Assembly (NCBI GenBank): GCA_030248295.1
Contig: JASANH010000770.1
Coordinates: forward strand, 868,001-932,000
Source of the DNA: Mesodorylaimus sp. YZB2_4
Lineage: Eukaryota > Nematoda > Enoplea > Dorylaimida > Dorylaimidae
Reading direction: 5' to 3'
Length of the DNA stretch: 64,000 bases
In this document: piece by piece, positions 1 to 64,000 of the stretch
Numbering within the stretch: position 1 is the stretch's first letter
Layout: each line of letters starts with the position of its first letter
Notes under the pieces: generated by a model
The model's input: the letters and a program-made list of their open reading frames with translations, nothing else
Told to the model about the DNA's origin: nothing
Databases searched by the model: none
Program-made: the position numbers and the translations under genes

Positions 1-940
1 TCGGATATTAGAGAGAGAATGACCGCCCACCTCTTCCGCGCCGCCACCCCATACAAACCCCTCATCTGAAAAAAACTCCAATATAGTTTTTCGTTTCGAA
101 GAAATATCAGGAAATGTGAAACTGAGCAGGCATTACTTAGTTATAAATGTATGATCGTCAGCTACAGTAGGTCACTCTCACAGCCAGTCACATGCGTACC
201 TTTGGGTGTTAAAGACAAGATTTGAACTAATTAGAGTAAAATTCAAGGTCGAATAACAAATTTCCAATCATATCTATCTGGCGACCACCCGAGCAAGACC
301 AAACCAGCAACATGACACCGCTTTCTTTTTCGGGTGCTAGTTTAGGCTAATCTGATGATAAGAATCAAGTCTCGAGTGCACGTATTCGAGCAAACTGAAT
401 TGATAAGATATCAACATGCAAATGAGCAATTAAAAGCTGATAATTTCCAAAGCGGGCTTTGTTTTCCATTTTTGACGCCTCCAATCTTGTGCTAGTGGGT
501 CATAGATAAAGCGACCGCACCTTACATAGGGGAAAGGAGTGTTCGCAAAATGTGGGCAGCTGCGGGGAGGGATAGGCGGCCGATTCTCGACCGCTTCAAG
601 TTTTCAAATCTTGATGACAAAAACAACTCTTCTGCTCCAGTTGACGCGAGGGGAAGTACACATTAACAAGGTGTGTCTTCCTATAGAATGGGGAGCTCTT
701 ATTCTCTCCGAGTTCCATAGGCCCGCATCCATTGTGTCTCAAGATAGTTACAAAATCTCTTTTTGGAAATTTTATTCTCTCACAAACATGTTTTGAAAAA
801 TCCTGGACTTTTCATTTTGAGCTAAAAAAATATTGATTCTAAGGTACATTCAATTGGGTCTTTGAGAGTGTTTTTGTTGACTGGGGGCTATAATATTGAA
901 AGGGGCAGCCGGGGTTGAAACGCGTGAATTTAGCTTTCCC
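1..940. other. non-coding, window start
   Basis: I see no convincing coding exon here. The only recognisable piece lies at about 901-925, a fragment resembling the 3' end of the minus-strand tRNA-Cys found further right. It is the first sign that the tRNA-Cys gene and its flank have been copied repeatedly in this area. Confidence 0.5.
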
Positions 941-1207
941 TCAAATAGTTTTCCACTGACGAATATCTTGCGACTGGAAACCATCTAACATAAAAATAAT
1001 CTCCTCTGATTCAGAGCATTCATGATTGTGTTCCAAAGCCATGAGAATATGAATTATGGATTAAGAGCATAATTATGTAGATCCCTGATAAAAAAGGGGG
1101 CAGCCGGAGTTGAACCGGCGACCTCTCGATTCCTCCTGATCCTTCCAATATTTAGAAGGTTTATTTACACACTGCAGTCGAATGCTCTGCCACTGAGCTA
1201 TGCCCCC
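941..1207 (-). repeat. tRNA-Cys plus 3' flank, duplicated segment copy 1
   Basis: About 150 bases 3' of the tRNA-Cys gene (941-1094) match the flank of the tRNA-Cys gene at 5310-5422. Shared blocks in order are an AAATAGTTT-type block, CCACTGACGAATAT, AAAGCCATGAGAAT, and GTAGATCC followed by a short gap and TGATAAAAAA. The two loci are therefore a segmental duplication of tRNA plus flank rather than independent tRNA insertions. Confidence 0.75.
1095..1207 (-). tRNA. tRNA-Cys(GCA) with 41-nt intron
   Basis: The acceptor stem GGGGGCA/TGCCCCC pairs perfectly, with T as discriminator. A D arm GCTC...GAGC, an anticodon stem TTCGA/TCGAG (one U-G pair) and a T arm GCCGG...CCGGC with loop TTCAACT follow. 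The anticodon loop reads CTGCAG, giving anticodon GCA (Cys). A 41-nt insert sits exactly after position 37, the normal place for a spliced tRNA intron. The mature length would be 72 nt. Start and end were set by the acceptor stem. Confidence 0.92.
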
Positions 1208-1298
1208 TCGCAATTCTTGAGAACCAATAGTCCTGAGTTTGCAACGACATATCTGGCAGGTCCGACGCTCTGAAAGTTCAGGTTTTCCCTCTCTGTCT

Positions 1299-1705
1299 TA
1301 AGCAATTTTATCTGTTTCTATGTTGGGGTTTGATAAATGACTCGGTATCGTATACGTGAGTTTTCTGAAGCTTCTATGACCGAAATTCCATTCGTCATCG
1401 TTAAAATACATCACCTGCCACAAAACTTGAGCTAAAAGCCCGAAAATGCTATAGAAGAGAAAACTAAGTGCTAATACGGATATACCAGTAAAGTAGCATT
1501 CTTTTAAGCAATTTTATCTGTTTCTATGTTGGGGTTTGATAAATGACTCGGTATCGTATACGTGAGTTTTCTGAAGCTTCTATGACCAAAGTTCCATTCG
1601 TCATCGTTAAAATACATCACCTGTCACAAAACTTGAGCTAAAAGCCCGAGATGCTATAGAAGAGGTGCTAATACGGAAGGCTATACCAGTAGAAGTAGCA
1701 TTACT
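1299..1705. repeat. two tandem ~200-bp direct repeats
   Basis: A block starting TAAGCAATTTTATCTG at 1299 is repeated from 1505, an offset of 206 bases. The two copies are nearly identical for about 160 bases and then differ by short indels near GCTATAGAAGAG and the TAGCATT ends. No reading frame is conserved, so it is a local non-coding duplication. Confidence 0.85.
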
Positions 1706-2016
1706 GTAGGCATATGCGCACGGTACCCAGTGTACTCGTAGGTTAGGCTACAAAGGGCTATCTCTCGAAGCTCCATGTTAATACAGTGTAATAAGTACTT
1801 GACTGTAGTTATTCAAGCCATGACTACTATAGTGCTGGCATACGTCATCAATACTGTAAGTGCAATACATTCCCATCTTCATTCCCCATTTTTGCTCACT
1901 GATATAGGACACACGCGCAAACACCCAAAGTATGTGCTATAAATGTAAAAACAGTAAGGAAGTAATCGTTGAAGCAAACACCCGTAAAAATCACACCAAA
2001 TAAGATAAATAAAAGT

Positions 2017-3422
2017 TTACCTTTGACGAGTGATTCGTTTGAGAAACTCTCGCAGACTTTCCCTAAGTCTGTCGTTTATCGCTAGATAAACGACAGGGTT
2101 AACAGAATGATTTATAAACCACACTGACTGTACGCATAAAGTAATAGTACTACTAAAAGCTCCGATAGCATAAACGGTTGTGAAAAATATATGTGCACAT
2201 ATAAATATACATCCGAGAATAAATGATTGTAAAAGCAATTTTATTTCTTTTTTTCTTAGCTCAGCTGTAGATATCATTTGAATTTGTGACCGTGTCTTGT
2301 GAACATAGCGCAATGACATAACGTTAAATGTCATTTCTACGAGAGTGCAGAAAGTATTGAAACTTACGTTTAATGGGGTGAAAATCTGACCCAACTCCAA
2401 AGAAGTATCGAAATCCCAAGTGTAATAGTCGGGCATAAACGGGAACGTGGGGCCTGGTGGGTAGAGAACGTTGGCGTAGAAGCACGGAATGCCCATTATC
2501 AGCCAAGATACAATTTGAAGGAACCATAAGACGGGTTTTCTGAAAACAAAAGTCATGTACAGAAAAGAAAATTGTAAAGGAATCTGAAGAGATTGATGGG
2601 TGGCTTCTGACATGCTGTTATGCAAATATTTGAGCCAAATCCAAGAGAACAACAAAAAAATAGGTGGGAAAAAAGGAAAGGAAGCAGCATCCTTCTAGAG
2701 TCTCATTTTTCATTTCAAATTGACAATAAAAGGCTGCGAAGGCGCTAGAAATTCGGAGGGGGCATAGCTCAGTGGCAGAGCATTCGACTGCAGTGTGTAA
2801 ATAAGCAATCCAAATATTGGACAGCACAGCAGGTATCGAGAGGTCGCCGGTTCAACTCCGGCTGCCCCCTTTATTTTTAGAGGCCGCTGCCAATGACATG
2901 TGTACATGTTCCTGGAACCTACTGAACCTTGTGGCATTCTGAGGAATGCTTGTCTCGCTACCTTGCCACTAGCGGGTAAGGAACCATAAGGTCCTAAATT
3001 TAACCTGAGGACATAATTTCATAATCGCACCTAAATATGGTCTCCTCCAAATGCGGCCGAGTGATCGCAATCCATCGACTGAAAGCGATCAAGGCGAAGA
3101 GTACACAAGTAGTGTACCACGCGCCGATGCATAAAAACGACGCTATGCGGGCAATTATTGGATTCTTCCACCTGGTCACTATCGATATGCCGCTGTATAT
3201 GCCCATCATGGACAGCTCAACACAATCGGCTATGCCCAGATTAATGATAAACGCATAAGTTGGGTTACTCATTTCTGGATCTTTAAAAATCAAGTACGAG
3301 CAAATGCTGTGCAAACTTATGGATAATATTGACCAAACCAGATATACTAATCCGATGATCAGATCTTTAGTAGGTATGATCCCTTCCCCAGTCGCATTAC
3401 CCAACAGCGTATCGTTTTCCAT
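2017..3422 (-). CDS. SRT-like seven-transmembrane chemoreceptor (gene A), 2 exons
   Basis: Exons are 3422-3031 and 2539-2017, giving 304 residues. The first ends in TTTAG|GTGCG and the second follows TTTTCAG. The split arginine codon (AG|A) is shared with the three paralogues at 7.4, 9.9 and 24.1 kb. The start was chosen at MENDTLLG because it lines up with the paralogue starts and leaves a short N-glycosylatable amino end. Conserved marks are NPTYAFIINLGIADCVEL in TM2, FSRWIAITRPHLE after TM3, an extracellular YPPGP...FYTWDFDTS-type loop and HSVNPVVYLAINDRLR in TM7. The overall pattern resembles the nematode SRT chemoreceptor class (known family knowledge; exact class is inference). It is the most diverged of the four and lies on the opposite strand. 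A tRNA-Cys gene sits in its 491-nt intron. Ligand unknown. Confidence 0.85.
2758..2870 (+). tRNA. tRNA-Cys(GCA) with 41-nt intron, inside a receptor intron
   Basis: This is the same gene type as at 1095-1207, on the plus strand. It has the acceptor stem GGGGGCA/TGCCCCC, anticodon loop CTGCAG, intron 2794-2834, and an intact T arm with TTCAACT loop. A T-run (TTTATTTTT) follows the gene and could end Pol III transcription. It lies wholly inside the intron of the minus-strand receptor gene A, so the two units are transcribed head-on. Unlike the other two tRNA-Cys copies, it does not share their 3' flank. Confidence 0.93.
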
Positions 3423-3549
3423 AGCTAGTCGAAGATGGCGAGAGGAGTATCTGTAACAAGGACCTTTGCTACCCCTTCTATGTGAGCAATTGAACGAGCC
3501 CGACACCTTTAATGGAGAAAACTTGCGCAGGTGCTAATTAAACCAATCA

Positions 3550-5150
3550 GACTTATTGAACTCATTATGCCAAGCTTTCGCCGATCACGGCTTCAGTCAT
3601 GAGTGCCTGGCAATCAGGGTAATTACCATCTGCCAGTCACTGGCAGAGTGCCTGACTCGTACTGTCCTCGGACGTGTAAGGAAGACATTTAGGTATGTCG
3701 GGGACACAGTTGCAATTAATAGATCGCGAAAATTCTCGAGTGCCAGCTAGAACAGTCGAGTTCAGTACGGTCAAAGGGCTGCCCCAGTACTCGCACTTTG
3801 TCCGGATCAAGGATTTGCTTGCTTGTTTTGCATTCAGCAACAGTGATAATTTCATGCAGCCAAGTCACTTGGTCTATAAAAATCAATAAATGAGTGGAAG
3901 GGCCCACGCATGGAGGGTACGAGGACTTAACCCCGCAGTAAGAACGATTAACACCCCCTGGCCTACAGTGGATCGATTTTGAGATGGTGGTAGCCTTGTT
4001 CTGGGATCCCTGCGCGCTTGAATGCGACGTTGGCGGTGGACTGGTTAAAGAACACATACCAAATAAGAGCATCCATGTGAAGTGCCCAGTCCATCATGCA
4101 TTCCGTGCCCACCAGGCGCATTGCCCATCATTCAGCCCCCAATCATCCATCATGGGTCAAGGGTAAAATTTATCTTCCCTCCCAAATGATCTCACCAAAG
4201 CTACCGCGCCCGCACCACAGAAAGCGGGCAGGGGTGGAGCATTACCGCTTGGTAGAAATAGGTTGGACCAGAAGATAGAGGGAAGAGGTAGAGACAGCCC
4301 TACCGCTGTTACTAAAAGCAGGTAGGAAAAAGATAGAGTTGCCACTGACTGCATTGCATTTTGCTTTCAAACTCCCATAAGTCTGCACTGGGAAGGAGAT
4401 AAGTTTTCTCCGCTGGCCAAATACATCAAGAAAGGCTACCATTTTCCCTCATTTAGTAATTAGATATATTGACTGGCAAGATTACCTTATCCGCTGTTTA
4501 TTGCTCTCTTTCGTATTGAATTTGGTGCCTGCCCGTTAACAGAGCAGGGTACCCAAATAATAGAAGGGCATGACGGGTGAAAGCCCATGTCTCTGTCTTT
4601 AGATAAGTCTATCTTTACCAGGGGGTACCCTTACCTGCTTTCTGCGGTACAGCCTCGGGCATACATACTGTATGTGATTCTATCTCATGAAGGCCAGTAC
4701 CACTGAAAACGGGCGTCTTTACCAGAATTTAAAGACAGGCTTACCATCAGAAGCATTGCAAGCCTATGATCGTTTTTGAGACGCCTACTGGATCCACTTG
4801 CAAGGCCTGTTTACCATTTGCGTGCCCTTCCTACCCCATCTCCGTGGTGCGGTCTCACGATCAGATCTGAAATTCACCTTTACTAGCACTGTATCTGGTG
4901 CACCGTGCCTGTGCAGTGTACAGCCTTCTCATTTAGCTTCCCCTCATAGGACTTATTTGGTTCGACCTCATCAACCCTCGGAGTTTTCTTCGTGCAGTAC
5001 CCGTGTCCTGGCACAGCCCATGCACATCTCGTTATGATACTTTAAATTGGGAAGAGAGCGGACCACAGAAGCGAAGGGTGGCAGAGCTGATATTGACGAC
5101 AAGACAAAATCATCAAAGTATTCAGACAACTTGGGTCGAAAAATTTAAAT
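3550..5150. other. intergenic, no gene seen
   Basis: Several short overlapping open frames on both strands occur at 3.6-4.4 kb. None has a recognisable domain, consistent splice sites or a signal peptide, and they mutually overlap, so I read the stretch as non-coding. Small inverted motifs around TGCCAGTCACTGGCA (about 3631-3645) are present. Confidence 0.5.
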
Positions 5151-5155
5151 TTACT

Positions 5156-5422
5156 TCTTCCTTAAATAGTTTCCCACTGACGAATATTTTCCTGCCTTTA
5201 ATCCATCTGAATCAATAAAAATCTTTGATTGTGAACATTTTGTTTTCTAAAGCCATGAGAATGCAAAACGCGGTTCTACAGCACATTGAGGTAGATCCTT
5301 GATAAAAAAAGGGGGCAGCCAGAGTTAAACTGGCGACCTCTCGATCCCTGCTGTGCAGCCTGATATTTAGAAGGCTTCTTTGCACTCTGCAGTCGAATGC
5401 TCTGCCACTGAGCTATGCCCCC
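5156..5422 (-). repeat. tRNA-Cys plus 3' flank, duplicated segment copy 2
   Basis: This is the partner of the segment at 941-1207. The flank blocks occur in the same order and orientation relative to the tRNA. It is more diverged than the tRNA body, as expected for an old duplication with selection or conversion on the tRNA. Confidence 0.72.
5310..5422 (-). tRNA. tRNA-Cys(GCA) with intron, probably decayed
   Basis: Acceptor stem, D arm, anticodon loop CTGCAG and a 41-nt intron match the two other tRNA-Cys genes. The T arm reads GCCAG/CTGGC, still paired, but its loop is TTTAACT instead of TTCAACT. The invariant C56, which normally pairs with G19 and lies in the B-box promoter, is therefore lost. 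The intron sequence is also more diverged, though it keeps the CTTCTAAATAT core seen in the copy at 1095. It could be a tRNA pseudogene or a weakly expressed variant. Confidence 0.75.
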
Positions 5423-5429
5423 TCCAAAT

Positions 5430-6570
5430 TATCGCCTTCATTTGTTCGTGAACACATGGCCTCGCCAGCTATATTATGGCTGTGCATTGACAGGGTCTCA
5501 GTGTTATTTATGTAATACCATATGCAATACGCGCCGTGGGATCTGGACATTAAAATTCCCCTGCTAGCTAGATGGTCGATTCCGTTTCAAATTTTAAGCC
5601 CTACTCCCTAATTGCGAACCCTAAAATGCCCGTCGAGGCTTACAGAGTGACCGCATGATAAAACGGCGCGCTGATAAATGCTGACTTTACAGTATATGCT
5701 AATCAACGCACGAAAATGATAGGGGCCAAATAATAGCACGTCCAATAGTGCTTTTGTGAGGCAGCAGTGGCCTTGTCTCATTATGGTCTTTGTGACTAGA
5801 GCTGCACTCCCGTTAGCCCCCGCTGCACAATATGTATTTGCACAGTCAGGTGGCAGTGCGATCACACACAATATTTTATAGCGCAATATAGCAATATTTT
5901 CATCAGAAGTCGTAGGTGGCTCCAAAAAACGGCTTTGTGGAGCGATGATAATACTCTATGAATAGATGGAGGCGATCTCGAGCCGACTTTGACATATTTC
6001 ACGCCCCCAAAGCTAATCCTTATTTTTCAAGAAATAATGAATGAAAGATATAAAAAAAGCTAAAGCTCCTATCGTCGCATTAGTTCAAGGAGCTTCTTCA
6101 AAAGACAGCTTTAAAAAATGATACATGAAATTGAGACATCTTATCATTGAGAACATGCCCACACATGAATCGGTACTGCTTTTTCCGATCATCATTGACG
6201 CGAAAATAAAACGTTGGGGCGTTCAAAATCCGATTCACCTTTGTCCCCGCCCACATTAATCTGTCGCCAAAAAATCAAAAGCCTGTCGACATGTTTTCAG
6301 GAAGCAGCCTTTTCTGATCCTCCGATCTGTTTCGCTGATGGTCACTACGCCTTGAGCACTGCATGAAGCAGTCTCATTCTACATGGCTATCAACCCTCTT
6401 TAGTGGGAGGGGGTCAGCTAGCACTGTCATTCATGGGCCTGACTTTCTCTCTTTCTCTCAAAGATAGAGTGTAGCTAGATTAGAATTTTATTGGGTTTCC
6501 AACCAAGGTCAATGTGTGGCTGACAAAAGAATCCTATGTATTTCATAACGCGTTTTGCATCTTCTGCGTA
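5430..6570. other. intergenic, no gene seen
   Basis: Scattered short frames only. The longest (minus, 5608-5925) has no domain signature, no signal peptide and no supporting splice sites. A SINE-like element begins at about 6574. Confidence 0.5.
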
Positions 6571-6573
6571 GAA

Positions 6574-6872
6574 GCGGCTGCGGTGGTGCAGCTGTTCGGC
6601 ATTTGTCTATTTGTATTGCTTGGCTCATCCTGGGTTTAATTCCAGGCGATTGAGGTCGGTTTGCGAGCCATAAACTCCTGAACCGCGTGCCATTCATATG
6701 GAGGTGCTCCTAGTGGAGACTCACAGAGGGAACTTGCCGTGAGAGCTAGTCACCTCACGGCCCCGCTTATGATATCGGGACTGCCAGCTGTAGGCAAAAC
6801 GGGCGGGAGTCCAGTGGAAACTGGGGGGGGGGGGGGCGCAGGGCCTAACCCACACAAAATTTTTTGTCTCCA
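6574..6872 (+). mobile_element. tRNA-derived SINE-like repeat, copy 1
   Basis: The head has a tRNA-like look, with GCGGTGGTGCAG as an A-box-like block and GGGTTTAATTCCAGG as a B-box-like block. A body follows that is shared with the elements at 22.83 and 28.40 kb. Shared words include GGTTTGCGA, GAGGTGCTCC, CTGCCGTGAGAGCT-type text, GGCAAAACGGG, and a tail running into ACAAAATTTTTTG. The body contains a run of about 14 G. I know of no named family that it matches. Boundaries are approximate. Confidence 0.7.
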
Positions 6873-7390
6873 GATAGAACGCCAACTTTATACAACTCTA
6901 CTACTGTAGGAGTTTCATGTTCACCATAACCTGATTGTATGTACAGTAAGTATTGAAAAAAGTCGATACTTCGAGGAAAACTTACAATATAAACCATCTT
7001 CATCTTTTGCGAAAATATATATTGGCAAATATAGGGTAATAACATTACAGGAGAACCAAGAACGAACTCGAATATGATCGAAAAAGCAGCTAGCTCCATG
7101 CGGAAAGGTCAATCAGTTCTTTACAACCAGACGCTGCTAGACAGTTTTCTAGTGAAGCAAAGCAATGGCAAAAACTTTAAATTATGAACGTAAAAAATAT
7201 AAATACAACAAAATATCGGTGCTGCCTACCCAGGATGCTGGTAGCTCGTGTGACGACTTGGGTTTGAGCGCTCATACCTGGAGCTGGGCGTCACCATGGG
7301 GACACGATCCATTGGTGGTGAATACATATTTTACCTACTAGTCTACTGGAGTTTGACTTGCAGATTGACTCCGCTTTCCTTTTACTAGAT

Positions 7391-8384
7391 ATGGATAACA
7401 GCACGCTTATCACTGCTTCTACTTCGTCCATCGTGGCGGCGACGAAATTAGACATCATCGTTGGCACAGTGTACATCATTTGGGCCATCATCATTATCAA
7501 ATTGCACATCATCTGCTCGTATCTCATGCTCACTGACAAGGAAATGAAGAACCCCACGTACTACTTCATGATCAATATGAGCATAGCCGACTGTATCGAG
7601 TTGTTCACTGTCGGAATCTATGCTGGTATGGTCATCTTGACCAAATACCATAACGACCTACTTCACCGCTTCGCCGCGTTCGTCTGCATCTCTGCGTGGT
7701 ACACCACATGCATACTTTTTGTGCTCATCGCTTTTAGTCGATGGATAGCTCTGACGAAAACCCACATTGCGCAACATGTGTTTCGGTAGGTCGATGGTTT
7801 CATCCCGCCCATTTAATAATCTCACATAAGTTTTCCATTTCAGGAAGTCCGTTCTGTGGTCTCTGCAAGCAGGCTCGTGGTTGCTGATGGGCGTGATCTG
7901 CTTCTACGGCAATGTGCTGTATCCCCCTGGTCCCATGTTCCCCTTCTTGCCGGCCTTCTACACTTGGGATTTCGACACGAGTATCGAGCTAGGTAACTAT
8001 TTTTCGTGGATAAACTTGTTTTTCAACACGTTGTGCAGCGTGCTGGACGTTGGTTTTAATGTTTTATCTTTAATTTGGGTTCACCAAACACGCAAGCAAA
8101 TCATGAGCGTTGCAACAGCGGCAAATAGGCGCAGAGAAATCAAATTATTGGTGCAGTGCTTGATTATAAGCGGTGTGTTTACTTGTGCCCATATATTTTT
8201 CACCACCATGTTCGCTTTGAATTATTACACAGTCGCTGTTACCCTGTGCATTCAGACATTTTGGACCACGAATCATTCTGTGAACCCTATCGTCTATTTA
8301 GGAGTTAACAAAAAGTTAAGAAGACGGTTCTTACAAATCTTTTGCTCCTGTAAAACATCGAACAAGGTTTCTGTTCTTACTTGA
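7391..8384 (+). CDS. SRT-like seven-transmembrane chemoreceptor (gene B), 2 exons
   Basis: Exons 7391-7785 and 7844-8384 are joined by a 58-nt intron (CG|GTAGGT ... TTTCAG|G), giving 311 residues. The start is MDNSTLIT, a glycosylatable N-terminus parallel to MDNKT in gene D. TM2 carries NPTYYFMINMSIADCIEL, the end of TM3 has FSRWIALTKTH, the extracellular loop has YPPGPMFPFLPAFYTWDF, and TM7 has NHSVNPIVYLGVNKKLR, so the receptor looks complete. It is over 90% similar to gene D in exon 2 by eye and probably arose by tandem duplication. Likely a plasma-membrane chemoreceptor of sensory neurons (family inference). Ligand and G protein unknown. Confidence 0.9.
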
Positions 8385-8389
8385 GGGCA

Positions 8390-9880
8390 AAATTTAAACC
8401 CTGGCAACAGAGGAGGAAAGAGAGGTCTAAAAGATATTTCGGTTGTAAGGCTTGGCAAAAATTTACAGCATTGAGAGGATTGAGACGCATTGCTCATAGC
8501 ATCTTTTTAAGCTAGTATTTGATTGTAATGATTTTATCTGCGTTTACGGCACCTACCAATCTGTTTCGATGCTCTTTTATACTTCACCATTATTGCGCTT
8601 TATGCCTCACCATTATTGTATGGCGATGTGCCCACCTTTATTGTGTGCTTAACAAAGTTCAATGGTCGTTTCTTCATGCTATACTCCTTATCTAAAGAAA
8701 ATTGGCAATGTAAAAAATCTTTTTCTGAATTGCGCAAATGCATTAGTGTATTTGGTAGTGCGACCTTCTGCCGAGCAGCCTGGTAGCCATACTTTATCCT
8801 GTGGATGTGACCCCGAAAGTTTTTATCGGAACTGTCAGAAATCTACGTAACAGTGTTTTTACCAGCCATTAAATTACTCATGCAAGCGAACAAGCGATCT
8901 CTAATAAGATTTTATCGCCACAGACTGAGCGGCAGTTTTATTCTTCATCTTTTTTAGTTCACACAAGGGCGTTGCACCGGCTACTATCAAGCATAAAAGG
9001 AACATAAAAAGTCTAGACTGCTAAAAACTCTATTCAAATATTAAACACACAATGAAGAGCTAATGACTCTAATAAACTGTTCCTTGTGAAATCTCTCGAT
9101 TCTACTGAGAAATCTGATATTCTACACAGGCACTTTGTTAGTTTATTTCCCTTAAAATACAAGTGTAAATCAGTTGCTCACACACGACAGCCCTGCTAAA
9201 CAAATCTTTCATTGCTGCTCACAAAAAAGCTGCCCTGGTGGAATTTAATGAGGAGAAAGCTGCCGCCTTATTTCTGCCCTGATACTGCAGACGAACCGGA
9301 TAATTTCCATCAACTCCAGGTCTCAGTTGAGCATTTTCTATAATATAACATTTGCTTCGTGCGTCATTTGCATTCGCGCAGCTTAAATGAGGAGGCGTGC
9401 ATTCTCTCTAAAATACTTTTTTGTCCATTCTCCCTCTCCAGATCTGAGGTTCTCAGGTGGAACTAATTGGCAGAAAAAGTGATCCCACATCAGGCGAGGG
9501 ATCAATAAGATGCAGCTTCTTTTAGTAAAGTTTAAGTTTTCATTTGTTCGGTGTCTTATTTTGAATTCAAAGACTTGCTGCCTCCTAATAACCTCTTCTC
9601 CGGCATGACGCATGACGGGGGGGGGCGGAGGCAGAGCCAACTAAGGTCAGACTTTGCAATGAGTACATCCTGATGACCGTCTGCTGCATGTGAATTAGGA
9701 CTGGCCATTTTCTGATAGAGCCTTGTAAATAGTTCCATAATGAGTCTCTAGATCTCCGAATCTTCATTATAACGGTTATTCTCAACATCCCAGGGGCGGC
9801 TAGTGGGCCTAATGAACAAATGAGGAACACGGGTCGTCTCTTATTCGTCTTGGCACTTTTCACATTCGCAGCCGACACCT
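8390..9880. other. intergenic between receptors B and C
   Basis: No convincing exon. The minus-strand frames at 9.4-9.9 kb overlap one another in three frames and have no domain. A C/G-rich run (GGGGGGGCGG) lies near 9617. Confidence 0.5.
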
Positions 9881-9886
9881 TCTACA

Positions 9887-11826
9887 ATGTTCGATGTTGT
9901 AGGTTTGGACAACTTGACTGCTGTTGCACATTTCACTTATTCGACCCACCATACCATGGGACCATCCATGTCTGATATTATCATAGGCACTGTGTACATC
10001 GTATGGGCCACCATCATCATCACCTTGCATATAATCTGCTCTTGTCTAATACTCACTGACAAGGAAATGAAGAATCCTACCTACTTCTTCATGATCAATA
10101 TGAGCGTGGCCGACTGTATCGAATTGGTCACTGTGGGAATTTATGCCGGCCTGGTTATCTTGACCAAATACGAGAACGACATGCTGGCCCGATTTGCTGC
10201 ATTTATTTGTATCTCGGCGTGGTACGCCTGCAGCATTCTTTTCGTGTTGATAGCATTCAGTCGATGGGTAGCGTTGACAAAACCACACATTGCTAAAGAC
10301 GTATTCAGGTAAGGTTGATGCCTATTAATTAACGATCAGAGAATGTGCGGGAAGCATACCGCACGATGAGCGATTTGAGCAGAGCTTATGACGGTCGGGT
10401 CTACGCAAACTAACACCTCGGCATGCCTAAATTTACTTGCGGACTCTATAGTACCTACCTTCTCTGATTCAGCATCGGGTGTCATGTATTTTTCTTGAGA
10501 GGTTCGTCATCTTTTTTACGCCCCTTTTGCCCGCTCCCCAGACACCCGCTCTCCTTGCCACTGGTTTGCACCATGGTTCATATTCATGTTACCATATCAC
10601 TAGCGTGAGAGCAGGTATGCACACTTGAGGGTGAAAGGGCAAGTCAAGGTTTGAAGGGCGACTCCGAGTAGACTCTTCAGGAATGAGGCCATAAATTGAA
10701 ATTTTACAAATAGGGAAGGGGTAAAAGTGTCTTGTATGACTCTTCACTGAATTAACCTTCTGCATCTTTGTGGAATCGTAAGATAAGCGTGGATCAGTAC
10801 CTCAACACCTATCAGTGCACTGGCTCAGGAAGCCGGTCCACTTTTCCCAAGTCAGATCCAGCACGAGACTAGAACGAGATCAAGGTCAGTGTCCAGTTTG
10901 GTTTGCAGGAATCGGTAAAAGACCCTGCTCGCTCCGCAAGAGCTTCGGGCTTGGGTCCGTCATAGCTTCTTTGACGGCCGACATGTGAGCTACTCCCTGA
11001 CTCTACTGTACATGGCCTTTGTGGTGCGGGCAGGTGACGCTCATTACGAAGTGTCCCTGGACTGCGTACGGTTTGAACCATCCTCTGGTCAGCCCTAGTC
11101 TGTCCTCGGGCGAGCCAAGGATTTCACATGATAGAAAAATTCCGAGCCCCCATATATCCATACAGTAAGGCTTCGGTCTTGCTTCCAAGCTGGAACAATT
11201 CAAATTAGTTCCGGATCAATGTATGTATAACAGACTTTCCTTGACTCTGGGTTAATTAATAACGCTAACCTCAATGTTTTAGAAAACCCGTTCTTCGATC
11301 CCTGCAAGCAGGTTCGTGGTTTCTGATGGGCGTGATCTGCTTCTACGGCAATGTTCTGTATCCCCCTGGTCCCATGTTCCCCTTCTTGCCGGCCTTCTAC
11401 ACTTGGGATTTCGACACGAGTATCGAACTAGGTAACTATTTTTCGTGGATAAACCTGTTTTTCAACACTTTGTGCAGCGTGCTGGGCATGGGCTTCAATG
11501 TTTTATCTTTGATTTGGGTTCATCAAACCCGGAAGCAGGTCATTAGCCTTGCAACAGCGGCAAATCGGCGTAGAGAAATCAAATTATTGGTTCAGTGTTT
11601 CATTATTAGCTGTGTTTTTACATCTGCCCACATTTTTTTCACCACCATGTTCGCTTTAAATTATTACACAGTCTCTGTTACTTTGTGCATTTAGGCCTTC
11701 TGGACTATCAACCATTCTGTAAACCCCATGGTCTATTTGGGGGTGAATAGAAAGCTAAGACGGCGGTTTTTTGGTGTTTTATGTTTGTGTAAGAAACCAA
11801 ACCATATTGCTGTAATGACTAGGTAG
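9887..11826 (+). pseudogene. SRT-like chemoreceptor (gene C) with premature stop
   Basis: Exon 1 is 9887-10308 and exon 2 starts at 11283 after TTTTAG, with the same split arginine codon as its paralogues. The 974-nt intron is much longer than in gene B. All receptor marks are present up to TVSVTLCI. There TAG (11692-11694) replaces the CAG found in genes B and D, just before TM7. The same frame stays open after the stop to a natural end at 11824-11826, reading AFWTINHSVNPMVYLGVN and a basic tail. The damage is thus a single C-to-T substitution. It is either a young pseudogene, a natural null allele, or a readthrough gene. A truncated product would lack TM7. Confidence 0.88.
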
Positions 11827-13214
11827 TATTTGGGATTTCCTTCACTCCACTGCTACATGCTCTATTGTACCATGTACATACCTACTTATGTATTGTCTTT
11901 TTTGCCTATGATAATTTCTCTGACGATGGAGGCAGACACTTTAAAAATACCTGCTGTGTATAATACCTGCTGTATATAATCTGCAGCTGTTGTCTGTTTT
12001 TTTCGTCTTCACTGTGCTTTGTATTGGATGCTTCGCCCGCGCTTTTTGTACGAATGATTTATGTGTAGATTTTTGTGGATTGACGACACATGTCTGCACT
12101 GTTTGCTGTTTTCTTTTTCAGATGCGCGAGAATTGCCGATAAACTTCCTTGTCACAGTTAAACTCTTACTTGCTATTAACGCAGCCGTAACAGGTTGGGC
12201 AGATGCGATACCTGTTGCCCTTTCTCTTGCTCACCCCTTCACCACAGGGGTGGGAATGAGAGAACAATTAATTGCGCTGACCAGACATGGCAATAAATGG
12301 TTTTCTCCTGTGATCGTGAAAGGTACAAAAATTTTCGGTAAGAGCTACCAATCTTGTGTGGTTGACTTCCGGTCAGCATGGAAGAACCGTACATGGCGTG
12401 AGCACAGTCTGGTCTGATCAGAATGGACAAGTGCTTTGGTAGGTTTCAAGGCATGCAATGCAAACAATCTCTAATAAGCTGGTCTAGGTGCTGGACAGGT
12501 GATTCAGAGACGACGTCTATGACTTGCAAGTAGCGTTGCTCCCTAAAAGTAGGTAAATCGCCATGCATGAAGGGAGAGCATAGGAAGAAGTTTGGTGCGG
12601 GAGGCGGGGGCGGGGGCGGCCACTTCATGGAAGACGATGGGGACAGAATGTGTAGTGTTGATATGACAATCTCTGCATTACGCATGCGTCGGTACAGTAC
12701 AATACCTACTTACTGAATAAAAGCAAATTTTATGATCACACGTCGGACAGGTAGCGGGTGATCTGCCGATCTACTGATGGAGAACTGTCTGCTTAGAGTA
12801 CCAATTTTTCAAAACTTTTTGTTTCAAGAAAATAATTTATTTTCATTTGCACAAGGTCTCTTATGTTTTTATTATATCAGCCAACTCCGAGCACACGACT
12901 TCTAACACAATACAGTGAACACTTTTAGATCCCTCTCAAATAGTTTTTGTAGGGTTATATGATGTGCGCCCACATCCTGCTAAAGTACTCGTAGAAAGGG
13001 CCAGTGATATAGTTGGTCGCACGTACCCAACGACAGGCGCACCAAGTCCTAAAGATCGCCGCTTTCAGGCGATTCTTGATCAGACGCTCAGTGCTGATCA
13101 AAAATCAAGGCAACGCTTAGTGATAACTTGAGTTTTTCGGTGATAGATCGCAAAGACAGACGCTGGCGACTGCGCTCATAATTTTGATGCAGTCGTAAAC
13201 AAGTCGCGTGTGAC

Positions 13215-13290
13215 AGTGGATCCCGACCCGACCTGGCCCGACCCGAAAGTCCCTGACCAAAAATTTCGAATCGGGATGACCCGAATTTGT
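13215..13290 (+). repeat. GACCC/CCCGA simple repeat, patch 1
   Basis: Degenerate units of CCCGACC and GACCCGAA alternate over about 75 bases. The same units recur at 14228-14283 as GACCCGACCCGACCCGAT-like text. No coding frame is kept between the patches. Confidence 0.6.
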
Positions 13291-14227
13291 TATAAGCAGC
13301 TGAAGTTCCGTGAGATAAAAGCCTTGCACAAATTCTCCCGACATGGGATGGAGACGCCTTATTATACGCACCCGAATTTCCATCTTCTGTTATTCCCAAG
13401 CAATCCTTAGTAAATCCTTAAGAAACAGCATTCCTTCATATTTCCCACAATAGTGCTCAAATAATTTTTAAATGAACCTGAGTAGGTCTAAAAGCGACTA
13501 GAGGCTGTTCACTAGTCTTTAGCAAGATTTAATCAATCCGAATAATGGAGACTACTCTCATAACTTTTAGAGTCAGAGACAGGCAATTTTGCTTGAACAA
13601 AGAAATACCTAAATTTATATTAGCCCACATTAGAGCTGCATCTTGTCTTCACAAAAGATATTGCTTACATAGTCATATTGCGCTGGACACTAGCTCCTGT
13701 CAGAACCCCACTACTGGGAGGAATGTGAGGGTACCTGTAACTTTCGAACACAGCTAAAATTTTTTTGCAATGCTAACGTCAATGGTGGTCGAGGGGACTA
13801 TTATTGGTGCAGATTTGGTTTTTGGGCACAGACTAAGTACCAGACTTTTCCAGCCGGGTATACCCAAGAACTTATTTGTCATATTCATGAATCAAATGTG
13901 ATTGTACTGTACATACTCTTACGACCTGTTAAAAATTATCAATTCCTTCTCAGACTATGGCTAGTCCCACCCAATCATCGGAGTTGCTAAGAATGTTGAC
14001 GAGAACTCTCGCATATTCCTTCCTTGTCCAGAAGTCACTCGGAAAATTTGCTCATTGTCACATCTAACATTTCTCTGACATTTTTGGAAGTTACGCAGAA
14101 TGAAAACGTGGGATGCACGGCTCTGTGCGTGCAAGCATGAAGCAAATTCTGCAAATCCTGGAGTCGAACAACTATGAAAAGGTTTCTGTGACTGCTAACA
14201 GCAGTAGCTTGCAAAATTACTGTATTT

Positions 14228-14283
14228 TTTGACCCGTCCGACCCGATCTTTAAAAAAAGTGACCCGACCCGACCCGATCCGGG
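14228..14283 (+). repeat. GACCC/CCCGA simple repeat, patch 2
   Basis: GACCCG units in near-tandem, interrupted by an A-run. It matches the composition of the patch at 13.2 kb, about 1 kb upstream. Confidence 0.65.
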
Positions 14284-15106
14284 GTCTAGTCGCGCAGCGC
14301 GTTGTCGCATCGCAAGTATTCGTGGCAGTGTCCATCCTGGAAAAGTGCGTTCGCGAACTCCCCGCCCGACAAGTCACGCAAGAGATTGGACTGCGCATAA
14401 CTGGACGGCCTCACACCCTCATCTCTTGATATAAGCAATGGACCCACTGAACCCACTGGTGACATAAGGGCGCATATGCAATATTTTATCTGCTCCAGCT
14501 ATAATTAAGCGCGTATAAAATGAAGAAATACGTCCTCTCTCCAAATAAATGTTGACTCTTTTAATTTCTCAGAAAATTCCAACTCCTTGACCGTGTAACG
14601 ATGGGCAGGTTGGTGGGCGAAAGTTTTGGAATATGGCCATCACCAATTTGCCACAATCGTCTTCCAAGAACAATTTCATTATTTCAGTAACTTATCAGCC
14701 AACTGCTCAAAAACGACCATGTTCGTTTCTTTTCTTTCCTTTGTTCAATTGCCCTTAACGAGTTACACTGATCATGCTTCCCACCGTCGCATCGGACGGA
14801 CACATACAGCCACCTAACACAGCCGCCGGGACACATCGGAATGATACCGCCTGTCAGCACGGTTACGATCTACACTTTCTTCGAGGCAGTTATAAGACAA
14901 ATGATCCGCGAGGAACGGGCGAAACAACCGTCTTACGTGAGGCAACTTCCTGCTTACCTCAGAGATACCAGGTAAATACAGGTTTTTAATGTCGGCCTAA
15001 GTTATTATCCCACGCTTCATGTGCTCACAGACGCACTTAAAATGACCGGTACTAGCCACTCACCATCACTTCGATCGTGTTAGGCCCTCTCTCAAAGGCG
15101 GTCCGA

Positions 15107-15472
15107 ATGAAATCCTTGTTCATCATTCTCGTGGTTCCATTCATCGTCGCATGCGCCCATATTGCGCCCGAGGAAGTGGCGCAGGGCAGACAACGCCGCA
15201 ATGCTGGCGACGACGCGGCGTGGCTGACCCTGTTGCTGCACAAGGTCCAAGACAGCCACCTGACTCCATTGGAGCAAAAACAAGTGGATCGAGCACGGGC
15301 CAAAGCCATGCTCCAAGCGTCGATCGACAGTCGGAACCGCGGTAAGCAGACGGCCATCGGCTACTTGCAGCCCTTGTTCGTCACCAACGAAATCATGCGC
15401 CACCAGCAAGCTCAAAATCGTTGGCAGAAACAGGTGATGAAAAACAGAGCTTTGTTGGAACACTTGGGGTAA
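15107..15472 (+). CDS. small secreted protein of unknown function, duplicate 1
   Basis: The frame encodes 121 residues from MKSLFIILVV. A hydrophobic leader ends near VACAH, so the protein is probably secreted. The mature part is helical in character, rich in Gln, Arg and Ala, with no cysteine beyond the leader. It contains basic spots QGRQRR and SRNRGK. The copy at 18852 has an almost identical mature part (about 7 differences) but a clearly different leader. The final glycine codon overlaps GGG|GTAAGC, a strong splice donor present in both copies. The stop may therefore lie in an intron and the protein may continue into the conserved open stretches downstream. I recognise no family. A signal-bearing upstream Met (MLGPL, 15077) is less likely because it pushes the leader inward. 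Confidence 0.65.
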   Translation: MKSLFIILVVPFIVACAHIAPEEVAQGRQRRNAGDDAAWLTLLLHKVQDSHLTPLEQKQVDRARAKAMLQASIDSRNRGKQTAIGYLQPLFVTNEIMRHQQAQNRWQKQVMKNRALLEHLG

Positions 15473-15879
15473 GCAGCCGAGGGTGATCTGGGCCGGTAAG
15501 GAGTACAGAATGAACCTAGAATGATTGTCTAGGTGGTGGCGGTCTACTGTAACTGGCCTGTGATCTGATTCGAAGAGTATGTCAGAGAATAGAATGGAAG
15601 AAACATATGTAAAAACTTTTTGAATGCGCCTTAATGTGTAGGAGATCACCTATACTTCACAGGATCTGGACACCTCTGTAATCACGCCTAACTATGTCAC
15701 TTGTCACGTGACCATGGCTCCGCTACTCATATCAGAATGCACGTTCATTTAGCCCAAAACTCGCACCACTGCGTAAACAGCATTTTGGCCTGTGGGTGTG
15801 GAGCAACTTACAGGCTAAAATGCGAATAAGAGAATCGAATAACGCATCTGCAAGAAACCATCACACTAAGCGAGACACA

Positions 15880-15920
15880 ATGACAGAGGCCTTTTCTGCT
15901 GCGGCCAGCTCATCTAAGAG
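15880..15920 (+). CDS. possible short exon, conserved in both duplicates
   Basis: ATGACAGAGGCC... runs into AAGAG|GTGAGG, a good donor. In the second unit (19649-19695) the same stretch differs by three silent third-position changes and an in-frame 6-nt insertion that adds two codons. That pattern suggests selection on a protein. The acceptor upstream is weak, so the link to the 15107 gene is unproven. Confidence 0.35.
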
Positions 15921-16047
15921 GTGAGGCCACTATTCGGATTCCCCATGGGTGAAATACTTGTACAGTATGCTCAAAAATATATAACTGTCTTCCTACGCCG
16001 TGCAAAACACGTAGGCCGAGCTGTAACGACTTCACTTGTAAGGAACA

Positions 16048-16221
16048 ATGACAGAGAAGATGTCGATGTCTAAGATCCAGGCAGTCAGCTATGCGCAACT
16101 CCAAGGTTTTCTCGCCTGTCGCCTTCGAGTCCTTTTTTTACTGAATGTTGATCACGAAAAAGTTATTACGAAGAAAGTACGCGTACCTTCCCGGAGTGGC
16201 AGGATGGCACACGAACAGTGA
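16048..16221 (+). CDS. short conserved open frame (57 aa), unit 1
   Basis: The frame opens with MTEKMSMS, an echo of MTEAFS in the upstream possible exon. It stays open in both duplicates (55 aa in unit 2, 19818-19985). Substitutions between copies are a mix of silent and changing, so coding status is doubtful. No domain recognised. Confidence 0.25.
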   Translation: MTEKMSMSKIQAVSYAQLQGFLACRLRVLFLLNVDHEKVITKKVRVPSRSGRMAHEQ

Positions 16222-16243
16222 CAATATGGTGCCAAGTTTTCAG

Positions 16244-16497
16244 GCGATGTTATTGTCGCTTCCAATTTTTGCTCACCAGCGTCAGATGACACATGCTGTC
16301 CCCACCGAATTGGCAACTCTTCTTTCTTGACAGGAAGTGTGTGCCATGTAGTTCCACATCCTCTGGGCCCGCGGAGGGGCTTGCCTCCAACCACGCACAT
16401 TCAATTGTTGGACAGCCAAAGCTTATGTGACGCTAGAATAGGCATGAAAGGACGACGCGAGAGCCAAGTCCTCAATGTGACTCCCACTGATGTTTGA
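16244..16497 (+). CDS. possible cysteine-bearing 3' exon, unit 1
   Basis: Behind a TTTTCAG acceptor, one frame stays open for about 84 codons in both duplicates (unit 2: 20031-20311). It begins DVIVASNFCS and contains SDDTCCPHRIG and a downstream CHVVPHP. The copies differ by an 18-nt in-frame indel plus substitutions that keep the frame, which favours coding. No family is recognised. I could not find a donor of matching phase, so the exon chain remains open. Confidence 0.35.
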
Positions 16498-16499
16498 AG

Positions 16500-18850
16500 A
16501 AGTCTTTAGTGTTTAGGCCAGTGTTCACTTAGTCATTAGTGTCATTGACATACTGTCACCAGTCCCCTGAGCACCTAAACACGCTTCGCTACGGATGAAG
16601 TACTGTACCGTGTAGTGGAACAGCCGTATGACCTCGTGGAGGAGCTAGCTTCGAACCGTGCGCCTTGGAGAGTCGAAGATTATGTACAGGAAAGATGATT
16701 CTAAAAGAAATCGGACGAGTAAACGTGCCTGCCGAGCCCTCGACGCGGCCATCGACGTTATACAGCCAACACTGGTCAAACATCCTGTTTGGAATATCAT
16801 AGGTTCAATTACGTACTGTATGCAGAAAAACCACTGTCCATTTTATCTCGAACAACATCGACATAGGAATCTTCTCGACGGTTCTCTGGCCTACGATTAG
16901 GCACTCAGGCTTTCTCCGACGGGGCGGTGCCCATCCTGCCGTTGGGGCCATCAGTAATCCACGACTCCATGTCTATAGATGCGTCGCAAAGCAAGCCGTT
17001 GCCATCAGAATCGGTTGACTGCGTGGACCGCTCAGCGTTACGCGTCCGCGAGACTGCGTTTGAACACATCTTTCACTGAGACTGGGATCTCGATTCGGCA
17101 GAGGTTTCCATGAAAAGCCGCGCAAAACGCTTGCAGAGCTACAAAATCCCAGGAAAGTTCCGTCTGATCGTGAATATGGCATTCGAGATATCTACTGTTG
17201 AGCGAGGAGTCAGTTTTCGAGTTGGCTTTTTGAAATGCCACAACATCCAACACGCAGTTTTTATGGCTAGAGCAGTGGCGAAATGGCAGTGATATGAGTA
17301 TCCTGGTGCCAAAGGGGATCAATCGGAGTGTGAGCCAGTATTACCTGACCCTGCACCACTTATTTTTCTCTGCTGAATAAATGCTCAAAAATAGATTAGT
17401 CGTTCGAACACTGGCAACGGTGGGAAAACAGAAAGGCCAACATCAAAAATTTTTGTGACCAAGGATGACATTTTTGATCACTGATCACGGAAAAAAAGAT
17501 TTAGACATGTAGTTTGCATATCGTAGGTCCACCTTTGGGTTTGAATGTTTGATTTGGTTATGTCTTACATACATACAGTACTGACGATAAGCATGACCTG
17601 CCGCCTGGCAGGTAGCCTAAATGTTCCTGATGTATTTAAAGCTCATTATCCGAATATGTAATAGGTGCGGTACATTTTCTGGTTTTGAGGGAGTAAAAGT
17701 GAGGACACACTCGCTGTGTGGACCAGTGAAAGACAGGTGCTTTGAGGGTGACTTTGCATCTGTCCCGTATCCTGTTCAGCGCACTCGTCCTAATCACTAA
17801 GGCATTCGTTTGTCAAGTCGCCCTCATTTGAGGACCACGATCTCAATTTCGTTTCCTTTGGTTCGTCTCGCAGCCGTAAATCATGTGGCACAGCTCGGAA
17901 TATATCTTTCATAGACTCATAAGGATCTGTCACGTGCGAGGCATAAGGCATAGCCGCACATGACTGAGACAAAATATAGGCATATCATAACATACGCTAA
18001 GGAATACTGTGGGCGACTCCCTATGAACCAACTCCGCACCAGTCTATCCGCAGCTCGAATGATTGCTTGAAAGGAGCGGGAAAAACAACGATGAGTACAC
18101 CGGCTACACTTCGACGGATGATTAAAAGGTTAGAGCTGCCGTCAGTGCGCGGATTGTAGAACATCTTCCGGGTATCCTTCCACGTAGCCATGGGTGTATA
18201 TTTCAACTTTGGGTATAATACTGTAACATCACGGATCTTGACGGAGTGCAATTCCTAGCCATTCCAATGACTTAAGGGGCAAAGTGGAGAGATATCCATA
18301 GAGTAGAACTAGAAAACTAAACTGACATGGTGTGCATTTCTTCAGTCGTTACTGATTGGGCAGAGTTTCTGTGATCTATAAAATGGTCATCGATAAATCG
18401 AGCTGTTCACATAAAAGCGCTTTCCAGGGTTGGAAAATTTATATAAAGAGACTTTCTACAGTAAGTAGCGTAGGCCCCCCAAGTTTCGCGAATATGTCGA
18501 ACATGGCTGCTAACGATTACCAGCAATCAGTTTTCTTCAAGAAAATTTACAATACAGTAAGTTTTTTGTATTACTCGCTCGTATTCCATGATAAAAAAAC
18601 CCGTAGAAAAAGCGCTTCTTTGGAAGCAGGCACAAGTCAAATGATCTGTCGCGATCGGAAACTCATGTCTCCTGGCGGCATCCTGCTTGCGTCAGGCAGC
18701 TTCCGGTATCGCACGTGTGGCTGCTTTGAAAGTTCCTTGTCGGGTAATTATCCCACTTTCCTTCTGCCCACTCACACTGCTTAAAAGGCCTCAGATGCGA
18801 GCGAACGCGATCAGTTCGTGGTTGATTCGGTTTCCCCAAAGTCGGTCAAA
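16500..18850. other. spacer between duplicated units
   Basis: No clear gene. A plus frame at 18356-18784 (142 codons) has no signal, no domain and lies directly upstream of the second unit. It overlaps the frame that reads into the secreted protein. GTCAAACATCCTGTTTGGAAT at about 16777 recurs in similar form near 20466 and 21605, so scattered short copies of one sequence occur on both sides of the units. Confidence 0.45.
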
Positions 18851-18851
18851 A

Positions 18852-19220
18852 ATGAAATCTTTCTTCTTCGTTTTCATCATTCCATTATTCATCGTCGCAT
18901 GCGCCCATACTGCGCCCGAGGTAATGGCGCAGGGCAGACAACGCCGCAATGCTGGCGACGACGCGGCCCGGCTGACCCTGCTGCTGCACAAGATCCAAGA
19001 CAGCCAGCTGACTCCATTGGAGCAAAAACAAGTGGATCGAGCACGGGCCAAAGCCATGCTGCAAGCATCAATCGACAGTCGAAACCGCGGTAAGCAGACG
19101 GCCATCGGCTACTTGCAGCCCTTGTTCGTCACCAACGAAATCATGCGCCACCAGCAAGCTCAAAATCGTTGGCAGAAACAGGTGATGAAAAACAGAGCTT
19201 TGTTGGAACAGCTGGGGTAA
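18852..19220 (+). CDS. small secreted protein of unknown function, duplicate 2
   Basis: 122 residues from MKSFFFVFII; the leader ends near VACAH. The mature part is the twin of the protein at 15107 (for example ARAKAMLQASIDSRNRGK and QLTPLEQKQVDRA). The leader differs at many positions while the mature part is nearly unchanged, which suggests selection on the secreted product. As in the first copy, the apparent stop is embedded in GG|GTAAGA, a likely splice donor. An upstream in-frame Met extension to 18687 is not conserved in the other unit and was rejected as the start. Confidence 0.65.
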   Translation: MKSFFFVFIIPLFIVACAHTAPEVMAQGRQRRNAGDDAARLTLLLHKIQDSQLTPLEQKQVDRARAKAMLQASIDSRNRGKQTAIGYLQPLFVTNEIMRHQQAQNRWQKQVMKNRALLEQLG

Positions 19221-20259
19221 GAAGACGAGGGTGATCTGGGCCAGTAAGGAGTACAGCAGAATAAGATGGTACTTGAATGATTGTCTAGGTGGTGGCGGTC
19301 TACTGTAACTGGCCTGTGATCTGATTCGGAGAGTATGTCAGAGAATAGAATGGAGGTCATTGGCAGCAGCATATGTTGAAATTATTTAATGCGCCTAAAT
19401 GTGTAGGAGATCACCTATACTTCACAGGATCTGGACACCTCTGTAATCACGCCTAAGTATGCCACTCGTCACGTGATCATGGCTCCGCTACTCATATCAG
19501 AGTGCACGTTCATTCAGCCCCAAACTAGCACCACTGCGTGAACAGCATTTTGGCATGTAGGTGTGGAGCAACTTACAGGCTAAAATGCGAATAAGAGAAT
19601 CGAATAACGCATCTGCAAAACCAACACACTAACGATAAGCCAGACACAATGACAGAAGCCTTTTCTGCCGCAGCCAGCTCATCTAACAATAAGAGGTGAG
19701 GCCACTATTCGGATTCCCCATGGGTGAAATACTTGTATGCTCAAAAATATATAACTGCCTTCCTACGCCGTGCAAAACACTTCGGCCGAGCTGTAACGAC
19801 TTCACTTGTAAGGAGCAATGACGGAGAAGATGTCGATGTCCCTGATCCAGGCAGTCAGCTATGCGCAACTCCCAAGTTTTCTCGCCTTTTGCCTTCGAGT
19901 CCTTTTTCTACTGAATGTTGATCACCAAAGAGTGATCACGAAGCAAGTACGCGTACATTCCCGAAGTGGCAGGATGGCAATCTAACAGTGACAATATGGT
20001 GCCAAGTTTTCAGGCATGAATTTTTTTCAGGCGATGTTATTGTCGCTTCCAATTTTTGCTCACTAGCGTCAGATGACACATGCTGTCCCCACCGAATTGG
20101 CAACTCTTCTCTCTTGACAGGAAGTTTGTGCCATGTAGTTCCACATCCTCCATGCCCGGCCACACTCATTCAATTGTTAGACAGCCGAAGCTTATGTGAC
20201 GCAAGAATAGGCATGAAAGGACGACGCGAGAGCCAAGTCCTCAATGTGACTCCCACTGA
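18852..20259 (+). repeat. tandem gene duplication, unit 2
   Basis: This is the partner of 15107-16490. It carries a 17-nt insertion near 20017-20033 that duplicates a TTTTCAGG acceptor-like word, and a few other small indels. Beyond 20259 the two flanks diverge. Confidence 0.85.
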
Positions 20260-20261
20260 CT

Positions 20262-20525
20262 CTAAGGACCAGTTAATACTGCCAGGCAGGATATCTGATG
20301 GCAGCCCATAACAAAAGTGGTTATCATCCTCGACTGCACCAGGTCTCCGGGTACCAAAAACCCCTGGATGCATAAATCAGTCGCTAGCTGTGACGCGTTC
20401 TCGGTACATCTAGATACCATCTGACTGCTGAACATAAATGTCGGTTCCTCATTTGATCGAGAGTTTGTCAACACCCTGTTTGTAATGTCTAAAAAAGCCA
20501 AAAGTACCAGAAACGCGTATTTCAT
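20262..20525 (-). CDS. possible small secreted protein
   Basis: The frame starts MKYAFLVLLAFLDITNRVL, which looks like a signal peptide. It continues for 87 residues with three cysteines and no domain that I know. It overlaps another minus frame (20449-20703) and its 3' end abuts the duplicated unit. With no splice or homology support, I keep it only as a candidate. Confidence 0.25.
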   Translation of the reverse strand: MKYAFLVLLAFLDITNRVLTNSRSNEEPTFMFSSQMVSRCTENASQLATDLCIQGFLVPGDLVQSRMITTFVMGCHQISCLAVLTGP

Positions 20526-20529
20526 ATTT

Positions 20530-22820
20530 TGCTTGAGGAACTGCACGGAAAGGTATGGTCCAGTCCATTGGCAGTTCTGAATACTCGAAAGTCAGGTGAG
20601 GATCATCAGGGCCAGGAGGGATCGCCTGCGTGACGCATTTTGTAATAATAATGTTCCCAATTCCCCCATGAAATTCACAAGGTAAGGCGCCCAGGTTTGA
20701 CAAATCGAAAAAATCTAACGGAGGATATTTGGGGACTAGCTGGCTGCTACGGAGAAAAATCAGAATAGTTTTATCTGTGTCTTTTATTATAACGCGTTAT
20801 TTTTACCCCGTCAAATCAAACAACTCCAGTCACCGCACCAATTTCTATAAACCTTCTGTACAGCAGATGTGCTCTTTTGACGCAGAGCACAAACTACTGC
20901 TCCTGTCACGCGATCAGGGCACCCAAAACTAAAAAGGAACCAAAACGTTGCGACAAGAGTTCTTTCTGGCAGGAGGGCTAACAAACTGCCGACGCATTTC
21001 ATCGTCGATCAGTTCTTTCTACCCCAAAACTGTCGGAAAATCTATCTCGGCGCTGAAACTGTCGCACCTTTCGACCGAACGACGCTAATTATAATGACAC
21101 TTATCGTTAGCGGTAGCTAGCAAAGACGAAGCCGAGAACCCAGGCTGAGAAATTCCTAAAATTTTCTACACCTTATTTACACCTCATAGTTGCGATGACA
21201 AAATGCTTGCCATACCTGCGTGCTGATCAGCTATCGCACTGGAAGAATGTGCCACTGCAGAACTGGTGGCCGACCCAAGTGAGTTCCTTGAATTCTTCGA
21301 CAAGAATACGACGCGTTCACGTCCGATCGATTGAGCAAGCCGTGGCGACGAAATGATCTAGGTCACACATCTGGCACTCTTTGGCTGAGCTGCCGTTATG
21401 CGCAGAAAATCGACCTACTGAACAAAAACAGCAGATCTGGCAGAGACAGACACGCCGATTGTACATGCGCATACCTTGACACAGCGATGTATGTGATATC
21501 TGACAAGTCTTCGGAGCGGTTATCGTGATTGCAACTACGGCGTCAAAGTACCTATGTAGCCTCAAAGCATATTACTCGTATTTTGGGACTCGTCATCCTG
21601 GCTTCGTCAACATCCTGTTTGTAATGTTTGATAGGGGCTCAAGTTAATCACGAGTGTGCACTTTCCATTTTTAACTTGAACGTCATCGACTCAAGAATGT
21701 TCTAGATATTTGGTGGGCGCAATGCTAGGCATGGTTATCCTGCTGTTCCTGTCACGCGATCAGGGCGAAGCCGTAACCAAGAGAGGCGCACGTACGATAT
21801 GAAACGGCCTCTGGCGGCAAAACCGACGACTGCCCCTGAGGCACTGGCAGGCAACACTAGAAAGCAGCAGGTCAATCAATGCGAATCGAGAGCAAATCAG
21901 CATGCCAATATGTCTCCCACAGCCGTTTGAACGGCCCTTGGCAACGTGACAGGCTCCTTGCAGTCTGAGGAAAAAGTTACTGCCGTTGCAACGACGTTAG
22001 TAATACAGTTACGTAATAGCCACTGTATAGGCTAAAACACGTGACGTGTTGAACAAATATCATACAGCATGTCGTGAAGTCCAGCTTTCAATGGGCTCCA
22101 TTTTAGTGATGCAATGCCCACGTCGTTTTGTGCGCGAAGCCCAGGCTGCGAGTGGTGTCATTTCTAAGTTGATAGTTAAAAATATTGAAAATAAATGTTG
22201 GATAGTTGCCACTGTCGTGTGTATCTCCAAATCTCCCACTTGCAATGATTTTCAAACAAATCTCACGAATAGAAAACACGCATAAAACTATCTCGATTTT
22301 CGTCCCTAGCAAGCCAGATCGTTGTTGAAAAGTTATTTTTTGATTTGTCAAACCTCGCTGCTTTATCTTATCGCTTGTCTTAGCTTCCGAAATTCGTCTT
22401 AGGTGCAACTGCAGAATTTGCAAATTATGAATTAGTGCGTCGGAGGCGATCCCTTCCGAGCCTGATTAAGCTTTTAGAAAGTCGACTCATTCTTCGATAA
22501 TGAGCAACTGACGGTCATGTCCTCTTTTGCAAGAATTTTTAACGGCATTGTGTGCTGCTAGCTCCTAAAACCTATGACTGATGGATCTAGGGATTAAAAA
22601 CTTCCTGAGCAATGGCTGCAATAGCTGCGATAGTCGGAAATTTAAGGAAACTTTATGAATCCAAGCTTTCGATTTGCTGATCCTGACATTGTTTTCTCTT
22701 GTGACTTAGCGCCTATGCATTGGTCGAGCATTTCCTGCAGCTTGAGTTGCTTAAGTACTTAAGCTCAGGTGTCAGGCAATACTGATCAAGATTGGAAAAG
22801 TCATCATGTGTCAAAATCTC
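20530..22820. other. intergenic, no firm gene
   Basis: A minus frame at 20449-20703 reads like protein (AIPPGPDDPHLTFEYSELP) but I cannot place it. Two short sequences recur within the stretch: CCTGTCACGCGATCAGGGC (about 20902 and 21747) and a CCTGTTTGTAATGT-type word (20476 and 21612). They suggest an old, decayed local duplication. Nothing else supportable. Confidence 0.45.
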
Positions 22821-22825
22821 ACTCG

Positions 22826-23190
22826 CCTACTTGTATTGCTTGGGAGCGAGTGGATCCGGTTTGCGAACCACAACCCTTCGCACCACGCCAGGCCGTGGGT
22901 GACTCACCCGGTACCGTCGAGGTGCTCCGAGTGGAACGATGGAAGCAAAACGAGGAAACAGTCTCAGCTGTCGAACACCGACAAGGTTCAACCCACCCGC
23001 CGTCGTCCGAGGATGCCCTCGTGTGGATGCCCATTCCGAGGTGCGCCTAGTCGCACGCAGAAGGAACCTGCCGTCCAAGCTGGTCACCTTACAGCCTCGC
23101 CAAGACTGCTAGCCAGCTATGGGCAAATCGTAGGAAGTCCTGTGGGAGAGGGCGGCGCGTGCCCAACCGACAACAAAAATTTTTTAAAAT
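22826..23190 (+). mobile_element. tRNA-derived SINE-like repeat, copy 2
   Basis: This shares with the copy at 6574 the string TTGTATTGCTTGG, GGTTTGCGA, GAGGTGCTCC and the tail ACAAAAATTTTTT. It shares with the copy at 28402 the longer body (GATGTCCTCGTGTGG-like, CTGACTC-like and GTGACTCACC-like text). The head is diverged and the A box is hard to see. Boundaries are approximate. Confidence 0.65.
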
Positions 23191-23194
23191 CATG

Positions 23195-24130
23195 TATCTA
23201 GATTTGGTCAGAATGCTGTCTGAAAAAATCAAGTTGATTTTGTTTTCTTCCCATTTTCATGCACATAATGCAAATATAAGAAACTGAAATAAATAATCCG
23301 ATTTGTTCAACGTAAGCTTTGCGTCAATTACCTCACTTACTTCAATATGACCCCCGTCACTCCACCAGGCTCCTCACACACGGGTCTAGTATAACACGTT
23401 TTTGAGCATTTTAGGATCGCGTACCAAACGTTGACCCATGTAGTGCGGTCACAATGCCGTAACATACGCTTATTCATAAAAGAAATGCAAAAGATGGTTA
23501 CATCAAGGACTTGGCTCTCTCACGATCAGTAATGTAGGTTATTTCCGCAAAAATATGAATGAGGGTCAGTTTTGTAGGACAAAAAGAGTCAAGAGTAAAT
23601 TAAAGCATAATTTCAGGCATTTTGATTTATCAGTTTATGAACTCACAATCAGTGGCATGGGAGTCACGGAAATAAAAAAAATTTTATAACGTTACTGGAA
23701 TGAACTGTATACGAAATCTTAATCTTTATAATCTGAGCCAGTTGCGGCCACATATTTGGTCTTTCAGACAAATGCAAATTTGTTCTCAAATTTAAAAAAA
23801 ACCTAGCTCACATAATAATACATTTCTACTTTCAAAAATGTAACATTTCAATTTGCTTCTACGTAAATAAGATTACAGGCGCGCCCTTGTTAATTGCTCA
23901 GCTAATGATTAGGGCCGAACTGATGAAATATAAAATCAAAAAAGGTATTGTGTGGGCTTCTTCTTCTTTCGCATCAGAGGCACCGACGGACATCTAATCG
24001 ATGACCCTAACAATAAATGAATAGACAGTAAAGATACGAAAGGCAGATGTTTCGCCGCTTTCTCATTTTTCTTTGCAACGTATCCCCTGTCATTTTGCGA
24101 TCATACCGTCCCGCTGTCGCATTTCTAGCT
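23195..24130. other. A/T-rich intergenic upstream of receptor D
   Basis: A/T-rich with no open frame of note. It presumably holds the promoter of the receptor at 24137, but I see no definite motif. Confidence 0.5.
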
Positions 24131-24136
24131 GTACAA

Positions 24137-25470
24137 ATGGACAATAAAACAGTCGGCGATCTGTCCAGCTTTTCCGTGTCGGCAACACCATCCATGACGG
24201 ATACCATTGTGGGCTCAGTGTACATCACCTGGGCAACAATTATCATTGGCTTACATATTATTTGTTCATATCTAATGTGCACCGACGAGGAAATGAAGAG
24301 CCCCACGTACTATTTCATGATCAATATGAGCGTGGCCGACTGCATCGAGTTGGCCGCAGTGGGAATTTATGCCGGCCTGGTTATCTTGACCAAATTCGAG
24401 AACGACATGCTGGCCCGATTTGCTGCATTTATTTGTATCTCGGCGTGGTACACCACCTGTGTACTTTTCGTGCTGATAGCATTCAGCCGGTGGATAGCTT
24501 TGACAAAACCACATATTGCGGACCATGTATTTAGGTGAGTTTGAAAATTGGTTGTGTGAGGCCATTCACAACTCTTGAGTCCCATCTCAAAAAGTATAAC
24601 CTGCGGTCGGGCCAGATAGAAATGATACTGCCCTTCACTCACACCTCATCTCTCCCTATACCTCGGGGTAAAACTGATACGTTAAATTAGGTTGACTGTG
24701 TTTTTTGCTACCACCAAAACTTCCTTTCATGTGGGTCTATGTACATATCAGCAAAAATAATAATAGATACTTCAGCACTAAACCGCCAGGAACATTCGAA
24801 ATCCTGCAAGTCCCTCATTCAGAGCCCCAGCTCGGCCCCCTTTGCGGTCTCTTGGGCGACGTTGCATTAGGCACCAAGGATCTCTCCTTTTGCTGGTGCC
24901 AAATGGAGTATGTTCTGTTTTAGGAAACCTGTTCTGTGGTCCTTGCAAGCAGGCTCGTGGTTGCTGATGGGCGTAATCTGCTTCTACGGCGATGTGCTGT
25001 ATCCCCCTGGTCCCATGTTCCCCTTCTTGCCGGCCTTCTACACTTGGGATTTCGACACGAATATTAAACTAGGTAACTATTTTTCGTGGATAAACTTGTT
25101 TTTCAACACGTTGTGCAGCGTGCTGGACGTTGGTTTTAATGTTTTATCTTTGATTTGGGTTCACCAAACACGCAAGCAAATCATGAGTGTTGCAACAGCG
25201 GCAAATAGGCGCAGAGAAATCAAATTATTGGTGCAGTGCTTGATTATAAGCGGTGTGTTCACGTGTGCACATATCTTTTTCACCACCATGTCTGCTTTGA
25301 ATTATTACACAGTCGCTGTTACTCTGTGCATTCAGACATTTTGGACCACGAATCATTCTGTGAACCCTATCGTCTATTTAGGAGTAAGCACTAGGCTGAG
25401 AAAAAGATTTATGAAAATTTTTTTATCTTGCAAGAAATCAAATCGTGTGTCTGCAGCGGCTGATAATTAG
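24137..25470 (+). CDS. SRT-like seven-transmembrane chemoreceptor (gene D), 2 exons
   Basis: Exons 24137-24534 and 24924-25470 (TTTAG|GTGAGT ... TTTTAG|G) give 314 residues with the family's split arginine codon. The start is MDNKTVGD. An upstream in-frame Met at 24047 adds a non-conserved stretch and was rejected. TM2, the FSRWIALTKPH motif, the YPPGPMFPFLPAFYTWDF loop and NHSVNPIVYLGVSTRLR are intact. Exon 1 is closest to gene C and exon 2 closest to gene B. This mosaic pattern could reflect gene conversion or unequal exchange between array members. Likely a functional sensory receptor; ligand unknown. Confidence 0.9.
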
Positions 25471-25474
25471 TGCA

Positions 25475-26190
25475 GCACTTTTAACGATTTGTGTCCTGGC
25501 AAACATGCTCAGCTGCTTATTGAAAGTTATATATTTTCTGTAAAGGGAAATAGGTACTGTGCCTAGAAGTGGTGTATGGAATGTACATATGCTTGAAAAC
25601 ATAAACCCCAAAAGTGTACTGTTCTATGTCGTCAGTCAAATCTGCCTCTTCAACTCACAATGATTTCGTCTTTTGACACATGCTTCACTTTTCTTATTTG
25701 ACGTAAGCTTCGTAGCGTCGTAATGAAAGCTAAAGCTAAACGAGCTTTTTGATCAAGTCAGCAAAAAATCAATGATTTCAGTCGACACCATTATCGGGAA
25801 GGGCGTTGGAGAAAACGAGGACATTGTCATTGTCCCAGCAGGACGACTGGCTTGGCAAACTTTGCAGGTGGCACCTAATTAAAACCTCTTCGTGAACTAT
25901 AGACCTAATTGCCAATTAAAACTGGCCATGCAGGTGACTTCGACTTTTTTTCGAACTCTATACTGGCGAGTTAGTGAATGCCTTATTTCTTTATAAAGCT
26001 TTTTTTTTAAGCTAGGACACCCTGCAACAAAATGTTGTTTCATATGAAACTCATTTTTATATTATATTGAATATTGCAACATTGAATGGACTTTGAACCA
26101 TCGAGGGATCCTTGCTATTGCGACACGCGGAGCTGGATAAAAAAAAAGATACAGTATGTAGAAAGCTGTGTTGGCATGCTCTCATGGCTA
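25475..26190. other. intergenic, no gene seen
   Basis: 3' side of receptor D, A/T-rich. No supportable frame. Confidence 0.5.
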
Positions 26191-26192
26191 TT

Positions 26193-27322
26193 TAAGTATT
26201 CTAAGGCTCCTCGAACGCCTCTAAAACCGGTTCAGCATGCTTGGACGGGTTGAGCATTACGCTGGAATGCTAAAAAATGGACCGGAAAGGCCTCTATTTT
26301 TAAAGATATCGCAAAAATAGTCTTGGCAAAGCACTTTTGAGCAGCCAAGGAGCTGACGTCGACATTTCGCTTCACTTCCAAAAAATGGGCAAGCCAGTTT
26401 AAGCTGCTCTTACCGCTTGCCTTTGGCAGTCACAACTAAGCTTAAGAAACTTCGTAACGAAGCAGGGCAGCTACTCAAGCATTTCAACTTCCCCCTTCTC
26501 AATCTTTCTTGTTCCATGCTTCTTCTCTCTCGCGCTAGCGCCCACCTCATTGCAATGCTGGCGGAAGAATATCTGTGACGCGCTAAATTTATAACACGAA
26601 CACGAACGTACTGTACGCGAATGTTTTCTTGCCGATCAAAAAGTGCCTTTTGTAAAAAAAACCTACAAATAAATTGCTTGTTGCATGATGAATAACTGAG
26701 GGTCTAACCTCAACCGCTGTTTTGCTTTCTTCGAACATTGTCTTTCTCAGTCCCTCCCTGAAGCCTCACTGTGATTACGGATGCGACATCACACACTGAC
26801 AAAATGTAATAGTTAGTTTACAGTATGAGTGAAAGCGCTTTTTTCGCAGATTGTGCGCCATGCCAGAAAAAGTAGAATGTCAGGGTACCTTCGAGAGGCA
26901 GGTAAGCTGTAAAACTTTTACTCCTGTATAGAGTCGAACCTGGGTCACTTAGCTTTGAAATCCGGCTCTCTACCAAGGGGGCCTCCTCTCCGCGTGTGGG
27001 CCTACGGCTGTGGGCGACAATAACCGCCAGTTGTTACTATAAATCCATTTCGCAAGTCAAACAGCCCTGTACCAGAGCATCGCAACAAGTGCGTCAAATT
27101 TTAACTGATTTGCCCATTTTTTGGAAGTGAAGCGAAACGACGACGTCAGCTCCTTGGTTATGCTGCTCAAAAGTGCTTTGCAATGACTATTTTTGCGATA
27201 TCTTTTAAAATAGAGGCCTTTCTGGTCCATTTTTTAGCATTCAACCGTAATGCTCGACCCGTCCGAGCATGCTGAACCGGTTTTATAGGCGTTCGAGGAG
27301 CCTTATAGCCATGCATGTTCTA
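26193..27322. mobile_element. fold-back element with ~210-bp inverted repeats
   Basis: The left arm (about 26193-26405) and the right arm (about 27105-27322) are inverted copies. Matching words run in reverse order, such as CACTTCCAAAAAATGGGCAA against TTGCCCATTTTTTGGAAGTG, GGAGCTGACGTCG against CGACGTCAGCTCC, and GGCTCCTCGAACGCC against GGCGTTCGAGGAGCC. About 700 bases lie between the arms, with no transposase frame. It resembles a non-autonomous DNA element of the fold-back or MITE kind. A tRNA-like patch lies inside at 26930-26995. Target duplication could not be defined. Confidence 0.8.
26930..26995 (-). other. tRNA-like remnant inside the fold-back element
   Basis: Read on the minus strand there is a TTGGTAGAGAGCC D-arm-like block, a TTTCAAA loop and CAGGTTCGACTC, a B-box-like T arm. 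Stems do not close into a proper cloverleaf, so it is not a functional tRNA. It may be the Pol III head of an old SINE. Confidence 0.4.
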
Positions 27323-27952
27323 ATACTCAAGCTCATTGCACCGAAAGATGTCGTTCAAGCATACGACATGGCAAGAGCGTTCACGAAATTGGTTGTTTTG
27401 TTTTGAAAAAGTAGTTTTCTAGAAACTTAAGACATAACTTTTAGTGAAAGCATTTCGCTCATAGAGTCTAGACGACCAAATTTTCTTAGCAGACAAGAAT
27501 ATTTCCAAGAAAACAAACTCGTGTAAAATCAAACTGTTGCGACTAAAAGCCAAAAATTTTGATCAGCATAAACACCGGTGTTCTTGGAGCCAGTGCGTGT
27601 CTGAGACGACTAGACTTGTGATCAATGTTAAAAGAGAAAAAGTGATTGAATACACCAACTGAGCCTCTTAATCAGCCATTGATATATTATATGACAGTTG
27701 TTACAGCGAGACGATGCCTGCGTGTATATAAGGCAGATTGCATCATGGCCAAAACACTGGAGGTTGCTGTTAGACAGGCGGTCAGTTTTCGAAAAGCAGA
27801 CGGTTCTGGAGGTGAGCGTTTTATTTTCTTGGGTTCTCTAAAGACCTTTCGAATAAATTCCATAGCCTGAGGGTAGACCAGCAGCAGGTGTGCCAAAAAC
27901 GCACAATAAGAGTATACAGGATGGAAATTCATTCTTTCAGGGAAGCCCCACA

Positions 27953-30579
27953 ATGGTGCAGGCCAAGAACCATATTCTTGTGCTGGTTGCAGTTTGCGTC
28001 ACGTGCTGCTTCGTTAAAGGAGAAGGATCTGCGAAAAGAGGAGGTAAGGCTCATCTTAATTGAAATTATGAAGCTTTTTCTGTATTCTTACCTCATAACA
28101 TCAAATTCTGAAGGCAACCATGATAAGAGCCGCTTCCCTAACACTTGCCTGCGTGAGACACTGTATGTCGCAGTGCTGAGAGTCTCTATGATACAAGAGT
28201 GGATTCCAGCAGAGCACGGTGGATTGGTAATCAAGGGGCAGGGGTTGATTAAGATCAAGGCTCAAGTCTTCTGTGTGTTTTGTGTGTATTGATATGAAAA
28301 TTATCACCTCTTTCAAGTCTAACTTTTAAGAGCGGGATTTTGCCATCAGCTAATGGACATCAGAGAGTTGTCACACAAAGAAACATAATATCAAATGATT
28401 TTTTGTTTTGTTGTTTTTAATTTTTTGGATTGGGCCCCAGTTCCCTACGGGCCTTCCAACCCGTTTTGCCTGTAGCCGGCCAGCAGTCATGATATGATAA
28501 GCGACGCCGTGAGGAGACCAGCTCTCACGGCAGCTTCCCTGTGTGTCTCCACCAGGAGCACCTCCACACGAGGACATCCTGTGCCAGCACCCGCGTCCCA
28601 GGATGATGCTGGGCGAGAAGGGCGTTCCTTCCCGACTGGCGTTCGAGGACCAGTTTCCTGATTCTTTACTCGTTCGGCGTCCGCCACTTGACCGTGTGAG
28701 TCGCCCAGAGTCAGATGTGCAAGGCCAGCGACGGACTTGCTAAACTGCCGTCGAAGACTGGTTCCCACTCTGAGAACGGGCTTACTAAACTGCCGCCCTC
28801 AGCAGGAACAGAACTGCGGCCACCCAGTCAGGGTTGCTGGCCCAAGCAACGCGGGACCAACGCCTTAACCAACTGAGCCACCGCGGCTCGTACATTATAG
28901 CAAATGATTGTTTTCAACAGAAGCTAGTTGATAGCTGATATGTATCATATAGTTTTTCAAATTTTCAAACCCCTTGGGAAGATATGAAGGTGATAATGTG
29001 ATGCAAGGTTAGGCTATATAAACCATCCCGGACCATTCCATACCATTTCAGCAGAAAAAGCCCAAATATACGAGAAAGAGTCCAGGGCTTTGGATTAAAC
29101 CATCTGGGATGTAGACGGGCATTTGACAGCGGCTGCTCTGCTACTGCATCACCAAATCATGTTGTAGGCATGAAAGATTTCTAAACCTTTTACTTCGGCA
29201 CCTGCTGGCTGCATATGCAAACAGAACGCTTTATAGAGGGATGCTAGACGAGGAATCCAAAGATTTCAGAAACTGAATCATGCTTGGCATATCGACTGCC
29301 TGATTGTCCAAGTTGCTCTGGCCATTTATACCATCTGGACCACATTGCTAACTGGTGCTTTGTGCTAATTGCGGCCATGTTTTAAAAGCTGTGCATTGCA
29401 CAATGCAGAGTATAAAACAGTTGCGAGCCAGGAGCACATGCTTTCCATGTTCATTCTGGGTCATTTATGTTTTGTGTCACAGACGTCCCAGAGCCCTTGG
29501 CTGATGGTCGTCTCATCACGTCACCATCGCACCTCGTTGGTACTCTGGCTCAATTGAAGCTGATCGCTGGCTACGCATCCAATGCTACGCTAACTCCTCC
29601 AGCAGACGGTTTCAAATATGTCCAGTGCTCTGTCTCGTACGGCACCTGGATCCTTCAAATCCAGGCCGAGACTGAACGCGCTCTCTCCAAGGCGACTGCG
29701 AATCGTCGACGTGTGCGCACTGAGTTGGAAGCAGTCAAACAGGCACTTTACGGCCTTCTGGGAGTTCGCGACACCGAAAAACAAATGTCAACTCACGAAA
29801 GACGTCAATCAATAATTCGATACAATGATGAAATTACTGAAAATCTCCGAAAAGCTACTCAAGGCATTTCGAGTGCTCAAACGGCCCTAAATCCACCGAG
29901 ATTAATGTTGGAGGAAATGGAAAATGCCTTGCCAGCTGCAGAGGTCAATTCTTTGGACGACATGTATTGTCAGGACAAACCAATTCCAGTCGGCGCTATG
30001 AGCAGCCGCCATCGTAACAAAGCCATCGCTTTGTTGAAACAAGCCCGTCGTAATTGGGCATTCGTGATCGATTTGCACAGATTCCTCCAATCGCGCATAT
30101 CGAGAGATATCGAGCAGGGAGAGCGGGCGTTGCTTCAGCATCGAATCGATAGTTTCCTCAAAGACGAACGATCAGTAGCGCGCGAATTCCAATTGAGCAT
30201 AGCTCCAATTGTTCAGCGTATGTTGAAGGTAAGCTGATGTGAGTCTGTGCCACTGGTCACCATGGTTCCAGACACAGGGTGGACGCAAAGTCTCGCAAGA
30301 GATTATATCTTAGGTATGCTACATGTGCAAACAGGTCATAAACAGGCAAGGAAATTCCAGTTAGGCTCTTATGCTGATACCTTTCAGCACATTTCGGTCG
30401 TCAAAGCTGTGGAAGACGCATGTGCGGTTCAGAATCTGTCTCAGCGCTATGCCAAAATGCCCATAATCAGTGCTCGTCGCAATGATACCGAAATTTGTCG
30501 AGAATATAACAAAATGGCTGGAGAAACCATGACTTTTAATTTGAAAGCTCGAGAAACACTGAGCAAAAGCGTTGAGTAG
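27953..30579 (+). CDS. secreted helical protein of unknown function, 3 exons
   Basis: Exons are 27953-28043, 29483-30228 and 30388-30579. Donors are GAG|GTAAGG and AAG|GTAAGC; acceptors are GTCACAG and TTTCAG. Phases fit exactly (one base carried over intron 1, none over intron 2). The 342-residue product starts with MVQAKNHILVLVAVCVTCC, a clear signal peptide. The rest is mostly charged and helical, with heptad-like stretches around ETERALSKATANRRR and DEITENLRKATQG. Only a few cysteines are present. No family is recognised. Intron 1 is 1.4 kb and holds a minus-oriented SINE. I joined the leader exon on phase and signal-peptide grounds; RNA data could move it. Probably an extracellular or secretory-pathway protein. 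Confidence 0.7.
28402..28890 (-). mobile_element. tRNA-derived SINE-like repeat, copy 3 (fullest)
   Basis: Read on the minus strand the head is GCCGCGGTGGCTCAGTTGG followed by TTAAGGCG. This is a clear tRNA 5' half with an A box. A body follows with two internal near-repeats of GGCAGTTTAGYAAG(C/T)CCGT, then the segment shared with copies 1 and 2 (GGAGGTGCTCC, GCTGCCGTGAGAGCTGG, ACAGGCAAAACGGG). It ends in an A-rich tail. It lies in intron 1 of the secreted-protein gene, antisense to it. Confidence 0.75.
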
Positions 30580-30584
30580 CGTGT

Positions 30585-31285
30585 CCCGTATTTTGTGCCC
30601 TTTCGATTCGAAATGAGCACTTCCTATCATGCTCTGCTTCATACAGTACTTGTACGTCCAAATGTTATTTATCGTCCATATGAGTGGTTACTGCGCGTTT
30701 TTTACTTTTGTTCCTAGTAAATTAAAAGAAAGCAGTAAAAGCTGGTTATGTCTATATGCGAATAAAGGTTTTACCCAAGGGGCCGGCCCACGTGAGAGGC
30801 TAGATTCGACAGGTGATAGAAGTGATGACTTATGGCAAGGTTTCTAAAGGGTTACTCAATGCGTATGAGTGAAGCGGCCGATCGATATGTGCTTCAAAGG
30901 TTAACACCATATTGTGTATATTAGGCAAATATAGGCGAACGTGGCGGACGTGCTGGCAAATGTTTGTGGGAACAAACTGTCCCTGTTACATTAAAAATAC
31001 TTTTTGCCTTTCAATCAACCCGACTAAAGACCTTATACCTGAGGAGCCCAGTAAGTGGGAGGGTAATAGCCGCATAAATGAGGAAGGTTAGAAACGGTCA
31101 GGCACGCAGGTCCTCATGCGCCTTCCAAGTATATCTTTTTTCGAACAATCAGCTGATAACGGACACTGCAAAACGACAATTTTAGCGGGGCAACGCCTTC
31201 ACGGTTTTTTTAATCAGTCGACGCTTTCAATTTCGACTTATGCGTTAGGTCATGCTAAAGCAGGCAAAACGATGCCTCTGGGGCG
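30585..31285. other. intergenic, no gene seen
   Basis: 3' flank of the secreted protein. Short frames only; AATAAA occurs near 30760 and could be a poly(A) signal, but it is not decisive. Confidence 0.4.
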
Positions 31286-31287
31286 AG

Positions 31288-31398
31288 GACATCGTGGCCG
31301 AGCGGTCTAAGGCGCCAGACTCAAGCGAGAAGCTTGTGCTTAGCACTGAGTGTTCTGGTCTGTGTATACAGGCGTGGGTTCGAATCCCATCGACGTCA
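31288..31398 (+). tRNA. tRNA-Leu(CAA) with 27-nt intron
   Basis: The acceptor stem GACATCG/CGACGTC has one A-C mismatch. D arm GGCC-GAGCGGTCTAAGGC, anticodon stem CCAGA/TCTGG and a T arm GTGGG/CCCAT with loop TTCGAAT follow. The anticodon loop CTCAAG gives CAA. A 27-nt intron (31326-31352) follows position 37, and tRNA-Leu(CAA) is a tRNA that commonly has an intron in animals. A long variable arm is present, as expected for leucine. Confidence 0.9.
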
Positions 31399-31573
31399 CA
31401 GATTTTGCCCGTTTTTACTAATGATTTCGGTTGAACGTTCCACATGTGTGTATGTATGTTGATGCTAACGTAGAAACTTTTGTTGTTTGCATACTGTACA
31501 CCGTAAACACACACAAAATTGAATCATTGAGTGCGATCATCTCACCACCAAAAACATTTGAACACTGATTTTG

Positions 31574-31668
31574 GCGAGAATTTCTTTTACACAGACCAGA
31601 ACACTGAGTGCCATGCACAAACCTACTCGCTTGAGTCTAACGCCTTGGACCGCTCGGCCACGATAACC
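31574..31668 (-). pseudogene. tRNA-Leu(CAA) pseudogene, T arm lost
   Basis: On the minus strand, TATCGTGGCCGAGCGGTC, GACTCAAGCGAG and GTGTTCTGGTCTGTGTA match the tRNA-Leu gene 200 bases away. After the variable arm the sequence departs and no T arm or 3' acceptor strand remains. The two form a large inverted pair, so the broken copy probably arose by local inverted duplication. Confidence 0.8.
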
Positions 31669-31679
31669 TTTGCCAACGA

Positions 31680-33225
31680 CACAAGATTCCCTGACTCGAC
31701 TTGACCTAGCGCCGTGTAGCCGTCTGCCGTGTTTCCTCGGGTTAAGTCACAGGTGGTTTATTCAAGCACGGCTTAGGTGGGCTTATTCGAGAGGGCATTG
31801 CCAAACATCATCAGTTTGCTCAACACACTGACTTGTACTGTAGACCTGATGTTGGTATACTGTAAGCGCAGAATATCACCTGATGAGAGCTTATCGAGTG
31901 CGCAAAACACTGTTTGGCTCCTATATAAGTCACATCTTTTGATCTCCGAAGCGGCAGTCACCCACCAATCACTTAGCTGTCAAACATTTTTACCCCATAA
32001 CTGTTGGAGTCGTAGAATATTCTCACCTTGCTTGTTATTCTATACTGATTCAATGCTAGTTGGTTCCTACTCGGTTTGCATTCCTCTTTGACACGTTCTT
32101 GGAAGCAAAGAGTTGAAATGAATGAATTTATAGTCTGTTTTCTAAGTTTCAAAATGTGAAAACTTGCGAAGAATGCCTAAGTAGAGAAGTGAACTCGGTT
32201 TCGAATTTCTTCAACGGTTAAGACTTCTAAACTTTTTCTTTGGCTTGAAGCTAGCGAACTTTTTATGGAAAGCGAATGGAGTAATTTTCTAGGAATGCTG
32301 AAGTGCTGGAATGCAGATGCAAAGTGCGGAAAAGGCTCTCGCTGGAAAAAGAAAAAAGACGCGTATTTTTGGCGCTGAGATACCAATATCTGTCTACTGG
32401 GTAGTTGGAAATGATACAGTACGACTGATTTCTTGTCCCAAAGAGAACCAGAATTTTTGCATCCTCTGTCAACTATCACAAGCAAGTGCCAACTTAATCG
32501 AGAGTGCATTCTTAAAAAAAAGTCAACTTCCGCAGTGCGCATTCCCACTGTTTAAAGATTTTTTTCGATACCCAATTCCGTTCTTGCGAAAAAGAAACCA
32601 GGAAAAAGCCAATCTCCAACACCTTGGCGTTTGTTTCTCAAAATCAGATTACCTCATCGATCCTTCGCCAGTCAGAGCGGAAGCAAGGATGGAGGAAAAA
32701 GAAGTTATTAGCGTGGGTTGGTTACGTGCATGGCTTGTACTGCCAATGCTTTCCACGCCGTCGACGCTGAGAGAGGCTAGCGTTCCACTTTTCTTTTAGC
32801 CACTGTGCGTTTTTCTAATTGTTAGAACAGTTGAATCGAGTCATCAAAAATCATCGAGCTGCCACGCGGACTTTGGAGTGCGCCTCGGCTTCTTTTCCTT
32901 TCTTCAAACACAAAAGATGCTTTGCACTTTGACGAGATCGACAAGCAAGCCTGGCTGCCATCTCTAACTGACTGAGTACGCGTCCATATTTTATGCACTG
33001 CCTGAGGATGAGTTCTTTGAACGACTAGCCTGCCATTAGTCGTCCGAGTATCGACGAGCGGTCCCAGCCCCCTTTTTGGCCCCCACCAGCAGACGAACCT
33101 CCGAAGTTCCTAATTGCCAGCGCGATTATCTTGTTATTCCCAAACATGCCTCCTGCCATCGGGTCGTGATCTTTGATTATCTTGATCAAACTGATCACAA
33201 AGCCGATTTTCATCACAAGAACGCA
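31680..33225. other. intergenic, upstream of the channel gene
   Basis: A plus frame of 162 codons at 32311-32799 has no domain or signal and is overlapped by other open frames. I treat it as chance. The promoter of the channel gene should lie at the right end; no motif is certain. Confidence 0.4.
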
Positions 33226-33232
33226 GATCAAA

Positions 33233-36200
33233 ATGCAACCATCTATTATTGATCGGTTATCAATAAGCTCAATCATCTTTATGGTCACATTAGTCATTCT
33301 CACTTACGCCGATCGATCAGCATTAAGTCGTCGAGTGACATATCAAGGTCGACAGCCCATATCCAACTGCACACCGGCGCAAATGCAGCAGCTCGGCACA
33401 AAAGTATTAAAAGAAATTTTAGCCAAATATGACAATAACTTAGTTCCATCGCCTCACGGGGTCGATGTGGAAGTTGAACTAATCATACAGAGTATATCCG
33501 AAATTTCTGAAATTTCTTACAGTTTCAAATCGGATTTATTATTCAGTCAAATTTGGCACGATCCGGGTCTTCGATTTGATCACATTACTACTTGTTTGAT
33601 CAACTTGACATTGAGTTTTAGAATGATCGAAAAATTGTGGCTTCCAAATGTATGCTTTGTGAACAGTAAGAAAACTGACATTCATTCATCGCCCACTCCA
33701 AATATATTTTTATTAATATTTCCCAATGGTACAGTTTGGACAAACTATCGAGTTGTGGTACAAGCGCCATGCAAAATGAACTTTACTGTATTCCCGATGG
33801 ATGTGGTTCATTGCGAATTGATATTTGAAAGTTATTCCTTTAATGCAGGCAAAGTAAGCTGGCAGATTTCCTAGCAGTTTCTTTCGCATGCCATTATATT
33901 GTCAATTTTTGAAGAACAGGTGCTCAAACGAGTTAGTTACAACTTGTTCTTCTTTCAGCTACTACTCTCAGATTTCGTGTATCTTAGAAGCATAGGTTTT
34001 TTTCTAAGCGTAAGGTGTCTGTCAGTCTTTGAAGTTAGAAATCCTGAAATACGCGAATGTGAGCTTGAAGGCCTCGACAGCTTATGTTACCAACAGAATG
34101 GATGGTATTATAGGCTTCCTTTTCTGTCAATGACCAGCTTTTGCGAGACGCTATCAGATTTCTCAGTCGTCCCAAGAAACACGCCGGTTTCAGGCAATTT
34201 AAATTTCAAAATATTCTCGCACCATTCATAGAAACATAGATTTTGGTCCTTTTGTGCTGGTAGTTCAGAAGAATTCAGTCTCTTAATTAACCAGGCATAG
34301 AAAAGAATAAATTGAAGGCTTGAAGATTGGAAAAGAGCTTTTCTGAGAAGTTTTATTATAATTGTTTGTGCGAAACGGAGAAGGAAGCTGCACACTTGAA
34401 AGAAGATGATGGTGGAGCCTCGGAAAATTACAGGAACATAAAATTGGAAGGATGCCATTATATAAAATAAAGGCAGTGGACGTCATGCAATTGTAACCGT
34501 GCCCCAGCTAACGTTAATAACGTGAGGTCTCTACTAGACCGTCGGTTACTACAGTACTCATAAGGCCACCAGGGCCACCAAGGCATAAAAGAATGTAGGG
34601 CAACCTTGTTATCTCTATCTTATTTACAGCGGCCCGTAAAATTAGTGATTTGTCGTTAAAATCGTAAAATCTGATACCTGAAGCCCCTTTCACTGAAAAT
34701 TGGTGCAAATTTCTATTAAGGATAGCTAAATGGTTGAAATCTGGGCTCAAATCTCTGAGCGCACACAACCACGCTCGATGAACTAAAGCGCATAAATGAA
34801 CCCACGCGTTACGGTAACCACAAATACTCAGCCGTCCCAGGGGAAATGATTGATCCAAATGGGTCTGATGGTTGGAAAACTGTTTGAGAGGGGAAGCAGC
34901 GGAATTTCAAACGCATTTTGGTCTAACTGTAAGCTCTACATAGAAAATAAATTTTCTATTCCCAAAATCGACGTGGACCGCCTCAAAAACCCTCTTTTTA
35001 TGAACCGTCATGACTCACTGTCTGCTGCACTTTGCTGGTGTCGCGGAGGACTCCAAATGTCCTACGATCCCCACGGGAACTATTTGAAGAGGATACTGAT
35101 AAACAATATTTGCTCATCCGGGGCACACAACCAACGGAGGGCGGCTAAAATGAGCTTTCTGTGGCCTTCGTATTGGGAGGGGAGACATCCTAGTGAAGAA
35201 GTTTCGTTTGGGCTTGTCAGAACGTTGGAGCCTGCTGCTACATACCTACGCTGCATGTAGACAATATGGCAGAAAGATCATACATTGAGTTTTTTGATTT
35301 CATCTTGGAAAACTCTACTAAAAAGGCACAAATTTAACAATTGCCGCATGGTTTTTGACATTGCAGGTCCGCCTACTGTGGAAACGTGAAGATCCAGTAA
35401 TACTGTACGAGCCTCCGGAGCTACCTGATTTTCATCTAGATAAATATAACTGGACTAAAAACTCGTTCGAATACCCAGCTGGTCTATGGGATCAATTGAA
35501 AGTCGAATTTATATTTCGAAGATCGTACGGATTTTATGTTTTACAAATTTATTTGCCGACCTATTGCATGGTAAGTCGCAAGTGAAAAAAAAGATGGCAG
35601 TTAAAAACAGAAATCATTGATTACGATTTCAGGTATTTATTAGCTGGCTCGGTTTCTGGCTGGACCACCGAGCATTGCCAGCCCGAGTGACTTTGGGTGT
35701 GAGTTCCATGATGGCCTTGGTCCTTCAATACAGTAACGTGGCCAGAAATCTACCCAAGGTCAGCTACGTCAAAGGCTTGGACATTTACATGTTCTGCTGC
35801 ATCGCTTGCATATTCCTAACCCTAATCGAATTGGCCGTTGCCGGATATTTGGAACGAAGAAATTCGAAAAAGAGTATAGCGGAAAGGAAAAAGAAAACGA
35901 CCGAAACTCAGCAAGAACCAAAATTACCTCAACCGAAGTTAAACTTGAGGTCATTGAAACCGTCTCGTCTCACCATGCGGCCGACATCGATAAAATTCGA
36001 TCCTACCCATGAAGACACCAATAACACGGCCATATGGTTGAAAGAAACAGTCATTGCGGGCACAGACATTTGTAATGGTTCCTCCACAGTAGCTAATTCT
36101 GACCAGCCAAGACCTAAACTGAATTTAGCAAAAGCGCGTCTACGTGGACTGGCCGCTGGTGGCGATCAAGCTGCAGTTATGGAAAGAAAAAGGGCTCTAC

Positions 36201-36628
36201 GTGCTTTATTAAACAAAGATCAAGATCCATCGCCGATACTTCGACCAGGTTCGCCGCCCACCGAAACTAAAATCCCGAGGCCAGGTGGAATGGCTCGCAG
36301 CGGAAATGCTGACATTGGAAAACGTTCTAGCGTCACTTTTCAAAATCCGGATGAGGCTATTACTCTTTGTCCTAAGCCCCAAGATGTTTCGGATACGTCA
36401 CCATCATTTCGACTCGGAGGTATCGGTGGGTTGAGAAATAGAAGAACCGCTCTGAGATCATACTTTATGGAAAAGAAATTTGACGATGACGATGCGGCTG
36501 GTGAGGGAAAATCGCGTTGGAAAGGCGACGACGTCGACCAGTTTTGTCAGAAATTATTTCCGGGCGTTTTCATTATTCTAAATGTGGCTTATTGGTGGTA
36601 TTACACGGACGTTGCTTCAAGGGAGTAA
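33233..36628 (+). CDS. anion-type Cys-loop ligand-gated ion channel subunit, 3 exons
   Basis: Exons 33233-33853, 35367-35570 and 35633-36628 are all in phase 0 (AAA|GTAAGC, ATG|GTAAGT; acceptors TTGCAG and TTTCAG), giving 606 residues. A signal peptide covers about 1-27. The extracellular domain has DLLFSQIWHD and the Cys loop C180-x13-C194 (FPMDVVHC). M1 spans about 260-285. PAR at 291-293, just before M2, is the signature of chloride-selective channels. M2-M3 read SSMMALVLQYSNVARNLP and KVSYVKGLDIYM. This style resembles nematode amine-gated channels (MOD-1/LGC-55 group; inference). The second disulphide of glycine and glutamate channels is missing. The M3-M4 loop is very long (about 230 residues, basic and proline-rich), and M4 ends the protein. 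It likely acts as an inhibitory synaptic receptor; the agonist is unknown. Confidence 0.9.
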
Positions 36629-36629
36629 T

Positions 36630-39030
36630 GACCCCCTGATTCAGCCATTTGGTGGTTTGACTGTGTCCAGGTTGGTCAATGCAATCATTGCGCACTCGTT
36701 TTATAAGACTGTGGAGGCCGTCATGGACTGGCATACATTATAGTAGGGCTGTGATGTATGAATGCGTTATATAGTGATTAAATCCTTCCCAGTCGGTTAT
36801 GTGTACAAGTTATAGTGGCATCCAATCTCGTGCGGTGTGCCACGACATTTATACTGTACCCCGGTTTTCGTTCAGCACATGAAGTCTTGAAGTTCCACGC
36901 CTTTTTGGTGCTTTGCATTGATTTGAAGAATACTTATGCAAATGGTGAATTTGAGCAAACAGACACGCCTGAATGACGCGTGTTAAAGGGCGGCTGGCAT
37001 TTATATGCGTTCTCGGGGCGAAGGGAACCTATTGGTTGATGATCAATAAAACAGCCCGCAGGCGAGCAGATTTTTTGCGCGGAAAGGTGTTTATCCTGAT
37101 CAGATGTCCTTGAGCGTATTGATCTGGTTAGAGTGAGCTTACAAAAACATTATGTGAGTCTAGCAAAGAGAGCTAAAATTGAGGTGCATAGGCTTGAGTA
37201 TTTTCGCTGCTATACTGTAAGCAGTGTTCAATAAGCTCACCATAGACCCAGATTCGGAATATCCGTCCGCAACCTGAAAATTCTCACCTGTATCCCCACT
37301 TACAGCGCTGGATTAGCCTCCCGTGAGGACCAGCAGCCTTTTTCGTGTATCTTCTTCTTACTGCATACTATCTGTTTTCTTTGGGAATGTACACGCGGCC
37401 CATGCGGCAACGTGGAGGGCATGTATATTCTCAAAGAAAACAGGTTATACTCTTATCCTACGGGGTAAAACTGTATTGTGCAATGTGGGCCTGTGTCATA
37501 AGATACGTCTCGCGTACCCATCTAATTTTCTTATCCTGCCCTTATCACTTTTTCGTTATCACTAACACAAATGCTTATTATTTAGATCTTGATACTGATC
37601 GTGAGTTCTGTACATACATATACCCAGACCTGAACCTACATTATTCCTATAAGCCCGCTTCACTTGTACCCTCTGGGTCGGACATATGTTCCAAAGTAAC
37701 AAGTGAGGACAGTGCACCCTGCAGAACACAGATGCCAATAGATGCGTAAAAATGCAACAACAATTTGAATTTGTGGTTAATTGTTTGAAATTGAAATTGT
37801 TGGATCACTCAGACCTGCAGGCCACGAATTTCAGAACTTCTGCCCATCTTTTTGTGTGTGACATGAAATACACTCACATAAAACTTCCATTAGTATATTA
37901 GAATAATGTGGCAAATAATTTGCGATTGAAGCATGTGCAAGTTCCGATGCGGTAGTCGCTAACTTTCTGCAAGCTGGTGCATATTTTCGGTGCACGTCAG
38001 GCAGGAATCATGTTTTGACAATGATTTCACGAAGCTGGATTGAACAACACGAGTCGGATTGCTGGAGTAATCTGAGATGGCCTAAGGTATGAACATCGCT
38101 ATAAGAAGTGACGAAATACAGATGTTGTTACATGTCAGTTGACTTACATCTGCTGAGTGCTATGTGGCTCGTTGACATAATTTCGCACAGGAGACACGAT
38201 CACATATCGTGGTTCTACCCAGTTGCAGAGCGGACAAATCGCCATGGATACGAAAAAAACCTTTAATTCATTGTATCTTGCTCCTTACACCTCCACGAAC
38301 AAAAGCCATCCTGATGCAGTAGTGGAATTTGATACGTAAGTTCACTCCCACACTCATGTGGGTTGATTTACCTGTCAAGGCAGGGTGCTGTGGGTCGCGT
38401 CACATGCCATTTTTCTCCGAATTCGCTTTTACACATTTTTTATATACGCTGCGCACAAAGGTTTCTACACTGGCTTTTATTGCTTTCCCTACTGCTGCTA
38501 AATAAATATTTATCAGTTATGAAATTAATCTGATTTTCTGCTTAAAAATTCTTAACGTTACGTGATTATTGAGTAGTGACAAAGCTTACGGTAAGCCAAG
38601 TACACGGGGACAGTGACACATACTGTAGTTGTCAGCTCTCGCCCACTGGAGATGGCCTGCTGTTGGTTTTACCTTGGCGACGTGATCGTATGTTTCAGGG
38701 CCAGTTGCACGGCCGATGGCGAGTGAAATAAGAGAGAATTATCGATCTCTCCTGACTACGAGATGTTTCCGCCGCGGGTCTTCTCTGATTGCTTGCCCAG
38801 CGCCAGAGATTTTAGGACTCATTGAAAAGGGACTCACAGAATTCTGGTTACGGGATCAGTAATCAGGTAACCAACGACATAAGCAATGCTTCTTGCGTTT
38901 ACAGCCGTAAATCTCTGCGTACGATTTTTCTAAAAGTCCCACTGATACCAATAATATAAATATAAATTCAGCTTACTGTTCAATTCTAAAGTGGCGTATA
39001 GAATGGGTGTCAATATATCGGCCTCGCAAT
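36630..39030. other. intergenic, no gene seen
   Basis: 2.4 kb without a supportable gene. The overlapping plus frames at 37323-37749 lack any domain, signal or splice context. Confidence 0.5.
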
Positions 39031-39034
39031 TGAG

Positions 39035-39499
39035 GTGCAGCATATTGTATCACATAGTAACTGGCGTACAAGACGAATAATTGGTGCTTTTCGTTGGACA
39101 ATACCGTACGAATCAGCCTTGGAGACATTGAATTGGCCATTTTTATCTGATCGTAGAAACCATCATAAACTGTTTCAACTATATCGATATTACCATGGTC
39201 ACGCGGTTCATCCAACTATGCGTTTTGTGCACTCGGAAATGTGTGGTCGTCGTGTAAGTGCTCGTTTAACAAAGCCTCATCACCTCGAAATTACCAAACC
39301 TCGCTCGTTGTCATATTCTCAGAGTTTCGAGTTTTCGACTATCACTTTATGGAATTCTGTGATACCGAGTGATATCGCTATCGGTACTTTCGAGGAATTC
39401 AAAAGTTATGTTCTAAGCTTCGTTTTTAGACTTTTTTATCCTGTTTTTCTCGTATTTGTGCTGTGCCATTTCAGTGGGCTGATAAGCTTTTCGGCATAG
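39035..39499 (+). mobile_element. 3' end of a LINE (non-LTR retrotransposon) polymerase
   Basis: The 154-codon frame reads like the C-terminal region after the reverse transcriptase domain of LINEs: NWRTRRIIGAFRW, LSDRRNHHKLFQLYRYYHG, then ITLWNSVIPSDIAIGTFEEF. The phrase 'TLWNSVP-D---T---FK' is typical of CR1/Jockey-like elements (family knowledge). No upstream RT motif is present, so it is a 5'-truncated copy. An ATAGC-type short tandem tail follows at 39507-39534, as is common at the 3' ends of CR1-like elements. Confidence 0.75.
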
Positions 39500-39506
39500 T
39501 AAATAT

Positions 39507-39534
39507 AGCACAGCATAGCATAGCATAGTACAGT
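39507..39534 (+). repeat. CATAG short tandem tail
   Basis: About five degenerate units of CATAG/CACAG/TACAG directly follow the LINE fragment. They probably are its 3' terminal repeat. Confidence 0.6.
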
Positions 39535-39629
39535 ATACCATAATATCGAGAGATGTAAAAAGGGTTTGGCAGATTGTCAAGAGCAGGACAGTCAAGAGCA
39601 GGAAGCCTCATCTGCGCCCCCAAAACGGC

Positions 39630-39870
39630 AACGGATGTGGTTGCCAGTCCAAGAATACAGATCGGATGATTCGTTCAGTTTGATGCACTTCGTTCCCGCT
39701 ATTGGTCCAGCGAATGATTGGGCTTCGCCTGTGCAAATGTTATTAGCAGCCCATGCGTGAGGGACGGCTAGTTCATTCAAAAAACACACAGGCTTTCTTG
39801 ATTGGACCAGCGTGAAAGTACCTACTGCTAACCCAGACCGTCAGCTGTAATTGCCGCAGTCAATAAAAAG
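39630..39870 (+). repeat. interspersed ~230-bp repeat, copy 1
   Basis: This shares ordered words with copies at 44700 and 45115: GTCCAGCGAATGA, GCAAATGTTATTAGCAGCCC, CCATGCGTGAGGGACGG, TAGTTCATT, ATTGGACCAGCGT and GTCAGCTGTAATTGC. It is not like the SINE family above, and no frame is kept between copies. Confidence 0.65.
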
Positions 39871-39934
39871 AAGCAGGCAACAGTAGAAATAAAAACAAGT
39901 AAGAGCTGGGACAGGTGACGATGATCTTCATTTT

Positions 39935-40860
39935 ATGAGCTTCTTTGACGTCAGACATATTGCTCTTCAAGTAGTGAAAGCGCGCGAACGCGTACCATAC
40001 ACTTGCGAAAAACGGGTATCATTCCTGAAATGGCCTCAACCCAACCAGATCAAAAAGCAAAACATGCAAAAATTAGCATCGCTATTGTCGAAGGAAGCCA
40101 GTGTCGTCCAGGGTCCAGATGGGTCATTCCAAGAGAACACATAGAATGGATGCCTTGTGGCTAACTCTGCACGGCCTTGACTAGGCGGATTGTAGGCAGG
40201 ATTTCAACGTCAGAACCACCAGTCCATTGCTGGACTCGCGAGGCCAGCAATCATGAAAAGCCGCTTAACAGCGCCAGCCGCCCCTCTCTTTCCTGCGTTT
40301 TATACATTGTATTTGCTGATCGGAAAGCGCTTGAACCTCCTTGAGCTTCCAGGTTAGCAAGCACTCGTAGCTTTGATGAACCCTTGAATCTGATTATGCT
40401 CTTGCTACGATGGCTGCAAAAAATTACGCGAAACCATCTGCATCTTTAGTAGCACACTCATATTCAGTGATAGCCGAGTGATACCCTATCGAGTTATTTG
40501 TCGCTCGCGGGCCACGTTGTAAAAAAGGGAGTTGTTGAGGCGAAGTTCCAACAACTTTTTCAATTATTTCGTTACATTGGCGGCATTAGAGCAAATCCTT
40601 GCAAATTGTGAACTGCCAAACCCTTTGTTGCACATTGTGTCCAAGCACCCCAGAGATTCTAAGGCACGTTGGAATAGACAGCATATTAGATGAGTGGTGC
40701 TTCATCAAAACTTTTTTTTGAATAAGAAATTCTGCAAAAAGGTTTCGTAGTTCAATCAACTGCAAAAAGAATGCGCAATAAATAAATGGCGAACTTATTG
40801 TACTTTGATTTCTTCTTACATCCGACTAGACAGATGAACCTTTTTAGCTGGGCTCGAATA
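39935..40860. other. no gene seen
   Basis: A 69-codon plus frame (39935-40144) has no recognisable content. The rest lacks open frames. Confidence 0.45.
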
Positions 40861-41094
40861 TCATGGTGGTAATGATTTTATTGGGCGGCGCAGATCATAG
40901 GAAACAGCTATATTGCATTGAGCTCTATTGGTAAACTGGGTGCAGTCGGAACCATAAAAATTCCTTATGCGGCGCATTATAAAAGAAAAAGTCTGCCAAA
41001 AGTGCAACTCTTTAAAGTTTAACTTCTTAGCCGCTCGTTTGTGCACTGACTCAAATAATTTCAAAGACTTTCCTATAATCCTTGGGTTATGCAA
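40861..41094 (-). mobile_element. possible LINE polymerase fragment
   Basis: The frame contains SLKLFESVHKRAAKKL, which resembles the 'IE-VQ(R/K)RA-K' segment found after the RT core in LINEs. It also has an RNFYGSDCTQFTNRAQCN stretch. Only about 75 codons are open. The reading is tentative, and it could be chance. Confidence 0.3.
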
Positions 41095-41185
41095 TAAGAT
41101 TGATCATTGAAGATTCTGTTCTTTGTGCTGTGCATATATTGCTTGCACAGGTGTCTAAACACGCTTTAAAAGTGCAAGCAAAAGG

Positions 41186-41192
41186 TATATAA
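41186..41192 (+). promoter_or_regulatory. TATA box candidate
   Basis: TATATAA lies about 107 bases before the ATG at 41293. Initiator-like TCAGTC words follow about 17 and 30 bases downstream. This is well placed for the secreted vWD-type gene. Confidence 0.45.
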
Positions 41193-41292
41193 CCCACGAA
41201 AAATCAGTCATCACTTCAGTCAAAGAAACGAAGTTTAAAGGTGAAGTTGATTCCAGCGAAAAATCATTAATTCATTCGACTGACAAGTCTCA

Positions 41293-42967
41293 ATGATAAT
41301 GCTTCGATCATCGATCGTACTTTTGGCTTTCGGCGGCTTCCTCGCTTCCTGTATGTCCCTAAGCCCAGGGATATCTCTCAAGTGATCCATAGCGTTATTT
41401 CAGGTCTCAAGAATCCAGCCGACACGTGCGATGTGGGCGAGCTGTAACGAGTCCCTGGCCTATGCAGGAATGAAAAAAACATTTCCAAATGCAACGATTA
41501 CTGCAAGAAAAAATACGGGGCTGAACTGGTCGGCGCGGCATGGAGTGAACCGCGAGCGAATGGAAAGAAGGATTGCATCTGCAAAATTGAGTGAGTCGAC
41601 CTCACCTGGGTTTCCTCACATTTGCTAAGCCTCTCCGATCATTTAGAATGCTGTAACCAAGGCTGTTGGGGCGACCCTCACTGCTGGACCTGCGACGGTG
41701 TCAAGTTTGGTTACCAAGGTTTGAAGACCTATTACGTGTTGAAACCAATTAAAAAATATCCGACTCTTCCCGAATTTGAGATTCTTTAATCAAATAAACA
41801 GTGGCTGAAAGGTCAAATTGCCATCTTGGACATTTCTGAGATCATTATTCGCGACTGGGCTCTTCACATCACCGTCAAGGCGCCCCACGAGAAAGACGAA
41901 TACAATTTGACGGTGAGTGGGTTAAACTGAAACACTGACTGGTACTGGGACCTCCGATCGTACCTACAGAATTCATCGTGACACACTGGATAGATGAGCC
42001 TTCAATGTGCAATATTTCAAATCCTTTTAGTGATTTGCGCTGTTCCGAGTATGCTGCTCCTCCTCACAGTCCTAGCGGGTCATCTTCACACAAGCATTCC
42101 AACACATTTTGGTGGCAAGCCACCTTGTTTACCGCTATCAACACTATACATAGTATCCTCTCAGAGGTCTGCTGCATCACCACTAAGAGTATTCTCTGAT
42201 TTGTGCAGTTAAATGAGAAAAACAAGATATTCCATACCGCTTCCCCAAATTCGACGACTTCCGTGAGGGCTTTGTCAATATCGAGTATGGCGACGCCAAA
42301 AAACACCAAGTCGTCCTGACCACCAGCTTTGGTCTCCGCATTGTCTACAACACCAAGAACGCCGGCGCTGCGACCATGTATTCTGACGTTTCCATTGACA
42401 CACCACGCCATCCTGAACTGAAGAACAATATGCACGGATTTCTGGGACGATGGAACGGAAGTCCCGACGAAGACTCAATCGACGCGAATGGCAAGAACAC
42501 GTGCTCGATGCTGCATTCTCGTGGAACTTCGGTGACAGTTGGATCGTGCCAGAAGGGAGGACCAAGACTGCCGATTGGTAAGGAGGCAACCAGGTTGGCA
42601 GCCTATTTACAAATTTTTCTCTCCGCAGCGTTCAAAAGAAAGATGAACAACAGTTCAAACAAAAGGTTGAAGCAGTGGACATTACAGTCAAGAAGACTGT
42701 AGAAAAGGTTTGTCAGCAAGTTTTAGAAAATTCAGATTATTGAAGACATGCGCCGAGGATATTGATCGCCCAGAAGTAGAAAACTACGTTACCGACCTGA
42801 TCTTCATGGACGACAATCAGTCTCGAAAAGAATACATCGAGGATTTGATCGACAGCTTTGTTTCAACTTGCACTAGGCGAGGTCATCACGTCAACCATTA
42901 CGAACATTACAACCCTGATTTCGTCGTCCCGGTTGTTGTCCGGTACGGTTGTTTTGACCAACTTTGA
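41293..42967 (+). pseudogene. secreted CxxxC/CxC domain fused to a von Willebrand D domain, frame-disrupted
   Basis: Exons: 41293-41350 (signal MLRSSIVLLAFGGFLASC), 41404-41443, 41468-41590, about 41630-41735, 41802-41912, 42209-42577 and 42629-42967. The first three join in perfect phase and give a small cysteine domain (CNDYC ... CIC). Next comes a vWD domain: CWGDPHCWTCDGVKFGYQG, then HQVVLTTSFGLRIVY, FLGRWNGSPDEDS and a shifted SWNFGDSWIVPEG. The tail is helical and acidic (RPEVENYVTDLIFMDD). The frame breaks three times, each explained by one missing base: in an A-run at about 42219, near 42508, and near 42741. An in-frame TAA at about 41784 is avoided only if a 66-nt intron (41736-41801) is removed. 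The junction near 41591-41629 needs a very short 39-nt intron. It could be a decaying gene or a gene with assembly errors. Confidence 0.7.
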
Positions 42968-43039
42968 ATCGTCCATGGGCGGAAAAGTATGTTTACTGCA
43001 CCTGCATGGCACATTCGCAACAATACCAAGGCTATTTTG

Positions 43040-44130
43040 CGATTCAACGACTCTTGGACACTGCTCACTTTTAGTTTAATGATCACCAGCTGTTGCTTGC
43101 CCACTGCGCTCGCCTCTTTTCTCCACCAGAAACATGGATTTTTGTCGGAAGCTGGCAATTGTTCTTATCTGCATGACCATGATCCACGAAAAGATTTCGG
43201 CTCGCAGCATAGAAGAAAGAGATTTACCGTTTACGCGTCGCCATTGCGCAATGCTAAATGCACAGAGGTTGTTCTCGTGCCGGATGGTGGAAAGAAACCC
43301 CAGACAAACAAGTGAGTGATACCATAAATGTCTCCCCACCAGTGTAGCGAGAGCGGCGTTGTTGAAGCGAAGAGTAGAAGAGAGAATGAGCGGACCGACT
43401 GCTCTGGTCGGCCGACTATGAGAGACTGATCGTGAGCGTAACACAGACTTCGTTACACTATCTTCACGGACAAAGATAAGAAACGACCACTCTGGTCAGC
43501 GACAGGAACGAGAAGTGCCACAGGGAAGGGAACTGAGCATAGAAGGCAAAAAGGATCACATCGGAAAGTCACAGATCGACGATGCTTCTCTTGGGCTTTA
43601 ATTTGAGCATTGAATCCATCGCGCTCTGTCGAGACAACCAGTAAGTCCTGCTTTGCACACACGTCTTGCTTCTAGCTATCAAAAGAGAAGTTTCCCCTGC
43701 TTTGTCGCATACTCACTTCTCAGCTTCATTCAGCACACATATGGAAAAAGACGCAAAAGGTTTGATTCTTATCGCTTGTCTGCGTCAGACAATTTCCATC
43801 TAAAGAAGTTTGGAGCCTAAAAAGCACCCCCCCCCCCCCTCAGCTACAGCTAGTTAGATCAGACTCTCTCGAACACAATTTCATCAGTCGAGTTTGCGAA
43901 AGAAGAAAAATCTTTTAGGCTCGCGTCCTAGAGTTGATTGTTGAACCCTACAGGCTTGTAAATAACAGAGTTTTAGAAATCAGTACAAGTCGTTTTTAAT
44001 TCTAAGAATACTCGTCGGATGATTGATACGATGATGAGTAACAAAGTATCACAAATTTCCATTTTCGATGTCGCTTGTGCATCGATCATTCTTGTGACTC
44101 GAGTCTTTAAACTGTGACAGAAATAAAGAG
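43040..44130 (+). repeat. peptide-gene duplication, copy 1
   Basis: This is homologous to 48860-49815. The upstream text (GGACACTGCTCA-TTTTTAGTTT, CAGCTGTTGCTTG), the coding exon, ACCATAAATGTCTC, and the 3' part (AGTCAGTACAA-like text, TTTTTAAT, CTCGT-GGATGA, AATAAAG) occur in the same order. Large indels separate the blocks. Confidence 0.7.
43134..43319 (+). pseudogene. small secreted peptide gene, frameshifted copy
   Basis: The leader MDFCRKLAIVLICMTMIHEK is a good signal peptide that parallels the intact copy at 48941. After RSIEER the frame is lost. Compared with the other copy, one base is missing in an AGAAGA stretch near 43221. From there the homologous mature part (KCTEVVLVPDGGK) continues in a neighbouring frame to AA|GTGAGT. 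A translated product would have a wrong tail. Either a pseudogene or a single-base assembly error. Confidence 0.7.
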
Positions 44131-44690
44131 CTTTTAGTGTCCGTGTAATATCAACTATGGAATTGCATTCTGAAATAAACCTACATGTAATTTACTGGAC
44201 AGAAACTGATCACACCCTCCGTATAAAATTATTTCTTGACGTTATTTCAATCAAAATTACTAGGCAGTCAAGGTTTTTACTTTGCACTCGCTCCTTATCC
44301 AAGGGATAACTGTAAAGAAGAATGCGCCCAAAATTAAGGACTAAGCCGTCTGTTCGCTAGCTTCAATAAACTTCGAAACTCTGTTGGCTTATAAGCAAGA
44401 ATTACATACTGATTAGCTCATTTTTAGAAACAGCCAATTTCAATCCCAATAAAGCTATACGAGTAATTTCATCTTTGCCTGTTTTATAAGAACATCCCTT
44501 CGCAATAGGAGCCCCGAACGGAAAAAAAACCGGATACGGAGTAGGAGATGTGAGCAGTGACTGAGTTTACAGCTACAACTATTTTCAGAGCCCCGCATCT
44601 CTCTGGTCCAATAGACGCACAAATATCTTGCCTGGTGTGTGGATCAGTTGCTTCATTGATGTGGACACAAGCTGAAACAGGAAGGCAGTT
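43670..44690. other. 3' region of the frameshifted peptide copy; non-coding
   Basis: It holds a run of about 12 C near 43828 and an AATAAAG at about 44123 that aligns with one in the other copy. No frame of note. Confidence 0.5.
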
Positions 44691-44699
44691 TTGGGGACG

Positions 44700-44940
44700 C
44701 AGATGCAGATGTGGTTGTTAGCCCACATGAGGATCGTATGGTTCGATCATCCTGGTGCATTTTGTTTCAGCTATGGCTGCGGCGGAAGAAAACTTTCTAG
44801 AGTACTGTACTCGTGCCCTAGGCAGACTTAAAATTTGTCAGCCCAGTTGTGAGGAGCTTGGCTGGTTCATTGATCAAAATGCAGGTCTAGTCAGGAGTTG
44901 GACCTGCGAAGGAAAATCGCAGACCCAGCTGAGCTGATGT
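44700..44940 (+). repeat. interspersed ~230-bp repeat, copy 2
   Basis: The right part (GGCTGGTTCATTGATC, AATGCAGGTCT, AGTTGGACCTGCG) matches the copies at 39630 and 45115. The left part (GATGTGGTTGTTAGCCC) matches the first copy's GATGTGGTTGCCAGTCC. A 60-codon frame inside is not shared by the others. Confidence 0.55.
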
Positions 44941-45114
44941 GAGTTCACACCAGCAAATGTTTTAAGTTGCATCTTGTACGCAAGTGGATTGTCTAGCCAG
45001 GAGTGCGAATCAGCGGCTTCCTACAATTTGACGCTGCCACAACCACGACAAAGTCTTACAAAAAAGAATTCAAAAACGGAATGGTGCAGTTGATGAAACG
45101 CATATCGAGTATAG

Positions 45115-45345
45115 TTGTCACCGAACATGCGGGTTGGGTGGCTCGTTCACTTTTGTGAATTCCAGTCCAGCGAATGACCATTTGATAGCATAGACTCTGT
45201 TCGTGCAAACCGTATCATCAGCCCGTGCATGACGGTCAGATGGTTCATTGACTACAACACAGGTCTTCCTTCTGCTGATTGGACTAGTGTAGGAACCCTG
45301 CGCCAGATCGTCAGCTGTGATTGCAGTATTGAGAGGAAAGAGCGA
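45115..45345 (+). repeat. interspersed ~230-bp repeat, copy 3
   Basis: CAGTCCAGCGAATGACC, CAGCCCGTGCATGACGG, ATGGTTCATTGACTAC, GATTGGACTAGTGTAGG and GTCAGCTGTGATTGC align in order with copy 1. It is followed by CAGCTGA-rich text. Confidence 0.65.
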
Positions 45346-45423
45346 AGATTGTGAAGAGACATTACATAAGAAAGCTGAGCTGAACCCAGCTGAGACCTGG
45401 GCTCCCAGCTGACCTGACCCAGC

Positions 45424-45510
45424 TGAGAGTCGAACTCTCGCCTGCAACTGTGCACCGACAGATGTGCTCTCGCCTGTAGCTGTAACTGTGCGCCGAGAGT
45501 CGAATCAGGT
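45424..45510 (-). other. tRNA-like, CAGCTG-rich patch
   Basis: On the minus strand GAGAGTTCGACTCTC resembles a T arm with B box, and GGCGAGAGCACATCTG resembles a D-to-anticodon region. A partial second copy follows. No full cloverleaf forms, so it is probably a SINE head or tRNA relic. Confidence 0.35.
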
Positions 45511-46010
45511 GCCCAACTCCCTCGCTCCTGGTTGGCCTTTGGTAGACCAGATCCAGGTGATTACGCTTTCCCACGCTTTCTCACAATCAAAACTATGCGT
45601 CGCTTGAATAGCGATAAAATTTATACAGGATCGTGCTTTCTGACATTGCAGGTTCGTTATTGCCTGAAAACTGTATTCAACTCGGTTTCGTATATGTGCT
45701 AGAAATATTCTGATAAAGCCTTATTTCCGAATAACTTTACAAGTCTTTCATTTCGCTTTTCACCATCCATTTTTCTCCCACTTTCCCAACATTAACTTCA
45801 GATTCATCCGTGTGAATTTTATATTAAATGAACATCTTTCCGTTTTGTGAAATTCCGTTTACATTTAAATGAATACCGGTTGTTTTATATACAACAGATA
45901 CTATATTGGTGCGCTGAAAAACCTGTGCTCAGGACCAATTCTCCGAGTTTAGCGTTTGCAAAGTGAGACATTTTCGTAAATCATACCGTCTTTAACGGCA
46001 GAGAATAGTA

Positions 46011-46627
46011 ATGCATTATTATTTCCTCCTATTTCTTGTGGGACTGAATGCATTTTTTGCAGAATCTGGTGAGAAACTGCGGCCAAGAGCACCCCAGCTA
46101 TCCTTGAGCACTGCATTCCTTCATTTGTTTTTATAAATTATGAACTTATGGTGTTTTTGGCACTTTTTGTAGAATGGATGAAAGGCGATGCTTATTGCTC
46201 GGACTTCTGCAAGTGTAAAGGCTATGGATTTGGCAAACAGCATAAACTTAGTTGCAGATGTTATAAAACACAGGAGCAATGTAAGTAACCAATGGTAATT
46301 TCGTTCTGTTGATTTCTAGGGGCTCTGACTCTGAGCATGAAGAATACACGGAGGTTGATGAGTCACTGTTGGACTCCCCGTCAGTGGTTGAGTCATTAGT
46401 GACATGTTAGTGCGTTTGCCTTCGTTATTGGCAATATGCACTGTATTTTTTCCATGTATAAAAGCATATATTTTTAAATACTTTTAGACGATAGTGGAAA
46501 ACATGGAGAGGTTCATCTCGCCTTCAATTACCCGTTATGCAAGGAGTATTGCACTAAATGCAAGCAACAAAGTTTCGGAGAGAACAATTATTATAACTAT
46601 GATACAGCTGGCTGTAATTGTGTTTAA
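46011..46627 (+). CDS. secreted peptide with two CxxxC...CxC domains, 3 exons
   Basis: Exons 46011-46068, 46173-46280 and 46488-46627 fit in phase (one base carried over both introns; donors CTG|GTGAGA and AAT|GTAAGT, acceptors TTTGTAG and TTTTAG), giving 101 residues. Exon 1 is a signal peptide, MHYYFLLFLVGLNAFFAES. Exons 2 and 3 each carry one domain: C-x3-C-x-C-x12-C-x-C and C-x3-C-x2-C-x17-C-x-C. The CxxxC plus CxC spacing is that of cysteine-stabilised alpha-beta peptides such as defensins (known fold pattern), but with five cysteines per unit, so the fold is unproven. The domain also resembles the one in the gene at 41293 (CNDYC / CSDFC / CKEYC, then K and Y/F-G). Role could be defence, signalling or an external effector. 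Missed by simple ORF length cut-offs because exons are short. Confidence 0.82.
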
Positions 46628-46629
46628 AG

Positions 46630-47400
46630 TAACAGTATAGCCTGTGGCAGGGGATGACGCAGTAAATCAACGTCATACAACTTGGTGTGAATGTTTTGCA
46701 TGCTAATCTGCACATTAGTGCGTCCCTCTGATTTTAGCTGGGTACGTACGAGTCATCATGGAGCAAGTGCAGAAGGTCATGTCTAGTAATGAATTAGTCA
46801 GGTTCAAAAAAATGTGCGAAAATTTTTTAAAGATCAAGTTCGCATCCACTCCCGCCATTGCTTACCCTCTGACTTCGGGATGAGCGTAAGTGAAAGCTCT
46901 AGGCCACTTCTGTAATCCAATATGCGCATACAGTAACTAGAACCATACCAGTATCAAAAAAATCACCCTATATAAGCATGCATTTCTGGGTACGGCATGC
47001 AGGTGGGGCCCGTTGCAGCCCCGATGCAATTACAAGCGTAATCGTAAGTGTACAAGCGTAATTGTAGGTGTACTAATGAGAGATCGAACTAAGAATCCCA
47101 AATCCGCTCTTGCTGCTTATCAGGGAACATCGCCCGTCAAGTCGAACTTCACAAAACCGAAATTGTAGTTTGTTTGCAGGTGCAAAATAAAGCCCTGTGG
47201 AAAATATTAGAGGCGTCTGCAGCAGCAGTGGTCAGGGCCTGAAGTCCGCCAGATATTTGAACTTTTAAGTGGTGAAGAACCCAAGTGTTGAGAAAAACAC
47301 GCATGGTTTATTCCAAACTGGATTTTTTGGTTTCAGGCTCTGAGTTAAAGCTTCAAACACTCGAATTTGGTGCTTTTTCCTGAAAAAACCAAAAACTCTA
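46630..47400. other. intergenic, no gene seen
   Basis: No open frame of note; the short run ACAAGCGTAAT is repeated at about 47031-47065. Confidence 0.45.
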
Positions 47401-47404
47401 GAGG

Positions 47405-47623
47405 GTGGTACGGTGGAGGTACAGTCAAAAAATTCTCTCGACCCTGGGGCCACGCGCACAAAAAAGACTCAATGATGTCTTCGTTGAAAAATCTGATATC
47501 TTTGCAAAGAAAGCTCTAGAAAAACGAAATCTCGAAGCCCAAGATGTGAAAAGACAATTTGTTTTCTTAATTAACGTCGAAGCAGGCCGCCATCAGGCGG
47601 TGCCATTTCATTTCTATAATTAG
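47405..47623 (+). mobile_element. possible LTR-retrotransposon (gypsy-like) fragment
   Basis: The frame contains RLNDVFVEKSDIFAKKALEK and ends INVEAGRHQAVPFHFYN. This resembles the stretch just before the RT core of gypsy-type polyproteins ('--F-DIF-K---L-----H-I--G---PV-----'). Only 72 codons are open and no motif of the RT core follows. Tentative. Confidence 0.3.
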
Positions 47624-47639
47624 GCTAAAATAAGAATAG

Positions 47640-48855
47640 ACGGCGCGGTACCATCCACCACAGTAGAATTGCGTCAATGCAGCCCACCACATGTAAAAGA
47701 GGTGATTAGTTCTTTCCTACTCTCTCCTATTTCGTTTACACCCTGTAGCTTGCGTCAGTAATAGTTTGGGGACTAGGTTATGATTTGACCAAAGTCCAAT
47801 TACTAAAAACAGGTGCCAGCAGTTTCGAGTCACAAGTGAAGGTCACTCTTAATCCCTTTTTCCCGTGTGAGTAGTCTTTGTGTTGACTGAGCTGCAGGGG
47901 CTTCAGACAGAAACAGATTAATACGAAGGGCTTTGGGCTGCCAAAACGAATGCAATTTCGCATCAATGCCTCTTGAGATTGGTGCAGACACAAGGTACTC
48001 GCTCGATCAGGAAAACAGTGAATGTACTGTAAGCCTGTCTTACAATATGATCTTGACACAATCTGATTAAATCAGTTAGAATTTGCTATAAGAATTATCT
48101 TGATATCAAAAAGTGCACATTAACACCAGTACCTAACAACGTGTGATCACACTTGCGTTATGTGCATATGGTAGATACAGTATGTGGGATTTTTTTCTTA
48201 CTTCGTGAGCAAAATACGGGTATGCTCAACTCCTTCTGTAGTCGTAGCCCCTTCCAATCAAATAGTATGAAAATCCCCCCTCAAGTTATAAAATATATTA
48301 CCAATTTCGCTCACCGGTTATCCGGGGGGAACTTCACTCTACATAATTCAACTTAGTCTTATTAGAGAAGGTTTAGAGAAGGTCAGAATTTGGTGAAAGG
48401 ACAGTATTTTAACGAGTTTCACGCTCGATTTGTGTACAGGAGACATAGTTTTGACGATGACTAGTAGCATGCGCACATTTTAAAAGGATTGCGTGATTGA
48501 TCAAACGCACCGCACGAACATTTAGTACAGTGCAGTTCGATGCAATGCGTCAACTATGCATACAATGAGACGCTTCAGCCCCTTTCTCCAAAAACGTCGC
48601 ATCGCACGCTTGCAAGTATTTGAAGCAGCCCGCTCGGACTCGCCATCCAGACTTCGGAAGACAACGGCGACTCGTGACGCTAGGCACACAACAGTGGGAA
48701 GGGCAAGCTAGTCCCACGGAATAACATTTAGGTAATGCACGTAAATCTCATCTTCTCGGCGATTGTTGGGCCTGAATTAACCCAGAAATTGCTCAACACT
48801 TTTGTCCCGACAAAATGACAACTTGCCTTTAACGAGTGATTAATTGGTCGCCCTT
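47640..48855. other. intergenic, no gene seen
   Basis: No supportable gene. The right end begins the homology shared with 43040. Confidence 0.45.
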
Positions 48856-48940
48856 GCATTCGACGATTCTTGGACATTGTTCATTTTTAGTTTGGTTTCA
48901 GCTGTTGCTTGGCCTCCGCTCGTCTCTGTGCTCCGAGAAC

Positions 48941-49126
48941 ATGGGATTTTTCTGTCGCCCGCTAGCCGTTGTGCTGATTTGCGTAATACTGATCCACGAT
49001 CAGACTTCAGCTCGTAGCTTGGAAGCGAGAAGATTTACAATTTGTCCCTCGCCAGTGCTTTCTACGAAATGCACAGAAGTGACACTCATGCCGGATGGTC
49101 AAAAGGCTCAGCAGACAAACAAGTGA
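48941..49126 (+). CDS. small secreted peptide, intact copy
   Basis: 61 residues from MGFFCRPLAVVLICVILIHD, a signal peptide. The short mature part has two cysteines (35 and 44) and the segment KCTEVTLMPDGQK. The upstream Met at 48836 is rejected because the other copy starts at the equivalent of 48941. The stop TGA lies inside AA|GTGAGT, a perfect splice donor kept in both copies. The protein may therefore continue into a 3' exon that I could not find. No family recognised. Its place next to other cysteine-containing secreted genes suggests a common extracellular role (inference). Confidence 0.6.
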   Translation: MGFFCRPLAVVLICVILIHDQTSARSLEARRFTICPSPVLSTKCTEVTLMPDGQKAQQTNK

Positions 49127-49375
49127 GTGACCATAAATGTCTCTTCACCAGCAAGTCCGTCTTTGCGCGTGCATACACTTTTTGCTCCTGGTTTGCAAAG
49201 CAGTTGTTGTCCCAGTGTTGTTGCATAAATCTTGCTCACAGCTTGACAAAGTGAAAGCAAGTAGAACGAGGAAGGAAGCAACAAGGAGGCCAAACTGTTG
49301 GTGCTTTGAAAATTAATTAGCATTTGCAATTAAGAGTGCAATACAGGTGACATACAGGTGAGCAATACAGGTGAG

Positions 49376-49427
49376 CATGACATGCAATACAGGCGCATTG
49401 ACATATGCACCTGTATTGCATGTCATG
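49376..49427. repeat. near-perfect 23-bp inverted repeat (hairpin)
   Basis: The arms 49376-49398 and 49405-49427 pair at 22 of 23 positions (the other is a G-U pair in RNA). The loop is 6 nt. The word GCAATACAGGTG also occurs in direct copies just upstream (49338-49372). Confidence 0.9.
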
Positions 49428-49819
49428 TTGGTGAAATGCTAGACAGCCAAAGTATGTATTCCTAAAACTTGTATCCCTCTCTCACCTGCACAGTAAAATC
49501 TTTTGAACGCATATAAGCTCCTGCAACTCCTGTTTCGTTTGCCGTCCAATCAAAAGAGTATAATTAGTCGCCTGCTAGGTGTGGGGTCGACTGCTAAAAG
49601 CTTGAATCCAGTGATATCTATATCTATGTATCTGCTTCGATCGATATGCTCACTGTTGATCCATGCACTGCATCCTTGCTTTCAGGAGTCAGTACAAAGC
49701 ATTTTTAATCAGAAGAGTCCTCGTTGGATGAACGATTCACTTTCGCATCAGCGTAACTTTTTTCGTGATGATGACTCGTAAAGGAGTCTTTTTTGCATGT
49801 GGTCTAAATAAAGTGCACG

Positions 49820-51300
49820 GCCAAAGGTTTGTGAGCTGTCTACATATTATTACTCAGTCATGCTTCACTGACACCCAAAGCATGTCATGTCATACTTTAT
49901 CCGTAGCCAAGCACCATAAGGCGCACTCGTGGGCTAAGGAACACATAAGCATCATACGAGCTCTGATTAGACAAAACAATTCCTCATAGAACAATTCAAA
50001 AAGGCATGGAAAAAACAGCGGACTATCATATGTTGAATAAGCTAAATCTTCTGATCACGAATTCCAGATTCAAAAAAACTAAACCTTCAAATGATTGCGA
50101 AAACGACGCTGTTCGACTTTGGCGTAAAAATGTGCTGTACATCGGGACTAGCATCGCGAAATATCCTTCACATTACTGTCGTTTGTCGGAGAAAACTTTA
50201 TCAACTTCCTTGTTTTTACAAATTCTCAGCTCCCCTCTTCGAACAATCTCGTAGGCAGTCAATGTTTCGACTTCCCACTGGCTAATCATTCGTGGGCTGA
50301 ACTTTTGATGACAGTGCGTCCTAATTGAGCACATTTTTAGACTCATTATAATCACCAAAGAAAATTGATTGCAGCCTTGACTCTGAGCTTTGTACAGTTA
50401 AAGCAGGTTTATACAAATAGCCAGCAAGGAAGATTAAAGATAAAATAATTATGTATTTCGTCCAGGAGACGACACAAAGACTTGAGCCTTGACTTTAAAT
50501 GCGTTCCAACCTGGGCTACAGGAACTTGTCCAGCGTTAATAGCCACCACGGGCGCTCAATTTAACTTTAAGCAAAAAGTACTGCAAAAGCAACAAATAAT
50601 AACACATATAGTAAGTGGGAAGACTAACCTGACATGTGCAATTCCGATCAGGGCAGCAACACCTTTTGACGATCGATCCATTTAACACAAATCAGGAATA
50701 TGGCGAAACATTCGGATCAGACGACGAACATCGGATAAACAAATTTTAACAGCGACTCCAAAAAAGAACTAAGATGTGCCATCGCCAGATTGGATCGATC
50801 GATCTGGTCAGATCCAGAGATTTCAATTTGAATTTTTGTATCGATGCATCCACTCGGGAAAACTACTTCGCTTGCCGGCTCAACACATACGTAAAATGTC
50901 GGCTATCTGCATAGCCCTTTTTTTGCAAAAAATGCTCCAATACCTAACCGCCCTGACACAGGTCGAACAAACTCTCACACATACAATAAAAGCAACAGAA
51001 GCCAATTGTGCGTCCTATCCTATCTGCTATGTTTCCAATAGTGGGATTTATTAATGCAACCAACGAGCTGGACTGTGACACTACGCACTCGTGGAGACAC
51101 ATCAAGGATCCACATGTGAGAAGCCATATCGTACGCATGCATACCTTTGCTCTGCAAAAACAAAGCACAAAAATACGTTTTGTCAAAGGCATTGGAAAAT
51201 TTCAGAGCCTTCCTCGTTTCCCGTCCTATCGGACAAAAAGAACCCTCTTTTTTGATTATAAACACTTCATCGAGGAAAAGGAGCACAATCACAAGCCGAA
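49820..51300. other. intergenic, no firm gene
   Basis: Several frames of 60-120 codons overlap in both strands (for example 50006-50254 and 51008-51379 plus). None shows a domain, signal or splice pattern. The right end holds the 3' flank of the minus-strand nitrite reductase. Confidence 0.45.
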
Positions 51301-51306
51301 CACATT

Positions 51307-51338
51307 TTTATTGAAACGACGAGAAACACATTTTTATT
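51307..51338 (-). terminator. two poly(A) signals for the nitrite reductase gene
   Basis: Minus-strand AATAAA occurs at 51338-51333 and 51312-51307, about 150 nt past the stop of the gene ending at 51484. This suggests a normal eukaryotic 3' end for the transferred-looking gene. Confidence 0.55.
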
Positions 51339-51483
51339 GTTTGAGCACGCGATGGGATGACCACACGAACAGTCTATAGCTGTATAGCTTCAGAAAACAT
51401 ATGTATCGTCATTTTTGCCACCGATTTCTCGGGTTCTGATCGAATATAAATCGGCCGCTGACCAAAACCTTTGCATCTACGAG

Positions 51484-52689
51484 CTAAAATGCGAGCCAGA
51501 AAATAAGAACAGTACAAAGAACAGACTTTGATGAAGCAGCTAGAGCAGAGTCCCCCGACCTCGGTGTGTTAGTGAAATAGCTGGTGATGAGGCTGGCATT
51601 CCCTTCCTCCACCCCACCATCACTTTTTTGCTTGGCTACTTCTCCCTTCATAATCATGTTCACATACTGTTTATCCGATTCTGTTCCGCAGGTGACATTC
51701 TGGCCCACTTTTGTTGGGCAGAACACGTCCAATCGTTCTTCCCCGTCCACCTTCAACAGTCCCGCGGCTCCCTTGAGAATCCTGAACAGGCTGTGGTCGA
51801 CGAGGGTGTACGTTCCAGGGACTAGGGCTCTGAACTCGACCACTGTCGACCCAGCGGATGGTACCAACGTAGTTTGGACAGCCCTGGCGGGTGGGCTGAT
51901 CAGGTCGCCTTCTCGATAGACTTGGTCGAATATGATGCCGATAATGTGAAATGACGCCGCCAAGTTGGGGCCGGCATTGCCGAAGAAGATGCGGACACGT
52001 TCGTTGGTCTTGGCCGTCAGGGGGGAAGTGACCAGTGAGTCGGCCCTGCCATTGAAGACGATGTGCGATGGTCGTTCGTCCAGGCCGTCCTCGTAAGCGG
52101 GTTTCAGCAGAGTGCTGTCGTCGCCTTTGGTGTAGAACTCGCTGCGTAGAACGTAATATTCTCGGTCAACCGTTGGCAGCCCTTCTGCAGGCTCGACCAG
52201 GATCAGGCCGTACAGCCCGTTGGCCAAGTGGTGAGGGGCGGGAGACACAGCGCAGTGGTAGATGAACAGGCCAGGGGAGAGCAGCTGGAACGAGGCAACC
52301 ACAGTTTCGCCAGGTTCCGCTTTCAGAACTCCGGCACCTCCTCCAGGGCCACTGACAGCGTGGAAATCGATGGTGTGGGCCACACGAGCATCATCGGCGT
52401 TGGTCAAGATGACTTCCAGACGATCCCCTGCTCTGGTCCGGATGATGGGACCGGGCACGTGATTGTCGTAGGTCCAAAATTCTAAGTCGTGGCTTGCATT
52501 GAGTTTAGCTTTGACAATGGTCGAGTTGATGCGCAGGCGAAGATGGGCCGGGTATGTGCGACTGATCGGTGGGGGCACGTTGGGAGCGTATGCTTTCGGT
52601 GCGTCGAAAATGGGTACTTCGCCGCATGGTGCCATCGATATGGCGAGATGCAAGGTGAAGATAAAAATGAAACAGGAGAGGAGCAGCAT
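51484..52689 (-). CDS. nirK-like: copper-containing nitrite reductase (NirK/AniA type), secreted, intronless
   Basis: 401 residues in one exon. NirK reduces nitrite to nitric oxide; members are trimers with two cupredoxin domains. A signal peptide covers about 1-18. FDAPKAYAPNVPPPI and VPGPIIRTRAGD open domain 1. Copper residues align: type 1 His105, Cys146, His154; type 2 His110, His145, His299; catalytic Asp108 and His248. The axial type 1 ligand, Met in known NirK, is Leu159 (HLANGL). Domain 2 has FFGNAGPNLAASFHIIG and LVDHSLFRILKGA. Four N-glycosylation sites and a hydrophobic tail (388-401) after small residues suggest a GPI-anchored surface protein. The gene is visibly richer in G and C than its flanks and lies between animal genes. 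Horizontal transfer followed by eukaryotic tailoring is likely. With Leu159 the enzyme may have a high-potential, laccase-like type 1 site, so an oxidase role is possible. Confidence 0.93.
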   Translation of the reverse strand: MLLLSCFIFIFTLHLAISMAPCGEVPIFDAPKAYAPNVPPPISRTYPAHLRLRINSTIVKAKLNASHDLEFWTYDNHVPGPIIRTRAGDRLEVILTNADDARVAHTIDFHAVSGPGGGAGVLKAEPGETVVASFQLLSPGLFIYHCAVSPAPHHLANGLYGLILVEPAEGLPTVDREYYVLRSEFYTKGDDSTLLKPAYEDGLDERPSHIVFNGRADSLVTSPLTAKTNERVRIFFGNAGPNLAASFHIIGIIFDQVYREGDLISPPARAVQTTLVPSAGSTVVEFRALVPGTYTLVDHSLFRILKGAAGLLKVDGEERLDVFCPTKVGQNVTCGTESDKQYVNMIMKGEVAKQKSDGGVEEGNASLITSYFTNTPRSGDSALAASSKSVLCTVLIFWLAF

Positions 52690-52699
52690 GGTGATCTAA

Positions 52700-55235
52700 A
52701 AATATGTCAAACGTGCGAAAACTTTATGCTTGCGCTATCCATGAACACTTGTGACTGACCGTACTATCTAATCGTCCAGACCGTCCTTCATATTATTTTT
52801 GTGCCCATTATTACATTATTATGTGCTTTCTCTAAGCAGGCTGGCGAAGGACAGTCGGTGTCTGCTCAATCTACGAGGACATACCTCATTATAATCTCTT
52901 CAAACGCACCTAACGAGGCGTGTCATGACAATTCACCTATGGGCTCTGCGACACATTCGCATTCGCTGGTTTCCAGGAGTTTATTTCCTTATTGCAATCG
53001 ATTATAGGCAAAGCAATCGAGTTAACTGAAGGAGACGGGGAAATTGTGAGAAACATATTGAGCAGATTTAACAAAATGAAATTGTACTCTTGGAAACATC
53101 CTGAACATTTTATACACGTACAGTCAATGCAGATATGTATTAGATGCCGTTGCCACGAAACATACCTATGATGTATGCTTTGGCAAAGTTCAGAGCTTAT
53201 GATTTTATACAGCGGACATTATTGCTGGGCACATTATACCGTGGATGGCTTCTATGACACACCCGCTACATAAAAACGGTATGTACTAATCATCCCTTTG
53301 CTGTGGGAAGGCCGCGAGGTTGGGGAAAACATTCAACAGTATAGAAGAGGGAAAGAACACAAAAATCGCTGTGGTTTCGACTTTTATAAGCAAATGACAA
53401 AAACATCTTGAATTCGGAGCAGCATCAAGAAGTATGGCAGAGTGAGTTGCCCTGCCCGTACAGCTTCACCAACCGCTCTGAGCGCAGCAGAACAGATACG
53501 AAATCGAGACTCGCATGAAAACAAGATAGAGACGCAGCTTGTCGTTGGATAAAGAAGAATAGAAAACGGAAAATAATGTGCAGGTCGAAGCCGTAACAGA
53601 AAGAGGCCAATGAGTGAAAGTGGATAAATAGAGGGGAGCCTGAGAAAAGTAGGAGAGATACCACATGTGAGCAGCAGCGCAGCGTAAAGAAAAGAAATCG
53701 AAAGGAAAAGCTGGGAAAAAGTGGCTTGTGCAAAAATTTGGTCTGACCTTTCCCATAGTTGCTTGCGCGGTCGTTTACTTGCAATAATAATAGGGCTGCC
53801 TATTATTATAAGCATGTGGAAATTATCAATAACTTAGAATGTTTCCGAGTATTTCCCGCCCTCAGTTGTCATAGTTCCCAAACGAGTTTGACCGAGGACA
53901 GCGGTAATGAACACACTCGTATTTCTGAGAAGTCTGTTATCAGACAGTAAAAAGGTTAGCCCAGCCACCGTACTCTGAGCAAATGCAAGGCGAGACTAGG
54001 GTTGGCTGGGCTCCCTCGGCGACGCTTGAGCGGGTTATAGCACCGATGTCGGGTGGGACCATTTTAATCTTATTTTCCGTCATTCCCCCCTTCAACCCAC
54101 AATTTTTTATTTGACCAATGCCCGGGTCTCAAACCCTTCATATCATCACCGGCCTAAACGATCACGTGACCACGTAAAAGCGTGTTCCTTTTTTCCCGGC
54201 CTTTCTTGGGCAAGTGGATCTGAGAAAGGCATAATGGACTCACTATAACTGTCACTTCGTAGTGGCTATGGTGGTGGTAAAGTGAGCGACCCCCAGACTC
54301 GCATGTCACCCCTCCCTTGTCCACAGTACAGTTCACAGTACAGTGGTGTGGACAAAATTGCCCTGCCCGTACACGGTATGCCCTAATCATCCCTCAAAGT
54401 GTTCACAAAGTTTAATTTTCTTTTCTGGACTCATGGCAGCTAGTGCATCGTGAAAAAAAGCGCTGTTCACGCATATACAACCTCAGAATTTCACGGCCAG
54501 ACGGGATGGGGGTTTGTTGGATCGGATTGGATCAGATAATGCGACATATGTAATTGTAATTTTCCTTGACCATTCACAAACGCACCGCAATTTTTCAAAA
54601 AACCGCTCCCTATCATAAATCCCCACGCCCCCCCCCCCCCCAAGCTTACAGGCCCACAGTAAAATACAAAGTGTACACAAAACTGTTCATTTTTCTCTGA
54701 GCGTGAGCCACGTAGTGTTTTCAGCAAAATTAAATTTAAAATTGATGCACTCTTCGTGGCAGCGGGCTATATAATTGTATGATATTCCGTCATTTCCGGG
54801 TCTCTGGCTATGTTAAATTTAGCCTCAATATCGAGGTCAAACGGGGGTGAGCCAAGACCGCTGGAGCACTTCCTCTAATCAGACATTTCACTGTGCAGCT
54901 GCCAACGCCTCAGGTTATTCTGTTGGGGGCGAGGGCGAGGGCGTCAATTTCCAGCCCTAAGTAAATTAAATCTATTAAATACATGAGCATGTGACTCCGT
55001 GGGGTCAGTCAATACATGCTCCTCGAGTGAGGCAATATCGGTTATCAATCTTCGCTGGATTCTTCTGGACATTCGAAAGTCTATTACGCATCGCTTCGAT
55101 GACAGAGCCGGTTGCTACCAGCAATAGACGCACGGGTCCAGCAGTCTGCGACTAAAATTTTCTCCCGCTATCAGCAGTTGCGCACTTTACAATGGACGCA
55201 CTTCTTTACATCAACGTTTTATGAAGATAAGCTAT
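52700..55235. other. intergenic between nitrite reductase and receptor
   Basis: 2.5 kb without a supported gene. Three overlapping minus frames at 53384-53815 are open because of pyrimidine-rich composition, not coding. A run of about 14 C lies near 54627. It presumably holds both promoters. Confidence 0.5.
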
Positions 55236-55240
55236 ATGCA

Positions 55241-56299
55241 ATGTCATCGAACAATAATCTGAATAATTCAATCGATTCCGTGATCGCGTTATCGATCAAA
55301 ATCTTAGACGCTCAAAAAAGAGCAAACATTTTGTGGGTCACTTTGGGAGTGCTCGGTATAATTGCTGGCCTTTGTCAAATTATCACCACCTTGTACTGGA
55401 AACCGTTGAGAAAAGCTGAGCAAAGCATCATAACCGCCGTGGCGATTGGTGATTTGTTGAAAAATCTTGGATTTGGTGCAGTCGGAGTTCGAAGATTGTA
55501 CGCGACTACCACGGGTGGTCACGATGTTAGCTCGCAAAGTAATTGCATGATTTGGATCTTCTTCATGGTGGCCCCTCTATACTCTGTTTTTGCCCTGATG
55601 ATAACGCTAAGTGCTGATCGTCTTTTCGGGTTGTGTTTCCCAGTTCGGTACAGAAATCAAAATGTTCGTTTCAAATCAATTTTGATTGGACTGAGCATTT
55701 TTGTGGGAACTGTGTTCTCGAGCGGAATGTTCGTCGGAGTGAGTGAGACCCCAGTTGCTGTGTGTGCGTTCGGCTCGTCCCCTTTGCCCTCGTACAGAAC
55801 TGCTGCGCAATGGTTCGAGGACGGACTGATTTGTCTTACTTTATGTTTGAATCTGTGCAGTTGCGCAGTTTTATTTGTGAAATGGAGACGCGCAATTCAA
55901 TTGAAAAAGGATATGAAAACTTTCAAAAAGAATGTCCAATTAAGTGCTATGAAAATGTTGATGATTGTGGCCACATTTTTTCTGGTCAGCTCAACCGCTG
56001 GCGGATTGTGGTTCACGATCGTTGACTCGACCGGATGGGATCAGGCGACTAAAACGAGCTGGATGCCTTTCGCAGGCTGTTTCGAGCTGCTAAGAGCTGT
56101 CCTTGATTTTCCGGTGTATGTTTTGATGGTCAAGGAATACCGAAATGGGTTTTTTGCTGTGATTGGGCTAATTTCGAATACAATTTTTAAATCTCGATCT
56201 ATGAAGGCTAAAACAGCCGATCCCGCAGCGTCCTCTCCTGCTGCTGGTGGAGCGGAAGTCGCAACTGGCAGATATGCTGTTGCAGTTGGCCACATTTAA
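55241..56299 (+). CDS. SRSX-like seven-transmembrane receptor, intronless
   Basis: 352 residues from MSSNNNLN; the upstream Met at 55112 adds a non-membrane lead and is less likely. Seven hydrophobic spans are visible. Marks are AIGDLLKNLGFGAVG in TM2, Cys102 at the top of TM3 with Cys175 in the second extracellular loop, SADRLFGLCFPVRYR (a DRY-like DRL with PxxYR), a long basic third loop (RAIQLKKDMKTFKKN) and DFPVYVLMVKEYRNGF in place of NPxxY. It resembles nematode SRSX-type rhodopsin-like chemoreceptors (inference). A single-exon structure contrasts with the two-exon SRT-like genes and could reflect retroposition. The tail is Ala/Ser-rich. Ligand unknown. Confidence 0.82.
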   Translation: MSSNNNLNNSIDSVIALSIKILDAQKRANILWVTLGVLGIIAGLCQIITTLYWKPLRKAEQSIITAVAIGDLLKNLGFGAVGVRRLYATTTGGHDVSSQSNCMIWIFFMVAPLYSVFALMITLSADRLFGLCFPVRYRNQNVRFKSILIGLSIFVGTVFSSGMFVGVSETPVAVCAFGSSPLPSYRTAAQWFEDGLICLTLCLNLCSCAVLFVKWRRAIQLKKDMKTFKKNVQLSAMKMLMIVATFFLVSSTAGGLWFTIVDSTGWDQATKTSWMPFAGCFELLRAVLDFPVYVLMVKEYRNGFFAVIGLISNTIFKSRSMKAKTADPAASSPAAGGAEVATGRYAVAVGHI

Positions 56300-57365
56300 T
56301 AGCACAAACGTTTGTGTCGTTGCCAGGAGTGCGTGTTTAAGGAAATACAGCTGTCTGTTTTTCCATAATTTCTGTTTTCATCTTGTGCAATTTCTGATAA
56401 AACGAGCATAAAAGGTACGTGAGTAATGGTATCTGATCTGTATCGTTCATGTGTTTTTTCTCATCAGAAGTTGGTGAGCTGGTTTAGGCACTCACTTATA
56501 GTTGGCGTTGTTGCAGTTAAGTGAAACTGAAACTCGCCAAAACTGAATTTTTCTGTATCTGAATCGTTTTAGAATCGAGTTTCCACGCTTTTTAAAAACA
56601 GTAGTCTGATTGCGGATGCTCGTGCAGATCTCAAAGAGAAACGAAACGCAGCTAGACGAATGGCTGGTTCGAATCATCTTAATCGCGAGTTGGAGGTGTA
56701 TTTTGTTATCCTTGAAAAGCTAGTTATCGTTAAAAAATCGATCCATTCGAATGGTCCAAATGTAGAGAAAACTTGCAAAATCTCCACAAATTTTGTAGTG
56801 CTTATCATTTCCTGCAGGCTAGCGCCGAGTGAAAGGTTATGAGCTAGGCGAGGTCCAAGTTGAAAAGCAGTCGGTATAATTAAAATAAAATAAAAGTACC
56901 TACAGTATATGAAAAAGGGTTTCTTCAATTTCAATCATTTTATTACAAACATTTTAAAGTTACATCTTCTTGATCTTAGAAAGCTTTGCCAACCAGTAAG
57001 TTGAACTTGACATGCTTATTCGATAACTCCCAAGTTCCTGGTGTGGAAGAGAGCTCTACTGAAAATATTTGGCTCTTACGGCCAGCTGGTCAGCAGTGGT
57101 CTGCTCCTAAAATCTTGCGGGTGCGGATCCTTAATTCGTGTGTTGCGAGGCGACAGAAAGTTGAGAAACACTCGCAGGGCTCTTCTAATCCCGCTGTTCA
57201 GGTTATGGTCTTTACTCTGCCGCCATTCGATCCACTCACCGATACTGTCAACAAATAAAGAAACATGCGGAAAAAACAAAAAACCAAAACCGTCTATGAG
57301 GTTCACACTCAGACAGAAAAAAATCGCTTCCGTACGACACAGGTGGGTGACAATTTAGGCACGTG
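56300..57365. other. intergenic, no firm gene
   Basis: The frames at 56986-57258 (plus) and 57076-57306 (minus) overlap and neither carries a recognised domain. A minus-strand AATAAA near 56945 hints at a 3' end of a minus transcript, but no exon chain could be built. Confidence 0.4.
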
Positions 57366-57374
57366 CCCCGCTGC

Positions 57375-57950
57375 CGCAAATGCGGGAGTGTCCATGGGAC
57401 CCGCGGGACGGGAGTCTTTTTCTCGTGCGGCGGGCGGGAGTGGGCGGGAAGGGGCAGATTCCAAAAATGGCGGGCGGTAGCGGGAGTGAAGCAACAAGGG
57501 TGCGGGAGCGGCGTGGGCCGCCCAAAAGTTATACTCCCGCCTTATTTGTGCTTTTTTTAGCTGTGCTGTATGACAATGCAAGCTGCAGTCGCAAGTAAAT
57601 CCAAAACATGTTGATGATCATTTACTTTTGAGAAGTAATGCCGACTTGCTTTGAAATGTCTTGATTTTGTGGCAGGTTGGTTTCTACTCCTTGAATTTCT
57701 TGTGAGTTTTATCTACTTGGCTGGTATTACGCATTTAGAGAGAGAACCTGTGATTTTAATAGCTTTTGCTCTGCTGGCGGGTGGGAGTGGCAGTGACTTT
57801 TCATCTCATGGGCGGAAGTGGGCATGTTTTCCTTAAGTGCGGGGGGAAGTGGGCGGGAATGTCTTGCAGGAAAAGCCGCGGGCGGGAAGAGAGAGTGATT
57901 TTGGTGAGCCGCGGGCGGGATTGGGCGAAAGCGGGGCCAAAAAAACCCAC
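57375..57950 (+). repeat. GGGCGGGA-rich low-complexity region
   Basis: Irregular repeats of GCGGGAGTGGGCGGGA-like text fill 57395-57520 and 57770-57950, with an A/T-rich gap between. On one strand the region is G-rich with many GGG tracts. Frames inside differ and overlap, so they are not genes. Confidence 0.8.
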
Positions 57951-58019
57951 TCCCGCTACACCCCTAGTGACAATATGATGACGATTACCACTTCCAAGGT
58001 GGTTGGATTGCTACAGTAA

Positions 58020-59395
58020 AATCTGCCATCACTTCCGTGGCAGAATTAGCTAGTATTCGGATTTGTTACCATGGAATTCGGAAAGTGCAGGCAGCCTGTT
58101 CTCAGGTCTTCGGACTCCTGCCATCAGCTACCTCATATTGCCTGTTATCATTTAAACTTGGCTTACCCACAAGTTACACTGCAGAAAAGCTATAATTGTT
58201 TTAAAGGCTAGAACCATGCACTCTGTTAGCCCTATCATAGAGCCTCTTTAGGTGTTCTACTCATGCGCCGCTAAGTCACTTTTTAAAACAAAGTTATAGA
58301 AAGCGAGAAAGCACACGAGAAGAAAAAATCGCAGGAAACTGCGCTGGTTCCTCCTCACATGACGGCGGAGGACAAATTGCTCTTTGCAGATTCTCAACGC
58401 GAGATAGCGGAATGCAGGAAATTGATTGCTAGGCATGTTCTTGGCGTAACCTACTCTTATGTGCACCTGATTTGCTGGGTGCCCAGCACAATGTTGGTGT
58501 ATCTGGATCCAACAAGAAATACTGTAACCAAACACGGACTTCTTAGTCTAATAGTAAGAGTGCGAATTGAAAGATCTTAAAATGAACGAAATTCACAGTA
58601 AAAAGTGCTGCATAGCCTTTCATAGCATTTCGCTTGTCTCTGCTTTCTCATGGGACTTGCACTCCGCTTTTCCTTTGATCTACCAGCATTCACACCCGAT
58701 TCCCAAATGGCCGCACTTTGTGCCAGGGCTTGTCATTGGGTCACAGGCATAGAGAAATGAAGGCTCTTCTTGCAGCTTGGTCATCGAGAACAGTTTCTCC
58801 GTTTTCGAATCTAGAGCACTCGGTCCTGGTGGATCGCCCAGAGTTCGATATGGAACGCCAGGGATAGCTCTCATGGTGATTATAGAACCTAGAAGGCAGA
58901 TACATCCGTCGCCCATACTACAGCAGCTGACCCTGAATTGCTGTTAGCCCCTGCTCCTTCCTTTCGAATCATGCAACTGATGAATCAAGAAAAATTTCTC
59001 AAATCACTTAACTTTGCCTTGTAGACACCTAACATCAGTGACCGAAGAAATGCCTGGGTATCTTCTCACTCGAATAAGTGCGTATGTCGCGCCTTCCCGC
59101 TGACTCTGTTGACACAAAACCTTTGCACTGATGAAAGCGCGATCGACCAATCCCAAACAAGTTTTGAGCCTAAAGTGCAGGAAATCAACAGGATTAGCTT
59201 AAAGAAGTCGGGCCAATCAACAAGACACGACAGGAACTACGTAAAAGAGGAACTTTGGTGAAAAGCAGCATTTTTTCTTGTTTTTTTTTTTACAATTGAA
59301 CCTTCAGCAATATTTTCCCGTGATTTTAGCAAGGTATTCCAAGCCTTAAAAATCTTTGTTGCTCTTCTCTAATAAAGAGTCAAAACCATTTTCCA
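58020..59395. other. intergenic upstream of the PDZ gene
   Basis: A plus frame at 58359-58580 (73 codons, MTAEDKLLFADSQREIAECR) reads somewhat like protein but has no confirmed splice partner. No other candidates. Confidence 0.4.
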
Positions 59396-59397
59396 GA

Positions 59398-62300
59398 ATG
59401 GATTGTATCGTGGACTGCATAACGCTTGCGGTAAGTGGGCATCCATGGTCATATATTTTCTTCCAGTCCTTCCGTTCGAGCCCTTACACAATCCTTAGAA
59501 AACGTTTTAGCAAGCTTAAAATTGCTGGTTTGCTTTCCACGTGGACATAAAATTGATTAGCCGGTCTCGCATCAAAGGACATGATGCATGCGGGTGGAGG
59601 GCGTAAAAATTGCGCCGCCGCTTCCTTTTGCATCTTTTATGCATACTCACACGCATGGGATCTTTCACTTACTTTCCCACTGGCATTGCACCACGCCTAA
59701 TATTAGACGCTATGACTTATCGACTGGCCTAAATTGAGTCGTTAGCTATGGAATATGCAGAAATAGCAAGCATGGTGCCAAAATTAGACCAAAAGTGGAC
59801 ATATTTGAGCAGTGCTTGCTAAAATATGCTACTCCATAGGGAGAAGTAGGGAAGAGGCGATGCTTTTTATAACCACTCTAGCTTCCTCGGAATAAGAGTA
59901 CGAAAACTGGAAAGTGAGGACTGGCCTCTCAAATTCAGTAGGACTCCTTCCTGCAGTGCTACTTGGAACAACTAGAATTATGGTGAACTGGAAACCTTCT
60001 TCTTGTGATTACAAAAGTTTGCATGCCACAAAAATAAGGCACGTTCGACAGGTAAATATTTTATTGGCTTTTCAACTGACTTTGAACTCCTCGTTTTCCT
60101 TTATGCAATAAAACAAATGAACTAAAAAATATGTCTTTTATCTTAAAGTGTGTACCCTATTTTTCCCGTAAAATCCCATCTCGTCATCTCGTTTTTCAGG
60201 AAAAGAACGAGATGCCACTAGTTCCAGGAGGTTGGGACAATCGAACGAATACTCTCACTTTTCATACATTTCGACCCGACAGTCCCTCAAAAACCACCGC
60301 CGTTAATGGAGTGACGCACGATATGCTAAGTGGGATTTGCTCATCCAAGATTCAAGAACAATACGAGAATAAATGCAAGCAAAATCCGCCTGGTGCATCG
60401 ATAAACAAGGTAGCCACTGTTTATGGCACTCTGGGCCCAAATGGTGGTCGAGCGAATTTGAAGTCCGCTCTTCGCCCCCAGACCAATGTTCAACGAGGAA
60501 TGATCAATAGCGATGGACCTGGTGGTGGTACAGAAGGTCACGCAAATGGATTTTGTCCTCCACAAATTCCTCGGCTGCATCAGTCAATGTTTCATGGTCA
60601 AATTGATGGGACTTGTAATGAACAAGAATCAAACTTTTATTCAACACCAAAAGTGCTGAGGAATTATCAAGAATTACTAATTGAGGTTCGACTGGGCCCG
60701 AGTGAATTCGTTTTGGGTTTTACAATGATCAGTCAGAAGACTAACGAGAATGGAGAAACAGCGGGGGCCACCAAAGTTTACCATGTCATAACTGGTGAGT
60801 TCTGGATCAACCTGCGACCATTTGCCATTCTCGTTTAGGTACGATGAACCTTAGCACGGCCTTTTTTATTTTAGGATCAGCAGCTGCTAGAGCGGGCCTG
60901 CAAGCAAGTGATGAAATCCTCGAAATCAATAATGTCTGTGTCGCAAATTGGGCGCACGAGAATATCCTTCAATGGATTCACCACGTGAGTTGTAATTTTC
61001 TTTCGAATGTTTTCTCCAGGCTCAGACATTCAGTCTTTGTACCAGGCGTACCAAGACTGTTAGAGATACAAGAAAAGACGGCAGTACTTTCTAGGCGAAC
61101 TCTAAAGGTGTCTGACATGCCTTCCCCCAACACCCGTATGAGGTGCTACCATTCCATGACATCTTGTCATGATTTTTCGCCGGAGAAAAGGAGATACTGT
61201 GCTCATTCAGTGAATTCCACGTATTCAAAGATTGCATGAGGGGTTTTGAGAATAAAATCATTAGTTATTTGGGAGAAGTTTGATGAAAATGAGATGCGGA
61301 TATAAATTTTCCACTCGAATAATATCCCCTCCTCAGACTCAGGTTTCCCCAGGATATTATTTCAGTACAAAAACTTCTGGGTGGAGTAGGAGTCGAGCTC
61401 GCGCCTGTGAGTCCGCCTCCGCCAGTCGATCTGCCAACCACCCGCTTACTGTTAGCCTGCTCGGAACGTCTTCTGGCTAATAACAGTCTGGGGAACTCTC
61501 TCAGGCAGAATCAATGCAAAAGCAATAATTATTGACACACAAATCCACAAACAGTCCGAAGGGCGTAGCCCACCTCTGGCTTTGTTTGGCATGCGCATGC
61601 TAACCATCTGCTATCCATCATTAGCAAACGAGCTGTCGTGATTTGCTGCAAAATGCAAACCGTACGTGGTTTTGATGAACTGAACGTCAATTTGAGACGT
61701 CTATGAAGATTTTAGTTGCTTTGTCCTGCAAAAACAATCGAGACGTTGTTTTTCAGTGTTTGACATTCAAATTTATTTGTTTAAAAGTACGACGACAGCT
61801 CTCTGGTTTCTCAGTCACTTGCGATTCAGCACGATCGAGTATTTCGAGCTCATCGGACAGTGCGAGTGGACAAGATTCTAATATTGGTTATTACAAAAAT
61901 GGGTCATCAAATTTTTTGAACGACCAGAAAATCCTGCAGAAAAATTTATCTGCAGTTTCAAACAGTGCCAGTGGTTGCTACGATTTACCAACGGCAGTTG
62001 TCAGTAAACATTGGCAGCCAGGTGAGAGGACCTTTTAATGTCTGCGTCGAAATCATAGTCACAAATCCCACCTACCAGGTTCCCACCTCCGCGCCAGTCA
62101 CCGATTTTTCTATGACCTTGAAATTGATTGGAAAACTGAGATGAAACGGGGCCGACCACACTCTCACTTGGTCGTGATATCCTTTCGGAAAATAGACTAT
62201 CCATCATACATGCCACGTTTCCTGTTCGAAAGGTTTTCCTAACCCCCTGTTTGCCTCTACTAATTTTCAAATTCACGCACTCGCCCGTTTCCGCCCTCTG

Positions 62301-64000
62301 ACATTTCAAACTCGTTAATTTTCCTACCTTGCCCTTATAGGCGAATAATTTTCTTTTCTTTTTGTCTCTGTTAAACTCAGACATAAAATACAAAATATTT
62401 TCACCCAGTGACCACATTTTACCCCAGCCGACGTTTAAATGGATATTCAGTCCGCAGAAGTATGTCAATGTCTTTGCATAATGTAATAGATCATCAGATT
62501 TGGAATGTCTTCATTGCCAATTTATAGTTCGTTTGCAAAATTTCCACCGCCTGACCGCTTTGATATGTTTGGCCAGACACTGCGGATAATGTGTTGACGG
62601 GGTGGAGGCAGGGCAGTGGCGGCCATGCGGCCAAATATGGTTTGACTAAGTTGTTGCAAAGTGACGCGTGTGAATAAGGACTCGCGTTGACACGTTTATC
62701 GCCTTAACGCATGACCGCATTGTCCGCTAGGGCTGATCCGTCAATTCGATAGGGACTGGGTTGGACAGCTGATGTTGTGCTGATGCCATAGTGCATGGTA
62801 ACATTGGACGCAGTCTTGTTCTTGATCCCCCGCTATGCATGCAATTTCGTGAATGTTTGTGGCTTCTGCGAGGACTTACTGCGGGTGTTCCTGGGAGCGC
62901 AAATACTGTGTCTTCTGTATTTGGAGTGGTCTTGATCGAGGCTGGAAAAATGCTGAAATTCACTAAAACTAGCGAAAAGAAAGGTACGACTGCTGTGGAG
63001 GGCTTCTTATCTTGGGAACCATTGCATTTTTGTCAGTCTAAAAAGTTTTTTTCAACACCTTTAAAATACTTTTTAGTCATCATCTGCCCAAACATGGAAA
63101 AATCAATAATGTTTTTCTAGGCGTTTCCTCCAGTCGACCGCACAACGTAGTTGCACCACCACAAATCGCTGATGTAATGGTCAATGGAAACTTGAAAATT
63201 CCGGTCATACCTCTACGTCCAAACATCGGCTCCATCCCACCACCGGCTAATCCTAAGCCAACGACAATGTTCCATCAAACAAACACCAATAATCAGTCCA
63301 ACATTCAATCAGCTACGCGGATGCATGATGGAAGCAACGGCAATTTCGTTGCGGTCGCAAACATAACAATGGAAGAAAGCAGCTTTGATGGGCCGAATCT
63401 CAAGAAAGCCCTGAAACCACCTCCACTACCACCGAAAGGTAATTATAGGGCAGCGAATAGTGATCGCCAGAACATTTCGAAACACAGCCAACAAAACCGA
63501 CATAGTATGGGAGAGCGTAATATGGAAGAAAGATTGAAGAAATACGAGCAAGAATGGAGAAGAGAACATCAAAGACAATCCAGGGAAGAAGAATTTCTCA
63601 GGTAAATTAATGTATCTGATTGATAGTGGGATCAATCGCTTCACACGGTAGGCTTGCCATGAAAAAATTCACCTTTGGTTGGGGTCCAAACTAACACATG
63701 CTGATGCCCAATCCCCGGTCTTTGATCTCGCTACATCAGGGTTCTGCGCATGAGGAGCAAACCTCTGATTGTGAGCGATATCCCAGTGACGCAGACCCAC
63801 TTACGTCATATAGCAGGAACCCACACAGACACTACTGCCCTGTACAATAGACTTTATCCTGCAGATCGTCAATCATAGACTCGAAGATGTTAGCAGCACT
63901 TGAAAGAACAACTCTGTCTGGCAACGGTCACACGAACGGTGCCTACCTGACGGACAAGGATGATGAAGATACTTACAGCAAAATGCCCGATTTGACCAAA
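59398..64000 (+). CDS. PDZ-domain scaffold protein, 5' part, runs off the window
   Basis: Exons in matching phase: 59398-59430 (tentative first exon, GCG|GTAAGT), 60200-60794, 60875-60984, 61757-62021, 63121-63601 and 63865 onward. About 465 residues are visible. The PDZ domain spans exons 2-4. The binding loop is EFVLGFTMIS, and GSAAARAGLQASDEILEINN, the ILQWIHH helix and FICLKVRR follow. Before it lies a Gly/Pro-rich linker. After it come a Ser-rich stretch (RSSISSSSDSASG), a proline motif PPPLPPKG that could bind SH3 domains, and a charged coiled coil (EERLKKYEQEWRREHQRQ). Likely a cytoplasmic adaptor at membranes or junctions. I cannot name the orthologue. If the first exon is wrong, the start may be the Met at 60212. 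Confidence 0.78.
61376..61445 (-). other. tRNA-like relic in PDZ-gene intron
   Basis: On the minus strand GCGGGTGGTTGGCAG, GGCGGACTCACAGGCG and GCGAGCTCGACTCCT look like D, anticodon and T regions with a degenerate B box. Stems do not all close, so it is a tRNA or SINE relic within the 61.0-61.75 kb intron. Confidence 0.35.
62025..63120. other. intron of the PDZ gene, no separate gene seen
   Basis: A minus frame of 155 codons (62001-62468) and a plus frame (62791-63120) lack any domain. Both lie within the intron between exons 61757-62021 and 63121-63601. I treat them as chance. Confidence 0.5.

Follow-up and report, generated by a model that had tools for sequence, protein, structure and literature searches.

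Does a nematode carry a copper nitrite reductase (NirK), an enzyme known chiefly from microbes, of its own, and would such a protein make nitric oxide (NO) from nitrite? The question is raised by a 64,000-nucleotide stretch of DNA, referred to here as the window, in which a preliminary description had reported an intronless NirK gene among genes of animal type, and had proposed horizontal transfer and possible enzymatic NO production by the animal, perhaps when oxygen is low. The window corresponds to C10:868001-932000 of a 145-Mb assembly of 1067 contigs, which was searched as a whole.

Gene and Family Assignment

The reported single exon of 401 codons spanning both cupredoxin domains was recovered as described; its strand, which had not been given, is minus (Table 1). 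In the search of the own genome the copy was found at C10:919487-920689 with a 100% match. Residues 17-323 of the protein align with AniA (1kbv) over both cupredoxin domains (E 2.6e-94), and Pfam returned matches to Cu-oxidase_2 and Cu-oxidase_3. The AlphaFold monomer model has a mean pLDDT of 82.3, with residues 347-401 below 50 and a helix at residues 2-17. When this model was submitted to Foldseek, the top match was AniA (5ue6; E 4.3e-44, 47% identity, TM-score 0.94 by target length). The AniA alignment, Pfam, AlphaFold and Foldseek all reveal a pair of cupredoxin domains arranged as in NirK.

The comparison with NirK profiles suggested in the preliminary description gave a match to TIGR02376 (Cu_nitrite_red) of 284.6 bits (E 1.1e-84), though the curated equivalog cut-off of 296.3 was not reached. 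The three paralogues described below score 286.5, 285.0 and 269.3, so that all four copies lie under this cut-off. Among five other members of their tree cluster P0009 passes it (302.2), and P0122, P0004, P0002 and P0127 are below. A laccase or ascorbate oxidase identity was ruled out, the corresponding models giving 26.2 and 27.1 bits, far short of the thresholds they require (558.9 and 614.8). The trinuclear copper site of these oxidases is unexpected in a two-domain protein. Because the axial Met of the type 1 copper site is replaced by Leu, the window copy is, as far as its sequence tells, a NirK-like variant rather than a standard NirK. That the gene is real is almost certain.

The coding region is intronless as described; just upstream of the ATG, however, lies a TTTTAG that resembles a splice acceptor. 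In the paralogues L002, L003 and L004 a TTTCAG takes this place, ending 6, 9 and 20 nt ahead of the start codon, respectively. A motif of this kind lies wholly inside the 25 nt upstream of 120 of the 2339 ATGs in the window; three of the four copies satisfy this definition and the fourth motif begins one base further out, a frequency that gives no formal probability because the copies are related. The position of the motif suggests that the mRNA may be trans-spliced or may have an intron in its 5′-UTR. Poly(A)-signal-like hexamers follow three of the four copies (AATAAA at the window copy and L003, AATGAA at L002) and none was found at L004.

Table 1. Positions of the NirK-like gene, its sites and signals, its neighbours and its paralogues (window positions, except where contig C10 is named)
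Feature	Position	Strand	Detail
NirK-like coding sequence, single exon	51484..52689	-	401 codons and stop; ATG start, zero internal stops
Splice-acceptor-like motif TTTTAG	52696..52701	-	ends 6 nt before ATG
Two AATAAA poly(A)-signal-like hexamers	51307..51338	-	146 and 172 nt after stop
Signal-peptide-like leader, about residues 1-18	52636..52689	-	hydropathy 2.8 over 12 residues from residue 2
Two-cupredoxin core, residues 30-322	51724..52602	-	AlphaFold ten-residue block means 82-98 for residues 31-320
H105 (type 1 ligand), D108 (catalytic Asp), H110 (type 2 ligand)	52360..52377	-	each in 218/218 rows
H145 (type 2 ligand)-C146 (type 1 ligand), electron bridge	52252..52257	-	H145 217/218, C146 218/218 rows
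H154, type 1 copper ligand	52228..52230	-	218/218 rows
Leu159 replacing type 1 axial Met	52213..52215	-	Met in 213/214 rows outside own genome
H248, catalytic His	51946..51948	-	218/218 rows
H299, type 2 ligand	51793..51795	-	218/218 rows
GPI-signal-like tail: hydrophobic run, residues 390-401, after Ser/Gly/Ala-rich stretch	51487..51522	-	last-12 hydropathy 2.72
Neighbour, Srsx-type chemoreceptor GPCR frame	55103..56296	+	PF10320 E 4.4e-12; nearest matched frame, starts 2.4 kb off
Neighbour, Cys-loop ligand-gated ion channel on separate frames	33170..36625	+	PF02931 E 4.4e-37 (33170-33871), PF02932 E 8.9e-24 (35621-36625)
Paralogue L002	C10:791951-793156	-	86% identical to window copy
Paralogue of L003/L004 pair	C10:1104902-1105909	-	71% identical to window copy
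Paralogue of L003/L004 pair	C10:1108620-1109765	-	82% identical to window copy

Four Copies on One Contig

The observation is larger than first stated, as three further copies are present on the same contig. All four are free of stops and on the minus strand, and they occupy three places on 1.3 Mb, with less than 3 kb between L003 and L004. A mitochondrial-type NirK was not found elsewhere in the genome, where the Aphelenchoides protein as query retrieved the same four places only. For the core (residues 30-322), dN/dS values of 0.259, 0.129 and 0.109 were obtained for window-L002, window-L003 and L002-L003, respectively; the values against L004 are 0.09, 0.072 and 0.048, with dS of 1.8-3.2, which is near or past saturation and too high to be trusted. 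Purifying selection on the core is indicated. Leaders and tails diverge more than the core does. The three close copies resemble one another more in the second half of the core than in the first, which could reflect gene conversion.

The claim that the flanking genes are of animal type was supported by Pfam, as five of ten window frames matched chemoreceptor GPCR (Srx, Srt, Srsx) or ligand-gated ion channel domains, the ion channel ending ~15 kb from the NirK-like gene. At 5-6 kb from the L003/L004 pair there is one frame with a HORMA match (E 2.5e-22) and one with a gelsolin-repeat match (E 3.4e-05). These are two of the six frames searched with Pfam beside the other copies; the three by L002 and one more by the pair gave no match.

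Other features of the window were also recorded. Look-alike chemoreceptor GPCR frames are clustered at 2020-3533(-), 7322-8381(+), 9824-11691(+) and 24032-25467(+), two of them matched by Pfam as Srx/Srt and the rest assigned by eye. Two small frames with secretion-like starts, 15056-15469(+) and 18645-19217(+), closely resemble each other, the second being without a Pfam match. Four Rfam tRNA matches, at 1095-1207(-), 2758-2870(+), 5310-5422(-) and 31288-31398(+), exceed the length of a plain tRNA (111-113 bases) and are thus probably intron-bearing; ARAGORN in its bacterial setting found zero tRNAs in the window.

The identity of the animal was approached through COX1, read from a nuclear contig with the invertebrate mitochondrial code. 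It is 78% identical to Longidorus and to Xiphinema rivesi, 77% to Paralongidorus and 74% to Xiphinema pachtaicum; the other named matches listed are arthropods (59-63%), and unnamed sequences reach 82%. Longidorus, Xiphinema and Paralongidorus belong to Dorylaimida, and these matches place the animal as a nematode near that order. At 1468-4201 of locus L085 (C73:253283-256016), COX1 and then an ND4-like frame (by eye) are open under the same code within a 488-kb contig. COX1 matches with stops elsewhere in the genome suggest nuclear copies of mitochondrial DNA.

Composition would fit contamination or an assembly chimera: the GC3 of the gene, 0.63, is slightly over the range of seven sampled window frames (0.37-0.62), and its GC is also above that of the sampled neighbours. 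Against this stand four divergent intact copies in three places of a 1.3-Mb contig, the nematode chemoreceptor, HORMA and gelsolin-repeat frames nearby, the splice-acceptor motifs, the secretory features described below and the poly(A)-like signals at three copies. Moreover, the closest bacterial locus among the best 80 GTDB loci kept is 57% identical. The contaminant hypothesis was rejected on the shared contig, the animal context, the splice-acceptor motifs and this bacterial distance, and we give it next to no weight. A chimera is very unlikely; the gene is taken as a nuclear nematode gene.

Leader and Tail

A strongly hydrophobic leader was found by hydropathy in all four copies, though the leader sequences differ. 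Three core N-X-S/T sequons are present in each copy, and three or more in only 8 of the 214 other rows of the alignment described below. The hydropathy of the last 12 residues is 2.72 for the window copy, 1.87 for L002 and 2.65 for L003; that of L004 is -0.16, and none of 139 other proteins exceeds 1.5. L004 could have a tail that is hidden behind an intron. Judged from these features, the products very probably follow the secretory route, and a GPI anchor is the probable fate of three of them. The product looks secreted, and in three copies membrane-tethered, a destination that the preliminary description had not proposed.

Copper and Catalytic Sites

The sites were compared in an alignment of 218 rows, comprising 140 proteins, the three paralogues and 75 of the 80 bacterial loci, in which some genes are present twice from two sources. 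The roles of the sites were assigned from the family literature, and H248 and H299 presumably correspond to His255 and His306 in classical CuNiR numbering. The earlier statement that the type 2 copper and catalytic residues are all in place was confirmed: the type 2 ligands H110, H145 and H299 are kept in all four copies, as are D108, H248 and I250, the counterparts of the catalytic Asp98, His255 and Ile257.

The His-Cys-His-Met set of the type 1 site is broken in the window copy, L002 and L003, in which position 159 is Leu; L004 keeps Met. The same Leu occurs in one bacterial row, a NirK-like frame of Desulfobacteraceae UBA2156 (L015). As for NO from nitrite, the residues for nitrite reduction are present but the axial Met is gone in three of the four copies, including that of the window, so ordinary nitrite turnover is not to be assumed. 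A Leu-to-Met exchange in a laccase brought the type 1 potential down by 140 mV (PMC4220974), from which a raised type 1 potential is expected in the Leu copies. Such a potential would be expected to make electron transfer to the type 2 copper less favourable.

The main rival to NO formation follows this direction. According to it, the Leu copies are neofunctionalised, and the high potential of their type 1 copper would turn them toward oxidising NO to nitrite, or else an external substrate; they would serve to remove NO or to oxidise some compound at the cell surface, and only L004 would make NO. The laccase precedent for a potential shift fits this possibility, and so do two further observations: the copies with axial Leu are exactly those with the tail, in a family where Met is otherwise so rarely replaced (Table 1), and Q182, which is Gln in 214 of 214 rows from elsewhere, is replaced by Arg in each of the four copies. 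However, the type 2 and catalytic residues are retained throughout, and the laccase and ascorbate oxidase models match only weakly. We regard such a shift as possible but doubtful.

A second alternative is that of a non-catalytic copper-binding surface protein, in which fold and ligands were kept for stability or copper handling. It could draw on changes at two otherwise near-invariant positions, N106 (T or D in the copies) and G229 (N or D). The retention of D108 and H248 in all four copies and the purifying selection on the core make this explanation improbable. For NO formation by the window copy itself, we find the case for and against evenly balanced.

Relatives and Origin

Two homologue searches were performed, each with the best 120 listed of 7999 candidates scored; most are unnamed sequences. 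The named homologues among the matches listed include those from Naegleria lovaniensis, Aphelenchoides avenae (AAVH_16102), Ditylenchus destructor, the alga Edaphochlamys and eukprot transcripts, and proteins from Omnitrophica MAGs (53-55%) are also among them. In a tree of 66 rows the four copies form one clade (100/100) inside a 24-row cluster (100/98), which is made up of these copies, thirteen unnamed sequences and the full set of seven rows from eukaryotes; the 25 GTDB bacterial loci all fall outside it. The phylogeny called for earlier places the gene among eukaryotic NirKs. By this placement, the gene is most readily described as being of eukaryotic NirK type.

Within the cluster the sister of the four-copy clade is the unnamed P0002, a weak placement (88/53), and in the best tree Aphelenchoides, Ditylenchus and the unnamed P0125 group with Naegleria (96/92). 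A single clade of all nematode rows including P0125 was not rejected (p-AU 0.344); one leaving out P0125 was rejected (p-AU 0.003), because P0125 nests within the Aphelenchoides/Ditylenchus group. The remaining 20 rows of the cluster (13 unnamed), taken as one clade that excludes the four copies, were not rejected either (p-AU 0.339), so the copies may be sister to the rest of the cluster rather than inside it.

These results bear on the proposed horizontal transfer in two ways. The clustering suggests that the source, if there was a transfer, was perhaps another eukaryote; but a single nematode origin is compatible with the topology test, which makes transfer one of two candidate origins. The other would be shared descent, with NirK inherited vertically from early eukaryotes, lost in most animals and turned into a secretory form in the dorylaimid line, without any transfer into nematodes. 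It concerns the origin and not the function, and is compatible with the functional readings. A cluster that gathers all the eukaryotic rows and no bacterial one agrees with it, as does the p-AU value for one nematode clade. Nevertheless, in the best tree Aphelenchoides and Ditylenchus lie with Naegleria, apart from the dorylaimid group, whose neighbour is an unnamed sequence. To our knowledge, NirK is broadly absent from other animals, which also counts against vertical inheritance. We consider shared descent unlikely.

The preliminary description was not aware of any animal NirK, a view that needs correction, since sequences of Aphelenchoides avenae and Ditylenchus destructor are already in the databases. 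Animal homologues are on record and only apparently undescribed: among the open-access papers listed in searches for animal or nematode nitrite reductases, none was seen to describe an animal NirK, which is weak evidence of absence. A NirK survey covered bacterial, archaeal, fungal, plant and protozoan genomes, and its main text contains neither of the word stems nematod- and metazoa- (PMC10999283). A review lists CuNiRs as bacterial and names other proteins for animals (PMC12117333).

NO Synthase Search and Possible NO Sensing

The NO synthase (NOS) oxygenase domain PF02898 gave zero matches in the genome, in a search that takes no account of introns and whose controls included no animal NOS. 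In 14 control genomes the domain was matched in Bacillus subtilis and Deinobacterium chartae. The same method finds HNOBA (17 matches) and H-NOX (6 matches in five places). Four of these H-NOX places (L097-L100) are on contigs C188, C117, C5 and C5 and the fifth is on C3. The C188 and C117 frames carry Tyr at a position that is aliphatic in sGC beta-1; the two C5 frames have Leu and Val at the distal heme position, with sGC beta-1 as best match. A distal Tyr marks O2-binding H-NOX, and an aliphatic residue marks the NO-selective type. The frames suggest that both O2-type and NO-type guanylate cyclases may exist in one nematode. In C. elegans, NO synthase genes are reported to be lacking, and the worm hence to be unable to make NO (PMC6066330). 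A candidate NO source together with a plausible NO receptor in a worm without a detected NOS is suggestive.

Proposed Function

The reading to which we lean, if only slightly, is that of an extracellular, partly GPI-tethered NirK-like family that would make NO from nitrite. The protein would enter the secretory pathway and fold as a copper-loaded trimer, and in three copies a GPI anchor would fix it to the outside of the plasma membrane. There the type 1 copper would take up an electron from a reductant outside the cell and pass it through Cys146 and His145 to the type 2 site, where nitrite would be reduced to NO beside D108 and H248. The NO might then act locally, via guanylate cyclases of the worm or on surface microbes. 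L004, tail-less and with Met, would act in soluble form and more like an ordinary NirK. In such a scheme the secretory leader would have taken the place of the mitochondrial-looking leader of other eukaryotic NirKs. The axial Leu, the TIGR02376 scores of all four copies, the Q182R change and a GC3 just above the sampled range count against this preferred reading.

A wider and more tentative account includes the origin: an animal lineage without NOS would have acquired NirK from another eukaryote, rerouted it from the mitochondrion to the secretory pathway, tethered three copies by GPI and retuned them from Met to Leu, so as to make NO, or control it both ways, from environmental nitrite. If true, it would mean an enzyme-based NO system in an animal that is independent of NO synthase. 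If the family is active, a dedicated extracellular nitrite-to-NO enzyme would exist in an animal without a detected NO synthase, and an animal step would be added to nitrogen turnover. Moreover, Met and Leu paralogues in one genome constitute a natural experiment on how the axial ligand governs both the direction and the speed of nitrite chemistry.

Comparison with Known Systems

AniA of Neisseria (1kbv, 5ue6) shares the fold and the type 2 and catalytic residues with the window protein. It works at the cell surface. However, AniA is a bacterial outer-membrane protein with axial Met, whereas the window protein has a secretory-like leader, a GPI-like tail and Leu.

The eukaryotic NirKs of Naegleria, Edaphochlamys and the eukprot transcripts share the tree cluster with the four copies, and this cluster resembles, by the taxa listed in the survey, its Clade 1g and neighbours (PMC10999283). 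The cluster members retain the axial Met and have no hydrophobic tail, in contrast to the Leu and tail of three copies. Unlike the four copies, the members whose starts were read by eye (P0004, P0009 and P0122), the Naegleria, Aphelenchoides and Ditylenchus proteins being described in this way, have basic N-termini of mitochondrial look, and P0004, P0009 and P0122 have a CPxC-type C-terminus. The two nematode proteins among these, P0009 of Aphelenchoides avenae and P0122 of Ditylenchus destructor, align with 73-75% of the window protein, at identities of 57% and 54%. They are without a secretory-type leader or hydrophobic tail and keep Met; their place in the tree is with Naegleria, with a single clade together with the copies not rejected.

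The replacement of axial Met by Leu has been made in the laboratory in M148L CuNiR of Ralstonia pickettii (8qgf) and in M150L/F312C of Alcaligenes faecalis (3h56), both available as crystal structures, while in the three paralogues it is natural. A natural departure from axial Met is also found in TsNirK, which has Gln as type 1 ligand (PMC6400189). TsNirK is a three-domain, three-copper enzyme and the window protein a two-domain one with Leu; still, this natural variant suggests that axial Met is not absolute for a NirK.
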